A stretch of DNA of 64,000 nucleotides, from the IMG/VR virus record IMGVR_UViG_3300046001_008198, positions 1 through 64,000 of that record; one strand, 5' to 3'. Source of the stretch: a virus. The translations under genes and the position numbers were made by a program. Positions within the stretch are counted from its first letter, which is position 1. Each line of letters begins with the position of its first letter. The notes under the pieces were generated by a model. It did no database searches, had not been told where the DNA came from, and was given only the letters and a program-made list of their open reading frames with translations. Below, piece after piece: positions 1 to 64,000 of this stretch.

Positions 1-1
1 G

Positions 2-124
2 GAATTGCAAACAAAGAAGTTTAGGCATAACAATAATAGAATAATTCTTAGACGATTAGTTTGCGGGGACAAGAAAATGATCATTGCTATGGTTGAAACT
101 AAATTACAAATCTCACCGAGATAA
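2..124 (+). CDS. C-terminal end of an unidentified protein (5' cut by window)
   Basis: An open frame runs from base 2 to a TAA at 122-124, leaving 40 residues of a basic C terminus (RRLVCGDKKM is typical of its composition). It stops 6 nt before the next ATG, the tight spacing seen between genes in this block. No domain can be named. The other two forward frames are closed by early stops, although one ends at base 24 and cannot be excluded as the true gene end. It is most likely the last codons of the preceding late gene. Confidence 0.45.
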   Translation, partial: ELQTKKFRHNNNRIILRRLVCGDKKMIIAMVETKLQISPR

Positions 125-130
125 TAAATC

Positions 131-1636
131 ATGAAGCGAAAAGTAAAAAATATATTTAGTTCTAATCAGTTAGTTCCTACTGAAATGGAATTAACGGAAG
201 AAGAGATAGCCGCTTATAAAGCTAAAGGTATAAAAGTAGATGAGCTTTTTGACAAGGGTGGTGAATATACCTATGGAGATAGAAACTATAAAAAAGATAA
301 TAATGGAAATTGGTCTGTAGCTGTTAAGGGTGTATGGACCCCTTTATCTAAAAATGTTGAAGCTAGAACAAAAGAATTAAACAAAAATGCAAAATTTGTA
401 AAAGATTTAGAGGGGTATAATCAAAATCAATTGTCGCGGTATGACATGATGGAAAATAATAAGCCTCAAGTAGCAGATAATACTAAAGTTCAAATTACAA
501 ATAAACCTGTACCTCAACAACAAAAGTTTGAAACAGATCCTATGCAGATTATGTTTAATAAACAAAATGCAGAAAGACTAGCACAAGATCCAACTAAGGG
601 TTACACCTTACCTCAAGGTGGAGGAGAAGCAGATTGGGTATGGGCAGCACCTCTTGCGGGTTCAGCGGTATTACAAGCAGCAGGAGCTATAGGTTCTATG
701 GCATTACCAGGACTAGGTGCAGTACCTGGAGCAACTGTAGGTAACTTAGTTAACTCTGGATTTATTGCTAACAGTTTATACGATCTTCCTAAAAATGTAA
801 ACTCCTGGTATGATGTATCTCAAGGTAATAAAGATTGGAAAGAAGCTGCTTTAGAATCAGGAGAAATAGCAGCAGGAATGATAGGTTCGGGTTCAGGCTT
901 TAAATCTTTAGGGAAAGACATTAGTCGAAATGTAAAACCGAGTAATATATTTCCTCAATATAAAGATGTATATCGTGTTGAACCAACATCTTTTGTAAAA
1001 GACATTGGAGATGATTTAAGTGGCAGATGGATGGGTGAATTAGGAGAAATGCCTTTTTATGTGCGAAACTTAAAAGATAAAACAGCAGGTGTTAGAATAT
1101 TAAAACAAAGAATGCCTGTTAAAAAATGGGAAGCTGTATCTGGACATAATATGCCAGAACAAGCAAAAACCATGAGTGCTGGGCTTGGCGACTATAAGAC
1201 TGTTGATGAAGTAGCAAACGCTGGATATTTAACACCCAATTCAGCTACAAGATTCAACAACGGTTTACATACTACCGAAGACTTAGCAGCATTATCAAGT
1301 AACCCAAAATTAATAAATTTAAATGAAGGTATTGTTTCAGATGCCTTAGCAAATAAATTAAGAACTAATAAAAGAAGTCTTTTAAACAGAAGTCAAAAAA
1401 TTGAATATCCTGCAGGAGATATGGGTAGAGAAGGAGCTATGGATTATTTGCTTGAATTAAGTTATCAAACTTATAAAAAACAAGGAGTAGCAAAACCAAT
1501 ATTAGGAATCCCTAGATCCTATTTCCCATTTGAAAAAGGAGGGGTTGTTCAACTTGGAGAAGCGGTTGAGATGGAATTAACTCAAAAAGAAATCGATGCT
1601 TATTTAGCAAAAGGGATTAAGGTTGAGTACCTTTAA
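131..1636 (+). CDS. Putative virion-associated protein with duplicated terminal peptide motif (501 aa)
   Basis: I cannot assign an enzyme function. The protein has a lysine-rich N terminus, a glycine/alanine-rich hydrophobic stretch at about residues 170-215 that could touch a membrane, and a polar remainder. A segment near the N terminus (MELTEEEIAAYKAKGIKV, about residues 19-36) is repeated almost exactly at the C terminus (MELTQKEIDAYLAKGIKV); both are close to a GG dipeptide (FDKGG and FEKGG). A related segment closes the next protein. It is the first complete gene of the + strand late block. The start is an ATG preceded by an A-rich leader without a Shine-Dalgarno sequence, as expected for a Bacteroidota host. 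A structural or injected cargo role is inferred from position and shared motifs only. Confidence 0.75.
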   Translation: MKRKVKNIFSSNQLVPTEMELTEEEIAAYKAKGIKVDELFDKGGEYTYGDRNYKKDNNGNWSVAVKGVWTPLSKNVEARTKELNKNAKFVKDLEGYNQNQLSRYDMMENNKPQVADNTKVQITNKPVPQQQKFETDPMQIMFNKQNAERLAQDPTKGYTLPQGGGEADWVWAAPLAGSAVLQAAGAIGSMALPGLGAVPGATVGNLVNSGFIANSLYDLPKNVNSWYDVSQGNKDWKEAALESGEIAAGMIGSGSGFKSLGKDISRNVKPSNIFPQYKDVYRVEPTSFVKDIGDDLSGRWMGELGEMPFYVRNLKDKTAGVRILKQRMPVKKWEAVSGHNMPEQAKTMSAGLGDYKTVDEVANAGYLTPNSATRFNNGLHTTEDLAALSSNPKLINLNEGIVSDALANKLRTNKRSLLNRSQKIEYPAGDMGREGAMDYLLELSYQTYKKQGVAKPILGIPRSYFPFEKGGVVQLGEAVEMELTQKEIDAYLAKGIKVEYL

Positions 1637-1696
1637 CTATTTATTAGTTATCAATTTTAAAAAAAAATGTGTATATTGAAATAAGATCTTTTGATT

Positions 1697-4240
1697 ATGA
1701 AAAAAAAAGTGATGGTATATTTACCTAAAGCGGAAGAAGGACAAGAGGTTCAGCAAGGTGCTCCTCAAGGACAAAACCCTGAGCAAGTTGTTCAACAAGT
1801 AGCTCAAGCTTTACAGCAAGGTGCTCCTATTGATCAAGTGGTTATGCAGTTAATGCAACAGTTCCAAGATCCTCAAGCTGTTATGCAAATACTTGTTCAA
1901 GCGGGTATGCCTCAAGAACAGGCCATGCAGGTTATGCAACAAGTAATGGAAGGTGCTCAACAGCAACAACAAGGTCCGGGTGAAGAAGTAGCAGAAGGTG
2001 CAGCAAGCAATCCTCAAGAAGAAATGCAAGAAGCTCCAATGATGGCTTTTGGTGGAAGAGTTCCTGTAGGTTATCATAAGATGCCTGATGGAAGTGTTAT
2101 GCCTAATAACCAAATGGCTTTTGGAGGTCCAACAAACTTTGCTCAAATTCTTAAAGAAGGTGGTGAAGCTTTGAAGAAAGAATTCACTCCTAAGATCGAA
2201 GATTATTCAACCAAAGATACTGAGTCACACGTGAAGGATTTGCAAACAGCATTTGCATCAATTGTTGCTCGTAATAACATTCATGCAAATCTCAACAGAG
2301 GAATGGATGACATGAAAGATTTATTTGCTCCCTTACCTAAAGCTGCAAATCTCAACAGAGGAATGGATGACATGAAAGATTTATTTGCTCCCTTACCTAA
2401 AGCTGCAAATGGATTAGAGGTTATGACCAGAGATGAATATACTCAAAGTAGAAATGCTGAAGGGTTTGATAAAACAACTGCAGGTGAGGAATGGGATAAA
2501 TTTAATGCAGGTAAAGGAAAAGGTAAGCAGGATTATACAACACCTTTGAGTTATTGGAATGGTCAAACTGGATGGAGTTCTAAAAATATAACCCAAGATC
2601 AATTTGATCTATTATCTGAAGAAGAAAAAAAGAAATTTCAAAATACAGGAACTGTTGGTACTCAGAATCAAGGAATGCCTTATACTATTCCCTGGAGTCC
2701 TTATGGTCAACAAAACCCTAATGCACAGCTTAGACCTTTCGGTCAAATACTAGGAGCATTCCAACCAAATTATGGCGGCAACCCTAGAGTAAGAGGTCGT
2801 GGCGATATGAGAGGAAGGGAAGCTCAATTTTTACAACAAGGTATGAGTGGTGTTGGTTCTGATGGTAGACATTGGAGTGTTAGTGATATTGAAAATAAGA
2901 ATGGTTTATTTAGAAATAAAACTAAATTTAATATTCAATGGGATGGTACTGGAGCACCTTCACAGGAAGGTATGGAATCAGGACAAGCGCCAGGTATGGA
3001 TCCAAATGGAAACAGCTTTAATGAAAGATTAATGAATGGTATATCTCGATTTGCTCCTAGAATAGCATCTCGTATGGTTCCTTCATTTGCACCATCAGGT
3101 GATAACGGTAATGGTGAATTACCAGGAAGAGGAGATGAAGCGTATAAAAATCAATTCGGTCATTATCCTGGTGAAGGTCCTGCTAATACAACTTTTATAC
3201 CACCTACTAATAGTCAAATGGAAAATGAACCAATGATTCCGTTTCCACAGACAGGTAATCCACCTCAAGGTAATCCACCTCAAGGTTGGGCTCCGGGTGT
3301 AGCCCCTGAGTTTGGAATGACAGCTTCTAATATAGGTGCTAGTAATAATCCTATTATGGATAATGCAGCTGCTCAAACTCAAGTTGTTCCTGATGCTTCG
3401 CAACCTGGTCCAGATGGAGGGTATTGGCATAATCCTGGAGCTAAAGAAGGGTATGAAGGAGATAAACAATGGTTTAAGTCAGAAGCTGATTATAAAATTG
3501 TAGATGCTAAAAGAAAAGAGGTTTACCCTATGGTTGAAGCTTGGGCTAAACAATGGGGTATTCCTGCTAATGAAGCAAACATGGCTTTTGCAAAAGAAGT
3601 TGGTGTCAATCCTATGTTTTCAAATGCTGAAGATGTAAAAAGATTTGATGAAATTTATAATAAGTACAAGCAAGGATTTAAAAAATCAGATCCTGTGACA
3701 CAATCGGTAAAACCTGTAGGGTCGCAAGTTAAACCTCCTGTAGCTGGTGGTGGTAGTCTATGGGGAGTACAAAAAGCTTTTGGTGGACCTATGCCTATAT
3801 TTGCGCCAGGTGGTTCTTTTACTGTTAAAAATAATAAGTATAATCTTGATTTAAACATGCTTGCTGATGGACTTTATGGATCTGGTATGAATGGAGTAGA
3901 TTTTGCTAATCAGGTTAACACCGGTGTTAATTACGAAGATCGCTTTAATAATTATAATATTAATAACGTTCAGGGTACAGGTGAACCAATGGGTGAAGGT
4001 ATTTATGACCAATGGGGAAGATGGATTCCTAATGATCAGAGTGCAAAAGTATTAGCTGGTACAGGTGATAAGTCTGCAGAATTTGCAAGTCGTGACAATA
4101 ACTTCTTTGGAGGTACAGGTGTAATGGCCTTCGGTGGAGATTATAATACAGGAGATGAATTCGATATGAGTGATGAAGAGGAAGAGCGTATTTCAGCACA
4201 ATTGAAAGCTGCAGGGTATACATTTAAAAAGATTAGATAA
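1697..4240 (+). CDS. Gln-rich putative virion protein with AFGG motifs (847 aa)
   Basis: The ATG at 1697 is preferred; a frame extension to a TTG at 1691 adds only two residues. Residues about 10-110 are very rich in Gln, Met and Glu and look like a low-complexity or helical oligomerisation segment. The motif AFGG occurs four times (near bases 2045, 2117, 3778 and 4129). A 20-residue unit is perfectly duplicated in tandem (see the repeat at 2284). The extreme C terminus (DEEEERISAQLKAAGYTF) resembles the terminal motif of the upstream protein. The middle is Gly/Pro/Asn-rich. The stop overlaps the next ATG by one base (TAATG), so the two genes are translationally linked. A structural or cargo protein of a Bacteroidota phage is the best guess; no catalytic motif is visible. 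Confidence 0.8.
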   Translation: MKKKVMVYLPKAEEGQEVQQGAPQGQNPEQVVQQVAQALQQGAPIDQVVMQLMQQFQDPQAVMQILVQAGMPQEQAMQVMQQVMEGAQQQQQGPGEEVAEGAASNPQEEMQEAPMMAFGGRVPVGYHKMPDGSVMPNNQMAFGGPTNFAQILKEGGEALKKEFTPKIEDYSTKDTESHVKDLQTAFASIVARNNIHANLNRGMDDMKDLFAPLPKAANLNRGMDDMKDLFAPLPKAANGLEVMTRDEYTQSRNAEGFDKTTAGEEWDKFNAGKGKGKQDYTTPLSYWNGQTGWSSKNITQDQFDLLSEEEKKKFQNTGTVGTQNQGMPYTIPWSPYGQQNPNAQLRPFGQILGAFQPNYGGNPRVRGRGDMRGREAQFLQQGMSGVGSDGRHWSVSDIENKNGLFRNKTKFNIQWDGTGAPSQEGMESGQAPGMDPNGNSFNERLMNGISRFAPRIASRMVPSFAPSGDNGNGELPGRGDEAYKNQFGHYPGEGPANTTFIPPTNSQMENEPMIPFPQTGNPPQGNPPQGWAPGVAPEFGMTASNIGASNNPIMDNAAAQTQVVPDASQPGPDGGYWHNPGAKEGYEGDKQWFKSEADYKIVDAKRKEVYPMVEAWAKQWGIPANEANMAFAKEVGVNPMFSNAEDVKRFDEIYNKYKQGFKKSDPVTQSVKPVGSQVKPPVAGGGSLWGVQKAFGGPMPIFAPGGSFTVKNNKYNLDLNMLADGLYGSGMNGVDFANQVNTGVNYEDRFNNYNINNVQGTGEPMGEGIYDQWGRWIPNDQSAKVLAGTGDKSAEFASRDNNFFGGTGVMAFGGDYNTGDEFDMSDEEEERISAQLKAAGYTFKKIR
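2284..2410 (+). repeat. Perfect 60-bp tandem duplication inside a coding region
   Basis: Two identical 60-bp units, 2284-2343 and 2344-2403, are followed by 7 bases of a third. The unit encodes ANLNRGMDDMKDLFAPLPKA twice. There is no substitution between the copies, including at third codon positions, so the duplication is recent or kept homogeneous. The reading frame is preserved. Confidence 0.97.
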
Positions 4241-6276
4241 TGGGAACATTTCAAATTACAGGTACACCTAAGCGAACAATTCAGGCAGATCCTAGAGGTC
4301 AATCTAAAATCGAAGCTGAGAAAGGTGAAACTATTGTAACCAATACAGGTTTAGATGGGTTAATCGAACACTTTACAATTGGTGGTGAGAAACATAGCAA
4401 AGGAGGTACACCTCTTGATGTTCCAGATGGTTCATTTGTTTTCTCTATGAAAAAAACTTTGAAAATTGAAGATCCACAGATGTTGGAATTTTTCAATAAG
4501 AATCCTAAGAAACCTTTAATGCCGGGTGAGATTGCTAAACAGTATGATGTGAATGCAATCAAGATGAAGATTAAAGATCCAAATATTGATTCGATTACCA
4601 AGGAGTCTTTGATGCTTACTTACAAAAACATGATTGTTAAGTTGAGCGCTTTAGCTGTTGTTCAGGAAAGTTTAAAAGGAACTCCTCAGGGACATTCTAA
4701 AATGTTTGATGCTTTTACTGAAAGAACTGGATTGGAACCTGCAGCACTTCTTGGTGTTACAGCTCAGAATAAACAAACTGCTGAAGGTGGAGCTGCTCCA
4801 GTTATGGCTTTCGGTGGGGGTGTTAACAGAAGAGCTCTTCCTAAGTTTGATGACTTAGCTAAAGTTGATGGTACTAAACCTTATCCTGTTACTGGTTCTG
4901 GTATAAATAATACTCCAAATGAAGGACGACCTCCTTATGAGGAATGGGAAGCTTACACTCCAAAAGGAGCAAAGCAATTGAATGCATATCTTAAAATTTA
5001 TGGAATTCCTTTGGTTAACGAAAGTAAGCCTAATCGTAAAGAGATGGAGGATGCTGTGAACAGAATGCAGATTCAGATGATTAACAAAAATCCTGAATTG
5101 GTTTTTGATTACATGACTAAAAATGCTGATGGTTCACATCAACCAAATAATAAATTAGAGACTCTTATTCCTCAAGGATATACAAAAGATAAAGCTGGAT
5201 TAACCAAAGCTTTAGCTGATGGAAAACTTGATAAGCAAACCATACTTAATGGATACAATGATCAGAAATGGTGGTATCGTGCTGTAACTGCAGAAAAACA
5301 ATACATGGATAAAGCCAAGTATGATGCTTTCATAAAAGAGAATCCGAATGGTATTCCACAAGGAGAATATGTGTATTTCTTAGATGAAAAGGATCCTGAA
5401 AATTATATTGCATATTATACCGATAAAAATGGTAATCCAACAACTGTAGTTCCAGATCCAAAGAAGATTGATGAACCTATGAAAATAGATGCTCAAACTT
5501 TAGGTCAAGGAATTCAGCAGCAACAGAATATGGATTTCTACATCCAGGATAAAAACAATCTGAAGAATATTGCCCGTAAGCGTAGTAGACTTAAAAAGTA
5601 TGAAGACTTTTCGCCAAATCCAGAGTTAGGGTTTGTTGATCAGGCTTACTACTCTCCTGAGCAAGCAATTCACGCAATTGGTTCTCAGTTAGCTACTGGT
5701 GTTGATGGACAAACAGCTTTCATGACTCCTCAATCCCAAACAGCAAACTTTACACAAATGCAAGGGAATGCTTTTGCACAAGTAGCTCAGGAAATAGGGA
5801 AGTATGCCGACTTGAATGTTAATGCTTATAACCAAGAGCGAATGTTGAATACTGAAATAGCAAATAAAAAAGCTATGCTCAGTGCAGAAAATGCTCATTC
5901 ATCACAAGCAAGTCGTATAAACAATGAGAAGAGTTGGACTAGGGATTTAAATGCATTGGACGACATGTTAACTTCTGGAATAAATAAAGCAATCTCTCAT
6001 AGAGCAGATCGTCTTAATATGGAAAGAAGTATTGGTGAACAATATAAAATCGATCCTAATACTGGTATCGCTTATTATGATAAAGGTAAAGCGTTAACTC
6101 CTACAAATGGTACTGAAAAAGATATGGCTGATGAGATTAATGAAATGATGTCAAAAGTAGCAGGTCTTTCAGCCACAGATGCAACGAGAGCGGTACTTGC
6201 ACAACGTTCTGGTAAGTATGTACTTGATGCATCTGCATCGGATAATGTTACTATGCCGTCAGAACTTGGACAATAA
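4240..6276 (+). CDS. Putative phage structural/cargo protein (678 aa)
   Basis: The ATG overlaps the upstream TAA by one base. Residues about 15-105 (EAEKGETIV, GGEKHSKGGTPLDVPDG, SFVFS) form a compact Gly-rich domain of a kind that recurs in virion proteins of Bacteroidota phages; this is recalled similarity, not a search result. An AFGG motif follows at about residue 189, just before a basic linker, linking this protein to its upstream neighbour. The rest is polar and probably helical, with no catalytic signature. It lies in the late block ahead of the giant proteins. A structural or injected role is inferred. Confidence 0.75.
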   Translation: MGTFQITGTPKRTIQADPRGQSKIEAEKGETIVTNTGLDGLIEHFTIGGEKHSKGGTPLDVPDGSFVFSMKKTLKIEDPQMLEFFNKNPKKPLMPGEIAKQYDVNAIKMKIKDPNIDSITKESLMLTYKNMIVKLSALAVVQESLKGTPQGHSKMFDAFTERTGLEPAALLGVTAQNKQTAEGGAAPVMAFGGGVNRRALPKFDDLAKVDGTKPYPVTGSGINNTPNEGRPPYEEWEAYTPKGAKQLNAYLKIYGIPLVNESKPNRKEMEDAVNRMQIQMINKNPELVFDYMTKNADGSHQPNNKLETLIPQGYTKDKAGLTKALADGKLDKQTILNGYNDQKWWYRAVTAEKQYMDKAKYDAFIKENPNGIPQGEYVYFLDEKDPENYIAYYTDKNGNPTTVVPDPKKIDEPMKIDAQTLGQGIQQQQNMDFYIQDKNNLKNIARKRSRLKKYEDFSPNPELGFVDQAYYSPEQAIHAIGSQLATGVDGQTAFMTPQSQTANFTQMQGNAFAQVAQEIGKYADLNVNAYNQERMLNTEIANKKAMLSAENAHSSQASRINNEKSWTRDLNALDDMLTSGINKAISHRADRLNMERSIGEQYKIDPNTGIAYYDKGKALTPTNGTEKDMADEINEMMSKVAGLSATDATRAVLAQRSGKYVLDASASDNVTMPSELGQ

Positions 6277-6323
6277 ATAATTAATGTTTAGGATAGTTTA
6301 TATATTTTTGAAAAAAGAAACAC

Positions 6324-8027
6324 ATGGAAATTGATCAGCAGAGTGTTGTAACAGCAGCGCAAGGATGGGATCCAAATTTACAATTGGAGGCTAGTACACT
6401 CAGTACACTTCAGGGTAAATACGATCAAAATCATCAGAAGTTAAGCAATCTTTATGGGTCATTGCTTAATTCTGCTATGAGTAGAACTGAGAATATCGAA
6501 GCTCGAAATGATTTTTTTAAAATAATCAACAATGATATTCAGAAAATGGGTAACATTGATTTGAGTTTAGCAACAAACCAAACTGCAGCAACTACAGTAT
6601 TTCAATCTATTTACAAGAATAAAAATATTGTAAAGGATATGACTTGGACTCGTAATTTCCAAGACCAATTGAGTAGAGCTGAATCATTTAAGAATTGTAC
6701 AGATGTAGCAAAATGTGGTGGACAGTATTGGGAAGAAGGTGAAAAATATCTTCATTACAAGCGTCAGGAATTTATGAATGCTGGTCGCGATGAGGCTATG
6801 GCTTTTCAGGATCCAAAGTATGTCCCATATAATAATATGATGGAGAAAGCTATTGAGCAGGCAAACAAAGCAGGACTTAGTATTAAAACTGATCATATTT
6901 CCGGAGGTTATAAAATAACCAATAAGAATGGTGATCTTTTGGCAACTCCTCTTACGGAATTATTTACTCAGCTTTTTGAAGACAATCCTCAATTCCATGA
7001 CATGTATAAAGTGCAAGCCTATAATGGTCGTAAAGATTGGATTGCAAATAGCATGGCTACAGGAAAATACAAAGATGAAGGTGAAGCAATGGTTGGTTAT
7101 GTTCAACAAACATCTGAAACTTTGAATCGTCAAATAGCAAACTTGACAACTGACATTGATGATGATGCTGCTAAACTAACAGAGCGTTATCAAGAGTTAT
7201 ACGAAAAGTACCAAAGAGGTGAAATCAAAGATGGCTCTCCTGAGTATGTACGATTAACTGAATTGGATAAGCAGGCTGGTCAAATATCTAAAGCTAAAGA
7301 ATATTCCGATATGCTTAAAGCGACTCAGAAGAATATGAACAATACACAGAACATTCGTGCTATTGGTGAGATGTTAGATGATCAGCAAGCTGGTGTATTA
7401 TTTCATACCGATGTAACCCAAGCTGGAAAAACCCTTTCTCATAAAGATGAAGAGCATTTGATGGAAGCTGATAAATTTGCATTACAGGCTAATGAGTTTG
7501 CACATGATTTCAAACTTGAGCAAATGAAACACGCAAATGAAAAAGATCTTGTAACATGGAAAGCTGAGAATGGTGCTTATGGTGCAGAAGGAGGAAAGAC
7601 TAATAAGATGTTGAATACATTATCTTTATTCCAACAAGCAAATGGAACAGTTACTGAAGCTACTCCAAATGCAAGGTTGATGACAGCACTTACGGAGTCT
7701 TCAGAATTTACAGATGCTCTAGCTAATGAATTAAAAGGCGCAAAGACATGGCATCAAGTTAAAGCTTGGATTGATGGATTAGAGAATACCAAAATGAGGA
7801 CATTAGCTAATACTAAATACAAATTATTTGTAAGTGAATATAATGATGCAAAACAGTTATCAAACAAAAAAGCAGCGGATGCATTCACCGCAGGAAATGG
7901 TATAACAACAGATGATTTTTATTGGGATGTATTGAAACCTGAAGATATTGTAGCCATGGGATCTAATAATCCAGAACTGGAAGAAATGTTATACACTGAA
8001 TATATGAAAAGAACTCCTACAAAATAA
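6324..8027 (+). CDS. Unknown late-block protein (567 aa)
   Basis: The start is an ATG after a 47-nt AT-rich gap. The protein is polar, rich in Asn, Gln, Lys and Glu, with heptad-like helical stretches (about residues 250-400) suggesting coiled coils. I see no signal peptide, membrane span or catalytic motif. It ends 5 nt before the next gene. Size, composition and position match the neighbouring putative virion or cargo proteins. A pair of cysteines (CTDVAKCGG) at about residues 120-128 is the only unusual local feature. Confidence 0.75.
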   Translation: MEIDQQSVVTAAQGWDPNLQLEASTLSTLQGKYDQNHQKLSNLYGSLLNSAMSRTENIEARNDFFKIINNDIQKMGNIDLSLATNQTAATTVFQSIYKNKNIVKDMTWTRNFQDQLSRAESFKNCTDVAKCGGQYWEEGEKYLHYKRQEFMNAGRDEAMAFQDPKYVPYNNMMEKAIEQANKAGLSIKTDHISGGYKITNKNGDLLATPLTELFTQLFEDNPQFHDMYKVQAYNGRKDWIANSMATGKYKDEGEAMVGYVQQTSETLNRQIANLTTDIDDDAAKLTERYQELYEKYQRGEIKDGSPEYVRLTELDKQAGQISKAKEYSDMLKATQKNMNNTQNIRAIGEMLDDQQAGVLFHTDVTQAGKTLSHKDEEHLMEADKFALQANEFAHDFKLEQMKHANEKDLVTWKAENGAYGAEGGKTNKMLNTLSLFQQANGTVTEATPNARLMTALTESSEFTDALANELKGAKTWHQVKAWIDGLENTKMRTLANTKYKLFVSEYNDAKQLSNKKAADAFTAGNGITTDDFYWDVLKPEDIVAMGSNNPELEEMLYTEYMKRTPTK

Positions 8028-8032
8028 AAATT

Positions 8033-10174
8033 ATGGATGGAAAAGCAGCATTAGCACAATTAGAAGCTAAGTACGGAAGTGGATCAACAGGTAGTACTCC
8101 GGCAGGTAAAGCAGCTCCAGCAGGAAAAACTCCAACTACAGGAGAAGCTTGGAGAAAATCTCATATTGATGCTATCGGTAATTTAGGATTAGATGATGCA
8201 ACTGAAAAGATTGTAACTAATGCTTTGTCAAGTAAATATGATAAAGCTTTATGGATGGCTCGTGAGAAAAAGGATACAGATTTTGCACAGAATTTAACTA
8301 CTGTAAAAAATGACAGCTGGGCCTTAGCTAAAGCTGTTAAAGCTGGTGATATGTCACAGGTTAATAAGTATCTTAAAAGTATAACTAATAGTTTTAGTAA
8401 TAGTACCAATCTAGTAGATAAGTATTATGATAAAACTCAAAATGCTTACAAATCCAGAACTGCTTATACAGCATTTGATAAAGAGTCCATGAAAATTATG
8501 AGCATCAAAGATTTCGAAAAAATTAATGAAGCTCCTATTGTAAAAAAGAATTCCAGAATGAGTAATGATGTTGCTTTAAAGGAAGATAGTTTATGGGATA
8601 ATATAGCATATGGTTTATCATATCTTGCCCCAACAGGCGGACTCTATAGAGCTACAGCTGATAACAACAAAGGAATTACTGAAGTTATTGATCCAAAGAA
8701 AGCATACAAAAAAATACGTTTTCATGAAGATGGTCCTGCTAAAATTATTCAAGGTATATTACAACCAACTGTTACCAACTGGGTTACAACAGGACTGAAG
8801 AATATTGATACAGACAAAGGAGAACAACGTCAGAAAGTAAATAATATGACTGTTGAAAGTTTAAGGTTTGTTGCAAAATTTGGTAGTGCTTCTGATGAAA
8901 GTAATAAAGCAAAAGCTATAAAACTACTTGAAAAATATGACAGTTTAAAATGGGAGAAAAATGGAAAGCCTGATTTCTTAGCAAGTGAATCTTCGGCAAT
9001 TACAGATATTGTATCTGATTTAGGATACCATGGTTCTCAGTATATTTATTCAAAGTACAAAGGTGACTTTAAAGATGCTAGGTATTATGGAGGCGATGTT
9101 AATGCAATGAAGAATCTTAATAATCAAATGGAAGCTTTAATGAGAACAAAAGACACGGTTGATAAAGCAACTAAAACTTTTAGAGATAAAGCCTTTAGTC
9201 ATTTAAAAGCAAATCCTATAGAAGCTCCGAAACCTGATACATACGGTAATACTTTTGACAGTCTTAATAAAAAAATAATTTATGATAAAAGTTATAAAAT
9301 TTTGGTTGATAATTTATTAGATCCTAAGACCGGTAGAGTTAGGTCGTTCAATGATGTTCTTAATATTGCAAATAAATCTGATACTTGGGAAAACCCTGTA
9401 AATATTCTTACTTCAAAAGAAGTTGGTTATTTTAAAAAGTTATACGGTCAAACTATTAATCAATATCAAAAACAATTTAATAATATTAAAGGTAATGAGA
9501 TTGATAAGTTGAATATGGCTATATCTGGATTTTCTGGAGAAGCTGGTAAAGTTCTTCAGCAAACATCTATAGATATTAAAAACCATGGTTCAAATAAAAC
9601 TCAAAGAGCTTTAAAGGTAATTGATATTTTTAAAAATCAAATGGATAATGATCAGCAAGGAAGTGTTTATTTACATAATGGTGATTATAGTCAAGCTGTT
9701 ACTTTAGATGAGTATGATGAAAACAGTCATAGTAAATCCAACACATGGAAAAGCTCTGTTGATAAATTTTTTAAAACCGATGCCGATATCGATATGGATT
9801 TCAGGAGACAAACATCTATTCCTGGAAAAGCTGCTTATACTTTTACAAATAAAGAAACTAATAAATCTATGACTATGTACATAGATAAATCAGAAGCCGC
9901 TAGATCTGATGAATTTTTTGTTCAGAATACATATCGCTCTCACGCGGATTGGGCTTTTTCTGTAAACCAAGATTGGAATTTAACCCATCTTGATACTGAT
10001 GAACTTAAAGATTTAAAGATTACTGCAGACTCTAAAGGAAATTATATACTTAAAGGTTTTGCCACAAATGAAAAAGGTGAGCAAGTTTCTTTCAAAAAAG
10101 GAGAACTGGGTAATGTCGAAAATAAATCGATAAAAGAAGTTGAGAAAATTGTTAAACAAGCATTAAATCTTTAA
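8033..10174 (+). CDS. Unknown late-block protein (713 aa)
   Basis: The protein opens with an Ala/Gly/Thr/Pro-rich linker (about residues 10-40), which looks disordered, followed by a long Lys/Asn/Asp-rich helical body. I recognise no domain and no membrane segment. It begins 5 nt after the preceding gene and ends 10 nt before the first giant gene, so it is probably cotranscribed with them. A role as a virion-packaged protein is inferred from context only. Confidence 0.75.
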   Translation: MDGKAALAQLEAKYGSGSTGSTPAGKAAPAGKTPTTGEAWRKSHIDAIGNLGLDDATEKIVTNALSSKYDKALWMAREKKDTDFAQNLTTVKNDSWALAKAVKAGDMSQVNKYLKSITNSFSNSTNLVDKYYDKTQNAYKSRTAYTAFDKESMKIMSIKDFEKINEAPIVKKNSRMSNDVALKEDSLWDNIAYGLSYLAPTGGLYRATADNNKGITEVIDPKKAYKKIRFHEDGPAKIIQGILQPTVTNWVTTGLKNIDTDKGEQRQKVNNMTVESLRFVAKFGSASDESNKAKAIKLLEKYDSLKWEKNGKPDFLASESSAITDIVSDLGYHGSQYIYSKYKGDFKDARYYGGDVNAMKNLNNQMEALMRTKDTVDKATKTFRDKAFSHLKANPIEAPKPDTYGNTFDSLNKKIIYDKSYKILVDNLLDPKTGRVRSFNDVLNIANKSDTWENPVNILTSKEVGYFKKLYGQTINQYQKQFNNIKGNEIDKLNMAISGFSGEAGKVLQQTSIDIKNHGSNKTQRALKVIDIFKNQMDNDQQGSVYLHNGDYSQAVTLDEYDENSHSKSNTWKSSVDKFFKTDADIDMDFRRQTSIPGKAAYTFTNKETNKSMTMYIDKSEAARSDEFFVQNTYRSHADWAFSVNQDWNLTHLDTDELKDLKITADSKGNYILKGFATNEKGEQVSFKKGELGNVENKSIKEVEKIVKQALNL

Positions 10175-10184
10175 TCCTAACTCC

Positions 10185-13100
10185 ATGCCTGAAAATTTAA
10201 AACCGAGTGCACTCGATCGATTAAACAATGCTGATTTTGCAGGATTATCTCAAAAGAATGAAGGAGTATATCTTGGAGGAACTAATACATCTTTTGATGC
10301 TAAAGAAGTTGGTAGATATACCAGTTATGGCTCTGCTGTATATGGTAAATTAGGATATGATCCAACAAAGGATAACAATAAAATTTATAATGCTAATACC
10401 ACAGGAGGGCAAGATATTGCTCGTGCTTTTACAGGTATGTGGAAATTAGCAGGTGTTGGATTCAAAGATACTTTTGCTTTTGGTGCAACGGCTAGTGACA
10501 ACGCTCATAAAGATTTCGAAGAAGTAATGAATAGATATTCATCAACTCGTGGTGGATCTTCTGGATTTATTTCCAATACAATGCTTTCATCTGGATACAC
10601 AATTGGTATCATGGGAGCTATTGCTGCAGAAGAAGCAGGTCTTGCTTTAGGTACAGCATTAACTGGTGGATTAGCAGGTGGTGTACAGGTTGCTGAAACA
10701 GCATCTTTGTTAGGAAGAGCAGGAAAGCTTTTAGATAAAGTAGGAGATAGTGTCAATGTATTTAAAAAGTTGAGTAATGTAAAAAATGCTCGTACTTTAA
10801 ATTGGATTGGTAAACAAGGAAACTCAGTCACTAAAGGTTTATTACCAATGGGTGAAAGTTTTGATTTCCTTAGAAACTACGATAAGCTTTCTGATTTAAA
10901 TAGTTTGGGTAAGACTTTAACTGGTGCTGGAGCAATTGCCAGAGATGCTAGAAAAATCTACATGACAACTTCTGAATCTAAGTTGGAAGCAAACATGGCT
11001 AAAGATGAAGTTCGAAATGAATTATTGGATAAGTGGAATAAACAGAATCCTGGAAAGGTTATTACAGATGGCGAATTAAGTAGAATTGATAAAACATCTA
11101 CTGATGTATTTAATGATGTATACAAAAGCAATTTGGGATTAATCTATGTTACCAATGCTATTACCTTCAACACCATGTTTAAAAGCATGCGTCATGTGAA
11201 TAAAGCTTTTAAAATAGCTGATAGTTTAGGGATGACAATTAAGAAAAATGCTGGCAAAATTGCTGTTGATGCGGTTGATGATTCTGTAATATCTCTTGCT
11301 AAAAAGAAATTATCCCAAGTTACTGTTAAATCTGCTTTGAAGTGGACTGCTACATCATCAATGGAAGGTGTACAGGAAGTAGGGCAAGATGCTATTTCTG
11401 AAGCAGCGAAAGGATATAATTTAGGAATGCATGAAGATGCTCAATTCAAAGGATCCTATTATGAAGGGTTGGCAAAAGCAATGACTCATATTAATCCTGA
11501 AACCTTTTTCTCAGGTATGTTAATGGGAACCTTTGCTGCGCCAGTTGGACATGCAATTAAAGGATTTAATCAGATGACTCAAGGTGGTGGATATAGACAA
11601 TTCAGTGATTCTGAAGGATGGGCTGCTGAAAAGAAATCAGCATTTGAAACAAAGAAAACACAGGCTAAAATTTTAACTGAGTTATTTAATAGAACTGGAA
11701 CCTTCTTAGAAGTTGATGGGAAACCACAAGCCGCTATGAGTGGTTATCAAGAAAAAATGCTTGAGGCTGCTGAGAAAGGGGACCGTAAGTTTTTTGAAGA
11801 TACTAGATCAAGTGCTTTTAGAGTAGGAGTCAAAGCATTATTCAAGAATGGAATGGATGCAGAATTAATTTCTCATCTGGAAGACATGCAAGGTTATTCA
11901 GCTGAGGAGTTGAATCAGGCGATGGATAGAACTGATATTACGGAAGATAATAAATCAGAGCATTTACAAAAAGTAAGAGCTTATTCTGAGCGAATTAAAT
12001 CGTACAAATCTGAATATGATCGTATTGAAACTGAGCATGTTAACCCTGTTAACTTAAAGGCTTTATCGAACATGGATCCAAGCTCGAAAGAGTATATGCA
12101 ATACATGCATGCGTATCATGCCAATGAAGCATATAAAGATGAGTTATTATTTTCTGGAGAAAAGATTGCTGATTTTGGTAATCGAATGAAAGTTTTATCT
12201 ACAGGTTTAACTGCTAATAATGGAATGACTACTTCAGAGGTTTCTCATTTAGTATCTGCTTCAGAACTTAATATGGAAATCTCAAGGCTTACTACAGAAG
12301 TAGCCAATAATAAAGAATACAAAACCGAAGATCCTCAATTAGTTAAAAAGCTTGAGGCAATGAAGGCTTATCATAAAGCTTTAGTTAATTACGATACTAT
12401 TTCAGATCCTGAAACAAATTTCGAAGTTCAGAAAGAAATGCGCGAAGCTTTTGATAATTATCGTAATGCAGTATTGGATAGAACATCATCTATTCCAAAC
12501 AGTATTGATAATGGTAAACATTTTGATTTGCTTTGGGATTATATGAATATAGGTGATGAGCGAAAGGTGTTACAAGATCATGTGAATACATTACTGGATC
12601 CATTACATTCTATACGATTTGTTGAGCGAATGACTGATACTTTAGCCAAGCGTGATGCAAATAAAGAAAAATTAATATTTGATTCACTGAAGGCTTTTGA
12701 AGAAAGAAGTGCTTCGAATGCAATGATGGAATCTTTATTGGGAATTGGAGTTATTTTCGATATGAATGAAATCGATGATCTTATTAAGCGTGGCATCATG
12801 CCTGATAAATTTTTCGATGTTAAGACTAATGAAGAAATCAAAGGTGAGCGATTAAAGGAAGCTTATGCTATAATCGCCAGCCGTTACAAAAAACTTACTG
12901 GTAAAAAGATTATTGCTTCTGATACAGCTTATGCGGGAAGAAGTCGTTCTGAATCTGATGAAAGAACTGCAGCTCAACTTGTAACTAAATTTGGTGGTGG
13001 TAAAAAGAATACTCCAATTAAAGTATCAACTTTTATAAATCGATTGTTAAAAAGTCCAGAGCTTACTTTAACTGAAAGAAGTATCCTATTAAAGCTTCAG

Positions 13101-16100
13101 GAAAATGCTGACACTATGGGTACTATTCAGTTGACTACTGATTCTGATACTATGATCAGTTTTGCTGAAGATGGAACTGTTGCTATTGATGTTCGATTTG
13201 GAGGTTCAGATTTCCATGGAACTATTCCTTTTGAGTATGTAGCAGTCTCAGCATTACTACAGATTCACTTAGCGGATAATATGTCTCCTGAGCTCACAAA
13301 GCAAGCAGGTGAATTGATGGCTAAAACAAAAGAAGCTTATCTTGAGCGTCACCCAAATGCTACAGCGCAAGAACTAAAAGCTCTTGGTTTCTTTGATGAT
13401 GTTAAATATTTTTTAGGTGAGAGTTTAAGTAATGTTTGGTTGCAAGATTTAATGACTGATGTTGAAGATGTTACAAGTGCTGAACAAAATACTTTATGGG
13501 ATGGATTTGAGGAAGTTGTTGCTGGAAATCTAGGTCGTACTTTTGAAGGAAGTATATTACGAAAGGCAATTAAACTAGCTCAATTGGCTGTTACTGATGA
13601 AGCAGCTTCAATCATTGCTGAAGAACCAGCTATTGCTGCAGCAGAAGAGGAACCTGTTGTTGAAAATACAGATGATTTAAAAACAAGAGGTGAACTTCAG
13701 ATAGAACTTATTCGTTTGGAGAAAGCTTTAATTGCTAAACAAAAAGAATTAAAAGGTATCAGCTGGCTTAGAAAGAAAGCTAAGAGGGTTGCAATGAATG
13801 AAGTCTTTAATCTTCGTAATCAAGTTGTAGATAAACAAGCTGAATTAAATAGTTTAAAAAAAGATGAACCAGTTGGCGAAGTTATTCCTGTAGCCCAAGA
13901 AGTTAATACTGAAACTCAAGATGAACAAGAGGAAGACGGTAGTTTAATCATTGGTAAAAATACTGAGTTCACATCTCTTCCTCAAGACTTACAAATTGCT
14001 TTAGCAAAACTTTACATTGGTCATAAATTACTTACAGATCCTGTTTATAGAAAAGGTTTAGAAGCTGTATTGATCACCATGAATCCAGGAATGAAGTCCG
14101 TGATTGAGAATAATCAGGCTACAGGTTTTGAACAGGCAATGACACTTATTTCAGATGAACAGTATTTACAAAGCCTTGATGAAAAGGATATTAAAATAAT
14201 TGAAGGTCGAATTGGAACTAGCATTGATTATATCAAATTAGTGGGTGCTCACAATCTAAATACCACAGCTGCCGAAGTTGAGCCTACACCTGCAGTAATT
14301 CCTGCAGTTGCTCCTATAATTGCACCTGTAAGCGGACCTACCGTTGGAGCAGTAACACCTGTTACCGGACCTACTATTTCAGATCCAAATGCAGAAATTA
14401 ATGCTTTAAAGGAAGAGTTAAAACAAAAATATGAAAATAAAATTGCTAGTATAGATCCTGAGGAAGTAAGAAAAAGAAGAGGTATTAGTAAATTTGGTCA
14501 TAGTTTATTACTTAGAGCAATTGATGAAATTAAAGCAAAATTTAAAGAAGAGTATGAAAGAGAACTGAAAGCTTTAGAACAGGCTCCTATTACTCCTAAA
14601 ATATATACAACAGCAGATGTAGAAGCAGTAGTTCCGGCTGAATTATTTAAAGAACTTTCAGAGGATCAGGTTTTGTATTTCATCGATAAGTTAAACAAAG
14701 ATGAATTTGAATTACAAGAAGTCGTTGATCAAGTAGCAACTGTCAAAAAGCAAAAAGCAAGACAGGCTTCTAAAAGAAGTGGTAAAAAAGTAAAAGCTCC
14801 TGTCGATAATAAATTGAGTGTTGATTACTCAAAGTACAATCCTAATATCAAATTATTAAACTCTGGAGCTACAGCCTTCATAAAAAAAGGTACTGGAAAA
14901 AAAGATGACAAATGGATTCCTGTCAGATGGCCTAAAGGTGACATTCCATACATGAAGTATATGTTTGATAAAGAGTTACGTGAAATGACTCCTGAAGAAT
15001 TTAAAGCCTTTGTTATTTCTTATGTACAGAATGTAAAAATATTAGCAAAAAGTCTTAACCTAAATGGAGTGGCGCGATTAGATATAGAAGATCCAAATCA
15101 GCAGGCCGATGCTATTAACAATTACATTAAAGAACTTGAATCTAATAATGAATTAAGTTTGAGTGTCGTCAATGCCATCAATAAACATTTGGATAACATC
15201 AAAAGTCCTTTTGTTGTCAAACCTATTTCTAAAAGTAAGAAGTTTTTAAATCCTTTTAGAGCAGTCAAGCGAGGTACTGTTGTAGCTAAGAGTGTAAAAG
15301 TTGATTCAATAGGAGCTCAATTGGCTTACTATTTTACAGATCGTAGTAATGTATCCCAAGATGATGTAGATTTTTATAAATTATACGATTGGTTAACTAC
15401 ACACAAAGTTCATCCTGATGCTTTAAATAATCAAAAAGATAAAGCTCGTAAAAAGAATTTGTGGAATGTTAATAGTGAATATAATTCTTTTGATGGTATC
15501 GCTAATGAAGTATTTGCAGATGAGTTAGATCGTCTTCAGGATAGTGTAGATTCTGGAAAGCTGGCTGACTTAGTTGATGAGACTCTTAAAAACTACGATA
15601 GTGTTAAAGAGATGAGGCAGTATCTTATAGATCGCATGGAAGATCTTGAGAAACAAAAGAATGATGAGTATGATGAAAGAGAACAGGAGGAGGAAGAAGA
15701 TCCTGAATTGAATGATATGCAAAGAGCTCTTTATGAGTTCGAAGGAAGTGATGCGTATGCAATTTTAACAGGCCAATACGAAGGAGATATAGATTCTCTT
15801 TCCATATCCGACCGTCAGTTGCACAATCAAATCTATGGTGACAGTTATATTCAAACAGGAAGAAGTAAAGCTAAGGAAGCGGATGTTATGGCCAAAGAAA
15901 TTTGGAATACTTTGGATTCTAGTAAAAGTCAATCCTTTCAGTTAGTAGAAGCTTATAAGAAAAGAATCAACAATCCTGAAACATCTCTTGTAGACTTAGT
16001 GTTGGTAGCAACTTTGTTTAATCAGACACCAAATATATCTCAAGAGCAAGAAAAAATGTTTTGGGATATATTCCAAAAAAGCATACAATCTTCGGATTTT

Positions 16101-16433
16101 ACCGGAGAATTTCTTATATTAAAGGGGAAGGTTGTTAAAGTTGTTGGAACTCAAAAGTTTGGAGTGGTGGAAGTGCAAGATTTCGAAACTCAGAAAACTA
16201 GAAATGTTTCAGTTAAAGATTTTGCATTAGGAACTGAGAAGTTTTTAGGCTCAACAGGAGTCTTTAGTATTTCGAAACTGAATACTAAGGCTGAACCAGA
16301 AACAATTGACCCTGTTAAGATATCGTATCAATATATTTTTGATAACTTTACGGAGAGTATGGATCAGTACAAAGAGTTACCGGATGCAGAACTTAAAATT
16401 AGGATTAAAGAACAATTATCTAAATGTAAATAA
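10185..16433 (+). CDS. Giant late protein 1, putative virion cargo (2,082 aa)
   Basis: This is the first of three consecutive giant proteins. Near the N terminus, about residues 135-170 are rich in Gly, Ala and Ile (GIMGAIAAEEAGLALG) and could insert into or contact a membrane. A long helical body follows, then a Glu/Ala-rich region around residue 1150, a Pro/Ala/Val linker at about 1366-1402, and an acidic patch (REQEEEEDPELND) near residue 1830. No enzymatic motif is obvious. Its TAA directly abuts the ATG of the RNA polymerase giant with no spacer, so expression is tightly coupled. In crAss-like phages such giants accompany the RNA polymerase into the capsid and the host; the same is inferred here. 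Some giant phage proteins carry divergent polymerase or protease domains that cannot be seen by eye. Confidence 0.85.
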   Translation: MPENLKPSALDRLNNADFAGLSQKNEGVYLGGTNTSFDAKEVGRYTSYGSAVYGKLGYDPTKDNNKIYNANTTGGQDIARAFTGMWKLAGVGFKDTFAFGATASDNAHKDFEEVMNRYSSTRGGSSGFISNTMLSSGYTIGIMGAIAAEEAGLALGTALTGGLAGGVQVAETASLLGRAGKLLDKVGDSVNVFKKLSNVKNARTLNWIGKQGNSVTKGLLPMGESFDFLRNYDKLSDLNSLGKTLTGAGAIARDARKIYMTTSESKLEANMAKDEVRNELLDKWNKQNPGKVITDGELSRIDKTSTDVFNDVYKSNLGLIYVTNAITFNTMFKSMRHVNKAFKIADSLGMTIKKNAGKIAVDAVDDSVISLAKKKLSQVTVKSALKWTATSSMEGVQEVGQDAISEAAKGYNLGMHEDAQFKGSYYEGLAKAMTHINPETFFSGMLMGTFAAPVGHAIKGFNQMTQGGGYRQFSDSEGWAAEKKSAFETKKTQAKILTELFNRTGTFLEVDGKPQAAMSGYQEKMLEAAEKGDRKFFEDTRSSAFRVGVKALFKNGMDAELISHLEDMQGYSAEELNQAMDRTDITEDNKSEHLQKVRAYSERIKSYKSEYDRIETEHVNPVNLKALSNMDPSSKEYMQYMHAYHANEAYKDELLFSGEKIADFGNRMKVLSTGLTANNGMTTSEVSHLVSASELNMEISRLTTEVANNKEYKTEDPQLVKKLEAMKAYHKALVNYDTISDPETNFEVQKEMREAFDNYRNAVLDRTSSIPNSIDNGKHFDLLWDYMNIGDERKVLQDHVNTLLDPLHSIRFVERMTDTLAKRDANKEKLIFDSLKAFEERSASNAMMESLLGIGVIFDMNEIDDLIKRGIMPDKFFDVKTNEEIKGERLKEAYAIIASRYKKLTGKKIIASDTAYAGRSRSESDERTAAQLVTKFGGGKKNTPIKVSTFINRLLKSPELTLTERSILLKLQENADTMGTIQLTTDSDTMISFAEDGTVAIDVRFGGSDFHGTIPFEYVAVSALLQIHLADNMSPELTKQAGELMAKTKEAYLERHPNATAQELKALGFFDDVKYFLGESLSNVWLQDLMTDVEDVTSAEQNTLWDGFEEVVAGNLGRTFEGSILRKAIKLAQLAVTDEAASIIAEEPAIAAAEEEPVVENTDDLKTRGELQIELIRLEKALIAKQKELKGISWLRKKAKRVAMNEVFNLRNQVVDKQAELNSLKKDEPVGEVIPVAQEVNTETQDEQEEDGSLIIGKNTEFTSLPQDLQIALAKLYIGHKLLTDPVYRKGLEAVLITMNPGMKSVIENNQATGFEQAMTLISDEQYLQSLDEKDIKIIEGRIGTSIDYIKLVGAHNLNTTAAEVEPTPAVIPAVAPIIAPVSGPTVGAVTPVTGPTISDPNAEINALKEELKQKYENKIASIDPEEVRKRRGISKFGHSLLLRAIDEIKAKFKEEYERELKALEQAPITPKIYTTADVEAVVPAELFKELSEDQVLYFIDKLNKDEFELQEVVDQVATVKKQKARQASKRSGKKVKAPVDNKLSVDYSKYNPNIKLLNSGATAFIKKGTGKKDDKWIPVRWPKGDIPYMKYMFDKELREMTPEEFKAFVISYVQNVKILAKSLNLNGVARLDIEDPNQQADAINNYIKELESNNELSLSVVNAINKHLDNIKSPFVVKPISKSKKFLNPFRAVKRGTVVAKSVKVDSIGAQLAYYFTDRSNVSQDDVDFYKLYDWLTTHKVHPDALNNQKDKARKKNLWNVNSEYNSFDGIANEVFADELDRLQDSVDSGKLADLVDETLKNYDSVKEMRQYLIDRMEDLEKQKNDEYDEREQEEEEDPELNDMQRALYEFEGSDAYAILTGQYEGDIDSLSISDRQLHNQIYGDSYIQTGRSKAKEADVMAKEIWNTLDSSKSQSFQLVEAYKKRINNPETSLVDLVLVATLFNQTPNISQEQEKMFWDIFQKSIQSSDFTGEFLILKGKVVKVVGTQKFGVVEVQDFETQKTRNVSVKDFALGTEKFLGSTGVFSISKLNTKAEPETIDPVKISYQYIFDNFTESMDQYKELPDAELKIRIKEQLSKCK

Positions 16434-19400
16434 ATGAAAGTTTGTATCACTGAAACATCTTTGGAATTATTTGGAAATTTTTTCAAGAGAGCAATTCAAG
16501 CACAGCTAGAAAAAGATCAGACATACGATATGATTGTGAAAGAGCTTTATAAAGAAGCTCTTCTCGCATTTAATAAAGATGGAAATTCTGAAGACTCTGA
16601 AGTAATATTGCAACATTTATTTGTAATTCCTCAATTGATAACAGCTCAGTTTGGAAGTAAGCCTGGTTCAGTTACAGCAGAAGTAATGGCAGCCGCAGGT
16701 AAAGATGCTTCATTTGTATATGAACAGTTGCAAACTCCTACATTAGAATCTATTCAGGGAGTAGTAAATCATTTTGCTAAACTCAGTAATGAACAATCGG
16801 TTGAAGTAGATGCTGGTGTTGAACCTCAATGGTTTGATGCAATATCTACTACATTATTTAGACTTTCTTTTCAAGGCTCATTACTTAATCCTCAATCAGG
16901 AACTTATCATGATAACATCGATGATCCTGCTAAAGTTTTAGAGAACAATGTTATTCGTAAGGTTCTGAATAATCAGAATGATAAAGGGTATAAACTTCAA
17001 ATGATGACTCTTGCTCAAGCAAAAGCATTGGGTAATGTTTCAGATACAACTAACTATCGTGATGAGCAATTACCTGTAATGGTTTTAGTAAATGAGTCGG
17101 GTAAAGTTTTACGGTTTGATGAACAAGGAACTGTAACCGAAGATGGTGGAATTCCCGTGTTTCCAATTAAAACTAAAGCTGAACAGTTTAATTACAATAA
17201 GGAGTTACTGATCGAACAAAATATGAGTATCGCTGGTGTTACCAGAGAAGCAGCTGTGAAAATGGCTAATGATTTAATTAAATCTTATTTAGACAATGTG
17301 TCATACGGTTTATCTCAAATTGCTGCAGGTACTGAAGTCTTTGCTGATATTGATATGGCTGAAAGTCAAGTTGGATTTTTACAATTGAATACTCTTAATT
17401 CTACACCTCTTAGAGATGTGACAAATTTATCAGAGTTAGAATTTAAAGTATCTGTTGGAGCCAAGCAATCTAAACAACTTCTTGTATTTGCGCCAAATAG
17501 TTCAAAACCTTGGAGTTTGGATAGAGGAACATTAGATTCTTTATCTCCTGAAATCACTGAGGCTTTACTGGAATTGATGACCAATCCTTATTTGAAAAAA
17601 GATGGATCCTTAATTTCTCTTACAGAAAGATCTAATATGATTTCGATGTATATTCAACAAGGTGATTTTGGTCATGTTGTATTTGAAAAAACAGATAATA
17701 AAAATAGTGGTGCTAAGTACAATGCTTATGCCAGAGAATGGTTTAAAAGTGCAACTATTGGTGGTATCAAATATAATATTGAAACACCTGCAGAAATTGA
17801 AATATTCAAGCAAGCCTTTGTGGATTTTACAAAAGCTTACAAATTTAAACCTCATAGTCCTTTAGCTGCTATAAGTGATACCGATCACAGACTTGTTTCT
17901 GATATGGAGAGTGTAACCAAACAGGGGCAAATTGTTAAACAAGAAGCAGGACATGTCATTGGATATAAACCTGATATTAGTTTTACCTTATCTGAAAAAG
18001 CTCAACTTGATGATTTAATTCAGGTCGTTATGGGTGTTAAAGATGGAGAACTTGTGATGAGTAATGTAATGACGCGTATGAGTCATATTACAAATCATGC
18101 GATGAATAATATTGTAACCAATAAAAATGGAGAAATCCGCGGAGCTGGTTCTTATATAGCATTTGCTCCAATTAAGCAGAAGGTTGTATTTGATAAAACA
18201 AAACTTCCTCCTCGCCGTATGAGTCTTGAGCAAAGAAATCGTGCCAGTGCTGTTCAACCTTTTGAGGAGACAGAAGCGGACACATGGTTCAAGAATCATC
18301 CAATGGCTGGAGTGCTTAATTTAATTGTTACGGATCAACTTAATTCAAAAGGAAAAGGTTTTCTTGCTGATTTTTTCATGAATACAATTACTTTGTACAA
18401 AGGTTCTGATAAAACTTCTTTATACCATGAGGTTTATCATGCTTATTTTAATGGAATTCTTAGTAAAGCTGAACGCGATGAAGTATATGGTGAACTTAGA
18501 AATCAAAAAGGTTCATTCACTACAGTAGTTAATGGTAAAGCTAAGACTTTGAATTATTCAGATGCTACTGATTTAGAACTGGAAGAATTTTTGGCAGAAG
18601 AATTTAGAAGTTATGCGCGTAATGAAAGCAAGTATAACAAGCAGCCTGAAAGTAAAATTGCGAGATTCTTTAAGTATCTCTTAGAATTGTTTAATTCATT
18701 TTTTGGAAACAGAACTCATGCTGAAGTTAGAGCTTACGGTTTACCTGAATTAGTGGAAACTTCTTTCAGAAATTTATACAAAGGTAACATCGATGCTTCG
18801 AAATTTGTAACTCCTATGATGAGTGAAGCGTTGAATCAATCTGTAGAAACAGGTATGGATTTTACGCATCAGGAAGTTTCTATTGTAATGGGTTCCATGA
18901 ACTCAATGGTTTCAGATTATATTCAGACCGTTCTTAATAAATCAATTAATGCAGATCAAATTTCTGACTTAATCTGGTATAGACAAATAATGGTTACTAC
19001 GAATGTAGAATCAGAAGAATATCAAACAGCTTTAGGTTTGTATAATGAAAGTATGGGTAATTCTACAACTCATGGATACGGTGTTTTTCAATTACAGGAT
19101 CCAGAACTTTTTGGAGAAATGTTAATGAGTCATATTCTACCTGTGTTTGAATATCAGTTAGAGGTAGCAAAAGCAGAGTTAGAAGAAGATCCAACTTCTA
19201 TTCTTGCCCAAAATAATGCTGATCTATTAAAAAAAGTATGGGATAATTTTGGAGATGCTACTATAAATCCTATTAACCATCTAGGGAAAACAGATAGTAT
19301 TATTGGATTATATTTAAATAATTATGCATTTATTAAACCAGATGCTTCTTTTGGAGCAGCTTTAGATGTAGATACAAATGATTTCAATGATGCTGAGGCT

Positions 19401-22400
19401 GTTGAAGCTTTTTATAAAGACAACAACAATACATCACCTTTTGATTTAGCTGATGAGCATACAAAGATTTTATTGTCTATGATTCAAGGATATACTCATA
19501 ATGGTATGGGTACACCTATAATTAATAGATTGGGTATTCCAACACTTCGGAATCCTAAAATTATTATGGGTAAAATATTAAAACTTACAGCAAATCAAAT
19601 CACTCCTGAGGATATTCTTGATGCATTAAAAACAGCAGCATTAAAAGATAAAGAGATTGCTCAATTGGTTGCAATATTAGGACCTCTCCGTGCTACTATG
19701 GAAGAAGGTGTGGATAATTCTATATCCGTACAGATTACAGAGCATGAGCAAAAGCAGTGGAGTGGTTTCTGGGGAAGTATTAACAAACCATCAGTTCCTT
19801 TATTGCAGACAACTATTGAGCGTACAAAAATTAAAACTTTTGATGAGGAAGGGAATGAAATTGAATCTTCAGAAGGAACTTTAGAATTGAGATCAGGAAG
19901 AGTTGGAACACAGGCTAGTCAGATTATTAGAACATGGGGTGATAATTTTAATTACAATTCAACAGCTCAGGGTGCATTTTATAAAACTGCTTTAGATTTA
20001 AGAGTTTTAGATATGGAGTTGTTGTTAAGTACTTATGAATCATTAGGGTTTGCACCTTTAGATGCGACTAATTCTTTTGATATGTTCCATACAACAAAAC
20101 AAGTTGGTCGTAAGTATAGAAAATCTGTAAGAGCTGCAATGGCAATGCCGATGTATGAAGCAGATCCATTTGGTTTTCTTGAGCAATTAGGAATGATTCT
20201 TCCTCACACCGATGAAATAAGAGAAATCTTAATGGTTGGTTCAGCAGAATATGATATTCCTGGAGGGTTATTAAATAACTTAGTTGAAGTACTTCGAAAT
20301 AGACCATCTGGTTATTCAATAGAATCCTTTGATGATTTATTTAAAGCATACGATTATATAAATTCAGCAGGTGAAACTGTAACTGTATCACCGGAAGGTT
20401 ATAAAAAAGAGTTTGCAAAAATATCTGAATACTTTGATGACTCTCAAGTAAGTAGTATGGCTCGAAGAGCTGATGGTGAAACTCAATCTGAGCGTCCAAT
20501 GCATTCATCCCTTACTGTTGCTATAGCTACAATCAATTCAGCTAAAAGTTATCAGGAATTAATCAGCACTCCAGGTATGGAGTTTTGGGATATTAGTAAA
20601 AATCCTATAATTGGATCAAGTATTTTGACTCAGATGTTCCGCTTGGATAATCCTGAATTCTATGGTAAGAGAAATCAAAATATCAAACTACATCTTAATT
20701 TATTATCAGGATCCAAATTGATTAATGGTACTGCAGAGAATGGTGTTTCACCAATTGATTCTGATAATACCACTAAGTTTATTACAGATGTATATGACAC
20801 GTTCTCTGGACATCAGGAAATATTGCGGGCTGCTGATAAATCTACATCTCTTACATTCTACAATACTTTTATTAGAAAAGGTTCTACTAAAGCTGAAAAA
20901 GGTGCTATTGTTCCGATGGAAGAATCTCAGTACATGTTTGGCAAGAATTATAAATCGACTTCTTTATCTTTCTACAATCAGTTCGAAAATCATTTAGAAG
21001 CTGAGTTAATTAGAATTACACGCATTAAGAATTTGAAAAAAGAAATTAAGGATAATCCAGATAAGACTTATGCTTTCGACAAAGCTTTTATGGATCGAGG
21101 TGAAGGCTTTAATGTATTCGATGTTATTCTTCAGGATGATTCTTTACGAGATGCTTTGACAAGTTTAAATCTTAATGAGAATTTTATAATTGGAAAGATT
21201 CTTCCTAAAGAAGTTAAAGCAATGATTGATAAAGAGCTGCGTAATTATTTCATTATGAGGTCTTCTGAAATCTTACAAGATAAAGGAAAGCTACTACCAG
21301 TGATCGATAGTGTTAAAGAAAAGCACGGGGCTAAACAATCAAATGAAGAATTCAAAAAGGATTTACTTGACATGTTCACTGTAAATAACTTTATTCAAAA
21401 TCTTAATTACGCTGCTTTATTCTTAGGAGATTCAGCTTTATATAATGTTGCGGGTGAAGATTATCACAAGCGTATTGCTGGTATGATTTCTACAGGTACA
21501 CTATTTAGATTTGATAACTCTTGGTTTGATCATGTCAATACTCCTGAGTTCGGATACGATGCCTTTGCTAAAAAGCATTTATCTGAGAACATGGAAAGAA
21601 TCCAGGAGCGTAGACCTGATTATAAAAAGCCTGTTGCTAGAACATATATAGGTTATTTGAATACAGCTGTAATTCGAGAATCACAACATGACTCTGTGTA
21701 CGCGGATCATTATATGAAGATGGCAGGAATTGATGCTACTGAGTATAAAAATATGAAAGAATCCGATGGAGCTGGTTGGATAACAATGGACTCTTACAGA
21801 ACCATGGCTAAATCTTCTAATGATTGGTCACAAGGACAAGAAGATGTATTCCAAGCAATGCTTAAAGGTGAGGAAATCGATTATGATAAAGCGATTGCGA
21901 CATTCCCAGTTCGTAAATATCAGTACTACGGTCCTGTAACTACAGATAATAACCGTGCTGATGCAGGAAAATCTCCTGACTTAGGAATGATTGCCTTCCA
22001 CAAATATTCATTAATGCCTCTTATTCCTTTGGCTATTAAGGGGACAAAGCTTGAACAGTTGAATGAGAAATTGATGGAAGACGGTGTTGACTATGTAACA
22101 ATGGCAACAGGTTCGAAATTATCCACAGTTTCAAAAATCAATAGTGATAATTTAAATTCTGCTGCAGTGTATGATGATTTGTATTCTGAGGACAGAGAAA
22201 TTTTATTTGATACAGATATCACAAATAATAAAATACATGTTCGGTTCTTAAAAAGACAAGTACATATTGCTGAAGGATTCAAGGGTAAAATTAATTTGCC
22301 TTCTCAGATCCGTAAAATGATTTATCTGGGTGTATCTAACAACGGTGTTCCTATTGACAGCGTTGCTGATATAGATAATATCGCTGATAATGAGTGGACA

Positions 22401-25400
22401 AACATTAAAAAATCTCTTAAATTTAATTCTCGATTATCCAACTGGTTAGCTGAAACAGAACATACTTTAGCTATGTACCAAAAAACTTTGAAAGAAGAAT
22501 TGTTGGCTGATATTGGAATGACTGAACAAATAAGTAAAGATCCTGCAGGAAATGATGTTGTAAGTTACAGCGGAAATAATGATAAGCTAAAAGAATACAT
22601 TCAGAATCAATTGCGTAGTAAAGAATTACTTCCTGCTGAGGTTGAATTTATTATCGATAAAAATACGGGAGGTCTTCGAAGTGATTTATCTACATCGTTG
22701 AATGCCGAAACTATTGAAAAGATTTTGGTAACAATGATTGATAAAAAACTTCGCCGAATTAAAGTAACAGGAGAAGGATTTATTCAAGCTGCTGGATCTA
22801 TGTGGGAGCGGGTAGATTTTAAAAAGCCGACTGCTGAAGATTTAGAAACTTTTGGAACTAATGGTTTAAAAACATATCATCTAATTGATAAAGATGGCAA
22901 CATCATAACTGATCCTGCTCGTAAAGGAGAAGCTGTTCGTATTTCCAAAATGGAAGTAAAAATTGCAATGCAAGGAAGTTTTAAATTATTATTTGATCTG
23001 GATGACCATACTGGGAAAAAGATTAAAGTAATGAAGACTGTTACTAATTCAAAAGGGGTTACTAAAAACATTATTGATATGGAAGCGAGTATCGCTAATT
23101 TGAATAATGCTTTGAGAAATCAGGAATGGCGAGATAAACATGAACCGCTACTTACTTTAGCAGGTCCTCGTATCCCAACACAGGCGCAAAACTCTTTGGA
23201 GGCTGCAGTTATTGCTGAATTTTTACCACCATCTGCAGGAAATATAATTATTCTTCCTTCAGATATTGTTGCAAAAACAGGAGCGGATTATGATATTGAT
23301 AAGTTGTTCTTGAGCTATCCTAATATTGTTAAGATTGGAAAGTCTATTGAGTTACAGAAACATATTCCTGGTATTACCGAGTCAGATGATGCATTGAATA
23401 CTCAAATTGATAATTTGTATTTAGAAGCAGCGGGGATAGGTACTCAAATAGATGCTATTTATAAAAAGAAACAAGTAAAATTTAATTCTCTTTCTGTTGA
23501 AAAAGAAAATATTCGTGAATTAATTGCCGATCAGTTTTACATACAATCTTTGGATTTAGATAAAATTAAACAGCTGCAGATAAAAGTTACTAATATTCGG
23601 ATGAAGGAAGGTATGTATGAAACAATGCCTGTATCTCAAATGAAAGATGAATTACAGAAAACAATTAATCAGATTGATGTATTAATGGAAGCTCAAGAAG
23701 AGGTTGAGAAAAACATTAAGAATTATATGATTGCTGCTTTCGGAACCGATAAATATAATGAGTTGTTCATTGCTGAAAATAATCAAATATCAGAATTGGA
23801 GAATCAAAAACAAGCTGTTTATAATAAACTGGATTCGGTAAAGCGTGCTCTTTATGGTAAGAGTACTAAGGGCTTACAGAATGACATCCTAAGATTATTT
23901 GCAGAGCGTATTACAATGCCTGATAATTTTGGCGAATTGGTTAAGGCGAATCACACTCGTAATACAAAACCTGTGTTTGCTGCTAATAGTACACCTGAAA
24001 CAGTTAATGATGATATTATTTTTGAAGAGCTACAGGACTCTAATCAAATGGCCTATGATAAAAGAAATCGTGGTAAAAAAGGTACACCTGCAGGTATAAA
24101 AACTATTGCTAGTACAACCATCTTTGATTACATGTACAACTTACAAAAGCACGAAGAGAATACTGTTGGTATGGAATCTTTGGGAATCGCTGCTGTAGCA
24201 TCAACATACCATGCTGTATTTACACGTATGGGGGCGGCATTAGAAGGAGTACTTCCAGGAGAGAATGAAAGCATCCGAAAGGTTGTTCAAGATCACTTAG
24301 CGTCAATGAAAGATAAAAGTGTTAAAAGTAATTTGGAAGCTTTTAATTCATTGACAAAAAATTATAATAGCCGTACTTTGAGATTCGCTCACAATAAAAT
24401 TATTGATGAAACAGGTATTCAAATATCATTAGGTTCAATTAAGAGTTCTGATGGTAAAGTAATCTCGGATCTTATCGGCCAGTTGATTAATGGATACGTG
24501 GATGTTGCCAAAGATGCATGGATTTTTAATATTCAAGGTAATAAAGAAAACACACCTCAGTTATTATTTATGATAATGACAGGAGTTCCAATCAAGAGTG
24601 CTATTTATTTCTCAAGTCTTCCAATGATTAAAGAATACAATCGTATGAAGAAAGAATTGGTAGGTGTTTACGCGGGACTTGCTAACGGAAGTGGTTCAGT
24701 TTACACAAAAAGCAATGCTAAAAAAGAAGTTATTCGTAGATTGATTTCTAAATATCAGGATGCTATTCCAAAGGAATTGAAAGGAATCGATGTTGCTGAA
24801 AATCACAGGGCTCTTGCAGCATTGACCGAAGGGGAATTCGATCTTGCTAGTATTAAAAACATGATTAAAGAAAAAACTCCTTCTTACAGACAGTACGAAG
24901 CATTCTTGCATTATTTGGAAATAGAAGAGATGGCTGATGATATCAGTCAGTTCGAATCTGTAACTAAATTTGATACAGCGCAAACAGCGTCATTAAGTGA
25001 TGCTCAGAACCGTATTAATACAACTGCAGCATATCGTGATAAAACTTCTAAAGGAAGACGATCTGTAGTTCCTTCATCTTGGTATAAAGATTACTCAACT
25101 ACTTCTCCTGGTATCATGAATAATGATGACTTTACTATTAAAATGTTTAGTCAATACTTCCGATTAAGAAATCATCCACTGGTACTTAAAGCTAGTGCTA
25201 TGAAACTATTGGATAAAGATAAGAATGAAGCTTTGGGGTATGATATATCAACCCTGAGAAATGATTATAAGAATGACTTCTTATTTTACCTGTATCAAAA
25301 TGCAGTATGGAGTGATTCGTCTTACAACGGATTCACATTTAAAAGTGATGCTACTTTAGAGGATGAAGTGTTAATTGATGAAGAAGGAATGGTAATGTAT

Positions 25401-27935
25401 TACAATCCTGAAAAATTAAGACATGGTAGGACTCAGCATAATTATGAATTTAGCACAGCTCAAAAGAACAGTGATCCTACAAATCCAACTTACTTCTTTC
25501 CTACAGAGGCAATGTATTTGGCTTATAGATTGGAATTAGGTAAAGCCCGAATGATGAGTGAGGAAGAACTAAAAGAAAAGTATTCATATATGGTGTCAGA
25601 AAAACTTGCTGGTACAACCAGTGGTGAAAGTTTAAGAAGACGTATTGCATTATATAAGTCCAATAACCACATAGCATTCTTTAATTATCGATGGGGAATG
25701 GCAGGAATTCTTAAAGGTTTGGAAAGAAATAATCCTGAATTAGCTGGACAGTACGATCTGATTGATCACATCCGTGCTGATTATGATGCCAAAACTAAGA
25801 AGAGTAACTTAAAGCTGACTCAGGTTAAGGATGCAGACTTTTCTATTGTGTACCGCGAGAACTTAGAGGCACTGAAATCGTCTAAGATTCCTGAAATTGC
25901 AGAGTTCTTTAGTAAGTTTGAACACATGGCTATTATGCAAACAGGAATGAATAGAAGATCTACTTTTGATTTGACTCCTATTGTTGACCAAGAGAAGTTG
26001 CATTCTGTTATTGATTCCAATTATGGAATTGAATCTATTATTCAAGCATTGGATAGAGATTTGAATGCTGTAATAAAAGGTAAAAAGAAAATAGCTGAAG
26101 TTCCTTATTTAGGAGATTTCGATACTAAGTTTAAAGAGATGGTTGTTTCTTCTTATAAGCAGCGGGTCCGAGGTCACAATTATGTATCCGATGGTTCTAT
26201 TAAGGCTGCTACTAAACAAGTATCCGGAAAGAATGATAAGGTTGCTTTGATTTCCTGGTCGTATGTTGAAAATGAAATTGGAAATAATTTTGAAGAGCTT
26301 TCTAAAGTATTGGATAAAAGCTCCATGTTTACAGCAAAAAGAATCAATGAAGCTTACCTTCGTAAGATGCAGAGTTTACCTCAAGTTTATTTGGTTAAAG
26401 AAAAAATTGTTGCTCCTACACCAGCATTGCAAGAAAAGTTGGATACTCTTTTACAATTGTATTTTGGAATTGATAACACAGGTAGTATTCCTACATGGAA
26501 TGTTGTTGGTGCAGGACAAACAAAAGATAATATGTCTATTGCCGACAGTAAAACTTTAATGGAGCGTCATGGTATTAAAGATGAAAAGATGGCTAATATT
26601 TCTTCCAAAGCTATTGCTAGATCTGTTTCTGTAAAAGACAGTAGGCTTTCATCAACACAATCGTATATCGATGTTATCAATAAGAAGTATCCAGAAAGAT
26701 TAGCTGGAAATGTAAACTCTAAGTTTAGTTCTAAAGATAATGTGTGGATATTTGGTGCAGGTATTTTCAAAAATGCTTATGATGGTGTTTTAACAGAAGC
26801 TGAGTTTACTAAAAAAGTCAAGGATGAATTTGATGACTACTACGTTACAGAAATTGAGAAAGCTCTGAAAGCAAAAGTAAAAGTATTTAACATTGGTGTT
26901 GCTTCAGGTATTGACCAAATGGCTCGTGAGCACCTTAAAGAAAAAGGATTTATTGAAGTATATAAATACACAGCAGGTGGAGTTTATGTGACTTTATCTA
27001 CTCCTGAACTTGCATCTAGCGATATGTACGATGTTACTGCTCCTGAAATAGTAATGAGTAAATACTCAGGGTTTGGTAAATTTAAATCCGCTATTTATAA
27101 CAACAAGGTTATGACAACTATAGCAGGTACTACTAGCGAGAAGTTACTTAAAAATTCACCACTTCCTTATGTTGGTCCTTTTGTAGAATCTTTTTTGAAT
27201 ACACTATGGAATGCTCCAGGACAATATCAATACGAGATGGGCTTGCTTATGGCGAAACCAGGAAGGATTGTAATCGGCGATAGTATCATTGAAAGATTTG
27301 CTGAAGTGTATCTTATGCATAAGCGAAAAACTTATGGTAAAAAAGCAGCGCCTGTAGGTGTTGGAATTTCTTCTTTGTCAGAAGGTCAAAGGGCTGCTCT
27401 TAATAAAGAGAAACCTAATCAACAGCAATCTTTAAATATTTATTTTAGCACAAAAGAAAATGCTGATTTGAGTAATTTTGCTGAGAGACCTATAACTCTT
27501 AATGGTCAAACATTTAGAACACCTGAAGGTGCTTTTCAAGCTATGAAAATATTTTTTACAAATGCTGTTTTATTAGGTACTCCTGCCAGTAAAGAAAATT
27601 TAGAAATACTTGAAAAATTAAAAACTGCAACAGGAGCTGAAGCAAAAAGTTTAGGAACTAAAATTAAAGATTTATCAACTGCAACTTGGGATAGAGATTC
27701 ATCAGGAGTAATGAAAAATATACTTACACTTTCTTTTGAACAAAACCCACAAGCTTTAGCTAAACTTTTTGCTACCGGAAATGCTGTTCTTACACATACC
27801 CAAGATAAAGGTAAATGGGGAACAGAGTTTCCAAAATTACTTATGGAAGTAAGGAGTGAATTAAGATCTGAAGAATCTAATCCAAATGATATCACCCAAG
27901 AAGATGTTGATAAAACCCCAAATTGCGAAGGATAA
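16434..27935 (+). CDS. Giant crAss-like virion RNA polymerase polyprotein with zincin, SLOG-like and NADAR segments (3,833 aa)
   Basis: Several parts are visible. (1) A zincin motif H665-E-V-Y-H669 is followed by an EEFLAEEF helix that could give the third zinc ligand. (2) HKYSLMPLIP (K1857) and ATGSKLS (K1895) match the lysine motifs of the first double-psi barrel in YonO/crAss-like RNA polymerases. (3) RIPTQ..NS at about 2245 precedes KTGADYDIDKLF, in which D2285, D2287 and D2289 form the DxDxD metal site of the second barrel. (4) A Rossmann/SLOG-like segment spans about 3438-3530 (WIFGAGIF, NIGVASGIDQMA). (5) A C-terminal NADAR domain covers about 3668-3812 (ADLSNF, PEGAFQAMK, LLMEVRSEL). 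Known crAss-like RNA polymerases are injected and transcribe early genes. The N-terminal 600 residues are unassigned. The start codon follows the upstream TAA directly. The polymerase assignment is strong; the domain borders are approximate. Confidence 0.93.
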   Translation: MKVCITETSLELFGNFFKRAIQAQLEKDQTYDMIVKELYKEALLAFNKDGNSEDSEVILQHLFVIPQLITAQFGSKPGSVTAEVMAAAGKDASFVYEQLQTPTLESIQGVVNHFAKLSNEQSVEVDAGVEPQWFDAISTTLFRLSFQGSLLNPQSGTYHDNIDDPAKVLENNVIRKVLNNQNDKGYKLQMMTLAQAKALGNVSDTTNYRDEQLPVMVLVNESGKVLRFDEQGTVTEDGGIPVFPIKTKAEQFNYNKELLIEQNMSIAGVTREAAVKMANDLIKSYLDNVSYGLSQIAAGTEVFADIDMAESQVGFLQLNTLNSTPLRDVTNLSELEFKVSVGAKQSKQLLVFAPNSSKPWSLDRGTLDSLSPEITEALLELMTNPYLKKDGSLISLTERSNMISMYIQQGDFGHVVFEKTDNKNSGAKYNAYAREWFKSATIGGIKYNIETPAEIEIFKQAFVDFTKAYKFKPHSPLAAISDTDHRLVSDMESVTKQGQIVKQEAGHVIGYKPDISFTLSEKAQLDDLIQVVMGVKDGELVMSNVMTRMSHITNHAMNNIVTNKNGEIRGAGSYIAFAPIKQKVVFDKTKLPPRRMSLEQRNRASAVQPFEETEADTWFKNHPMAGVLNLIVTDQLNSKGKGFLADFFMNTITLYKGSDKTSLYHEVYHAYFNGILSKAERDEVYGELRNQKGSFTTVVNGKAKTLNYSDATDLELEEFLAEEFRSYARNESKYNKQPESKIARFFKYLLELFNSFFGNRTHAEVRAYGLPELVETSFRNLYKGNIDASKFVTPMMSEALNQSVETGMDFTHQEVSIVMGSMNSMVSDYIQTVLNKSINADQISDLIWYRQIMVTTNVESEEYQTALGLYNESMGNSTTHGYGVFQLQDPELFGEMLMSHILPVFEYQLEVAKAELEEDPTSILAQNNADLLKKVWDNFGDATINPINHLGKTDSIIGLYLNNYAFIKPDASFGAALDVDTNDFNDAEAVEAFYKDNNNTSPFDLADEHTKILLSMIQGYTHNGMGTPIINRLGIPTLRNPKIIMGKILKLTANQITPEDILDALKTAALKDKEIAQLVAILGPLRATMEEGVDNSISVQITEHEQKQWSGFWGSINKPSVPLLQTTIERTKIKTFDEEGNEIESSEGTLELRSGRVGTQASQIIRTWGDNFNYNSTAQGAFYKTALDLRVLDMELLLSTYESLGFAPLDATNSFDMFHTTKQVGRKYRKSVRAAMAMPMYEADPFGFLEQLGMILPHTDEIREILMVGSAEYDIPGGLLNNLVEVLRNRPSGYSIESFDDLFKAYDYINSAGETVTVSPEGYKKEFAKISEYFDDSQVSSMARRADGETQSERPMHSSLTVAIATINSAKSYQELISTPGMEFWDISKNPIIGSSILTQMFRLDNPEFYGKRNQNIKLHLNLLSGSKLINGTAENGVSPIDSDNTTKFITDVYDTFSGHQEILRAADKSTSLTFYNTFIRKGSTKAEKGAIVPMEESQYMFGKNYKSTSLSFYNQFENHLEAELIRITRIKNLKKEIKDNPDKTYAFDKAFMDRGEGFNVFDVILQDDSLRDALTSLNLNENFIIGKILPKEVKAMIDKELRNYFIMRSSEILQDKGKLLPVIDSVKEKHGAKQSNEEFKKDLLDMFTVNNFIQNLNYAALFLGDSALYNVAGEDYHKRIAGMISTGTLFRFDNSWFDHVNTPEFGYDAFAKKHLSENMERIQERRPDYKKPVARTYIGYLNTAVIRESQHDSVYADHYMKMAGIDATEYKNMKESDGAGWITMDSYRTMAKSSNDWSQGQEDVFQAMLKGEEIDYDKAIATFPVRKYQYYGPVTTDNNRADAGKSPDLGMIAFHKYSLMPLIPLAIKGTKLEQLNEKLMEDGVDYVTMATGSKLSTVSKINSDNLNSAAVYDDLYSEDREILFDTDITNNKIHVRFLKRQVHIAEGFKGKINLPSQIRKMIYLGVSNNGVPIDSVADIDNIADNEWTNIKKSLKFNSRLSNWLAETEHTLAMYQKTLKEELLADIGMTEQISKDPAGNDVVSYSGNNDKLKEYIQNQLRSKELLPAEVEFIIDKNTGGLRSDLSTSLNAETIEKILVTMIDKKLRRIKVTGEGFIQAAGSMWERVDFKKPTAEDLETFGTNGLKTYHLIDKDGNIITDPARKGEAVRISKMEVKIAMQGSFKLLFDLDDHTGKKIKVMKTVTNSKGVTKNIIDMEASIANLNNALRNQEWRDKHEPLLTLAGPRIPTQAQNSLEAAVIAEFLPPSAGNIIILPSDIVAKTGADYDIDKLFLSYPNIVKIGKSIELQKHIPGITESDDALNTQIDNLYLEAAGIGTQIDAIYKKKQVKFNSLSVEKENIRELIADQFYIQSLDLDKIKQLQIKVTNIRMKEGMYETMPVSQMKDELQKTINQIDVLMEAQEEVEKNIKNYMIAAFGTDKYNELFIAENNQISELENQKQAVYNKLDSVKRALYGKSTKGLQNDILRLFAERITMPDNFGELVKANHTRNTKPVFAANSTPETVNDDIIFEELQDSNQMAYDKRNRGKKGTPAGIKTIASTTIFDYMYNLQKHEENTVGMESLGIAAVASTYHAVFTRMGAALEGVLPGENESIRKVVQDHLASMKDKSVKSNLEAFNSLTKNYNSRTLRFAHNKIIDETGIQISLGSIKSSDGKVISDLIGQLINGYVDVAKDAWIFNIQGNKENTPQLLFMIMTGVPIKSAIYFSSLPMIKEYNRMKKELVGVYAGLANGSGSVYTKSNAKKEVIRRLISKYQDAIPKELKGIDVAENHRALAALTEGEFDLASIKNMIKEKTPSYRQYEAFLHYLEIEEMADDISQFESVTKFDTAQTASLSDAQNRINTTAAYRDKTSKGRRSVVPSSWYKDYSTTSPGIMNNDDFTIKMFSQYFRLRNHPLVLKASAMKLLDKDKNEALGYDISTLRNDYKNDFLFYLYQNAVWSDSSYNGFTFKSDATLEDEVLIDEEGMVMYYNPEKLRHGRTQHNYEFSTAQKNSDPTNPTYFFPTEAMYLAYRLELGKARMMSEEELKEKYSYMVSEKLAGTTSGESLRRRIALYKSNNHIAFFNYRWGMAGILKGLERNNPELAGQYDLIDHIRADYDAKTKKSNLKLTQVKDADFSIVYRENLEALKSSKIPEIAEFFSKFEHMAIMQTGMNRRSTFDLTPIVDQEKLHSVIDSNYGIESIIQALDRDLNAVIKGKKKIAEVPYLGDFDTKFKEMVVSSYKQRVRGHNYVSDGSIKAATKQVSGKNDKVALISWSYVENEIGNNFEELSKVLDKSSMFTAKRINEAYLRKMQSLPQVYLVKEKIVAPTPALQEKLDTLLQLYFGIDNTGSIPTWNVVGAGQTKDNMSIADSKTLMERHGIKDEKMANISSKAIARSVSVKDSRLSSTQSYIDVINKKYPERLAGNVNSKFSSKDNVWIFGAGIFKNAYDGVLTEAEFTKKVKDEFDDYYVTEIEKALKAKVKVFNIGVASGIDQMAREHLKEKGFIEVYKYTAGGVYVTLSTPELASSDMYDVTAPEIVMSKYSGFGKFKSAIYNNKVMTTIAGTTSEKLLKNSPLPYVGPFVESFLNTLWNAPGQYQYEMGLLMAKPGRIVIGDSIIERFAEVYLMHKRKTYGKKAAPVGVGISSLSEGQRAALNKEKPNQQQSLNIYFSTKENADLSNFAERPITLNGQTFRTPEGAFQAMKIFFTNAVLLGTPASKENLEILEKLKTATGAEAKSLGTKIKDLSTATWDRDSSGVMKNILTLSFEQNPQALAKLFATGNAVLTHTQDKGKWGTEFPKLLMEVRSELRSEESNPNDITQEDVDKTPNCEG

Positions 27936-28522
27936 TGAGTTGTACATTAGAATCAAGACAAGCGGCTGTATTGGATACAGTTGCTGATATTTTTAAGAGT
28001 AAAACGGCTGACCTTGCTTTAGAGCAGGTTGGCCCATACTCTTTTATAGCTACTCCAAATAAGAGTAACACTCCTAGAAATTTATTAACCCGTGTGGCTA
28101 AAGCTCAGAAGGATGTATCCGATGTACTGGAAAAGAATCCTGAGTTCGGTGCTAAGTTTGCTTTTGGATGGGTGACTAGGAATTCAGATAATCCCCGTAA
28201 AATAAAGATAGGGTTAAAGGTTCCTGATAATTACACAAAGCTTCTGGAAGTAAAGCTTGGAAGTAAAAGTTTAGCTGATGTAAATAAAGCATTGGCTCAT
28301 GAAAGAAATTATAATTATTTTCGTGACAGAGGATTGTTTGAACAAGAGCAGCGTGAAAACACAATCGATGATAAGTTTGACCAGGAGGAGGAGGAAGAAT
28401 TGGAACTGGTTACGGATCAAGAGACAGGCCTTCCTGATTGGAATTATGATGCAACTAATGATGTATCTGTTCGAATTAATGATGAGGACTTAAATGAATT
28501 AATGAAATCTAAAAATTGTTAA
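27935..28522 (+). CDS. Small unknown protein between two giants (195 aa)
   Basis: The ATG at 27935 overlaps the preceding TAA by one base (TAATG). An in-frame TTG at 27923 would add four residues and is less likely. The first half looks like a small alpha/beta domain; the C-terminal third is strongly acidic (DQEEEEELEL and later NDEDLNELM). There is no known motif. It is separated from the next giant by one base, so it belongs to the same transcription and translation unit. It could be an accessory or chaperone-like partner of the giants, but nothing in the sequence proves this. Confidence 0.8.
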   Translation: MSCTLESRQAAVLDTVADIFKSKTADLALEQVGPYSFIATPNKSNTPRNLLTRVAKAQKDVSDVLEKNPEFGAKFAFGWVTRNSDNPRKIKIGLKVPDNYTKLLEVKLGSKSLADVNKALAHERNYNYFRDRGLFEQEQRENTIDDKFDQEEEEELELVTDQETGLPDWNYDATNDVSVRINDEDLNELMKSKNC

Positions 28523-28523
28523 G

Positions 28524-31500
28524 ATGGGAATGTGCTTTCGTGATAAAAATGAAGAAACCAAGTTTAAAATTCTAGCAGGTGTTGTTGGTGAAAAAGAAGC
28601 ATGGAGAGATTTCTTTGAACAGAATGGTAATGTTCGTCCACCTTTAGTTGTTGTTAAAAAAATTGAAGATTTAGGCAATCAACCTGTAGCTATCGATGAA
28701 TTTCAGGAATATTACGAGAGTCTTCCTGAGGCAATTGATGAGCTACCAGTTGAACAAATCAACAATCTTTTGGCTGCAAATAGCAGAAAGGAAAGCATGC
28801 GTGCTGTGGAAACATTAAGTAAGCAGTTAGGCATTGAAGCAATTATTGTTACTCCACAGGAAGCGATGGAAATGAAGAAGTCTTCGGATCCAGGAATGGG
28901 TTTTTTCAGATCAGGAAAAGTTTATCTTGTCGAAGGAGCTTTTGATGCTGATACAATCTTCCATGAATTTTCACATCCTTTGGTTAAGAGTTTATCCAAA
29001 AATAATCGAGAGGTGTTTGAGTCTTTATTCAATGAAGTAATGGCATCGGATTTAGGGTTTCATTTAGTTTCTGGCATGGAGTCTTCTTCTTTAGATCCTG
29101 CAAGTAATGAATACAAGGAAGAGGTTATAGTAAGAGCAATGGAATTAATTAATCGGGAAGTTGTGGCTAAACCACAAAGCTGGTTAGATAAATTATTTTT
29201 TGCTTTTCGCCAGATGTTGAGAAAGGTTTTTAAAATTGATGCCTCTAAGCTGGCTCCTACAACAACACTCAAGCAATTGGTTACGATGCTTAATCAAGGC
29301 GATAGTTTTAAGTTAGACTATGAGGCTTTGAATGCTGATGATACTTTGATGCTCAAGATGGAGTCAGATGAATTAATGAAAAGAATTAATCAAGCTGGTG
29401 CTGATACTGCTCAAAAAATAATCAATGAGTTTGCTGATATGATTAAAGAGCAGGTTGCTGCAGCAGGAAAGCCAAATTCTATTTACTCTCAAATTGCAGA
29501 AGGTTTTACTAATGAAGAGAATGATGGTCTTCTACAAAACCTTCGTAAGATTACTGAGGTATTGAGCACTTCAGACAAATCCCGTAAAGCTGTCAAGTCA
29601 TTATCTGCTAATGTCCGAGATCAGGAAATAAATGAAGTTGTTACCAAACTGGAATCTATATTCAAAAGCATTGCCAAAGGAGAGGAAGTATTCAAAATGA
29701 TTCAGGAAAAAATGGCGATTCTTGAAAAGAAAGATGGAGTCATTGAAGATTTGGACGCGTTGCATGCACTTGGTCAGTATGCGCTGCAGTGGGATAACTT
29801 CTTGAATAAAACTTTGGATAAAAATGCACTCTACATGAATTTGTATAGTGATAATCAAGAAACAGCTTTTACCACTAGAATGACAACACTTGCCGAAAGT
29901 GCTACCAATTTAACCAGAGATATTGCAATTCAAAAAGCCCGTCTTGTTTCCAAGATAATAAGCGATCAGGTGAATAAAGAAAAAGCTCCTGTTACCGCTG
30001 CTTATTTGAAAAACCTAGATCAGTTGAGAGATTCAGGAAATATGAGAGATTATGATCGCATGCATACTGAATTTTATGGACTTTCTCCAGATGAGATGTT
30101 GGAATACAATCGATTGAACTCTGCCACTCCTGGAACCTTAACTGTAGCACAGCAGGAACGCTATACTAATTTTAGATTTTTAAAAACTCAAGGAACCGAA
30201 GTTACTCCCGATACAATAATGGATATGCTTATGGGACTTTCTCCTGATGCGGTTGCTTTAAATAATATTATTGAGGGTGCAGCTAACAGTCAGGATATAG
30301 TTGTAGGTGGGCTTCATACATTGGTTCGTAATCAAATGAATGAACTTCATGGTATTATGAATTCAAATCAAGCTGAGATGCTTAATAAAATTAATCCTCA
30401 CTTGAAAGCTACTGGATGGGATAAGAAAAGACATTTCGGAACCAATGGTATTGGTAGTGCTTTAAAGCAGGTTACTAATGTTGGACGACTTGTCAATAAT
30501 GAAATAGAAGATTTCCACGATTATCAATTTATGAATAACTTCAAAGATTGGGAAAAGGATATCAGTGTGTTACAGCATTCTATTAAATTGGCGGCCGATG
30601 AATATAAAAATTCTGGATTAGATGAGCATTACGATGAATACTTGAGAGCTACTGAAGCACTGGAAGATTTTAACAGGGCTTACATGCATCAAAAATATGT
30701 AGATGAGTATTACGATGTTCAGAAACTATTAAGAGGTGACATCGGTAGAGAAGTGCGTAAAAGACTTCATTTGTTTTATGGTGAAATGAATGAGATGCAG
30801 GATCTTGAATTACCTATTTGGGATCATCGTCAAACAGATCACATAAAAAATAAGTGGGTTGAGCTACGATGGATGAGTAGTATATACAATGCAGATGGAA
30901 CTGAGAAAGTTGGAAGAGAAAAAGAAATTGCTGAAAGATTGGCTGAATACAATGAGAAATCTCAGAAGTTTAAAGAGTCTGTTCGAAAAGAAGGAGTTTT
31001 TGAATTAGCTTACAATACTTTTGTTGAGAACTGGTTGGATGAAAATCCTGATCATACAATTGGAAGTTCTGCTTTCGAAGGGGCTCGTAATAGTTGGATG
31101 CGTAAGAATACTACTGTTCAAATTGATGAGGCTTACTATGAAAAAAGAGCTGCTCTTTATGATGAGAAGTCTGTCATATTAAAGAAGTTTAATGAGTTGA
31201 ATAAAGATATTGCTGATGTTGGAGATTTATACAAACAGATTTATGATTTGAATAAAAAGTCTAAAGATGATCAAGGTCAGTATGATGGGACAGCTCTTTC
31301 TGCAGCAAATCAGATCCGAATCAGGGATATGCATATTGAAATCGAAGAAGCAACTGAATTGTATTATCGAAGAAATGGATTAACTAAAGAGGAATACCGT
31401 GAGTACCGTGACATCATGATATATTTTGATACCAATGGTCATCAGTTTGAATCACCTACGGCTGAGTCGAGATACATGCAGCTTAAAGAATTGATTAATG

Positions 31501-34352
31501 AAGGATTAAAAAATGCAAAGTTTGGAATAACTCAAGATCAAGTTGAGCGATTAGCTGAAATTGAAAAAGAACTTTCTTCTATGCGTACTACTACAGCTAC
31601 AGATTATTATGCTGCAGCTTTTGTATCTATTCTTAGAGAAAAAGGAAATGAAACAGGTTTGGAAATTTTTGATGAGTATGTTCAGGGATACGGTTATGTT
31701 GTAGGTGAAGATGATATTCCGGAAGATGTTATTAGTAAATTTCTTTATGAAGAAGAATTCTTACTGGATGAAGTTAAAGCAAGCGCTCCTACTTTTGCTG
31801 AGTGGTTTGACAACAACCATTACGATAAAGAAAAATTTGTTTTAATTGAAGATGAAGAGGGTGAGAGCAGAGGTGAATATAGAATGGTTCCTGAGAAAAC
31901 AAGTCTCTGGTCTTTTACAAAACCTTCTGATAATCTTTATTACAAAGCTGAACCAATGTATGATGCTCAGGGTAACATTGTTGGTGTATTTGAACTGGAT
32001 CATACTCCTCGTGTTCCTAACATGACTTTCTATAAAAGTGTTGTCAAAGAAGAATACAAAACTGAGATTGTAGAAAGAGATTACATTGATAATAATGGGA
32101 ACTTGGTATTAGCAAACATTGATAATCGAAATAGATTTCTTCCAAAAACTCCGCAACAAGGTGCTAGCAGCAGTAAGTACATCAATCCTGATTACCAAAC
32201 TATGTTTGATACCGATCATGATTTATGGAATATGCTGGATGAGTTTAAGAACATCCATTTAGATTCTCAGATTGGTCTTGATAATGCCCAGAAATTAGGA
32301 TTGAGTTATCCTTCAGCAAGAAGAGCTGGTTTAGAGAAGTTTACTCCACATAAACCAAAAGAGGCAGCGCGTAGATTTGTAAGTAATACATTACAGATGG
32401 TACATTCTCAAGCGGATGATTACAATTTTGGTTTGATGATGAAGCCTATTGGAACTAAAAAACTTGATGAGTTTGGTAGACCTGTCTACGGTACATTTGA
32501 ATTGGATCTGGACGATCGTAGTTTGGATATCATTGATTTAATGATGCAGTATCAACAAAGTGTTGAGTCATTTAAACTTCTACGAAAGAATTATTCAGTG
32601 GCCAAAACTTTACAAGAACTTTTAGCTGGTGAAACCATTGCTCCTCAAATCAATAAATTCAAAAAAGAATTAGATTTTGTAGCTGCTGTTTCAAAGAATC
32701 CAAATGTTGTACATAGAGCAAAGGCTGTTAATCAAATCTTTGAAAGACATTATGAAGGCGCAGGGCTTACTTCTTTTGGTGAAGGAACTATTGGACGGGA
32801 AGCAACACGTATGGCTCACAGAGGTGTAAGTGGAATATCATCTCTTTCAAACAGGAAGTTCTTCTTTTTCAATTGGATGTCTGATGCTACCAATGCTGTT
32901 TCAGGAAGAGTACAATACGGTTTAATTTCTGCAACTAGATCTGGTGATTATTTCAATATGAAAAACTGGATGGTTGGTGAAAAGAAAGCTTCTTCTACAA
33001 TTTCTCAGATGTTGGCATTGACTTATTCTTCTAGTACACGGGGGGTTGATGTCCAATTGGCTCAATTAATGAACGCGGCTCCTGATAAATTTGAACATGA
33101 AATTGGAGATGCAGGTAGTCGTAATGCATCCAAAGATGCTTATGAAGGTAAAGCAGGTTATGCTGTAAGAGCTGTACTACAACATCAGTTGGAACTTGCA
33201 GCTTTTTACGCGTTACTTGATAATCAAAAATATAGATTTCAGATAAATGGAACTGGTCCGCTTACTACTTTGGATAAATCGGTTGAACTTCGTAATGGAA
33301 AGATTCATACAAAAGATGGAGTTCCTCAGGAATACAGTATTAGTTATGATTCAAAAGGTACACTTATTTTAGGTGATAAATTGAAACAAATTATGAATCA
33401 CCATAATGGATTTTTAGTAAAAGCTACAGGTCTTGCAGGTAAGTTTAGCCAATCTGAATTTATGAATAGATGGCTGCTTGGTAAAATAATGCTGATGGTA
33501 TTAAGATTTGTTCCTGGTATGACTATGGATCGATATCAATTTAAAATCAGGAAGGATATGCCTAAGTCGGCAATGACTAAATCAGGATTAGGGTATTCAG
33601 GAAGAGCAATTAAGGGATTGTTTACAGGAAATATACAGGCTCGTTATAATTGGGATACAAAACAAGCCGAGATCGGTATGTATGTTGGAGCTTTGCAATT
33701 TTTTCAAAGAACTGTTACTGGAAGATTGAGTAATGTTTCGAATAATGAGTACGCAAGAGAAAATCTTCGCGGATTATTTGGAGTTGCTTTAACTAAAGCT
33801 ATGCAGGCTTTGATTCTTTCAATGTGTTCGGGTATGGTGTTTAATGATGACGATGACGATGAGTATAATGATTATCAGTATGATCCTAACAATCCTGATT
33901 ACCAATCTTTAAAAGCTTCTGCTACACTACCGAGACTTCCTGGGGTTGATCCTAAGTATGCTGCATCAAAAGGTATGTTTGAAGTAGGTGATTATGCACA
34001 ATTAGTTGCATTACGACTTGGACTTCGGGTAGAAAAAGAAACTGATACATGGAATCCTTTAACTCTTACACCTTTAGTAAAAGATATTATCTTAGGAAAT
34101 GGTCCTGCGGGTGAGGGTTCTGTGAAAGATGTGTTTGAAATAGTTAAGCTTTTAACTTTGGAAACTAAGGCTGCTATGGGATTTGAAGTCCAAGATTCTA
34201 AATTAACTATTGGAGCAGATGCAGGTCCTTATACTTGGCAGAGAGAAGGTGAAAGAAAAATTTGGAATGTTACAGGTCGATTATTTGGACTGAACGGAAG
34301 TATGATCAATCCAGCCCAAGCAATCGAAAATGAAGCGGCTTTCGCTAAATAA
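28524..34352 (+). CDS. Giant late protein 3 with N-terminal zincin motif (1,942 aa)
   Basis: H147-E-F-S-H151 lies in a helix after a beta strand (KVYLVEGAFDADTIFHEFSH), the normal setting of an HExxH zinc metallopeptidase. A Glu-rich helix about 35 residues on (EEVIVRAMEL) could hold the third ligand. Residues about 250-1000 are long, charged and probably coiled-coil. Residues about 1440-1480 are aromatic-rich (KFFFFNWMSD). Near 1760-1785 a hydrophobic stretch (AMQALILSMCSGMVF) is followed at once by an acidic run (NDDDDDEYND). This suggests membrane interaction. It is the last + strand gene, ending one base before the stop of a convergent gene. It is probably packaged with the RNA polymerase giant. 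Whether the zincin acts on host or phage proteins is unknown. Confidence 0.85.
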   Translation: MGMCFRDKNEETKFKILAGVVGEKEAWRDFFEQNGNVRPPLVVVKKIEDLGNQPVAIDEFQEYYESLPEAIDELPVEQINNLLAANSRKESMRAVETLSKQLGIEAIIVTPQEAMEMKKSSDPGMGFFRSGKVYLVEGAFDADTIFHEFSHPLVKSLSKNNREVFESLFNEVMASDLGFHLVSGMESSSLDPASNEYKEEVIVRAMELINREVVAKPQSWLDKLFFAFRQMLRKVFKIDASKLAPTTTLKQLVTMLNQGDSFKLDYEALNADDTLMLKMESDELMKRINQAGADTAQKIINEFADMIKEQVAAAGKPNSIYSQIAEGFTNEENDGLLQNLRKITEVLSTSDKSRKAVKSLSANVRDQEINEVVTKLESIFKSIAKGEEVFKMIQEKMAILEKKDGVIEDLDALHALGQYALQWDNFLNKTLDKNALYMNLYSDNQETAFTTRMTTLAESATNLTRDIAIQKARLVSKIISDQVNKEKAPVTAAYLKNLDQLRDSGNMRDYDRMHTEFYGLSPDEMLEYNRLNSATPGTLTVAQQERYTNFRFLKTQGTEVTPDTIMDMLMGLSPDAVALNNIIEGAANSQDIVVGGLHTLVRNQMNELHGIMNSNQAEMLNKINPHLKATGWDKKRHFGTNGIGSALKQVTNVGRLVNNEIEDFHDYQFMNNFKDWEKDISVLQHSIKLAADEYKNSGLDEHYDEYLRATEALEDFNRAYMHQKYVDEYYDVQKLLRGDIGREVRKRLHLFYGEMNEMQDLELPIWDHRQTDHIKNKWVELRWMSSIYNADGTEKVGREKEIAERLAEYNEKSQKFKESVRKEGVFELAYNTFVENWLDENPDHTIGSSAFEGARNSWMRKNTTVQIDEAYYEKRAALYDEKSVILKKFNELNKDIADVGDLYKQIYDLNKKSKDDQGQYDGTALSAANQIRIRDMHIEIEEATELYYRRNGLTKEEYREYRDIMIYFDTNGHQFESPTAESRYMQLKELINEGLKNAKFGITQDQVERLAEIEKELSSMRTTTATDYYAAAFVSILREKGNETGLEIFDEYVQGYGYVVGEDDIPEDVISKFLYEEEFLLDEVKASAPTFAEWFDNNHYDKEKFVLIEDEEGESRGEYRMVPEKTSLWSFTKPSDNLYYKAEPMYDAQGNIVGVFELDHTPRVPNMTFYKSVVKEEYKTEIVERDYIDNNGNLVLANIDNRNRFLPKTPQQGASSSKYINPDYQTMFDTDHDLWNMLDEFKNIHLDSQIGLDNAQKLGLSYPSARRAGLEKFTPHKPKEAARRFVSNTLQMVHSQADDYNFGLMMKPIGTKKLDEFGRPVYGTFELDLDDRSLDIIDLMMQYQQSVESFKLLRKNYSVAKTLQELLAGETIAPQINKFKKELDFVAAVSKNPNVVHRAKAVNQIFERHYEGAGLTSFGEGTIGREATRMAHRGVSGISSLSNRKFFFFNWMSDATNAVSGRVQYGLISATRSGDYFNMKNWMVGEKKASSTISQMLALTYSSSTRGVDVQLAQLMNAAPDKFEHEIGDAGSRNASKDAYEGKAGYAVRAVLQHQLELAAFYALLDNQKYRFQINGTGPLTTLDKSVELRNGKIHTKDGVPQEYSISYDSKGTLILGDKLKQIMNHHNGFLVKATGLAGKFSQSEFMNRWLLGKIMLMVLRFVPGMTMDRYQFKIRKDMPKSAMTKSGLGYSGRAIKGLFTGNIQARYNWDTKQAEIGMYVGALQFFQRTVTGRLSNVSNNEYARENLRGLFGVALTKAMQALILSMCSGMVFNDDDDDEYNDYQYDPNNPDYQSLKASATLPRLPGVDPKYAASKGMFEVGDYAQLVALRLGLRVEKETDTWNPLTLTPLVKDIILGNGPAGEGSVKDVFEIVKLLTLETKAAMGFEVQDSKLTIGADAGPYTWQREGERKIWNVTGRLFGLNGSMINPAQAIENEAAFAK

Positions 34353-34901
34353 TTAAGATAATTCTGTTAGTAGTTCGGCAAGAGCTTTCTTTCCAAAACA
34401 AACAGTTTCTTTCTCAAGAAAAGGTGGTTCTATTAGTTCCACCTTTTTCATTATAGTTTCTACATCGCAATTCAATTCATCCGCATAATCCTGATAATAG
34501 TTTTCAGGGTGTATTGCAATCTCTGAAATTGGATGATCTGTTCTGCTCAGAAGGATCTTTGTGTTTAAAGTAAGCTTTGTGTACTCACCTCGTAAGATAG
34601 TGTCGTAGATGTTAGCTATCTGCGTAAATTCAAAGAAGAAATATTCATATTCATCATCGCTAATACTAAAATCAAAGAATTTATTCTCCGAAAGTATTGT
34701 TCTGACAGTCTGACTAATGTGATTTTTATGGAACAGACAGATTAAAGGACGGGTTTTCCCTAGATCCACTGATTCAATTTGTAGATATGTGCCGATAGGA
34801 ACAACATTTTTTGGAAGTTGTAACAAAGGGAACAAGAAGATTAAACTTTTAGTGTCATCTCTATGAGTCAGAAGTTTTTCGATTACGGTTGCTTTATTCA
34901 T
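34353..34901 (-). CDS. Unknown protein (182 aa)
   Basis: I chose the ATG at 34901. An extension to a GTG at 34967 overlaps the upstream methyltransferase gene and adds a hydrophobic non-conserved-looking stretch. The body is mixed alpha/beta with an aromatic, acidic run (DDEYEYFFFEF). No known motif is seen. The stop is adjacent to the stop of the giant gene on the other strand, so this is the last gene of the leftward unit. Confidence 0.7.
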   Translation of the reverse strand: MNKATVIEKLLTHRDDTKSLIFLFPLLQLPKNVVPIGTYLQIESVDLGKTRPLICLFHKNHISQTVRTILSENKFFDFSISDDEYEYFFFEFTQIANIYDTILRGEYTKLTLNTKILLSRTDHPISEIAIHPENYYQDYADELNCDVETIMKKVELIEPPFLEKETVCFGKKALAELLTELS

Positions 34902-34954
34902 TTTTAATATTTTATATAAAGGTAATAAATAATTAATAGTTAAACAAAAAATGT

Positions 34955-36043
34955 TTAAAATCCCCACATATTTTTTACCTCTTCTAATTCAGGTTTCTGA
35001 AAATCCCTTGCTACTGAAGGGTTTCGATCACCTTCCGCATGGAATACCCAAATATAAGTTTCCACATTGGTCCCACTTTCTTTAAATGCTCCTTTTGATA
35101 CAGGAAAATAGAGGCCTCCTTCATTTTCAGCCCATTCTTTAAATTCCTGATACTTTTTTTGATTATTTGTAATTGGACTAGGGGAACTCATTGTGATTAA
35201 TTGTCCTCCTGGTTTTAGAAACTTGTACATGTGTCGAATATGTTGAATATCCTGACCTCCTGTAAAAGGTGGATTTGCAATGATTAAATTAAATTGACCA
35301 AGAGTTTCAGGAGTATGTTTAAGAAAGTCTCCTTGTAATGTAGTTACATCAGAATTTGATTCAAATTTATCAGTAAGAACTGAATAATTCACATCACTGT
35401 ATTCCAAAGCTGTTATTTTTATGTCAGGTCTTACTGTTTGAAGGGCTTGCACAATTGCTCCCTGACCTGCTGAAGGTTCAAGCATTGTGTATCCTGGTCC
35501 AAGCATTCCAATTATTTGATTGGTTAATTCTTCACAAACTGCTGCAGGTGTTCCGAAGAACTGTAATTCTTTTTTCAGATTTTTAATCTCTCCATTTAAG
35601 ATCCGCTCTTGCATGATTTTCGCTGAAATGGGGAACTCAAATGCATTGTTTTTATACTTACCAAGGTTTTTGGTTAAGTAAGTCTTTACATCATTGTAAT
35701 TATCGAAGAATACATTCTCAGGAAGGATTAGTTTTTTACCGTCAGGAATCATGCGGCCAATGTTACGGAGCACTTCATCCTCATCATATTCAACAGGTAT
35801 TGATTTCAAATCAAGTTGTTTGTTACCTGATGAAATTTCTATCGAAACTGTTTTGCCAATGTTACTTTTAATAAATTCTATATCTTGTTTGGTAAAAGTA
35901 TAGTCACAACCATCTCCTAATGCAATAGTTTTGCGGTTTTCATCTATTAATATTTTAGCTGAAATACTTCCTTCTGTTACATAATATAATTCGGATTTGA
36001 CTGTGACTGTTACAAGATCATTATGGATTTCTATTTTTTCCAT
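34955..36043 (-). CDS. Class I SAM-dependent N6-adenine-type DNA methyltransferase (362 aa)
   Basis: The catalytic domain lies in the C-terminal half. Motif I is LEPSAGQGAIVQAL (about residues 184-197), the acidic end of the next strand is ALEYSD, and motif IV is NPPF (about residue 248), the signature of amino-methyltransferases acting on adenine. The N-terminal 160 residues are unassigned and may recognise the target or recruit partners. No restriction endonuclease lies beside it, so it is an orphan enzyme; protection against host restriction or epigenetic marking is plausible. It overlaps the end of a second, smaller methyltransferase-like gene by 13 bp, so the two are translationally coupled and may act together. 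Confidence 0.8.
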   Translation of the reverse strand: MEKIEIHNDLVTVTVKSELYYVTEGSISAKILIDENRKTIALGDGCDYTFTKQDIEFIKSNIGKTVSIEISSGNKQLDLKSIPVEYDEDEVLRNIGRMIPDGKKLILPENVFFDNYNDVKTYLTKNLGKYKNNAFEFPISAKIMQERILNGEIKNLKKELQFFGTPAAVCEELTNQIIGMLGPGYTMLEPSAGQGAIVQALQTVRPDIKITALEYSDVNYSVLTDKFESNSDVTTLQGDFLKHTPETLGQFNLIIANPPFTGGQDIQHIRHMYKFLKPGGQLITMSSPSPITNNQKKYQEFKEWAENEGGLYFPVSKGAFKESGTNVETYIWVFHAEGDRNPSVARDFQKPELEEVKNMWGF

Positions 36044-36582
36044 GTAGGGTGTGTAAAATATTTATATTCAATTGGACCTCGATATCCTTTTTCAAGTTCG
36101 AGTATCATTGTTTGTATTCGAAGGTATCCGAATGACTTTCTTGGTAATGCTGTGATGGATTTCAATCCGAATTCAATTAGGTGTCTACATCTAGTGTCGG
36201 AATCAAGCATTAAGAACCAAGGCATCACTGCAATTACATGATCACTCATCTTCATACACTCATTTAAGATATGATAACCTGCGGCCATGCCAGAAAGATT
36301 GATTCCTTCTGGTGCATTGTCGATAATCAAACTCTTTCCTGAGAAAGGAGGATTCATAATAACTGCATCATACCTTTCAGTAGTATTCAATAGAAAAAAA
36401 TCTTCTGCAGCAGTTACTCTAAATCGAGGGATACCAAGACTTACTTTTGATTTACGACTATGTAGTTCTTTTACAAGATTACCTTCTCCTGGAGTTGGTT
36501 CCAATATACTGTGACAATGAAATGGAATCATGTCCACCATGTATTTAGCAACCACAGGATGTGTTTGAAATTGTTTTTCCAT
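36031..36582 (-). CDS. Small N6-adenine-type methyltransferase-like protein (183 aa)
   Basis: The protein has a SAM-binding motif (ILEPTPGEGNLV, about residues 26-37) and NPPF (about residue 77), as in N6-adenine methyltransferases. It is only a minimal Rossmann core with no visible target-recognition domain, so it may depend on the larger methyltransferase encoded just downstream. Gln-Thr-His-Pro near the N terminus (QFQTHPVVAKYM) resembles the cofactor-binding helix found before motif I in this class. The gene ends with TAG and overlaps the next start. Confidence 0.75.
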   Translation of the reverse strand: MEKQFQTHPVVAKYMVDMIPFHCHSILEPTPGEGNLVKELHSRKSKVSLGIPRFRVTAAEDFFLLNTTERYDAVIMNPPFSGKSLIIDNAPEGINLSGMAAGYHILNECMKMSDHVIAVMPWFLMLDSDTRCRHLIEFGLKSITALPRKSFGYLRIQTMILELEKGYRGPIEYKYFTHPTWKK

Positions 36583-36583
36583 T

Positions 36584-36865
36584 TTACATTTTTACAAGTC
36601 TAATATGAGAAGCTCCATATCGATTTTGAAGTTGCTCTAATGCAACCATGTCTTCTTGGAATTCTTTTGACCATCCAAAATATTCGAGCGGATCTGGTTC
36701 TTGCATGTATGCCGCCACATTAAAGATGTGTTCTTTCATGTCTCCCTGATCTAACCATTGGTCAATTTTAAGAGTTTGTATTTTCTCAAAGGTTCCTAGA
36801 TTTAATTCTGATTGTAGCACATCAATTATTTTATGTGCATCGAACTTGGTTAATTTTTTACTCAT
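36584..36865 (-). CDS. Unknown small protein (93 aa)
   Basis: A short, mostly helical protein with no recognised domain. It is one base away from the downstream methyltransferase-like gene and overlaps the upstream gene by 8 bp, so it is part of a continuous leftward operon. The tight packing and the clean ATG support it as a real gene. Confidence 0.65.
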   Translation of the reverse strand: MSKKLTKFDAHKIIDVLQSELNLGTFEKIQTLKIDQWLDQGDMKEHIFNVAAYMQEPDPLEYFGWSKEFQEDMVALEQLQNRYGASHIRLVKM

Positions 36866-37157
36866 CGTTTTGTATATATCTGATTAATACATCTTTTCCA
36901 ATTGCTTCCATTAGGTCATTAACATCATAGTAATGAATCACAGCCGATGTAGTTACACGGGATAATAATTCCTGAGGACCTAATGAATCCAATACTTTTT
37001 CTTTAGCATATTCAATCAAAACATCATCAGGAATATCCTCTAAGACTTCATTGATATAATTAGTATCAACATCAATGTAAATTCTATCGGAACTCTGAGG
37101 TTCCATATTATTAATACATTTTGCATCGAAGGTGAGATTAACGGTAGGTTGTGCCAT
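36858..37157 (-). CDS. Unknown small acidic protein (99 aa)
   Basis: An acidic protein rich in Asp, Glu, Ile and Val, with no recognisable motif. It starts with ATG one base after the upstream stop and overlaps the downstream gene by 8 bp. It belongs to the dense leftward operon of accessory genes. Confidence 0.65.
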   Translation of the reverse strand: MAQPTVNLTFDAKCINNMEPQSSDRIYIDVDTNYINEVLEDIPDDVLIEYAKEKVLDSLGPQELLSRVTTSAVIHYYDVNDLMEAIGKDVLIRYIQNDE

Positions 37158-37158
37158 A

Positions 37159-37707
37159 TTAAATTAATTTACTTACAAGTTTTTCAGCTTCTTTACCATA
37201 TACTTTTTTGATATGATTACTTAAAGATATATCATCAGGGCAATTTACTCTTTTGTCCAGAGCAACAATATCTAATGTGAATTTATTACTCATCGCCATA
37301 ACTAGACCATCACCTTTTGGAGTGAAGCCTAGTATTTTTGTAAGTTTTTTCCAATCTTCTTTACGCTGAAGAGCTTCTATTACTTTATGCTCATATATTT
37401 CAGGAAGGTCTTCAACTGGTGGATGTCCTGTAATTAAATTATGAGCTCTTTTTGGATCCACTTTAGATAACCATTCGATCAATTGTTTTTTACAACTAAG
37501 TTTTGTTGAGGCTGACCACATAAATAATCCAGTTCTTACTTCACTCATACTGTAATAAAAATCTTGGAATTCGCCCCGAACTAATCTAGGATGTATTCCA
37601 AACTCAAATGTTTCACCATTGATTTCCCGAGAAATAATTTCAGCGGATATTTTATATAGTTTTTCTCCAGTAGCAATTGTTATTTCACGATTGATAATTT
37701 TTGCCAT
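37159..37707 (-). CDS. Unknown protein (182 aa)
   Basis: The N-terminal half looks beta-rich (REITIATGEKLYKISAEIIS) and the C-terminal half helical and basic. No domain is recognised. It lies one base from both neighbouring genes in the leftward operon, which supports expression as part of that unit. Confidence 0.7.
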   Translation of the reverse strand: MAKIINREITIATGEKLYKISAEIISREINGETFEFGIHPRLVRGEFQDFYYSMSEVRTGLFMWSASTKLSCKKQLIEWLSKVDPKRAHNLITGHPPVEDLPEIYEHKVIEALQRKEDWKKLTKILGFTPKGDGLVMAMSNKFTLDIVALDKRVNCPDDISLSNHIKKVYGKEAEKLVSKLI

Positions 37708-37708
37708 C

Positions 37709-37951
37709 TTATCCTTTTTTAACTTCGGTTAATAATTTTAGTTGTCTTTCCAATTCAAGCGCTACCTGAATTCCTTTTTGAGCTGTGAATGCAGGATCTG
37801 ATGTTAAGTTTGGATTACTTAAAGCAGCTGCAGTAAATTCTCTAGCACATCTTTCGAAGTAAGATTCACCTTCTTCTTCTTTCCAGGTTTTGTCTCCACT
37901 TGGATATTCCATAGTAGCAAATACAGGATGTACTTTTTTACTTAGATCCAT
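37709..37951 (-). CDS. Small unknown protein, partial paralogue of the next gene (80 aa)
   Basis: The C-terminal segment (FTAQKGIQVALELERQLKLL) aligns with the C-terminal part of the adjacent 135-aa protein (VAQKAIQIALAVCNQLEIM), including the preceding Asn/Pro-rich loop. This points to a duplicated helical module. The two genes overlap by 14 bp. No function can be assigned. Confidence 0.7.
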   Translation of the reverse strand: MDLSKKVHPVFATMEYPSGDKTWKEEEGESYFERCAREFTAAALSNPNLTSDPAFTAQKGIQVALELERQLKLLTEVKKG

Positions 37952-38345
37952 CTCTTAATATATTTTCCATGATTTCTAATTGGTTGCATACAGCTAATGC
38001 AATTTGAATAGCCTTCTGAGCAACCTGTTCTGGTTCTAAGTTGTTATTATTAGGATTGGCTGTTATTCCTGATATAGCATGCTCAGTATAGATTGCAAGA
38101 TAGTTTTTGTTACTACCCGGAACGCGTAAAGCTTTCTTTTCATGAATCGTATGTGATTTCTGCATATCTTGCATAGGTCCTGAATTAGCCTTAGCCATTG
38201 TCATATTAATCTTACCAATTGTACCCTCCGCTGCTTGATCTATAGGAAGTATTCCTAAAGCTTGCTGTCTTTTTTGTATAGAATTTAAATTATCTTGAAG
38301 GCTTGCTCTTGCATATTTTGCGGAACGATCTCCATCTGTACTCAT
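37938..38345 (-). CDS. Small unknown protein with shared C-terminal helical module (135 aa)
   Basis: The basic N-terminal half (about 80 residues) is unassigned. The C-terminal region resembles that of the 80-aa protein encoded immediately downstream: an Asn/Pro loop followed by an amphipathic AQKxIQxAL helix. It overlaps both neighbouring genes. A structural or regulatory role is possible; nothing more can be read. Confidence 0.7.
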   Translation of the reverse strand: MSTDGDRSAKYARASLQDNLNSIQKRQQALGILPIDQAAEGTIGKINMTMAKANSGPMQDMQKSHTIHEKKALRVPGSNKNYLAIYTEHAISGITANPNNNNLEPEQVAQKAIQIALAVCNQLEIMENILRDGSK

Positions 38346-38539
38346 AATAGTTTTTCTTTTTCTTGAATAATATTTGCTTCTACTTCAATCCAGAAGCGTG
38401 CATTTGTAATAGTTGTCATATATGGAACATTTTCGATTGAGTTCTGCTCCATTTTGATATATCCTTGAACTTGCTTATGTGCTGCAGCTATCCCCATTTC
38501 TTGAATCAGGGTAATAGCTTTTAGATGTGGAATTGTCAT
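38342..38539 (-). CDS. Unknown small helical protein (65 aa)
   Basis: A short helical protein with a TGA stop overlapping the next ATG (ATGA), typical of coupled phage genes. It starts directly after the stop of the PP-loop gene. No motif is recognised. Confidence 0.6.
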   Translation of the reverse strand: MTIPHLKAITLIQEMGIAAAHKQVQGYIKMEQNSIENVPYMTTITNARFWIEVEANIIQEKEKLL

Positions 38540-39481
38540 TTAAAATTTATTTTTGACACAATGTCCGTGCGACATTTTATAGTCTTCCAATTCTTCAATT
38601 GTCATATGACCATATTTTTCTTCTGCTATGATTAGCATCTCAGGTAATAGTTTCTTGCCCCATACTCCAAGGTTGTCTACAATTTTACCTGTCTTTTGAG
38701 ATACAGCTTTTGTAAGATCTCCTTTGTAAGCATTGGCTTTTATCTTATTCACTTCCAATTCCACCCATTCTTCATATTCAAATGGCCATACTCTCCATAA
38801 ATAAAGTAATTCTTGTAAGCTCATGAAAGGACAAATCATGCAATTGCTCGGAGGTGGAACCGTCCAACCAGTTGACTTGATATAATCTTGACAAGCCTGT
38901 CTATCTAGTCCTAAGTCAATTAATGGATACACTTTGTTTATTGCAAGGCGCATCCATATAGCTATGCTGTCTTCATTTGTTGAAGCTCTCTTTTCTTCAC
39001 CTGCAGCAATTCCTAAAAGCATGTCAATTTTACCATACTTTTTAGCGAATTCTTGTAATGCTCTTTTAAGTCCTACTTTTTCAGTGCTGTATGTAGTGTG
39101 AACATATTGTTCTAACCAATTGTAAATCGGTGTAATTTTTAATTTATCCGTGCAAGTCTTTGGAAAAGCTTTGGATCCAATTGCATTTGCTGATCGGTAG
39201 AATCCTTTCAATCCTTTAGACCATGATGGGGAAGTATGTCCCATATCTCCAGTAATGAAGTAGAAAGGGATTTTTTTCTTTGCACACAATGTTTGCACCC
39301 ATTTTCGATGAGCTATTGTCTTTGGATGCTCATTACCTGTGTCAGCCATTACAACAATTAAATCTCCTGGAGCGTATGTCTTTTTAAAGAAAGGTTCATA
39401 GATGAGTCGATATAAAATTGCTGTGCTGTCTTGACCTGCTCCGAAACTTAATACTGTTAGTTTCGCAAGTTTATTCAACAT
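38540..39481 (-). CDS. PP-loop ATPase of the PAPS-reductase/adenine nucleotide alpha-hydrolase family (313 aa)
   Basis: The N terminus has the pyrophosphate-binding loop SFGAGQDSTAIL (residues 13-24), then VVMADTGNEHP, the strand and loop that follow it in PAPS-reductase-like proteins. A Cys pair near the C terminus (PPSNCMICPF) could bind a metal or Fe-S centre. Families with this fold include PAPS reductase (CysH), the DNA phosphorothioation protein DndC and tRNA-modifying enzymes; the sequence does not settle which. No other sulphur-assimilation or dnd gene is visible in the window. Nearby methyltransferases make a nucleic acid modification role worth considering. It overlaps the upstream gene by 11 bp. 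Confidence 0.8.
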   Translation of the reverse strand: MLNKLAKLTVLSFGAGQDSTAILYRLIYEPFFKKTYAPGDLIVVMADTGNEHPKTIAHRKWVQTLCAKKKIPFYFITGDMGHTSPSWSKGLKGFYRSANAIGSKAFPKTCTDKLKITPIYNWLEQYVHTTYSTEKVGLKRALQEFAKKYGKIDMLLGIAAGEEKRASTNEDSIAIWMRLAINKVYPLIDLGLDRQACQDYIKSTGWTVPPPSNCMICPFMSLQELLYLWRVWPFEYEEWVELEVNKIKANAYKGDLTKAVSQKTGKIVDNLGVWGKKLLPEMLIIAEEKYGHMTIEELEDYKMSHGHCVKNKF

Positions 39482-39836
39482 GGGACTTGTATTTTAAAAT
39501 TAAATTTCCTTCTTCATCAAGCTTTTGTTTATAGGTTGTTTTATTAAATTTTTCAGTTCTATAACCATTATGAGAAGTTTCAATATTAAAAATTGGCTGA
39601 GTAACAATCTCAACTTCCATCTGATTGCATTTTTTATTCGACTGTTCTTCAACTACTCGAAATAATTCAGCACAATTAACTTTTGATAATTTTTTGAGTA
39701 TTGTCCCATTACGCTCTGATTGAGCTACATCATCTGCTTCAAAAGGATATTGCGATGAACCAAGTATTTTACAGTCTTCTCCTGTAAGAGTATAACCTAC
39801 TCCTTTAGGATATTTATATTTAACTAATGTATACAT
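39471..39836 (-). CDS. Unknown protein (121 aa)
   Basis: A predicted alpha/beta protein starting VKYKYPKGVGYTLTGEDC. No recognised domain. It overlaps the start of the PP-loop gene, so the two are probably coupled in translation. The next gene upstream is 52 nt away, with a short palindromic repeat in the gap. Confidence 0.65.
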   Translation of the reverse strand: MYTLVKYKYPKGVGYTLTGEDCKILGSSQYPFEADDVAQSERNGTILKKLSKVNCAELFRVVEEQSNKKCNQMEVEIVTQPIFNIETSHNGYRTEKFNKTTYKQKLDEEGNLILKYKSHVE

Positions 39837-39868
39837 GTAGCTTATGTTTTAAAATTATTTATAACAAT

Positions 39869-39886
39869 TATCAACCTATAGGTTTA
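39869..39886. repeat. 18-nt near-palindromic repeat, copy 1
   Basis: TATCAACCTATAGGTTTA contains the palindrome AACCTATAGGTT. A second copy with one mismatch lies at 40083-40100. Both copies sit just after a stop codon and just before the next start on the - strand. They may be operator, processing or translation-control sites; their function is unknown. Confidence 0.5.
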
Positions 39887-39888
39887 TT

Positions 39889-40080
39889 TTAATCTTCTTC
39901 TTCGTATTCAGTTCCATCTAATCTTTCTCCATTACCATCCCAATATGGAACTTTTGTATCAGTATAAAAATTAATTATTTGAGCATCTATTAACTCATCA
40001 ACACATTCTACTAATAAATCTTTTATTTGGTCAATTTCTAATGTTTCAATCCAAATTTTTAATCTTTCTCTTCGGCTCAT
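39889..40080 (-). CDS. Unknown small acidic protein (63 aa)
   Basis: A helical N terminus (ERLKIWIETLEIDQIKDLL) followed by an acidic tail ending YEEED. No motif identifies it. The gene is flanked on each side by one copy of an 18-nt repeat, which sets it apart from the otherwise seamless operon. Confidence 0.6.
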   Translation of the reverse strand: MSRRERLKIWIETLEIDQIKDLLVECVDELIDAQIINFYTDTKVPYWDGNGERLDGTEYEEED

Positions 40081-40082
40081 AA

Positions 40083-40100
40083 TATCAACTTATAGGTTTA
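40083..40100. repeat. 18-nt near-palindromic repeat, copy 2
   Basis: TATCAACTTATAGGTTTA differs from the copy at 39869-39886 by one base. On the - strand it begins with the TAA stop of one gene and ends shortly before the ATG of the next. Confidence 0.5.
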
Positions 40101-40370
40101 TACTAATAAAGCTTCTTCGATTTCTTCAGCATATTCTTTTATCATTTCGATAACAGAGTCTGTAAAAGTGTCATCTACAGGGGCAAATAGCTCTTCCCTG
40201 AAACCTTTTCTTGCATTAGCAGGGTTGTCCAATAACTCTTTGAGTATTACTCCAAATTTAGGAGTGTATCCGTGGACTGTGTAAATAATGTCTTTTTTTA
40301 ATACAATGCCGTGGTCAGGGTACTGCATAGCTTTGACACATACAATTTTTTGATCGGGTTTAAATCTCAT
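40098..40370 (-). CDS. Unknown small protein (90 aa)
   Basis: The first 60 residues look like a small beta-barrel (KIVCVKAMQYPDHGIVLKKD, then YTVHGY), followed by an acidic helix. The pattern is like small SH3-type folds in phage proteins, but no family can be named. The gene is one base downstream of its neighbour. Its stop lies inside the 18-nt repeat. Confidence 0.65.
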   Translation of the reverse strand: MRFKPDQKIVCVKAMQYPDHGIVLKKDIIYTVHGYTPKFGVILKELLDNPANARKGFREELFAPVDDTFTDSVIEMIKEYAEEIEEALLV

Positions 40371-40371
40371 A

Positions 40372-40731
40372 TTACTTTGTTAATTGTAAATAAATATCTT
40401 TCTCCTTAGTAGATAAGGTTTCGAAAGAATAGGATTCAGGATAGATGGATTCTTTGTCATAATAAGGTTCTTCTTTTGAACCAAAATGAACAGGCTTTAA
40501 TGAAAAATGCCAAAGGACAAACTCTTTAAAATAAATCTTATCGAATTTGTCTGTAATATTTAAAAGTCTAGTCAAAGAATTTCCTCTTCCTGCATTTAAA
40601 TTATAATAGGATAATCCGTCAACATAAACATAATGTTCAATCTGAGGAATCAAACTTAGAAAGTGGTCTAGGAGCGTTCCACTTAATTCTGGGATCTTTT
40701 TTGGGCTGTTTTGGTGGATCATATCGGACAT
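40372..40731 (-). CDS. Unknown protein (119 aa)
   Basis: No recognised domain. The first 31 codons overlap another gene by 95 bp in a different frame, which is long for this genome. No in-frame Met beyond residue 4 offers a shorter start, so either the overlap is real or initiation uses a non-ATG codon. The C-terminal part, rich in Tyr, Glu and Ser, has normal protein-like composition. Confidence 0.55.
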   Translation of the reverse strand: MSDMIHQNSPKKIPELSGTLLDHFLSLIPQIEHYVYVDGLSYYNLNAGRGNSLTRLLNITDKFDKIYFKEFVLWHFSLKPVHFGSKEEPYYDKESIYPESYSFETLSTKEKDIYLQLTK

Positions 40732-40927
40732 TAAATATAGTGATTAATTTATTATAATCTTCCTTTATTTTTTGATTCGAGTAGTTGCATCTACGCTTAC
40801 CTTTTATAGTGAACCATCGCTTAAAATACTTTAGCTTTCTATGGCTATCGAATACATAAGTTTTGAATGTGTCTTTGATAAGTTTTGCAACTACTCGCTG
40901 CTTGAATTCTTGGTCAGTCCATTTCAT
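40637..40927 (-). CDS. Unknown small basic protein (96 aa)
   Basis: A Lys/Arg/aromatic-rich protein (KLKYFKRWFTIKGKRR) that could bind nucleic acid. Its last 31 residues, rich in Pro and Lys, are read from DNA that also encodes the start of the next gene. It overlaps its upstream neighbour by 14 bp. No family is recognised. Confidence 0.6.
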   Translation of the reverse strand: MKWTDQEFKQRVVAKLIKDTFKTYVFDSHRKLKYFKRWFTIKGKRRCNYSNQKIKEDYNKLITIFNVRYDPPKQPKKDPRIKWNAPRPLSKFDSSD

Positions 40928-41486
40928 ATTCAGAAATTAATGACGGAATTACTTCCGGGTTGACAAAATCATAACCGTCAATTTTTAATTTTGCAATCAT
41001 TCCTTTGGGGCCAAATTTTAATTTCTGTGATTTAGTAAACAACTGATCGTATTTAAAATTGTCATACCAATTACTAATCACAGATTTACCTTTGACAACT
41101 AAAACATTTGAGTTTAATTCTAAATAACGATCATTTAGGTGTAGTTTAATGACCTCCTCTGCATAGTTAATTAAAGTTGATCGAGTTACTGCTATTTTGA
41201 TTAACTGTTTGTCATATGTGTAAGGAACTTGTCTGTTACCATCGAAGATATGAAATTGAATGGTATCTACATCTCTGGATGTGTATATAGATGCCATTTT
41301 GAATGTTTTGAAATATAAATCAACTGACCAATATTCTATATTAATGCATCGGATAATGTTTATATTGAATCCCATGTTTGTGAATATTGAAATAAACTCT
41401 AAACATTTATCACGATTTTCACTTTTTGTGAATATTGTTGTGGCTTTATCAGAGTTGAAATGTTGTAATACAGATTTGAGTTTCAT
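40914..41486 (-). CDS. Unknown protein (190 aa)
   Basis: A mixed alpha/beta protein with no known motif. Near its C terminus NPE (FVNPEVIPSL) is similar in place and setting to FNPEIFTLY and ANPEWFTSEG in two upstream neighbours of similar size, hinting at a diverged local family. The TGA stop overlaps the next start region. Confidence 0.65.
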   Translation of the reverse strand: MKLKSVLQHFNSDKATTIFTKSENRDKCLEFISIFTNMGFNINIIRCINIEYWSVDLYFKTFKMASIYTSRDVDTIQFHIFDGNRQVPYTYDKQLIKIAVTRSTLINYAEEVIKLHLNDRYLELNSNVLVVKGKSVISNWYDNFKYDQLFTKSQKLKFGPKGMIAKLKIDGYDFVNPEVIPSLISEYEMD

Positions 41487-41496
41487 TTGAATGTTT

Positions 41497-42234
41497 TTAA
41501 GCGGTGTATATTACTGTTTCTTGAGTGTTGATTGGATCTATTCCTTCTGAAGTAAACCATTCAGGGTTGGCAATAAATGATTGTTTATCACCCATTAATC
41601 GAATGTGTTCTTTGCGAGCGCGAATGGTGTTAATCTTTTTAGTTTTAACTTTGGTTACTGATTGTTGAAACCATTTGTTATCATTATCAGGAAAAGTTCG
41701 AAGTATAAATAAGGTTTTGTCTTTCTTTTTAACAAACTCATCATTAAAATAATGAATCTTTCTAAGGTACATGAATATTTGCTCATTGAATGCATGCACT
41801 TGAGCATCTGTTTTATTTGCAAAGAATTTGAATAAGTGTTTAGTTGGTTCTTTAGTTTTAAACATTGAGCCAATAAACTCAGTTTTACTTCTAACAATAG
41901 GTGTGGAATGTTGGGATTTAGCAAATACATTTTGTTGTGAAGGTATTATTTGTCTATAGCTCATAACAGGAATGTCATTTATACTCAATACAAAACAGTA
42001 TCCTGATCTGTGGATATAACGTCTATCCAATACAGGATCATATTCTTCGAAGAGATGAACATATTCTATTTTTATATTAGCTTTATGTTGTAGTCCTGCT
42101 AACTGTCTAAATGCTGGATAATCTGTAGAAGTAGAATTGAGATGTACTTCAGGTATGTATTGGAAGCCTGCTGTTAATAATAATTTTACGGATTCTTTGT
42201 CAATAAGTGGTATTTCATTGAATGGGATGTACAT
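41497..42234 (-). CDS. Unknown protein (245 aa)
   Basis: No recognised domain. The C terminus contains a basic segment (KTKKINTIRARKEHIRLMG) and then ANPEWFTSEG. It is separated from its neighbours by 10 and 44 nt. It belongs to the accessory operon; its role is unknown. Confidence 0.65.
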   Translation of the reverse strand: MYIPFNEIPLIDKESVKLLLTAGFQYIPEVHLNSTSTDYPAFRQLAGLQHKANIKIEYVHLFEEYDPVLDRRYIHRSGYCFVLSINDIPVMSYRQIIPSQQNVFAKSQHSTPIVRSKTEFIGSMFKTKEPTKHLFKFFANKTDAQVHAFNEQIFMYLRKIHYFNDEFVKKKDKTLFILRTFPDNDNKWFQQSVTKVKTKKINTIRARKEHIRLMGDKQSFIANPEWFTSEGIDPINTQETVIYTA

Positions 42235-42278
42235 GATGCTTAACGTTTGATGATAGTAAAAGCAGGCTGTAACACCTA

Positions 42279-42890
42279 CTATGGTTTGTCCTGCATTTTA
42301 TAGAGGGTGAATATTTCTGGGTTGAACACGGGAATGTTTTTCAGTACGGTTTGGATATGCCACTTTCTTCTTTCTGCCGGACTCATGTTGGAAAAGGGTT
42401 TTGAGTTGTATCTGCATGGAATGAATGTTAATGGATATGTTACTGTCGAACTCCATTCTGTATCTGAGCTTCTGAAGGTTAGGATATGATTTGCCTTTAA
42501 CTTATTTAGGATGTTCTCGAACAATGCTTTTTTGATTAGTTCTACTACAATATCTCCTAGAGTATTATGACCTGATGATTCATTGAACTCTTCTGCTGGT
42601 GAAGTCCAATGTCTTATTAGATTATCTATTTCATTTAATATTTTAAGATCTATGGGATCTGCATTTCTTACAACGATTGATGACCATCCGTCTACATATG
42701 ATGCAGAAAAATCACAGGCTTGTATGTCATCGATATATAACTTGCATGTAAAGTTTACATTGTAACTGAATTCGCTGTGATGTACACTCTTGTCATATTT
42801 GACATTAGGCTTTGCAACTGACAATTTGTATTTGTTAACTACTTCCAAAAGCTCTGGCTCTAAATCGTATATGGCTCTTATAGTTTTCAT
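42279..42890 (-). CDS. Unknown protein (203 aa)
   Basis: An alpha/beta protein with no known motif, ending in TAG. A basic helix (MSPAERRKWHIQTVL) precedes the C-terminal FNPEIFTLY. Its start overlaps the TGA of the upstream gene (ATGA), showing translational coupling. Confidence 0.65.
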   Translation of the reverse strand: MKTIRAIYDLEPELLEVVNKYKLSVAKPNVKYDKSVHHSEFSYNVNFTCKLYIDDIQACDFSASYVDGWSSIVVRNADPIDLKILNEIDNLIRHWTSPAEEFNESSGHNTLGDIVVELIKKALFENILNKLKANHILTFRSSDTEWSSTVTYPLTFIPCRYNSKPFSNMSPAERRKWHIQTVLKNIPVFNPEIFTLYKMQDKP

Positions 42891-43231
42891 AGCTGTTTAC
42901 AATAAGTTATAAATTCTTCGGTGAATTCACCTTCGTCAGTGAGTACTTCAATAGATTCAGTTTCATCCTGACCACAGAAAAGCGGGTAAGGTTCTTTGCT
43001 GTTGTATGTAGTTTTGAATATTACTTTTTTCTTCTTAATGGAAACATCAAGATTAGAAATAGTTAAGGATCCTTCATCCAATAATTCTATTTCGAAAGGC
43101 TCATCTATTTCATCGTATCCCATTTTAACAGGAGTTCTTCCATCAAGTATTAATAGTATAAGTCTACCCATGCATTTGAGTAGTTTTCCTTCATTAAAAA
43201 GGTCACGGGGTATTACGCGGTTATAACTCAC
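42887..43231 (-). CDS. Unknown protein with GTG start (114 aa)
   Basis: The start is a GTG at 43231-43229 that overlaps the end of a 59-codon gene; no nearby ATG gives a better start. The protein is acidic and beta-rich, with no recognised motif. It is coupled at both ends to its neighbours. Confidence 0.65.
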   Translation of the reverse strand: MSYNRVIPRDLFNEGKLLKCMGRLILLILDGRTPVKMGYDEIDEPFEIELLDEGSLTISNLDVSIKKKKVIFKTTYNSKEPYPLFCGQDETESIEVLTDEGEFTEEFITYCKQL

Positions 43232-43400
43232 AGTTCTTTGTAAAATTTAAAATGTTAGTGGACCATCGATCCTTCAGTCTAGTTTCCAAAAGTCTAAGCT
43301 TTGACTTATCTGGATGTATTGTTTGTAGATTACGAGTTTTGTTTATTGCTATAGTAAGCGTGTAATCTTTTTTTATGAAATAATTTAATGGTTTTTTCAT
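43221..43400 (-). CDS. Small basic protein (59 aa)
   Basis: An ATG at 43400 opens a 59-codon frame ending in TAA at 43223-43221. The ATG overlaps the TGA of the upstream gene (ATGA), and the end overlaps the GTG start of the next gene by 11 bp; both are marks of a genuine coupled gene. Without it a 165-nt gap would break an otherwise seamless operon. The product is lysine-rich (MKKPLNYFIKKDY at the N terminus) with a helical LRLLETRLKDRW segment. Its function is unknown; nucleic acid binding is possible from its charge. Confidence 0.7.
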   Translation of the reverse strand: MKKPLNYFIKKDYTLTIAINKTRNLQTIHPDKSKLRLLETRLKDRWSTNILNFTKNCEL

Positions 43401-43936
43401 AAGCTGTGATATAGTGTTAATTCTTTTAAATTTTCAATAATGAATCCTTTTAATCTGAAGTGAGCAATGTTTGCTTTTATGGTAGCAGCATCGGAAGGAA
43501 TTGGAATAAGTTTCCAGAAATCTCCTGATGCTGTAGGATGAGAAGCTTTGATTGCTCTACTGCTTAATAAATGTTTTTTTTGATGTAAATAAATCATCGC
43601 TTTGGCTATTGAAGTCCTCATAGTTTCCACAGGTTTGCCTTGATACATTCCTGTAAAAGATATAGAGTCTGCTTTTTTAGAAGCTGTTATGTAACAATTT
43701 GTATTAGTTACACCTACTTCTAATTCATAGTAACCATCCCAGTTTGATTTTATAATATAGTTATCACTTTGAAGATCGTGATTGAGTTCAAGCATTCTAA
43801 ATGAGTGTTGAAATATTTCTATGAATTCATCTATTGATACTTTAGGAAAGGTTGTGTGTTTTGCATTATTAAAATAAAGTAATGTGTTGGTGTCAGGAAG
43901 TAGTCTTACCCGTCTAATTAACCATAGATGTGTCAT
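43397..43936 (-). CDS. Unknown protein (179 aa)
   Basis: The first gene of the leftward accessory operon after a terminator. An alpha/beta protein without a recognised motif, starting MTHLWLIRRVRLLPD. It is coupled to the 59-aa gene by an ATGA overlap. Confidence 0.65.
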   Translation of the reverse strand: MTHLWLIRRVRLLPDTNTLLYFNNAKHTTFPKVSIDEFIEIFQHSFRMLELNHDLQSDNYIIKSNWDGYYELEVGVTNTNCYITASKKADSISFTGMYQGKPVETMRTSIAKAMIYLHQKKHLLSSRAIKASHPTASGDFWKLIPIPSDAATIKANIAHFRLKGFIIENLKELTLYHSL

Positions 43937-43948
43937 AATATAAAAATT

Positions 43949-43975
43949 AAAAAAGCCCGCTGTATGGTCGCGAGC
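43949..43975 (-). terminator. Rho-independent terminator
   Basis: On the - strand GCTCGC pairs with GCGGGC (6 bp, one G-T pair) around a 9-nt loop, followed by six T. The G-T pair would be A-C on the other strand, so the structure favours leftward transcripts. It closes the unit holding the DUF932-like gene and separates it from the accessory operon. Confidence 0.75.
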
Positions 43976-44126
43976 ACACCCCTTTGATAAGCATTCCGTT
44001 ATGATTATTTAAGCAGTACGGTTTATACATCTTTCTGTGATACAATTCAAGGGTTCAACAAGAAAGTAGTCTGATTATCGTAACCTCTCAGGACTGAGGT
44101 GAACATTCACTGCACCCTAACAATAT
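43976..44126 (-). other. Non-coding stretch before the terminator, possible structured RNA
   Basis: Between the stop of the 594-aa gene and the terminator lie about 150 nt without an open frame on either strand. The - strand copy can form short hairpins (GTGAA/TTCAC, CTCAG/CTGAG or ACCTC/GAGGT, and CCGT/ACGG). I could not fold it as a tRNA, a hammerhead or a group I intron. It could be a small RNA cut from the 3' end of the mRNA, or simply a long untranslated region. Confidence 0.4.
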
Positions 44127-45911
44127 TTATAATTCTAAATAAAAGACTTCAGATGTTTCTGTAAGTTGTACATTAATAAATCCGTCCACTACTTGATGAG
44201 TGTATTCGGCATTCTCTTTTTTGTACAACTCTTTAATTCTTGCTTCGATACGATCAGCAAATTGATTCTTTGATGCTTCGATAACTGGTTCAGAAATTTC
44301 CATGAAGTCAACACCTTCGATTGTTGGTGTAGCTACATTTTGTTGAACAGCATTTAATAATGCTAAATCACTTTCATCTAATTGCATAATAGGAGCATCT
44401 CCTGCAGCAGCTGTTAATTCAGCCATGATATCTACAGACATTTCTGGAGTTGCTTCAACAGCAGGTGTTTCAGTTGATGACATTCTTTCTCTTGCTTCTT
44501 GGCAAGCCATGATAATGTTTTCTGTAGACATTGTTTCATGGGGAAGAGATTGGAATAATTCTAAAAAGTCTGCTTCAGCCAAAAGTCTTTCTGACGGTTC
44601 TGTAGTTACGACAGTCCCAACACTTTCCTGAACTTCTACTTCTACAGTCTTCTTTCTTTTCGGCTTTTCAGCAGTATCTGGAGCCATTGATGTAATCCAA
44701 TTCTCACAAAGAGTTTGATTGAAAGCTATGGATTCCATTTCTTTAAACTGTTCACCTGCATATTGGTATATCAATGCAGGACTATGCTTAGTTGTGTCAA
44801 GCATGTGATCAACAAAAGCTTCTGAAGTTATTGTTGACGTAGCAGGAGCTTCTTCTTCTTTAGAGAATTCAATTACTAACTCACTGTCTTCTGCATCAAC
44901 AACTTCTTCTTCTCCAAGGTTATGATCAATTTCTAAACCTTCTGCAAATCCTGATTGTTCTACTTCAGGTTCTCCTTCAATTTCAGCTACTCTTTCAAGA
45001 TACTCTTGATCGCTTTCAACATGAGCTTCAACTTCATATTTAAAACCTTCTTCTGTTTCAACTGGTTCTGTAACAACTTTTAGTTGCATTTCAGTTTCAA
45101 CTTCATTGTTTTCCAATACAAGTTCAAAAGCATCTTGGTGTACAGTATCTTCTTCTGCTATTTCTAATTCGAACTTAGGAAGAGTTAATTCAGTCGGTAC
45201 ATAATTAGCTACTTCAAGCATAACTGACATGTGTATACGTTGCTGACATACTTGCCATAATCCCATACCTGCATCTTGAATACCAAACATTAGGTATTTA
45301 TACAAGCCCCATAGAGTATCGCGATCCGTGTATTCAAACATAGGTTTCTTTCTTTCTCGGAATACAGCAACTGCTTGAGTTTGATTTAGGAATTCTTTCT
45401 CAAAGAATAATCTTCCCATAATGATTCCATACAACTGATCAGTTAAAGGAATTTTCAACATCTCATTTTTCTCATCAATGATTGATTGGAAATGGTCAGC
45501 CGCTTGAGAACATAAGTCTTTGATTGTTTCTTCAGCTTCATCGAAGGCTGTTCCTGTATGCTTGCGTAACCACTTAGCACCTGTAGAACCAATCATGGTA
45601 GTTTGGTTATCGTAAATCATTCCTGCAATAGCACAGCCAAACTTTACTTTCTTGTTGTAAGAGTTCTGCCAGTGGAAAACCATTCCCATTTGAGGGTCGG
45701 TTAGATTTTGAATAAAGAATTCTCCTTCAGCTACATCACCTTGATCTCCTTCAAAGAAAGATTCCGAAGTTATTTCGAAATTATTTGCTGCAAGTTCACG
45801 GCGAATTGTATCGATTACAAAACCGTGAGGGATTACAGTATAGGTATCTGTTGCCACAGGTAATGTGGTATTTCTTAAATAAGCTTCTGATATTGATATT
45901 TGTGCTTTCAT
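44127..45911 (-). CDS. DUF932-like protein with long acidic tail (594 aa)
   Basis: About residues 20-240 follow the pattern of the phage/plasmid DUF932 family: an N-terminal HGFVID segment, HWQNSYNKKVKFGCA (the NSxxxxxx strand), LRKHTG, and later TLWGLYKYLM. The role of this family is not established. Residues about 250-500 are very acidic (repeated Glu and Val runs), with one basic patch (KPKRKK), probably disordered. The ATG overlaps the TGA of the DNA polymerase gene, so the two proteins are made together and may act at the replication fork. The family match is from recalled patterns and is only moderately certain. Confidence 0.6.
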   Translation of the reverse strand: MKAQISISEAYLRNTTLPVATDTYTVIPHGFVIDTIRRELAANNFEITSESFFEGDQGDVAEGEFFIQNLTDPQMGMVFHWQNSYNKKVKFGCAIAGMIYDNQTTMIGSTGAKWLRKHTGTAFDEAEETIKDLCSQAADHFQSIIDEKNEMLKIPLTDQLYGIIMGRLFFEKEFLNQTQAVAVFRERKKPMFEYTDRDTLWGLYKYLMFGIQDAGMGLWQVCQQRIHMSVMLEVANYVPTELTLPKFELEIAEEDTVHQDAFELVLENNEVETEMQLKVVTEPVETEEGFKYEVEAHVESDQEYLERVAEIEGEPEVEQSGFAEGLEIDHNLGEEEVVDAEDSELVIEFSKEEEAPATSTITSEAFVDHMLDTTKHSPALIYQYAGEQFKEMESIAFNQTLCENWITSMAPDTAEKPKRKKTVEVEVQESVGTVVTTEPSERLLAEADFLELFQSLPHETMSTENIIMACQEARERMSSTETPAVEATPEMSVDIMAELTAAAGDAPIMQLDESDLALLNAVQQNVATPTIEGVDFMEISEPVIEASKNQFADRIEARIKELYKKENAEYTHQVVDGFINVQLTETSEVFYLEL

Positions 45912-47908
45912 AAATTAAGAGTTGTTTGTGACACTAAGGCCTTTAGATTATTAATTTCTCTGTTGACTTTTTTGATATAAAAACTGTAATCGATTTGATA
46001 ATATTCGATAGGTAATGTGCTGTCTACATTGATTGCTACTTCTTCTAATGAGGAAGATGCTTCTAGTTTCAATACACCTGCAACAGTTTTAGACTTATGT
46101 ACTTTTAGGATCTTACATCCATTCTTACATGCGTAGTACCGAATGGTTTTAGGGAGGGGAAATGTTACCATTTCGTCATCCATTCCTAGATAACATTCTT
46201 TTATAAATTTCCAATCCCCTTTGGCTCGAACACCCGCGCAATAATCGTAAATGTTTTGACCTTCTTTGATTGTTTTTTCTACAGGTATACCTAGTACAAA
46301 ATAATTATACAAGGCAATACGATTTATCCTATAGGATTTGTTTTTATGCAAAGCTTTATCTACTTCGAAGCGACCTTTACATTTGGTAGCGAAGTGATAA
46401 ATCTTATCGCCAGAAACTTTAAGCAAGGGTTTCTGTTCTTCAGCTAATAAACTTTTAGCTTTCTCTAAAGGAATTTCTTTTCCTTTAAATATACCTATGT
46501 AATTATTAACATCAAATACAATAAGCCTTTGGTAATCTTCATACTCCAATTCAAGTAGAGTTTGAGCTTCCCATTCTTTACAAATCTGATCGAATAGTTC
46601 TTCATATTCCTGTGGAATTAATACTTCTCCACCGTCAGTGTTTACCATCAGTGGTCTAGCCATTGGAATACGCTCACACAGGTCTTCTAAGAGCATAACT
46701 AATGAAAGCTGTCCATTACATGTAATCTGCATTGTAAAGAAGCTGTCCTTGAGAAAGCTATTCTTTTCATTACTTAACCCATAGGTTGAGTTCAGAACAA
46801 TTTTATACATGTAGTTTAGCGGATTCTTTTTGTCATACTTCAGACGCTCATTATAAAACCATTCATATCTGTTACAAAAGATTTCATTATTGATATGTGC
46901 TGGAGCCCATCTGTTACGGATTGCGAGATTAGGATAGAAAGATTTGACATCAAAAGATTTGATAATCATTCCGTCACCTGATTTATAATCACCTCGCTTG
47001 GCTCCATGGATTCCACCTAATGCAAAAGATATAGGTAAACCTCGATAGCTGATATCATATTTGAATGTACCTTTTAGATTTTCACCATCGAGTACTAGGT
47101 TCTTGAATGTACCTAGCATTTTCTGAAGACCTTCTGTTTTGAATTTAATGTATGGAAGAATTGCTTCTTTCAAATGAATTTTAGGACGATAAGTTTTCTT
47201 GTCTTTCAGATCCCATTTGCTAATACCTAAATCTTTACTTAGTAAATCCAGAAATATTTTCTTTACCATGTCTGGCTCAGAAGAATTCTTTAGATTCAAA
47301 TTAAAAACTTTCGATAACTCTTGTCTGATTTCAACTTCTCCTTTGTTTATTTTGTAAAGTTCTAAGGTAGATAAGCAATCATTCAAACAATATTTCCTGA
47401 GATCTAAAATTTGTTCGCGTGTGAGATGATCTCCTGGTTGGCAATCCATATCCATAATATTTGGATAGTCCATATTGTATTGGATCCATTTGAGAGATGC
47501 GAACTTTTGTTGGTTGTTGTAATTATTTATTGATGCTATATCGCAATCATTGTAAAGGAGATCCTTCTTTTTATAGATAGCATAACCTTTAGTATTTTTT
47601 TGATCGAGAAGGGTTTGAACAAAAAGATAAACTTCTTCAGCCACCCTTTCTCCAGAGAGATGGAGTAAGCGCTCATAGTTACTAATGACAAATGTTGAAA
47701 CCTGCGTATCAAAATCAAGCCCGTTGAATGAAATCAATCGAGTCTTATTTTTAATTAATTGTTTTTGAAAGTGGAGGTATTCAGTAAGTTGATTTTCATA
47801 TGAAGATACTTCAAAGCTGATAACATCATCAGGTTTATCGGCATCAACATATAAGGTCAGAAAACAGTTTCGAATTGTTTCTTTATCAAATACATATTCT
47901 TTTTCCAT
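45908..47908 (-). CDS. Family B DNA polymerase with 3'-5' exonuclease (666 aa)
   Basis: All key motifs are visible. Exonuclease motifs are D8-K-E10 (Exo I), N62-GLDFD67 (Exo II) and Y173-CLND177 (Exo III). Polymerase motif A is D320-VKSFYP, motif B is K369-IVLNSTYG, and motif C is NTDGG with D425. It should be the replicative, proofreading polymerase. At 666 residues it is compact; only about 45 residues separate motifs A and B, so the fingers region is small and there is no protein-priming TPR-like insertion visible there. Some crAss-like phages have family B and others family A polymerases. The gene follows a terminator and is coupled to the DUF932-like gene by ATGA. Confidence 0.92.
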   Translation of the reverse strand: MEKEYVFDKETIRNCFLTLYVDADKPDDVISFEVSSYENQLTEYLHFQKQLIKNKTRLISFNGLDFDTQVSTFVISNYERLLHLSGERVAEEVYLFVQTLLDQKNTKGYAIYKKKDLLYNDCDIASINNYNNQQKFASLKWIQYNMDYPNIMDMDCQPGDHLTREQILDLRKYCLNDCLSTLELYKINKGEVEIRQELSKVFNLNLKNSSEPDMVKKIFLDLLSKDLGISKWDLKDKKTYRPKIHLKEAILPYIKFKTEGLQKMLGTFKNLVLDGENLKGTFKYDISYRGLPISFALGGIHGAKRGDYKSGDGMIIKSFDVKSFYPNLAIRNRWAPAHINNEIFCNRYEWFYNERLKYDKKNPLNYMYKIVLNSTYGLSNEKNSFLKDSFFTMQITCNGQLSLVMLLEDLCERIPMARPLMVNTDGGEVLIPQEYEELFDQICKEWEAQTLLELEYEDYQRLIVFDVNNYIGIFKGKEIPLEKAKSLLAEEQKPLLKVSGDKIYHFATKCKGRFEVDKALHKNKSYRINRIALYNYFVLGIPVEKTIKEGQNIYDYCAGVRAKGDWKFIKECYLGMDDEMVTFPLPKTIRYYACKNGCKILKVHKSKTVAGVLKLEASSSLEEVAINVDSTLPIEYYQIDYSFYIKKVNREINNLKALVSQTTLNL

Positions 47909-47923
47909 AAATTATTGGATAAA

Positions 47924-47951
47924 AAAAGGAGTGCTATGATGCACCCCTTTT
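47924..47951 (-). terminator. Rho-independent terminator upstream of the polymerase gene
   Basis: AAAGGAGTGC pairs with GCACCCCTTT around a 6-nt loop, with one internal A-C mismatch. On the - strand it is followed by a T-run. It lies between the 135-aa gene and the polymerase gene and should limit read-through into the latter. Confidence 0.8.
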
Positions 47952-47971
47952 ATTCTTTGATATATTGGAAA

Positions 47972-48379
47972 CTATAGAAATGACTTGTAGTCAGCTCTAT
48001 CAGCATTTATCGCAAACATCTCTACAAATGTAATGATGTCCTCAGCTTTTTCAATTTGGATTTCATGAAATACTTCAAACATTTTTCGCTCTTGCTTGAA
48101 TGGATGACTTACTTTGGTACGACTGTCCGTATTAGGAGTCATCATTCCTTTGTCATCTACTTTCGGCATGAAGCTGAAATGATTTTTCTTTTCTTTCAGT
48201 AAGCACGCTAAGATTTTTCTTTTAGGATCGAATACACATTCTACATAAGGGCAGTCTGTTGTAAGCGGGATTAAAGAAAAAGTTGACTGCTCTCCACTTA
48301 AAGTGGTTGAAGTAATAAGCATTGAACCTATTACAGGTAATGCTTTGGACTTGGTTGGTTTATTAGGTAACTCTGGCAT
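47972..48379 (-). CDS. Unknown protein (135 aa)
   Basis: No recognised domain. The protein has a beta-rich centre (PYVECVFDPKRKILACLL) and an acidic helical C terminus. It sits between a RecE-like nuclease and DNA polymerase, and ends in TAG 20 nt before a terminator. An accessory replication role is possible from position only. Confidence 0.65.
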   Translation of the reverse strand: MPELPNKPTKSKALPVIGSMLITSTTLSGEQSTFSLIPLTTDCPYVECVFDPKRKILACLLKEKKNHFSFMPKVDDKGMMTPNTDSRTKVSHPFKQERKMFEVFHEIQIEKAEDIITFVEMFAINADRADYKSFL

Positions 48380-48409
48380 ATAATTAATTTTTTTTCAAAT
48401 ATAAGAAAT

Positions 48410-49381
48410 TTATAATTCAACTTCACCTAAAGCATATTCTTTTGGTAAATTGAATTCTTGTTTTCTCAAATGCCACTGCACTGTGTCAAATGATTTATTC
48501 ATTCTACAAGTCCATTTGTGCATACTTTCTTCTGAAACTTTGAATGCGTACACATCATTGTTTTTATCACATACAAGAAAGTAAAATTCAATCTTCCATT
48601 TATCTTTAGAGTTTTTTGGAATAAGTGACTCTACTAATTTTTTGTATATAGGAGGTTGTAAAAAGTAATGATATGTATCGAAACTAAATTCCTTCCACTC
48701 TTGTAAAGTACGCTCGGTCTTCTTGAGATCTACAATTTGTAGTACACACTTTTCATAATCGACTTTTAGTCTGTCCACAATTCCTCTAAGATCGAAATCC
48801 CATTCAGGCATGTTACAAGTTACATCCATTTCATTACGACATACTTGTTTCTGATTTGTTTGTTCAAAGAAATTATGATGCGCTTTATCATAATCCAAAA
48901 CAGCATCCGCTTTGGCAGTCATGGTAGCTACCGAATCATAAGTAACAATAGGAACTTTTTTAATGTTTGCTTCCTGCAATGCTCTAAAGTAATCAATAGC
49001 TTCAGGTGTTTGAATTCTTGAAAGTTTTATAGGATCTGTCATTTTATCATACAAACCTTGCTCTTTAATCCATGCTAAAGTTTCAACATTTAATTCACCT
49101 AAGCCCACGATTCCTTTTTCAGCAACCCATTGATAGTTAAAGTACCAATCACAAAAAGCTTTTGGATTTGCACTAGGCAGTTTGGCTGACTGCATCATAA
49201 ATTTTTCATTGATGGTATCTCTTTCCAATAGTAATGCATGGAATAATTGTCCGTCTACAAAATGTTTCTGATCAACTTCTTCAATTCCTTCTATGTATTT
49301 TTTGTAAAATTCTTTAGGACTTTTAATCAATGTTGTTATCGATGAGAAGCTTAACCTTCTTCTTTTTTTTTCTGTAAGCAT
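48410..49381 (-). CDS. PD-(D/E)xK exonuclease, RecE/Cas4-like (323 aa)
   Basis: The N-terminal helix pattern (LSFSSITTLIKSPKEFYKKY) and GQLFHALLLE (GxxxH) are typical of this superfamily. The catalytic core is FDLRGIVDRL, giving the metal-binding Asp, followed by IVDLKK, the DxK motif. The enzyme should resect double-stranded DNA ends to produce single strands for annealing or strand invasion. The Sak4-like recombinase and SSB-like protein encoded upstream are natural partners in a phage recombination module. A role in DNA degradation of the host is an alternative. Confidence 0.8.
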   Translation of the reverse strand: MLTEKKRRRLSFSSITTLIKSPKEFYKKYIEGIEEVDQKHFVDGQLFHALLLERDTINEKFMMQSAKLPSANPKAFCDWYFNYQWVAEKGIVGLGELNVETLAWIKEQGLYDKMTDPIKLSRIQTPEAIDYFRALQEANIKKVPIVTYDSVATMTAKADAVLDYDKAHHNFFEQTNQKQVCRNEMDVTCNMPEWDFDLRGIVDRLKVDYEKCVLQIVDLKKTERTLQEWKEFSFDTYHYFLQPPIYKKLVESLIPKNSKDKWKIEFYFLVCDKNNDVYAFKVSEESMHKWTCRMNKSFDTVQWHLRKQEFNLPKEYALGEVEL

Positions 49382-49387
49382 AGATAT

Positions 49388-50278
49388 TTATTTAAATTTT
49401 AATTTTGCTTTGAACATAAACTTATCACTTTTTTCTGTTATAAGTGGATTGTATTCTGCTAAGATGAAGGACATCATACGTGTTTTATCTTGCTTATAAA
49501 TACTTGGATCTCCATCACGTACAGCTGAATTTAATTCACATAATGTATCAATTGTATCAAGATGTAATTCTCCTTGAAATCCATTCTGTGATGTAGATGC
49601 TGATATAGTTTTAAGATAATTTAATAACACATCTCCTTTTAATATCTCTTTGTTTATATGACCAAGCATGATAAGATATTCAAATGATGTTACAGCATTC
49701 CATCTAAGACATGATGTTATACCGAGTTTTATATTTTCTGCATTTTCAGATGTCAACAAAGCTTTAGTTTTAGTATAGTCTTCTAGTTGCATAGTTGGTC
49801 TATCCATTAATCTAAAAAATTCAGATACAGGTACACGGATAGCAGATGATTTAGGATTTGGTGCACGAACAAAACTTTTTGTATGCCCTACGCTTTCATT
49901 AGTTTTATCCATATCTGCTGTAAATACTGTTGCCTCAGGATACTCTTCTAATATTTCTTTGGCAATGTCTATAATATTAGCATCTTGAGATGCAAATGCA
50001 GGAATTACTTTCATATATTCTATTGATAATTTATCAATAAATAATATATTTTCAAGTGTTCTGTTAACAGCAAATGGACTTATTGTTATAGGAGATCCTT
50101 GAATTTGGAATACTATATCGGTCGATGATTGCTTTTGCTTTTTGAACCAATCAATTTGTATATCAGAAGCCTTTATTTTAGGACATAAAGCTTCAACAAA
50201 AGTTGTAACACAAGAAGCTGTGTATTTAACTTGGGTTAGGTTTTCTTTTAATACTTCTTTGAAGATAATTATTTCCAT
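49388..50278 (-). CDS. Unknown protein (296 aa)
   Basis: No domain recognised. The protein is mixed alpha/beta with a mainly helical second half. It starts 14 nt before a terminator hairpin on the upstream side and lies 6 nt from the RecE-like gene, so they are probably coexpressed. A recombination or replication accessory role is a guess from position. Confidence 0.65.
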   Translation of the reverse strand: MEIIIFKEVLKENLTQVKYTASCVTTFVEALCPKIKASDIQIDWFKKQKQSSTDIVFQIQGSPITISPFAVNRTLENILFIDKLSIEYMKVIPAFASQDANIIDIAKEILEEYPEATVFTADMDKTNESVGHTKSFVRAPNPKSSAIRVPVSEFFRLMDRPTMQLEDYTKTKALLTSENAENIKLGITSCLRWNAVTSFEYLIMLGHINKEILKGDVLLNYLKTISASTSQNGFQGELHLDTIDTLCELNSAVRDGDPSIYKQDKTRMMSFILAEYNPLITEKSDKFMFKAKLKFK

Positions 50279-50292
50279 TGTTTTTAAAAAAA

Positions 50293-50312
50293 GGGAGAAC
50301 CGAAGTCCTCCC
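50293..50312 (-). terminator. Rho-independent terminator after the AAA+ ATPase gene
   Basis: GGGAG-A-AC pairs with GT-C-CTCCC (one mismatch) around a CGAA tetraloop. On the - strand it is followed by seven T. It lies 7 nt after the AAA+ gene stop. Confidence 0.8.
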
Positions 50313-50319
50313 GTAATTA

Positions 50320-51525
50320 TTATTCCATTACTGTTTGGTAGATGGCATTGTTAAGAAGTAAGTCATTCCACTTGTCATCTCCTCCTACTAATTTACGAGT
50401 GAGTACAAAGCGTAAGTCTGCTCCTAAACATTTGCTGTCAATCAAATCAACAACTCGTTGGATCATTACTTTATCAACCTGATTCTTTTGTACTACATGC
50501 TGAAGATGATTTGCTACACGAACCATAAGAACATTTGCAATGTCAGCACGGTATGTTGTACCAGATGAGCATACATTATTTATTTCCGATAAGATGTTTG
50601 CAAAAGGAATACTCAAGTCAAAGATTTTATCAGGAGAAATAATCATATCCATTTTGTTATGAATGAATGATGTGAACATTGATGCAGCTTCGCTACCTAA
50701 AGAACCTTCACCTAACATTTGGATAAGCTCTAAGTTTTGTTCGAAGTTTTGGAAGGTGCTGATCACTGAGAAGAACATTGAGATCGATCTTGGATTTACC
50801 TCTGGTCTTTTGTCATCGATTAGTTCTGGAGTCATCAATACAAAATTGATACATCTCGAATCTATTCCTGATTTCACTGCCCATTCAGCCCAAACTTCAG
50901 CATCAAACTTTACAAATAAGTTTAAGTATCTTGATTGTTGAGCAGGATCTTGGTATGCAACAGTGTAAATTCCGTCATCTGGATTAGATGATAAAAGAAT
51001 TGTCCAATCTTTTGGTAACTCCCAAGTCATATACTTCTGAGTACTAATCAAATTCATTACTGCTTGAGTGAACTGAGGGGCAGCGCGCGTATAATCATCA
51101 AGGATTAAAATACCTGCACCTTTCTTACCTTTAATCCATTGAGGTTCTGAATATGCCATACGTGAATCTGTAGTCACAACATATCCTAAAGTCTTATATG
51201 AATCAATTGCTTTTTCTCTTACCCATATTGAATCAACTACATCTCCTTTTTTGCAGACCATTTTATATTCTTCAACAGGAAGACCAATTAAATCACCTAT
51301 CTCTTGCATCTCAGCCATGTTTACCTGAGTCACATTATTTGCTGGATAACCAAGCATTTGTCCAACCTGATTGATTGCAGATGTTTTACCTAGTCCTGCT
51401 GGACCTACTATGTTTGCTGCTACAGGAGGAAGACCTTTAGCTGAATTTACTTTATTCGCTGCAATAATATGTAACATTACATTTTGCAATTCTTGAATAT
51501 TTACCTCGGTGTTTTTTGATGCCAT
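50320..51525 (-). CDS. MoxR-type AAA+ ATPase (401 aa)
   Basis: Walker A is GPAGLGKT (residues 41-48), Walker B is ILILDDY (about 138-144), and SSNPDDG gives the sensor 1 segment. This layout is that of MoxR-like AAA+ proteins, which work as chaperone-like remodelling ATPases with VWA-domain partners. Its partner here is the intron-split metallopeptidase/VWA gene encoded 7 nt upstream. It probably forms a hexamer that remodels a phage or host complex; the substrate is unknown. A terminator follows directly. Confidence 0.85.
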   Translation of the reverse strand: MASKNTEVNIQELQNVMLHIIAANKVNSAKGLPPVAANIVGPAGLGKTSAINQVGQMLGYPANNVTQVNMAEMQEIGDLIGLPVEEYKMVCKKGDVVDSIWVREKAIDSYKTLGYVVTTDSRMAYSEPQWIKGKKGAGILILDDYTRAAPQFTQAVMNLISTQKYMTWELPKDWTILLSSNPDDGIYTVAYQDPAQQSRYLNLFVKFDAEVWAEWAVKSGIDSRCINFVLMTPELIDDKRPEVNPRSISMFFSVISTFQNFEQNLELIQMLGEGSLGSEAASMFTSFIHNKMDMIISPDKIFDLSIPFANILSEINNVCSSGTTYRADIANVLMVRVANHLQHVVQKNQVDKVMIQRVVDLIDSKCLGADLRFVLTRKLVGGDDKWNDLLLNNAIYQTVME

Positions 51526-51532
51526 AATTAAT

Positions 51533-52565
51533 TTACATTTCTAGTTTGATACATTTTCCTGGAAGGTCGTCATTCATTCCGCTTACGGATGACAGAACCC
51601 ATAATATATTCCCTCTTGCATTTTCTGGAGCAGAACATTCTCCGTCTGTAAAATAAATCAGACATGAGTATTTACTTAAATTTTTGCGATACATATCTAT
51701 AACAGGTTGAAATTCTGTACCTCCTCGACCATTGATTTTAATATTGGCTCTTGGATTATACCTAATCACATTGTTAATTCTTGTATCACATAATACAACT
51801 GTTACATCGTGACCTGTACGATAGATGTGATGTATTTCATGCATGAATTCTGTAAGCTCATCGTTGCTTACACTAGCACTGGTGTCAATTGCTACAAGTA
51901 TATGTGAGAAATCTTTTCTTTTTAAACCAGGCATGTCAGAAAAGCGATTACTCTTTTTTCTTTTAGTGGTTACAAAATGGCACTTCACTGAAGTCCCTAC
52001 AAAGTTTCTTACAAATCCTCTCCAATTGAATTTTGGTGGAGTGATATCAACTATTTTATCAAGGATGTGCTTAACATCGAAAGGTAATGTACCTCGTGCT
52101 TTAGTCACTTCCTTAACAGCTTGGTCAATTGAATGAGCAAAACCTCGGTCTAAGATTTCTTTCATGGTATTACTCATACCTTCTATCTCATCCCATTGAT
52201 GATTTGGATTGTGTAATGGTTTACCATCGTCACCCATAACCATTTTACCACCAGGTTGACCTTCACCATCACCATCACTACCTGCTCCTTGACCATCACC
52301 TTCTTGGCTCTGGTTCAATAAATCTTTTAAAGCCTGTGAGTTTGGACAACCTGCTTCTTTTTCCTGAAGCAAAGCTTTGTAATAAAAGTTTGTGTCTTTT
52401 CCAGCAGGAAGATTTAAATCTTTGAATGCTTCTAAAGTACAGCCTCCTTCAGGTAATAACTCAGTAGGTATATCCTGATTGATATAAATATCCATTGCCA
52501 TGTTTGACAATTCTTTATCTTTCAAGTGACCAAAATCGGTAAGGTGGAAGAAACATATATGCCTT
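51533..52565 (-). CDS. VWA/metallopeptidase-like protein, exon 2 (residues 76-419 of the spliced 419-aa product)
   Basis: This exon carries a Gly/Asp-rich linker and a VWA domain with a MIDAS motif DTSAS (about residue 303 of the spliced protein), preceded by a region resembling the DUF2201-type metallopeptidase-VWA arrangement (SNMAMDIYINQDI). There is no good ATG at its 5' end; the frame is open back to base 52565 and continues into exon 1 at 53666 once the intron at 52566-53665 is removed. The 227 + 1,033 nt join gives 420 codons including the stop. The splice rebuilds HELRHICFFH, an HExxH zinc motif. It is a probable partner of the adjacent MoxR-type ATPase. Confidence 0.82.
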
Positions 52566-53665
52566 CATTATGTTAACTATAATTTTCATTATAGATCGGA
52601 CTATACCTTCATCTCATTGAGATGGCTTATTGTAGTCTCTGAACCTCCTTCTTGGTTTATAGGTATCAAAATAATTTTTATAGATATTATACTTTCTTTC
52701 TAAACATATTGTATGATTAGAATACATATAATTGTATAATATTAAACTATCTTGAATAGAAAAAGATAATAGGTAAACACCTGTAAATGATAATGTTTTC
52801 TTATGTGTTGGCAGAATAGTTATTAAATCTTTTAAAAATAATTCTGATCCTGAACAAATTTCTGTTTGCAATCGGATCCAATCTTGTGATTTAATATTCC
52901 TACTTACTCTAACACATCCATCACCATCAAAATAACCTCTTACAAAATGACTATATAAAGCATCATTTAATTTTGGTAATCTAATGGTTAATGATTTAGC
53001 TGATGTACAGCCTAGATTTATTAAATCTTGTTTCATTTTTGATGAACAAAGTCTAGCTTTCCATATTACACTTTTGTATTTATTGTGTATTTCTTTGGTT
53101 ATGAAGCCGGTATATTGTAGATCTTTTAAAAATGATTCTATGACTATTTTATCCTTCGATGTTAAGAAAACATTGTTGTTGTTTTTACCTATATTACCAT
53201 CGGCAAATAAGAATCCTAACCAGTAAGCTTTTCTTTCTGTATTTATATTTTCAAAATAATTATCATCACATGTAAATTTTAAAGCAGCTTCGGATGAAGT
53301 TCTTATATGATGATTGTTTCTTTTTAGAATTCTGAATACAGTTTTTCTATCTATACTAATTAGATTTGCTATTTTATCTGCTGATAATTTTTGATCAGTG
53401 TATAAATTTAACACTTGATCTTCTTTTTCTTTTACCATTATATGTAATTATATATGTACAAATGTACCTATTATTTTTAAATTACACAAGAAGTTTGGCT
53501 GCGGATTTCCCATTCGGACATCTTTATCTTTTTTACTATACCTGAGTGATTAATTCAGCCGCATACTATGTTACCATGTATGTTTAGTAGATAAAGCTTT
53601 AGGGGGTCCCCGTCAATTTAAAGCATTTTTACATGTACATCACTATACAAGGAGCCCAGACGTTA
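52566..53665 (-). ncRNA. Group I self-splicing intron (1,100 nt) in the VWA/metallopeptidase gene
   Basis: On the - strand the conserved core is visible: GGGAAATCCGCAGCCAAAC (P4/J region), GGTTCAGAGACTA (P7), a CATCTC/GAGATG P8 hairpin, then GGTATAGTCC (P7 3' strand). P1: exon end GAGCT pairs with the guide GGCTC, with the U-G pair at the splice site (base 53666). The 3' end is the G at 52566; exon 2 starts AAGGC, whose AGGC pairs with GTCT beside the guide (P10). Splicing keeps frame and restores HExxH. The 3' splice site is less certain than the 5' one; a site 4 nt downstream would also keep frame if the 5' site moved by one base. Confidence 0.87.
52614..53438 (-). CDS. LAGLIDADG homing endonuclease in group I intron (274 aa)
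   Basis: Two LAGLIDADG helices are present: YWLGFLFADGNI (about residues 69-80) and FVRGYFDGDGCV (about 168-179), so it is a single-chain two-motif enzyme. The N-terminal 50 residues look like a helix-turn-helix (LSADKIANLISIDRKTVFRI). It should cut the intronless allele of the host gene and drive intron homing. The last codons (RFRDYN) overlap the P7 strand of the ribozyme, so protein and catalytic RNA share sequence. It starts about 40 nt after the P4 region. Confidence 0.9.
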   Translation of the reverse strand: MVKEKEDQVLNLYTDQKLSADKIANLISIDRKTVFRILKRNNHHIRTSSEAALKFTCDDNYFENINTERKAYWLGFLFADGNIGKNNNNVFLTSKDKIVIESFLKDLQYTGFITKEIHNKYKSVIWKARLCSSKMKQDLINLGCTSAKSLTIRLPKLNDALYSHFVRGYFDGDGCVRVSRNIKSQDWIRLQTEICSGSELFLKDLITILPTHKKTLSFTGVYLLSFSIQDSLILYNYMYSNHTICLERKYNIYKNYFDTYKPRRRFRDYNKPSQ

Positions 53666-53892
53666 AGCTCATGGATTAATAATCCTTTCTTATGAGGTTC
53701 AGGTAAACTATCCCAGAAGTCAGGATTGATAAGCAGTTGATAGTTGATTCCATTAAGGCCAACACCTGCTGTTTTAGTTTTTCTTGTTACTTGTTTATTC
53801 AAACTAAGTAATACAAGTCCGTAAAAAGGCTCATCAAATATAAGCTGTTTACAGATTTTAAATACCGAATCTAAAACTTTTTGTTCACTCAT
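53666..53892 (-). CDS. VWA/metallopeptidase-like protein, exon 1 (residues 1-75 plus two bases of codon 76)
   Basis: The ATG at 53892 overlaps the TGA of the upstream gene (ATGA). The exon encodes a DUF2201-like N terminus: an FDEPFYGLVLLSL segment, a beta strand with NPDFW, and KKGLLIHEL, the start of an HExxH helix. Unspliced, translation would run through 12 intron codons to a TAA near 53629 and give an 87-aa truncated product without the zinc site or VWA domain. The intron begins at 53665. Confidence 0.82.
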
Positions 53893-54368
53893 GGTAAATC
53901 ATCTGATTCAATTAAAAATTCTGGGTCTAATGGTTCTGCCGACATAGATATTAAACTTTTCTTTTGAGCTTTAACATCAGGTGTTAACTCTTTTAGAGAT
54001 GCGAATAATACTTTTGTTTGCTCGACATAATAATGTTCTAAGGCATGAACATTGATCGATGATTTATATTTAGCCGTTTTGATAACTAATTTAACCAACT
54101 GTGTAAGATCAATATCCTCATCTGAATTATGGTTTTCATGCAGATTAACTTTCAAATCTTTGAATGCCGCATAGAAAACTTTTATATCATCTTTGTATGT
54201 TGATGCGGAACTTTCTTGTTTTAAACAAAAATCTTTCATCAATAACATTGAAGCTATACAGTTTTTATCTGTTAGTTTGTTAGTAAGAAATAATATAAGC
54301 ATCTTATGATCCGCAGGTGAAGACCCGCTTATGAAACCTAAATGCTTTTCAAATTCTGATTGTGTCAT
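53889..54368 (-). CDS. Unknown protein (159 aa)
   Basis: A helical protein with no recognised motif and an acidic C terminus (EPLDPEFLIESDDLP). It is coupled by ATGA overlaps to the primase gene upstream and the metallopeptidase gene downstream, so it is expressed with the replication proteins. Function unknown. Confidence 0.65.
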   Translation of the reverse strand: MTQSEFEKHLGFISGSSPADHKMLILFLTNKLTDKNCIASMLLMKDFCLKQESSASTYKDDIKVFYAAFKDLKVNLHENHNSDEDIDLTQLVKLVIKTAKYKSSINVHALEHYYVEQTKVLFASLKELTPDVKAQKKSLISMSAEPLDPEFLIESDDLP

Positions 54369-55351
54369 TTGTAATATGTATTAAAGGTTGTGGTTAAACT
54401 TTTCAGCATAAACAATCTTGAGTTTGCAACACCGTGTTCTTTCAAACAATCAGCTACATCCTTTTCAATTGTAAAGTTTATACTTTGTAAATCGAATCTT
54501 TCTTTGTAGACAGCAGCACTTTTTAATCCTGCTGCATCGTTATCAAATAAGATTGAGATGAATGGATATTTTGATTTGAAAAATAGCATATCCGCTTCAC
54601 TGAGTATACTGTTTTCACTGTCGGCCGCAATGCATTCCATGCCTGATATCTTTAAGCGTTTGAAGGCTGCAATATCTTTAATGCCGCTTTGTATAAGTAA
54701 CCAAGGAGCTTTGTATTGAAGTTGATCTTTACCTTGGATGTAATCTTTAACCTTAATGTATTTGGTTTTCTTCTCTCCTGGATTATAAATCTTATACAGT
54801 TCTCCTGCAGCAGTAAAGAAACCATAGCATAAAGGCTTATCAAATTGAAAGTACTCTGTATTAACACCGAGTTTCTTTTCAAAGATATACTTTGATAAAG
54901 GTTTTACATTTAAATAATTCAGGATGTCAGATCCTATATGAAACTGTGACCAGTGCTCTTGATCTAAAGTGTTCCAACCTCTAACTTCATGGTGTGTAAT
55001 AGTCCATACAGGTTTTGTAAAAGTGCTTAGTGTATGAGAGTGAATATCAGTATTGCCTTCTTTGTATAGATTAAATATTTTTCTATAGGCTTCCTGCTTA
55101 TCCAGATTGTATAACAGCTGAACCAAATGTACTCCGTCTCCTTTATAACCGCTGCTGAAATCTACAAATTTGTATTTGCCAGCCTCATTTATATAAAGCA
55201 TGAAGGATGGATCAGTGTCTTGAGCATTGAATACAGAGCGGATTTTAATTGTTTGACCTATAAGTTTTTCATTGATTGGTAGAAAGTTTTCGAACACCCA
55301 TTCATTAGGTACAGGAAAATTTTCATGATCGAATTGAAATGTTGAAATCAT
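54365..55351 (-). CDS. DnaG-type DNA primase with TOPRIM domain (328 aa)
   Basis: The N-terminal part (about residues 35-95: DTDPSFMLYINEAGKYKFVDFS and GDGVHLVQLL) resembles the primase zinc-binding region, but the usual Cys/His ligands are not evident. A TOPRIM domain follows, with ISGMECIAADSENS and the signature ILFDNDAAGLKSA (DxD). It should make RNA primers for the phage replisome alongside the DnaB-like helicase encoded upstream. A 10-bp terminator hairpin precedes it, so its expression may depend on read-through or a promoter I cannot see. Confidence 0.85.
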   Translation of the reverse strand: MISTFQFDHENFPVPNEWVFENFLPINEKLIGQTIKIRSVFNAQDTDPSFMLYINEAGKYKFVDFSSGYKGDGVHLVQLLYNLDKQEAYRKIFNLYKEGNTDIHSHTLSTFTKPVWTITHHEVRGWNTLDQEHWSQFHIGSDILNYLNVKPLSKYIFEKKLGVNTEYFQFDKPLCYGFFTAAGELYKIYNPGEKKTKYIKVKDYIQGKDQLQYKAPWLLIQSGIKDIAAFKRLKISGMECIAADSENSILSEADMLFFKSKYPFISILFDNDAAGLKSAAVYKERFDLQSINFTIEKDVADCLKEHGVANSRLFMLKSLTTTFNTYYK

Positions 55352-55364
55352 ATCTGTAAAATAA

Positions 55365-55394
55365 AAAAGGGTGAAGTATGTACCTCACCCTTTT
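55365..55394 (-). terminator. Strong rho-independent terminator after the SSB-like gene
   Basis: AAAAGGGTGA and TCACCCTTTT form a perfect 10-bp stem around a 10-nt loop. On the - strand it is followed by TTATTTT. It lies 18 nt after the SSB-like gene and before the primase gene. The symmetry means it could also work on the + strand. Confidence 0.85.
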
Positions 55395-55411
55395 ATTGTG
55401 ACTAATATTAA

Positions 55412-56206
55412 TTATGCATCTAGCAAATCATCTGCTGCTGAAGGTGCATTATTCTTTTCCCAAGGTAAATCACTTGCGTCTTCATCTTGCATGAATTTTT
55501 CAGCGTTTCCTGGACTAGCTGTTGGGATGTTATCTCCTGTGAATCCTCCTACTGGTTTAGCAGAACTCTTCTCACCTTGGATATGTAATACAGGATCGAA
55601 CCTTTGAACAGGTGTCTCACTTGTATCATTACCAAAAGTTTTGAATCCTTTCTCTGGCTTAGGAAGGAACAACCAGTATTGAGGGTATCCTGCCTCATTA
55701 ATTTGCTTATCTGCAGCAAGACAGAAGTTTAAGAACACATCTTTGAATGCTACTTCAGCATTGAATGCCTCACCTAATGCTTCCCATGTTGGGTAGTTTG
55801 AATCCTTGTCAAACCATTCTTGATTTCCAACAGTTTCCTGAGCGACTCTTCTCAGGAAAGCAATTGTTTGTTCAGCATCAGTCTTAGTGATCATCTCACC
55901 TGACTTCTTGTCTTTGAAAGTGAATGTACTGAAAGGAAAGTCAGATGCTTTGACTGTTCCTACACGACCAAGAAAAGTTCCTTGTGTTGGATCATTCTTA
56001 TCAATTTGAAATCCTTTGAAGTCTCCTCCAATAGGTTCTGTTTCTATACGCAATTTGACTGTTACCTCATTGCGAGTTTTCTTTTCATTGTACTTGGCTG
56101 TAATAGTTACCTCGTTGATCTTCGCTCTTACATTACCCGGGTTGATAGACATACCACCTGTTGATACTTTTTCAACACCTACTCCTTTTGTTCCGATACC
56201 TGACAT
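55412..56206 (-). CDS. Putative single-stranded DNA-binding protein (264 aa)
   Basis: The protein has a beta-rich N-terminal two-thirds, a disordered Pro/Gly/Ser linker, and an acidic C-terminal tip (DASDLPWEKN...ADDLLDA). This layout, an OB-like body with an acidic tail, is that of phage SSBs, whose tail recruits partner enzymes. It lies between primase and the Sak4-like recombinase and is followed by a strong terminator, as for an abundant protein. The OB fold is not proven from sequence. Confidence 0.6.
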   Translation of the reverse strand: MSGIGTKGVGVEKVSTGGMSINPGNVRAKINEVTITAKYNEKKTRNEVTVKLRIETEPIGGDFKGFQIDKNDPTQGTFLGRVGTVKASDFPFSTFTFKDKKSGEMITKTDAEQTIAFLRRVAQETVGNQEWFDKDSNYPTWEALGEAFNAEVAFKDVFLNFCLAADKQINEAGYPQYWLFLPKPEKGFKTFGNDTSETPVQRFDPVLHIQGEKSSAKPVGGFTGDNIPTASPGNAEKFMQDEDASDLPWEKNNAPSAADDLLDA

Positions 56207-56238
56207 GATTTACCTGTATTAAATTGTTATGTTATAAA

Positions 56239-57036
56239 TTACTTAGTCTTTGGGAAAATTTTATCCCAGTGTGTGATAAGTTCATCCTTATCATTATATT
56301 CAGAAATAAGAATATGTTCTTTTTCTAAATCTCTAAAGCGACCACCTGCTGTGGTATCTTCTGATGCATTGAAGTTAATCCAGTTCTGCTTTCCTTTTCT
56401 GTAAAGGTATCCTGCAGCATCTGCATTAAACATTGTTACAAATCTAGTACGCTTACTTAATTGTAAATCGATTTCTGTTTTATCAACTCCATCTTTGCTA
56501 ACTGTATTTGTAACACTGTGAGCAAGAATAATTAACTTTGGCGCACATCTTTCTAGCTTTTTAAGAACAGCTTCAAAGGCATCAGCTACATACTTTTGAC
56601 CTTTTCCGAAAGGAAGATTGGTTAAAGAACCGTATCTAGCTTTCCCAGATTTTGCATGTAATGAACCGTCTTCATTTTGAAGGAACCATTTCTCACCTTC
56701 AGGGGAGTTTGCATAGTTAACTTCTGCTTGCGTCATACACATCTCTTCAAGACTTGAAGCTGTATCAATGGTGATGTATTGATAAGGAGCTTTGCCTGAA
56801 GATTTAATTGCAGCATGAATTGCATCACATACCCCGTCTACATCAGAATACTTTCTGATTTGGATTGCCATTGCAGCTATTGCCAAGGAACCTTTTTCAA
56901 AGTCCAAGATTAAATTGTTGGGCAACTCAGCTACGACAGTTGTTTTACCTGTCTTAGGTCTTGAAAATAATACAAGCCTCGATGGTGATGTGATTTGTGC
57001 TGGTCTTTTTTCTGTAGGAAGATTTATTTCTGCCAT
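56239..57036 (-). CDS. Sak4-like RecA-fold ATPase/recombinase (265 aa)
   Basis: Walker A is SRPKTGKTT (residues 25-33), followed by NLILDFEKG; Walker B is YITIDTASSL. Length and layout fit the Sak4 (AAA_24) family, minimal RecA-like proteins that promote single-strand annealing together with SSB. The SSB-like gene lies 32 nt downstream and a RecE-like nuclease is encoded further along, so a complete recombination set is present. Confidence 0.85.
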   Translation of the reverse strand: MAEINLPTEKRPAQITSPSRLVLFSRPKTGKTTVVAELPNNLILDFEKGSLAIAAMAIQIRKYSDVDGVCDAIHAAIKSSGKAPYQYITIDTASSLEEMCMTQAEVNYANSPEGEKWFLQNEDGSLHAKSGKARYGSLTNLPFGKGQKYVADAFEAVLKKLERCAPKLIILAHSVTNTVSKDGVDKTEIDLQLSKRTRFVTMFNADAAGYLYRKGKQNWINFNASEDTTAGGRFRDLEKEHILISEYNDKDELITHWDKIFPKTK

Positions 57037-57037
57037 A

Positions 57038-57580
57038 TTATTTAATTGATTTGGTTACTGCTTCATTGAGCCATGCTTTTTTACTACATGGTACTCGTAG
57101 ATGTATCGCTGCGTAATCACGCAATGACATTTGTTTTGCGGGTCCATCGCTTTCCGGATCTTCAATGAGTCCGAAGTCGTAGACTTCTCCTGATTCCTCA
57201 TCATCATTCATAGGAAGTACAACAATTTCTAAAGCACTGGTCGGGACTACATATCCTAATCCTGTACTGATAGTTCTTGTTTCATACTCCTGTTTGTAAT
57301 GAGGATTATGGGGAAGTTTATATAATGTGTGAGTAGGATCTTCGGATTCATAAGCTCGGTTTACGAACTCTAAATAAATATCCTTTCCTGCCTCACATTC
57401 ACTAGGAAATAAAGTTATGACCTGTCTCTCCTTGTATTGATACACCATCTTAGGTGTGAATACAGGATCCGTGATACCTATTTGCATTAAGCCTGGTATA
57501 TGACGGAGAAGCAGGTCTGCTATCTTTTCCTTGTTTGTTTTTTCTGTGGACCCTTGACTTGGTGGTGTTACACTTACCAT
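57038..57580 (-). CDS. Unknown replication-region protein (180 aa)
   Basis: No motif recognised. The centre carries an acidic loop (NDDEESGEVYDFG) and the C terminus is basic. The gene lies one base from both the Sak4-like and the DnaB-like helicase genes, so a role in replication or recombination is likely but unproven. Confidence 0.7.
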   Translation of the reverse strand: MVSVTPPSQGSTEKTNKEKIADLLLRHIPGLMQIGITDPVFTPKMVYQYKERQVITLFPSECEAGKDIYLEFVNRAYESEDPTHTLYKLPHNPHYKQEYETRTISTGLGYVVPTSALEIVVLPMNDDEESGEVYDFGLIEDPESDGPAKQMSLRDYAAIHLRVPCSKKAWLNEAVTKSIK

Positions 57581-57581
57581 G

Positions 57582-58634
57582 TTATGCTGATATTTTTGGT
57601 CCTGGTTTTTGCATTACACCCGGAGTTGTCATTTCTTCAATGGTCATGTGTTCAAATTTAGCTCTAAAGAAACTCATTCGTGTATCGCCTGTTCGAGTCT
57701 TGAGGATGTGTGCTACCAATACGGTATCATCTTCAATAATAAATCCTTCAGGGCCATACACATCGATATGTCTTAGAGCAGGTCTATCCCATACCATTAA
57801 GAAATCCGCGTGTTGTAATAAAGCATCAGCTCCGAAGATGTCCTCATCGTTTGGATAATTTCCATACTTGTTTGGTTCACATCTAGCTGGTGTTGTGATG
57901 CTTCGATTTAATTGAGAAAGAATAACAAAGATAATAGGGTATGCTTTCTTGAGTTCGGTACATACTTCACCTAATTCATTTAACATATCCATTGTTGTTT
58001 GACCTTGACCTTTTCGAAATAAAACCGAGTGGTCAATTGTAACAAGAGTGTTACGGTAAATTACCATATCAATCTCTTGTTCATTCTTTACTCTTTTTTC
58101 GGTACGACATTTAGCTTTCATGTACTCAATGACTTCTTTGCGAAATTCTTTCACAGTCATTTGACGATCTACAATATCGATAGCGAAGTGAGATGCTTTT
58201 ACAGCATGCTCTTGACAGATAGTAAATATCTCATCGCTGAGTACTATTCCTTCTTGTTCAGCACTACATAAATACTTGTAACTTCTTTTTGTTATAGCGG
58301 AGAATTCTCTAATTTTTGAGTTTCTACCAACCATTTCCAAACTGAAATCAAGTACAGTCATGTCGAGGTCTGCATTTTCAGGAGAGAAAGCGTGACGGAC
58401 AATCATATCCTTACTCAAGGTTTTACCTCCACCTGGTCTGGATCCAATGATGTTGATTGAATGGAACTCCCATCCTTTAATACCTGCATCATTGATTTTA
58501 CCCCATGGTGTTTTCATGGTTTGGTTCTTACCTTGCTGTCCTTTCTTTAGATACACTAAAGCTTCTTGATAGTGCTTTGCGTGCGGTTTCCAACTTGGAA
58601 TGTATGTATCTGGTTTTGTAACTTTCTGTGTCAT
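57582..58634 (-). CDS. DnaB-like replicative helicase (350 aa)
   Basis: Walker A is GSRPGGGKT (residues 64-72), Walker B is TLVTIDHSVLF (Asp about 201), and motif H3 is SQLNR (240-244). The segment DIFGADALLQHADFLMVW matches the H4 loop of the DnaB family. The usual N-terminal primase-binding domain is missing; only about 50 residues precede the RecA fold. It should form a hexamer at the fork. A neighbouring 198-aa protein is coupled to it by an ATGA overlap and may be its loader or partner. Confidence 0.88.
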   Translation of the reverse strand: MTQKVTKPDTYIPSWKPHAKHYQEALVYLKKGQQGKNQTMKTPWGKINDAGIKGWEFHSINIIGSRPGGGKTLSKDMIVRHAFSPENADLDMTVLDFSLEMVGRNSKIREFSAITKRSYKYLCSAEQEGIVLSDEIFTICQEHAVKASHFAIDIVDRQMTVKEFRKEVIEYMKAKCRTEKRVKNEQEIDMVIYRNTLVTIDHSVLFRKGQGQTTMDMLNELGEVCTELKKAYPIIFVILSQLNRSITTPARCEPNKYGNYPNDEDIFGADALLQHADFLMVWDRPALRHIDVYGPEGFIIEDDTVLVAHILKTRTGDTRMSFFRAKFEHMTIEEMTTPGVMQKPGPKISA

Positions 58635-59227
58635 ACTACGCGGGTTTTAAATACCTTCTTTTCTTGAGGTATATCTCCTTGATTTAATCGATCACAATAG
58701 TTTGCCAATTCAGAAACAAGCATTTTATTCCTCTCTTTACATATAAAATACATAGCTGTTGCCATGTACATGTATGGTGGAGAAGCTTGTTGATACTCAT
58801 TGATATACATTTGGGTTGCTTTAAGCACAATATCCCAGGAGTAATCGTATTCTGTAAAGAACCATAGCATATTCTTTTCTATGTTCTTTTTATCACCCTT
58901 CGCATACTTTTTACTTGGTAGTATGCCGTCAGGAAATATATTGATAAACTTTTGTAGATTCTCAGTAAATTCTGGAGTAACCTTTGCGCTTTCGACAAGC
59001 TTCTTCTTAGTTGTAAAGAAAGCTTCTATCTTTTTTACCAATGCTATTGTTGTACTACTTAGTACTCCGTGATCGTCAAGTGTTCCTTCAGGAAGAGAAC
59101 TTCTTACTGAGTCAGGTAACTTACTTATATCCTCTGGATGAATGTACAAGTGATGCATTATACTGTATTGGTAAATAGATAGTTTTGCTTTTTTAATAGC
59201 CTCGAAAAAGTATGTTTGTTTTAACAT
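58631..59227 (-). CDS. Unknown protein coupled to the replicative helicase (198 aa)
   Basis: A helical protein with FINIFPDGILPSKKYA and WFFTEYDYSWD segments that look conserved in style, rich in Trp, Tyr and Phe. It overlaps the DnaB-like gene by 4 bp (ATGA). By position it could be a helicase loader or primase-interacting protein that replaces the missing N-terminal domain of the helicase. That is inference; no ATPase motif is present, so it is not a DnaC-type loader. Confidence 0.7.
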   Translation of the reverse strand: MLKQTYFFEAIKKAKLSIYQYSIMHHLYIHPEDISKLPDSVRSSLPEGTLDDHGVLSSTTIALVKKIEAFFTTKKKLVESAKVTPEFTENLQKFINIFPDGILPSKKYAKGDKKNIEKNMLWFFTEYDYSWDIVLKATQMYINEYQQASPPYMYMATAMYFICKERNKMLVSELANYCDRLNQGDIPQEKKVFKTRVV

Positions 59228-59252
59228 AAGGGGTTATAAAAATACAACTTTT

Positions 59253-59924
59253 TTACCACTTAATTACATCCCCAGTATTCTTTTTGAGAATAGAGTTGAT
59301 GATGTTAAAAATGTCCATGTCATTCCAATTCTTTTTATCTGGATTCGGAATAAACATTTTATAGTTGTGCTCACTTATAAGAGAACCGAATGCTTCAACT
59401 GCATCACCTACGAACACATAAATAATCCCTGTTTGGTCTTGCATTGATTCAATGATTGCTTTTGTAACAGGTCCCCATAAGATAGCATGGCTGTCAGGTT
59501 TTCCTAATGTACAAGTAGCAGCTACATTGAGCATGAGTACACCTTGCTTTACTAAATATTCAAGATTTGCTTGAGGTAAGTCTTCTGGATCTGTAGGAAA
59601 TGCATCTGCAAAGAATTTTGCATTAGCGTTCTGTACATAACCTGATAGCGCTAACCCGTCTGCTTGTCCTGATCCTTCAAATGGAAGTCCATTAATGAAT
59701 ACAACTCGTACATCATCAGGTGGACATAACATCATAGATTTGAAGATATCTTTCATCGGTGGAGTAAATGTAGCTCCTGATGTAACATCTTCCAACCATT
59801 TTGCAACCAGTGGAGTGAATATTGGATTTTTGATAATCGGTACAAGGATGTTATTCCATGGGGAATTTTCATACTTTTGTACTAACCTCTCAATGAGGTC
59901 TTCTTTACTTAATTGATTTGACAT
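59253..59924 (-). CDS. Uracil-DNA glycosylase-fold protein lacking the catalytic residues (223 aa)
   Basis: DDVRVVFINGLPFEGSGQAD matches the family I UDG segment VxVVxxGQDPYxxxGQAxG; then GLALS, QGVLMLNVAATCTLGKPDSH and ILWG follow in the right order. The catalytic Asp of GQDPY is replaced (NGLPF, L80), and the HPSPL motif appears as IPNPD, so the catalytic His is also missing. It is therefore probably non-enzymatic, perhaps a DNA-binding or processivity-type subunit. I chose the ATG at 59924; an ATG at 59972 would add 16 residues and overlap the divergent gene. Confidence 0.8.
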   Translation of the reverse strand: MSNQLSKEDLIERLVQKYENSPWNNILVPIIKNPIFTPLVAKWLEDVTSGATFTPPMKDIFKSMMLCPPDDVRVVFINGLPFEGSGQADGLALSGYVQNANAKFFADAFPTDPEDLPQANLEYLVKQGVLMLNVAATCTLGKPDSHAILWGPVTKAIIESMQDQTGIIYVFVGDAVEAFGSLISEHNYKMFIPNPDKKNWNDMDIFNIINSILKKNTGDVIKW

Positions 59925-60216
59925 GAGTGAAAAAAAGTATAAAGGGATTAAACTTGAATCTCTAATTAACATTAAAATAAGCGGAGCTTTCTATGCTGAT
60001 TTGAAGACTGTACTATTTGAGTATGTCCATGAAGGAGAAACTCAGGAAAGCGTAACTTTAATGCTGAAAAATATTCAGAATAAAACCGTAACAACTTCTA
60101 AAGAAAAGTATTGCTATCTTATAATGGCATTGCTGGCGCAAGTAGAAGCTGATGCGGCTGATCAAGGATTGATCGATGACTTTGTTAAACCTAGCGAAGA
60201 AGATCTCCAAAATTAA
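59923..60216 (+). CDS. Lone + strand small protein in the leftward replication region (97 aa)
   Basis: A well-formed 97-codon gene with a balanced alpha/beta composition (KISGAFYADLKTVLFEYVHEG) and an acidic C terminus (KPSEEDLQN). It is the only clear + strand gene between 34353 and 64000. Its ATG shares the palindrome CATG with the ATG of the UDG-like gene on the other strand, and its end overlaps the 131-aa gene by 26 bp. No family is recognised. No UDG start further from it is excluded, so the divergent layout could shift by a few codons. Confidence 0.7.
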   Translation: MSEKKYKGIKLESLINIKISGAFYADLKTVLFEYVHEGETQESVTLMLKNIQNKTVTTSKEKYCYLIMALLAQVEADAADQGLIDDFVKPSEEDLQN

Positions 60217-60586
60217 TATTTAGGAATACACCGATTTCAATTACGGTTTCAATTACATTACTGAGCTCTTCTTTAGAACAATCTGTAAAGGATCGGTATT
60301 CTCTATTGTTTGCATCGCCTGTGTATAAACCACACTTGTGTTTTAGATCGATTTTAGATGCAGCCATACTTTGACCTTGTTCTTTAGCAATTTCAGCAAG
60401 ACATGCATGAATTTTTGCAATTTGCGCTTTGGTTCCAGTATGCGATCTGATTTCGAATAGGACATCAACTGTTTCATCTTCTTTGAGGGATGCTAGAAAG
60501 AATTTATACTTTTCTTGGCACACCCCATTCTCAACGATTAGCTTTCCATCCTTTTTGTACATTTTAAGACTGAGGGACTGACTCAT
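60191..60586 (-). CDS. Unknown protein, possibly NinB-like (131 aa)
   Basis: The centre (SHTGTKAQIAKIHACLAEIA) resembles the start of NinB-type recombination proteins, which bind single-stranded DNA, but the match is weak and from memory. It overlaps the Api92-like gene upstream by 23 bp and the + strand gene by 26 bp at its 3' end. It ends with TAG. Confidence 0.6.
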   Translation of the reverse strand: MSQSLSLKMYKKDGKLIVENGVCQEKYKFFLASLKEDETVDVLFEIRSHTGTKAQIAKIHACLAEIAKEQGQSMAASKIDLKHKCGLYTGDANNREYRSFTDCSKEELSNVIETVIEIGVFLNINFGDLLR

Positions 60587-61157
60587 GGATTTTCTTTATT
60601 AAGAGTGTTGGATTGATTTCGAATTCTTCCCATGGCTTTGATGATAGTAACTCTTCCAATCGGTCGTATCTAAAATCATCTTCATCTTCATCTTCATCGT
60701 CTTCTTTAATTTCAGCTTCGGGGTTTGCAAGATACGCTTTATAACTATCAGTTGTTTTAGTAGCGCTGTATTCTTTGTTATCTAAATCTCTGAATTCAAA
60801 AAGATAATCTGTTGATAATTCGGATTCTTTGGTACAACGATATTCTCCATACATCCACATACCGCTTTCTTCTGCTGAACCTTCGCATGTAAGATTGAAA
60901 CCGTATGCTAAAAGAAATAAATCTTCTATGCTGGGTCCCCATTTACTTTGATAAGTCAGGAGAAGACTATCGCCATCTAAATCAAATTCACACTCAAATA
61001 ATGCTTTTGAATTATCCCCTACTTCAAGAAATGGTAGATAAAATCCTTCATTTTTTTGTAGTGCTATTTGACAAGACTGTTGCATTTTGGCATGTAGAAT
61101 GCTTAGAAGTTGAGGTGCTCCTTTAAATTGTACTGAGTTATAACACCAATTAGCCAT
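60564..61157 (-). CDS. Api92-like ferredoxin-fold domain protein (197 aa)
   Basis: MANWCYNSVQFKG at the N terminus is the hallmark of the Api92-like (DUF1281-type) family found in phages and plasmids; its role is unknown. An Asp/Glu run (EIKEDDEDEDEDD, about residues 154-166) interrupts the C-terminal half. The gene start overlaps exon 2 of the helicase by 8 bp. Confidence 0.75.
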   Translation of the reverse strand: MANWCYNSVQFKGAPQLLSILHAKMQQSCQIALQKNEGFYLPFLEVGDNSKALFECEFDLDGDSLLLTYQSKWGPSIEDLFLLAYGFNLTCEGSAEESGMWMYGEYRCTKESELSTDYLFEFRDLDNKEYSATKTTDSYKAYLANPEAEIKEDDEDEDEDDFRYDRLEELLSSKPWEEFEINPTLLIKKIHESVPQS

Positions 61158-61302
61158 CTTTAATAGTTTTAAATGTGTATGCTTGTTTTATTTCAACCTT
61201 GAGTTTAGCTCGCGTGATTGCTGTGTACAACCATCGGGCTTTATTCCAAGCATCGCTTAGCCAATCGGCATTAATGTAGACATGATCCCATTCCTGACCT
61301 TG
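61150..61302 (-). CDS. Dda/RecD-like helicase, exon 2 (residues 395-444 of the spliced product)
   Basis: The frame from 61302 reads QGQEWDHVYIN...ARWLYTAITRAK and ends in TAA at 61152-61150. These are the missing C-terminal motifs of an SF1 helicase: THKAQGQE (with exon 1) and YTAITRAK, motif VI. It has no start codon of its own and joins exon 1 (62335-63516) exactly in phase when the intron is removed, giving 1,182 + 153 nt and 444 residues. Confidence 0.9.
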   Translation of the reverse strand, partial: QGQEWDHVYINADWLSDAWNKARWLYTAITRAKLKVEIKQAYTFKTIKDG

Positions 61303-62334
61303 CGGTTTATTTAATTGTTATTTTTTGAGTGTGTTTATCAAACACATAACAATTACCTTCTGTTTCCATGAAGGATTGGACTATATCTTTAACATTTGCA
61401 TTACAATATGCTATGAATGATACACTGTAAGTTTTTGAGAATTTCCATTTCACATCATGCAAAGTATTATGTTTTGCTGTAGTTGTGAGCGTACTCCAAG
61501 TATGTCTATTATTAAAAAATAGATTTGCTTCAAGTGCATTTTTAAAAATTAGAATTTGATTTTCATTTTCTAAAATGATAGGTGGATGTTTTGTTTTACC
61601 TGCTTGTGGATTTCCATAACCTTTTCTTTGTTTAGATAAGTTTTCAGAGAAGCCTGTTGGTTTAGCAACACCTTTAATTTTTTTAGATATCAAATGAGAA
61701 GTAATCTTTTTAGATTCTTCTGTAAGCATTGAATATGTATCACCTCCTTTACCACCAATAGTTTGATTAGTTAAAGAGTGTTTTTGTGAATATATTTTAA
61801 TGTAATGCTTTTCTAATAGATTAGAGATAATTTCAGAACAACAATCTATTTCGGTAATTATTGCTTTTGTTGGCAATAAGTTATGTAAATAAGAAAGCCT
61901 TTTGTTCCAATTAACTGATCCTTTATTTGCAGCAGTTACTCTTCTGTAATGTGCAGATAATCTATCTTTTAATTCTAATTTAGTACAACCAATATAAAAT
62001 ATTTCATTGGTCAATGGATTACTTAATGTGTAAATCTTATGTGTGTTCATAGTTTTGATTATAAAGATAAGCTTTATGAATCGATGTTGCAAATATTACT
62101 TCCTGTTTCGGATAAAGTTTGATAACTTTTCCTACTCTACTTCCTTCCATTCTAAAAGAATGTGGTTTCGATAGTCTCTGAACCTTACCCATTTTACAAG
62201 GTCTTGGCTGCTGATTGCCCATTCGACATCTCAGTAATTTTTAAGCATTCACACTTACTCTTTGGAGTTATGTTGTAGCTTACTGAGCTTTAGGGTATTC
62301 CAGCAATTAAAGAAGTTTTATAAGACCCAAGTTA
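61303..62334 (-). ncRNA. Group I self-splicing intron (1,032 nt) in the Dda-like helicase gene
   Basis: Core elements on the - strand are GGGCAATCAGCAGCCAAG (P4/J region), GGTTCAGAGACTATC (P7), a CATTCTTTTAGAATG P8 hairpin, and AAAGATATAGTCC (P7 3' strand) far downstream. P1: exon 1 end AAGGCT pairs with the guide GGTCTT, with the U-G pair at the splice site (base 62335). P10: exon 2 start CAAG pairs with CTTG directly before the guide. The intron ends with G at 61303. Both splice sites are fixed by pairing and by the restored helicase frame. It encodes a GIY-YIG endonuclease in the P8-to-P7' interval. Confidence 0.93.
61307..62050 (-). CDS. GIY-YIG homing endonuclease in group I intron (247 aa)
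   Basis: The ATG at 62050 places the catalytic motif right at the N terminus: KIYTLSNP...FYIGCT (YTL/YIG form), followed by LKDRLSAHYRRV with the conserved Arg. A GIY-YIG domain of about 90 residues is followed by a NUMOD3-like DNA-binding region (KPTGFSENLSKQRKGYG). An in-frame TTG at 62092 is a less likely start. The C-terminal codons (KDIVQSF) overlap the P7' strand of the ribozyme, and the stop lies 4 nt before the 3' splice site. It should mobilise the intron to intronless helicase alleles. Confidence 0.88.
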   Translation of the reverse strand: MNTHKIYTLSNPLTNEIFYIGCTKLELKDRLSAHYRRVTAANKGSVNWNKRLSYLHNLLPTKAIITEIDCCSEIISNLLEKHYIKIYSQKHSLTNQTIGGKGGDTYSMLTEESKKITSHLISKKIKGVAKPTGFSENLSKQRKGYGNPQAGKTKHPPIILENENQILIFKNALEANLFFNNRHTWSTLTTTAKHNTLHDVKWKFSKTYSVSFIAYCNANVKDIVQSFMETEGNCYVFDKHTQKITIK

Positions 62335-63516
62335 AGCCTTGTGTGTGCTTGTTGCATAGCCATAGGTACTAATGATAACCGAAGATTTCCATCCGAGTAC
62401 TCGCTTGTTACCAAAATATACGGCTGTAGTAAATCTCTTATCAAATTTGAAAGAGTTTATCTTCATAAGCATTGATGGATGTAGACTTGGTTTATCAAGG
62501 TCTGTGACTAATAGAGTTTGAAACTTTCTATCGATGAATTTAGGATCGGTAGTTTCTATCTCATGTTCGATGAATACGAATGAGTAAATGCCATAGACAG
62601 GATTATTTTTAGTGCCTGTGTCAATTTCTCTTCGGAAGGTATCAAGCACAACTGGATTACGAATTACATATTGCTCACCATTGTTGTACAAGGTGTTTGC
62701 TACAGAGATAACTCTTTCATAGTCATTGATAGGGTTTTTGATTTCATCCTTGTATCTCACACCTCTGATCAATCGATTGTATTCTAATCTTTTGTTATTA
62801 GTGGATGTAAGCAGGATGTAACTTTTATTTCCTGTGATGTCAGCTATTAGTTCTGGGCTGAACTTTTTAACTACACTGAAATCTTCTGAACCGTTATCAA
62901 TTAGATGACATTCATTTGATTGACGAAGATGTGTTGCTACTTTGAGGATTGCTCCATCGTTGCGCTTTACTTCATACAAAGTGAACATCCATTCTTCTTT
63001 GAATTCCATGTTAGAGTTATTCCATGAGAATATTTGCGGGTCTTTGCCAACAGGTTCCAATTGGAATCCATCGCCCATAAATATAATCTTTGCACTTGCT
63101 TTCTTTGCTTCACTTAATAAATCAAGAAGAACTTGTTCATCAATCATAGAGCATTCGTCAACAATGTACACACGGCGAAGGTCAAGACCTTTACCTTTTT
63201 TGAACTCGCCTGTTTTTTCATCAGGACCTCCGTATAATGCTGAATGTAATGTAGAGAAAGAGGTTGAATTGTTTATAATCTTTTCTCTTAATCTTTTTAC
63301 TGCAGCATTGGTTGGAGCCATAACATCGGCTTTAAAATATACAGCTATGTTTTCAGCAATGGTTGTTTTACCAGTACCTGCATAACCGCTTAGAAGAAAG
63401 TATCTTTCTCCGCTTTTTTCCCATTCCAGTATCTTTTCTAAAGCACCCCTCTGATCCGCTGTGTATTCAATTACATTGGATCGAGAGGTGAATATATCTT
63501 TTACAATTTGACTCAT
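62335..63516 (-). CDS. Dda/RecD-like SF1 DNA helicase, exon 1 (residues 1-394 of 444)
   Basis: Walker A is GYAGTGKTT (residues 44-52), motif II is VDECS (Asp about 120), and motif III is GDGFQLEPVG (about 148-157). The exon stops in the middle of the C-terminal motif GYATSTHKA, where the intron starts at 62334 with an in-frame TAA. Spliced to 61150-61302, the product has 444 residues, close to T4 Dda (439). It should be a 5'-3' helicase used in replication initiation or fork restart. Without splicing the protein would lack the motif V/VI region and be inactive. Confidence 0.9.
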
Positions 63517-63517
63517 G

Positions 63518-64000
63518 TTATTCGCGAGCCCATCCGTAAAACATATAGAGTCCTACACTTTCTTTACTGCTAGGTTTATAATTTACGGTTGCTGTAAGTG
63601 TGCTACCTTTTTCTAATTTTTTAGCTATGTTGATTGTACATTTACGCTTATTCTTTTCACTCCAAGTGCGAGCTTTTGTAAGAGCTTCGCCTTTTGTAGC
63701 ACATGAGTCAAGTAAATCGTCACCGCTGGATGTAGAAATTTCAAAGACCTGGATCCATTTTTTAGTTCCTTTTTCTACATGGTGTTCAACTGTAGTTTTA
63801 ATTTTAGATTTATTTTCTACTGGTTTGACTAATTCCATGAAATAAATGGCTTCATCATTATTTGATGCATACTCTTCTGCAAAGTCGTAGAATCCTTTCT
63901 TTTTTGCTTTTGCGAAGTCGCAAGTTCTATCAATCAAGCGGTGTGATTTGCTTGAATTAATAGTTCCTGAATAACCTTCTTGATGGCCCATTTCATCATC
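63518..64000 (-). CDS. Unknown protein, start possibly beyond the window (at least 157 aa)
   Basis: The frame is open to the window edge. A candidate ATG lies at 63991, but the upstream codons (GAT GAT GAA) are also open, so the gene may begin outside. The visible part is basic and beta-rich, with no recognised motif. It is one base from the helicase gene and probably cotranscribed. Confidence 0.65.
   Translation of the reverse strand, partial: DDEMGHQEGYSGTINSSKSHRLIDRTCDFAKAKKKGFYDFAEEYASNNDEAIYFMELVKPVENKSKIKTTVEHHVEKGTKKWIQVFEISTSSGDDLLDSCATKGEALTKARTWSEKNKRKCTINIAKKLEKGSTLTATVNYKPSSKESVGLYMFYGWARE

Follow-up and report, generated by a model that had tools for sequence, protein, structure and literature searches.

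The analysed window, a 64,000-nucleotide stretch of viral DNA, carries on its plus strand a single 3,833-residue open reading frame (16434..27935) encoding a Crassvirales virion RNA polymerase polyprotein with a NADAR domain. Residues 2023-2722 match 28 crAss-phage records by tblastn, the match to BK010471 falls on an annotated RNA polymerase catalytic subunit, and the stretch ADYDIDK (23283..23303, +) represents the catalytic DxDxD motif of β′-type RNA polymerases, recognized both in the sequence and by a block HMM (E = 9e-27). Together, the DxDxD block and the homology to crAss polymerases bear out the original prediction that this giant polyprotein is an RNA polymerase. Its N-terminal part features HEVYH, a zincin-like metallopeptidase signature recognized in the sequence (18426..18440, +), around which the relatives' consensus reads GTxYHExFEAxW; examined as a zincin-like MPTase hub domain, this HExxH region has no Pfam match. 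The structural genes of the 64-kb window went unrecognized by PHROGs.

The polymerase gene follows another giant gene (10185..16433, +; 2,082 residues, with a single cysteine at residue 2081) and precedes a 199-residue gene of the cargo operon (27923..28522, +; likely start ATG at 27935), whose MSC...KNC product carries cysteines at both ends, and a further giant gene (28524..34352, +; 1,942 residues) that begins with MGMC and has no C-terminal cysteine. The giant proteins are almost free of cysteines except at the gene junctions, where a C-terminal cysteine faces an N-terminal one. The terminal cysteine of the polymerase, C3831 (27924..27926, +), is conserved in giant polymerase ORFs, 107 of 111 of which have a cysteine within their last eight residues against a background of 0.077%, and the NADAR domain lies between the polymerase core and this residue.

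The last ~150 residues of the ORF form a complete NADAR domain, as the original prediction had proposed from its motifs, which we locate at 27522-27548 (PEGAFQAMK), 27708-27722 (VMKNI) and 27837-27854 (LLMEVR). The NADAR similarity, far stronger than chance would give, covers residues ~3661-3821 (27414-27896); with short flanks, the domain spans residues 3653-3821 (27390..27896, +) and was delineated by Pfam, profile, AlphaFold and Foldseek analyses. PF08719 is detected above its curated cut-off in the whole polymerase protein (E = 1.4e-10; 42.1 bits versus 35.1) and is the sole match in a scan of the 125-kb genome record (E = 1.4e-13), while phmmer retrieves Escherichia coli YbiA (2b3w, E = 3.4e-8) and a profile built from 20 relatives retrieves both 2b3w (E = 6.8e-19) and 8bau (E = 1.7e-13). 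An AlphaFold2 model computed with 20 sequences (pLDDT 87.8, pTM 0.82) adopts the YbiA-like α+β fold, and its three best Foldseek matches in the PDB are the three solved NADAR structures: 2b3w (E = 2.4e-7, TM 0.70), 8bau (E = 5.5e-6, TM 0.63) and 8bat (E = 0.056, TM 0.48). Residues 3005-3120 (FFPTEAMYLAYRLELGKA), which also resemble a NADAR, have no match to the NADAR HMM and no relatives among the loci, and were dropped as a second domain.

Alignment with characterized homologs indicates an intact active site of the phage (T4 gp30.3) type. E3698 (27525..27527, +) corresponds to the catalytic glutamate (E43 of 8bau, E88 of the E. coli C7 NADAR) and K3705 (27546..27548, +) to the ADP-ribose-binding lysine (K50 and K95, respectively), and both are invariant across the aligned crAss-polymerase NADARs and in T4 gp30.3, YbiA and 8bau. 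The catalytic position on the last strand, occupied by histidine in phage gp30.3, glutamate in YbiA and aspartate in DarT1-linked NADARs, is here H3788 (27795..27797, +, within LTH). This histidine recurs throughout the aligned crAss-polymerase NADARs and in all 40 evaluable copies from an independent DNA-pattern scan; five other phage NADARs in the alignment have glutamate instead. The catalytic residues of the family are thus retained, as had been anticipated, with the amendment that the third, a histidine rather than Glu or Asp, had been left out of the earlier account. A third residue that is neither Glu nor Asp, in linker-rich surroundings, might suggest an inactive remnant or mere linker, but histidine at this position is the gp30.3 variant rather than a loss and is standard in active phage NADARs. 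Furthermore, the E, K and H residues are invariant and pairwise dN/dS among NADAR copies ranges from 0.13 to 0.46, a sign of purifying selection on the domain, and we consider degeneration very improbable. Since PF08010, the gp30.3 family itself, scores 14.3 bits in the polymerase protein, below its curated cut-off of 36, we treat the domain as a relative of gp30.3 and not as a member of that family.

Among the closest precedents is T4 gp30.3 (PF08010/PF08719), a phage-encoded NADAR with the same fold and catalytic E/K/His set that hydrolyzes guanine-linked ADP-ribose in vitro (PMC11125620; PMC11833690); the T4 protein is a separate 152-residue polypeptide, whereas here the domain resides inside a virion polymerase of thousands of residues. 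Such a location would matter for timing. The virions of PhicrAss001 contain homologs of the polymerase, gp47, gp49 and gp50, as determined by mass spectrometry (PMC10172136), and published work reports packaging and ejection of the proteins for PhicrAss001 and phi14:2. As these cargo proteins, including the phi14:2 polymerase, belong to the same family and have an established virion location, the polymerase of the present crAss-like phage is by analogy probably injected into the host, in agreement with the delivery originally suggested.

The fusion recurs among related phages. A polymerase block is present in 62 of 76 NADAR-bearing ORFs, the remainder being mostly cut or split ORFs, and the independent DNA-pattern scan yielded 49 NADAR loci, none inside a complete ORF shorter than 600 residues. 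The named gut phages cr126_1, cr130_1, cr131_1 and cr272_1 all carry it, so that a survey of crAss-like polymerases finds the fusion the original prediction led one to expect; in cr126_1 the NADAR lies near the N terminus of gp003, a homolog of PhicrAss001 gp50 named 'DUF1768 domain-containing' in RefSeq, and the phage records with a match to this NADAR do not include PhicrAss001 itself. When ORFs were selected by the polymerase core instead, only 4 of 75 contained a NADAR. The domain is therefore fused to the transcription machine, as had been claimed, but as a mobile cassette that most relatives' polymerases do without, rather than as something built into it. A single origin of the crAss NADARs is not rejected (p-AU 0.68) on a tree that is weak because of long branches, and one locus (L095) appears to represent a second lineage, resembling gp30.3. 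A cellular origin was considered and set aside, as a motif-seeded search that may miss distant homologs found no close relative of this NADAR in 84,980 cellular species genomes.

Comparisons at the DNA level reveal that related phages add, delete and trade the NADAR as a self-contained cassette. Loci L009 and L037 share 455 bp at 98.7% DNA identity over the NADAR alone while their polymerase cores are only 28% identical, L043 and L045 share 448 bp at 92.6% with the domain N-terminal in one and C-terminal in the other, and the polymerase studied here shares positions 27435-27850 with L004 at 90.6% identity. L043 and L129, whose ORFs are ~95% identical, differ by a clean NADAR insertion with an empty site in L129, and L002 and L008 combine identical cores with NADARs only 62% identical. 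Over 1,081 pairs, NADAR and core identities are nearly uncorrelated (r = 0.15), a value that may partly reflect very fast evolution of the polymerase core. Since contigs assembled from metagenomes supply most of the compared pairs, any one case might be an assembly chimera, although the same pattern is seen again in many contigs. Codon sharing exceeds expectation over the whole NADAR and is highest at its N-terminal end (0.67 versus 0.49) without being confined to it, so that recombination through conserved ends is no more than a candidate mechanism.

This mobility bears on what the domain does. It could serve the polymerase, by binding ADP-ribosylated nucleic acid or by removing ADP-ribose from the enzyme or its template during transcription, given that in nearly all cases it is covalently tied to the polymerase chain and that NADARs accept guanine-ADP-ribose in RNA (PMC11833690). 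However, its position varies widely (583-1821 residues before or 593-1501 residues after the DxDxD block), it is cleanly missing from near-identical polymerases, and a SLOG-like domain occupies a comparable linker, all of which makes such service highly unlikely. Somewhat less improbable, though still unlikely, is a housekeeping or nucleotide-salvage enzyme riding on the polymerase by chance and acting on damaged or riboflavin-pathway N-glycosides. A metabolic role of this kind is possible, as YbiA-family NADARs process riboflavin-pathway intermediates (PMC11543638) and YbiA, of the same group as plant COG3236, provides the best structural match. Nonetheless, YbiA is of the Glu type, standalone in E. 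coli and tied to riboflavin intermediates or DNA damage, whereas the present domain is of the His type, is carried by an entry protein, and is both rare among core-selected relatives and swapped among them. The arms-race-like gain, loss and swapping in the L043/L129 and L002/L008 pairs and the domain-precise transfers agree with the counter-defense type of module first envisaged.

The specific proposal that the NADAR frees incoming phage DNA from DarT-type ADP-ribosylation fares less well. In its favor, guanine-ADP-ribose made by DarT1 is reversed by NADARs (PMC11543638), the T4 enzyme acts on such adducts in both DNA and RNA, and, of 297 sampled Bacteroidota genomes, 28 carry a DarT. None of these 28 genomes encodes a NADAR, however, and their DarTs therefore seem unlike the guanine-type DarTG1, while thymidine-linked ADP-ribose is not reversed by NADARs tested so far and the His-type T4 NADAR, active in vitro, failed to rescue cells from DarT1 (PMC11125620). 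The domain shares fold, E and K residues and ADP-ribosyl hydrolase superfamily with the DarTG1 antitoxin NADAR (BC4488 family), but that protein has aspartate in place of glutamate at the last strand and an adjoining DarT, as opposed to histidine here and no DarT found in the 125-kb phage record. We consequently regard DarT reversal as an unlikely function.

Relatives carry further modules on their polymerase proteins. A SLOG-like domain is inserted in the upstream linker of L121 at a site that is empty in L126, and partners related to NAD or ADP-ribose, namely cpYpsA SLOG and ART-PolyVal, occur in the tails of relatives. In the present protein, a possible SLOG-like Rossmann stretch (VWIFGAGIF...VFNIGVASGIDQMAREHL; 26733..26963, +; residues ~3434-3510), spotted by eye and unproven, has no Pfam match and no relatives among the loci or viral_contigs, and its alignment-free AlphaFold model reaches a pLDDT of 44. 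Passages of Iyer et al. 2022 describe phage NADAR and SLOG proteins as standalone in the typical case, and a search of the paper for the term returned no mention of crAss. With a polymerase core, a zincin motif and a NADAR, several unrelated effector domains are combined here in one giant entry protein. The architecture resembles the polyvalent proteins in being a giant multidomain virion polymerase with a zincin-like motif and host-directed enzymatic domains, with ART-PolyVal in some relatives, and differs in its Crassvirales two-barrel rather than N4-type polymerase, its NADAR and its single-domain cassette exchange. Polyvalent proteins, reportedly treated by Iyer et al. in 2017, are said to include N4-like virion polymerases fused to a zincin peptidase and an ART.

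We therefore favor anti-defense cargo as the best explanation, and consider it fairly probable that a catalytically competent His-type NADAR travels as an exchangeable passenger on the Crassvirales virion polymerase. By analogy packaged in the virion and ejected ahead of the DNA, the polymerase would bring the NADAR into the cytoplasm of the host ahead of all phage gene expression, where it would most likely cleave an N-glycosidic ADP-ribose bond generated by a host NAD-based defense; candidate targets are a soluble cyclic or linear ADP-ribose signal, or ADP-ribosylated guanine in DNA or RNA. Gain, loss and swapping of a ~450-bp cassette among related phages, at two or more sites in the polymerase gene, would fit a weapon that has to keep up with changing defenses of the host, and the exchange suggests a delivery slot for counter-defense enzymes. 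More broadly, and tentatively, we propose as plausible but somewhat short of probable that the Crassvirales virion polymerase is an exchangeable delivery chassis, in which linker slots flanking the core accommodate cassettes of one domain each (NADAR, SLOG and others), which recombine domain-precisely between highly diverged phage genes, each phage injecting a locally chosen anti-defense enzyme; pairing of terminal cysteines may also link the polymerase parts end to end, forming a single train for ejection.

Crassviruses are the most abundant viruses of the human gut, and to our knowledge little is known of how they get past the host's immunity on entering the cell. A NADAR on the injected polymerase would be at hand before phage genes are read, and natural experiments are provided by near-identical phages that differ in having or lacking the domain, or in the allele they carry. 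The dozens of diverse His-type NADARs would in turn enrich the enzymology of the family, and other occupants of the same slots may offer a route to unknown counter-defense domains.

The last ~150 residues of the 3,833-aa product of ORF 16434-27935 (+) form a NADAR domain, which the original prediction had positioned correctly. This tail matches PF08719 with E=1.4e-10, above the curated Pfam cut-off and the sole NADAR match in a PF08719 scan of the 125,219-bp virus record, and resembles E. coli YbiA at E=3.4e-8 (phmmer) or 6.8e-19 (profile). An AlphaFold2 model of the domain, computed from an alignment of 20 rows of relatives, reaches a pLDDT of 87.8 and a pTM of 0.82, and its best three Foldseek matches in the PDB are all three solved NADARs (2b3w, 8bau and 8bat), bearing out the anticipated fold. 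Two residues are broadly conserved among NADARs (E43/K50 in 8bau; E88/K95 in the C7 NADAR of E. coli). The third active-site position, on the last strand, is Glu in YbiA, Asp in DarT1-linked or His in phage proteins (PMC11543638; PMC11125620). The window protein has E3698, K3705 and H3788 at these positions, so that the catalytic residues of the family are present rather than lost. When the domains on crAss-like RNA polymerases (RNAPs) are aligned with phage T4 gp30.3, YbiA, 8bau and a further five NADARs from phages, they show E, K and His; this His also occurs in T4 gp30.3, whereas Glu takes its place in the further five. Because the motif searches behind most relatives contained the His stretch, we repeated the scan with a DNA pattern of the N-terminal motif only and recovered 49 loci, with His in 40/40 evaluable copies and no complete NADAR-carrying ORF shorter than 600 aa. 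dN/dS among NADAR copies ranges from 0.13 to 0.46.

The carrier is a crAss-like RNAP: residues 2023-2722 match 28 crAss-phage records, including an annotated RNAP catalytic subunit, and its DxDxD motif reads ADYDIDK. A survey for the same fusion found it repeatedly, as the RNAP DxDxD block is also present in 62 of 76 NADAR-bearing ORFs (HMM scan of fetched loci, redundant contigs counted), the others being mostly split or truncated at contig ends. Among named gut phages, NADAR occurs in Kolpuevirus cr126_1, where RefSeq labels the protein 'DUF1768 domain-containing protein', and in Cacepaovirus cr131_1, Chuhaivirus cr130_1 and Buhlduvirus cr272_1, the last three being translated with TAG assigned to Gln. 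Of 75 non-redundant ORFs selected by RNAP core and skewed toward the L007 group, four carry NADAR, a lower bound given the cut ORFs, and a motif-seeded search of 84,980 species genomes of cellular organisms found no close relative. A Ruminococcus-binned crAss-like contig (L194, 12548-13921) has a NADAR-like match across two ORFs, perhaps recoded.

Within these polymerases the domain behaves as an exchangeable cassette. In two metagenome loci with ~95% identical RNAP ORFs, NADAR is an in-frame insert in one (L043) and the site is empty in the other (L129); another pair (L002/L008) shares the same core sequence and 96.6% identity across the whole ORFs, but the first two thirds of NADAR have been replaced, leaving 62% identity over the domain and 26-80% in 50-column windows. 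NADAR is 97.5% identical vs 28% for the core in L009/L037, and 91% vs 28% in L043/L045, where the NADAR positions differ. The DNA in common is the NADAR domain itself, 455 bp at 98.7% and 448 bp at 92.6% in these two pairs and 416 bp at 90.6% (27435-27850) between the window and L004, with no match beyond it in the compared stretches at E 1e-8. Across 47 proteins (1,081 pairs), NADAR and RNAP-core identity correlate at r=0.15 only; the domain follows the DxDxD block at a distance of 593-1,501 aa or precedes it by 583-1,821 aa, and N-terminal copies require 7 changes in the tree for 8 rows. Metagenome contigs may be chimeric or cut, and their redundancy persists in some counts.

Other modules occupy linkers upstream of the core, and tails. 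An insert in the P/A-rich linker upstream of one core (L121, 3701-6100) appears SLOG-like by motif (TYAGIGSRETP...), gave no match in a Pfam scan of that stretch, and has a cleanly empty counterpart in L126. Upstream linker contents likewise differ among L009, L093 and L095: residues 1674-1798 of L095, in the N-terminal slot, are a divergent gp30.3-like NADAR, perhaps a second acquisition, whereas L009 and L093, related at 87-97% identity, have other inserts at this place. NADAR-bearing tails contain AlkB-like 2OG-Fe(II) oxygenase (7/36), cpYpsA SLOG (6/36), SF1 helicase (3/36), DUF7831 (2/36), DUF1848 (1/36) and ART-PolyVal (1/36) domains, and tails without NADAR mainly helicases (5/32), with one 2OG-Fe(II) oxygenase and one cpYpsA SLOG in 32. 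The C-terminal ~1,500 residues of cr272_1 gp23 (L025) match DUF1848, DUF7831 and a DprA-like SLOG, and include a stretch that looks ASCH-like by eye. Polyvalent virion-RNAP proteins are known in N4-like phages (PMC5512222), crAss transcription proteins as large multidomain proteins, and phage NADARs as standalone proteins. Our literature search found no paper on NADAR in crAss RNAPs, one RefSeq entry annotating the domain; the novelty relative to these precedents lies in the fusion and chiefly in the exchange of the domain as a cassette.

The giant RNAP ORFs are also nearly devoid of cysteine (0.07-0.08% of residues), and yet have one among the last 8 residues in 107/111 cases; in 100/107 loci the next gene opens with M-x(0-6)-C, and this is usually the sole Cys of that gene. 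Over 10185-34352 of the window, the preceding giant gene (2,082 aa) has C2081, the RNAP C4 and C3831, the next gene (199 aa) a Cys at both ends, and the following giant gene (1,942 aa) C4 and C1768. In PhicrAss001, gp47 has a single Cys (2339 of 2341) and keeps the pattern on the opposite strand, gp49 has one at 5, and gp50 has 5, 1334 and 2404 of 2412. The RNAP cargo proteins could possibly be joined end to end by putative disulfides. A natural control for the junction cysteines is provided by Chitinophaga sp. YR573 (L160, 3-15452), where RNAP and downstream partner are fused into a single cysteine-free ORF of at least 5,150 aa, within a 4.8-Mb bacterial chromosome contig and possibly part of an integrated crAss-like element. 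The pattern has exceptions, in that several Cys-starting RNAPs (L002, L013, L039) have upstream neighbours without a terminal Cys; their true partner may perhaps be encoded elsewhere, as in PhicrAss001. Elsewhere in the window, ORF 38540-39481 (-), starting MLNKLAKLTVLSFGAGQDSTAILYR, resembles by eye a phage PAPS-reductase/PP-loop enzyme and is a candidate only.

Mass spectrometry of virions of the cultured PhicrAss001 detected its three RNAP proteins, gp47, gp49 and gp50, which are modelled as leaving ahead of the DNA (PMC10172136), and for the phi14:2 RNAP Yutin et al. cite a place in the virion and a role in early transcription (PMC7886860); by analogy, we infer that the window protein is delivered with the virion. 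That NADAR there counters DarT, reversing its ADP-ribosylation as the original prediction suggested, is the weaker reading: DarT occurs in 28 of 297 sampled Bacteroidota genomes, but none of these 28 carries NADAR, no NADAR tested to date reverses thymidine-ADPr, and the T4 protein does not rescue cells from DarT1 (PMC11125620). Because these genomes were sampled around a single Chitinophaga genome, which may not represent the phage's hosts, the result makes the idea less probable rather than dismissing it. T4 gp30.3 acts in vitro on guanine-ADPr DNA and RNA (PMC11125620; PMC11833690). On contextual grounds, Iyer et al. see opposition to soluble ADPr signals as the main role of phage NADAR, SLOG and Macro domains (PMC9503650), and a 2026 preprint describes phage enzymes that degrade cADPR signals (PMC13232231). 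The most economical reading, a predicted activity, is that NADAR would be a passenger enzyme arriving with the polymerase, which would remove ADP-ribose at the moment of entry.
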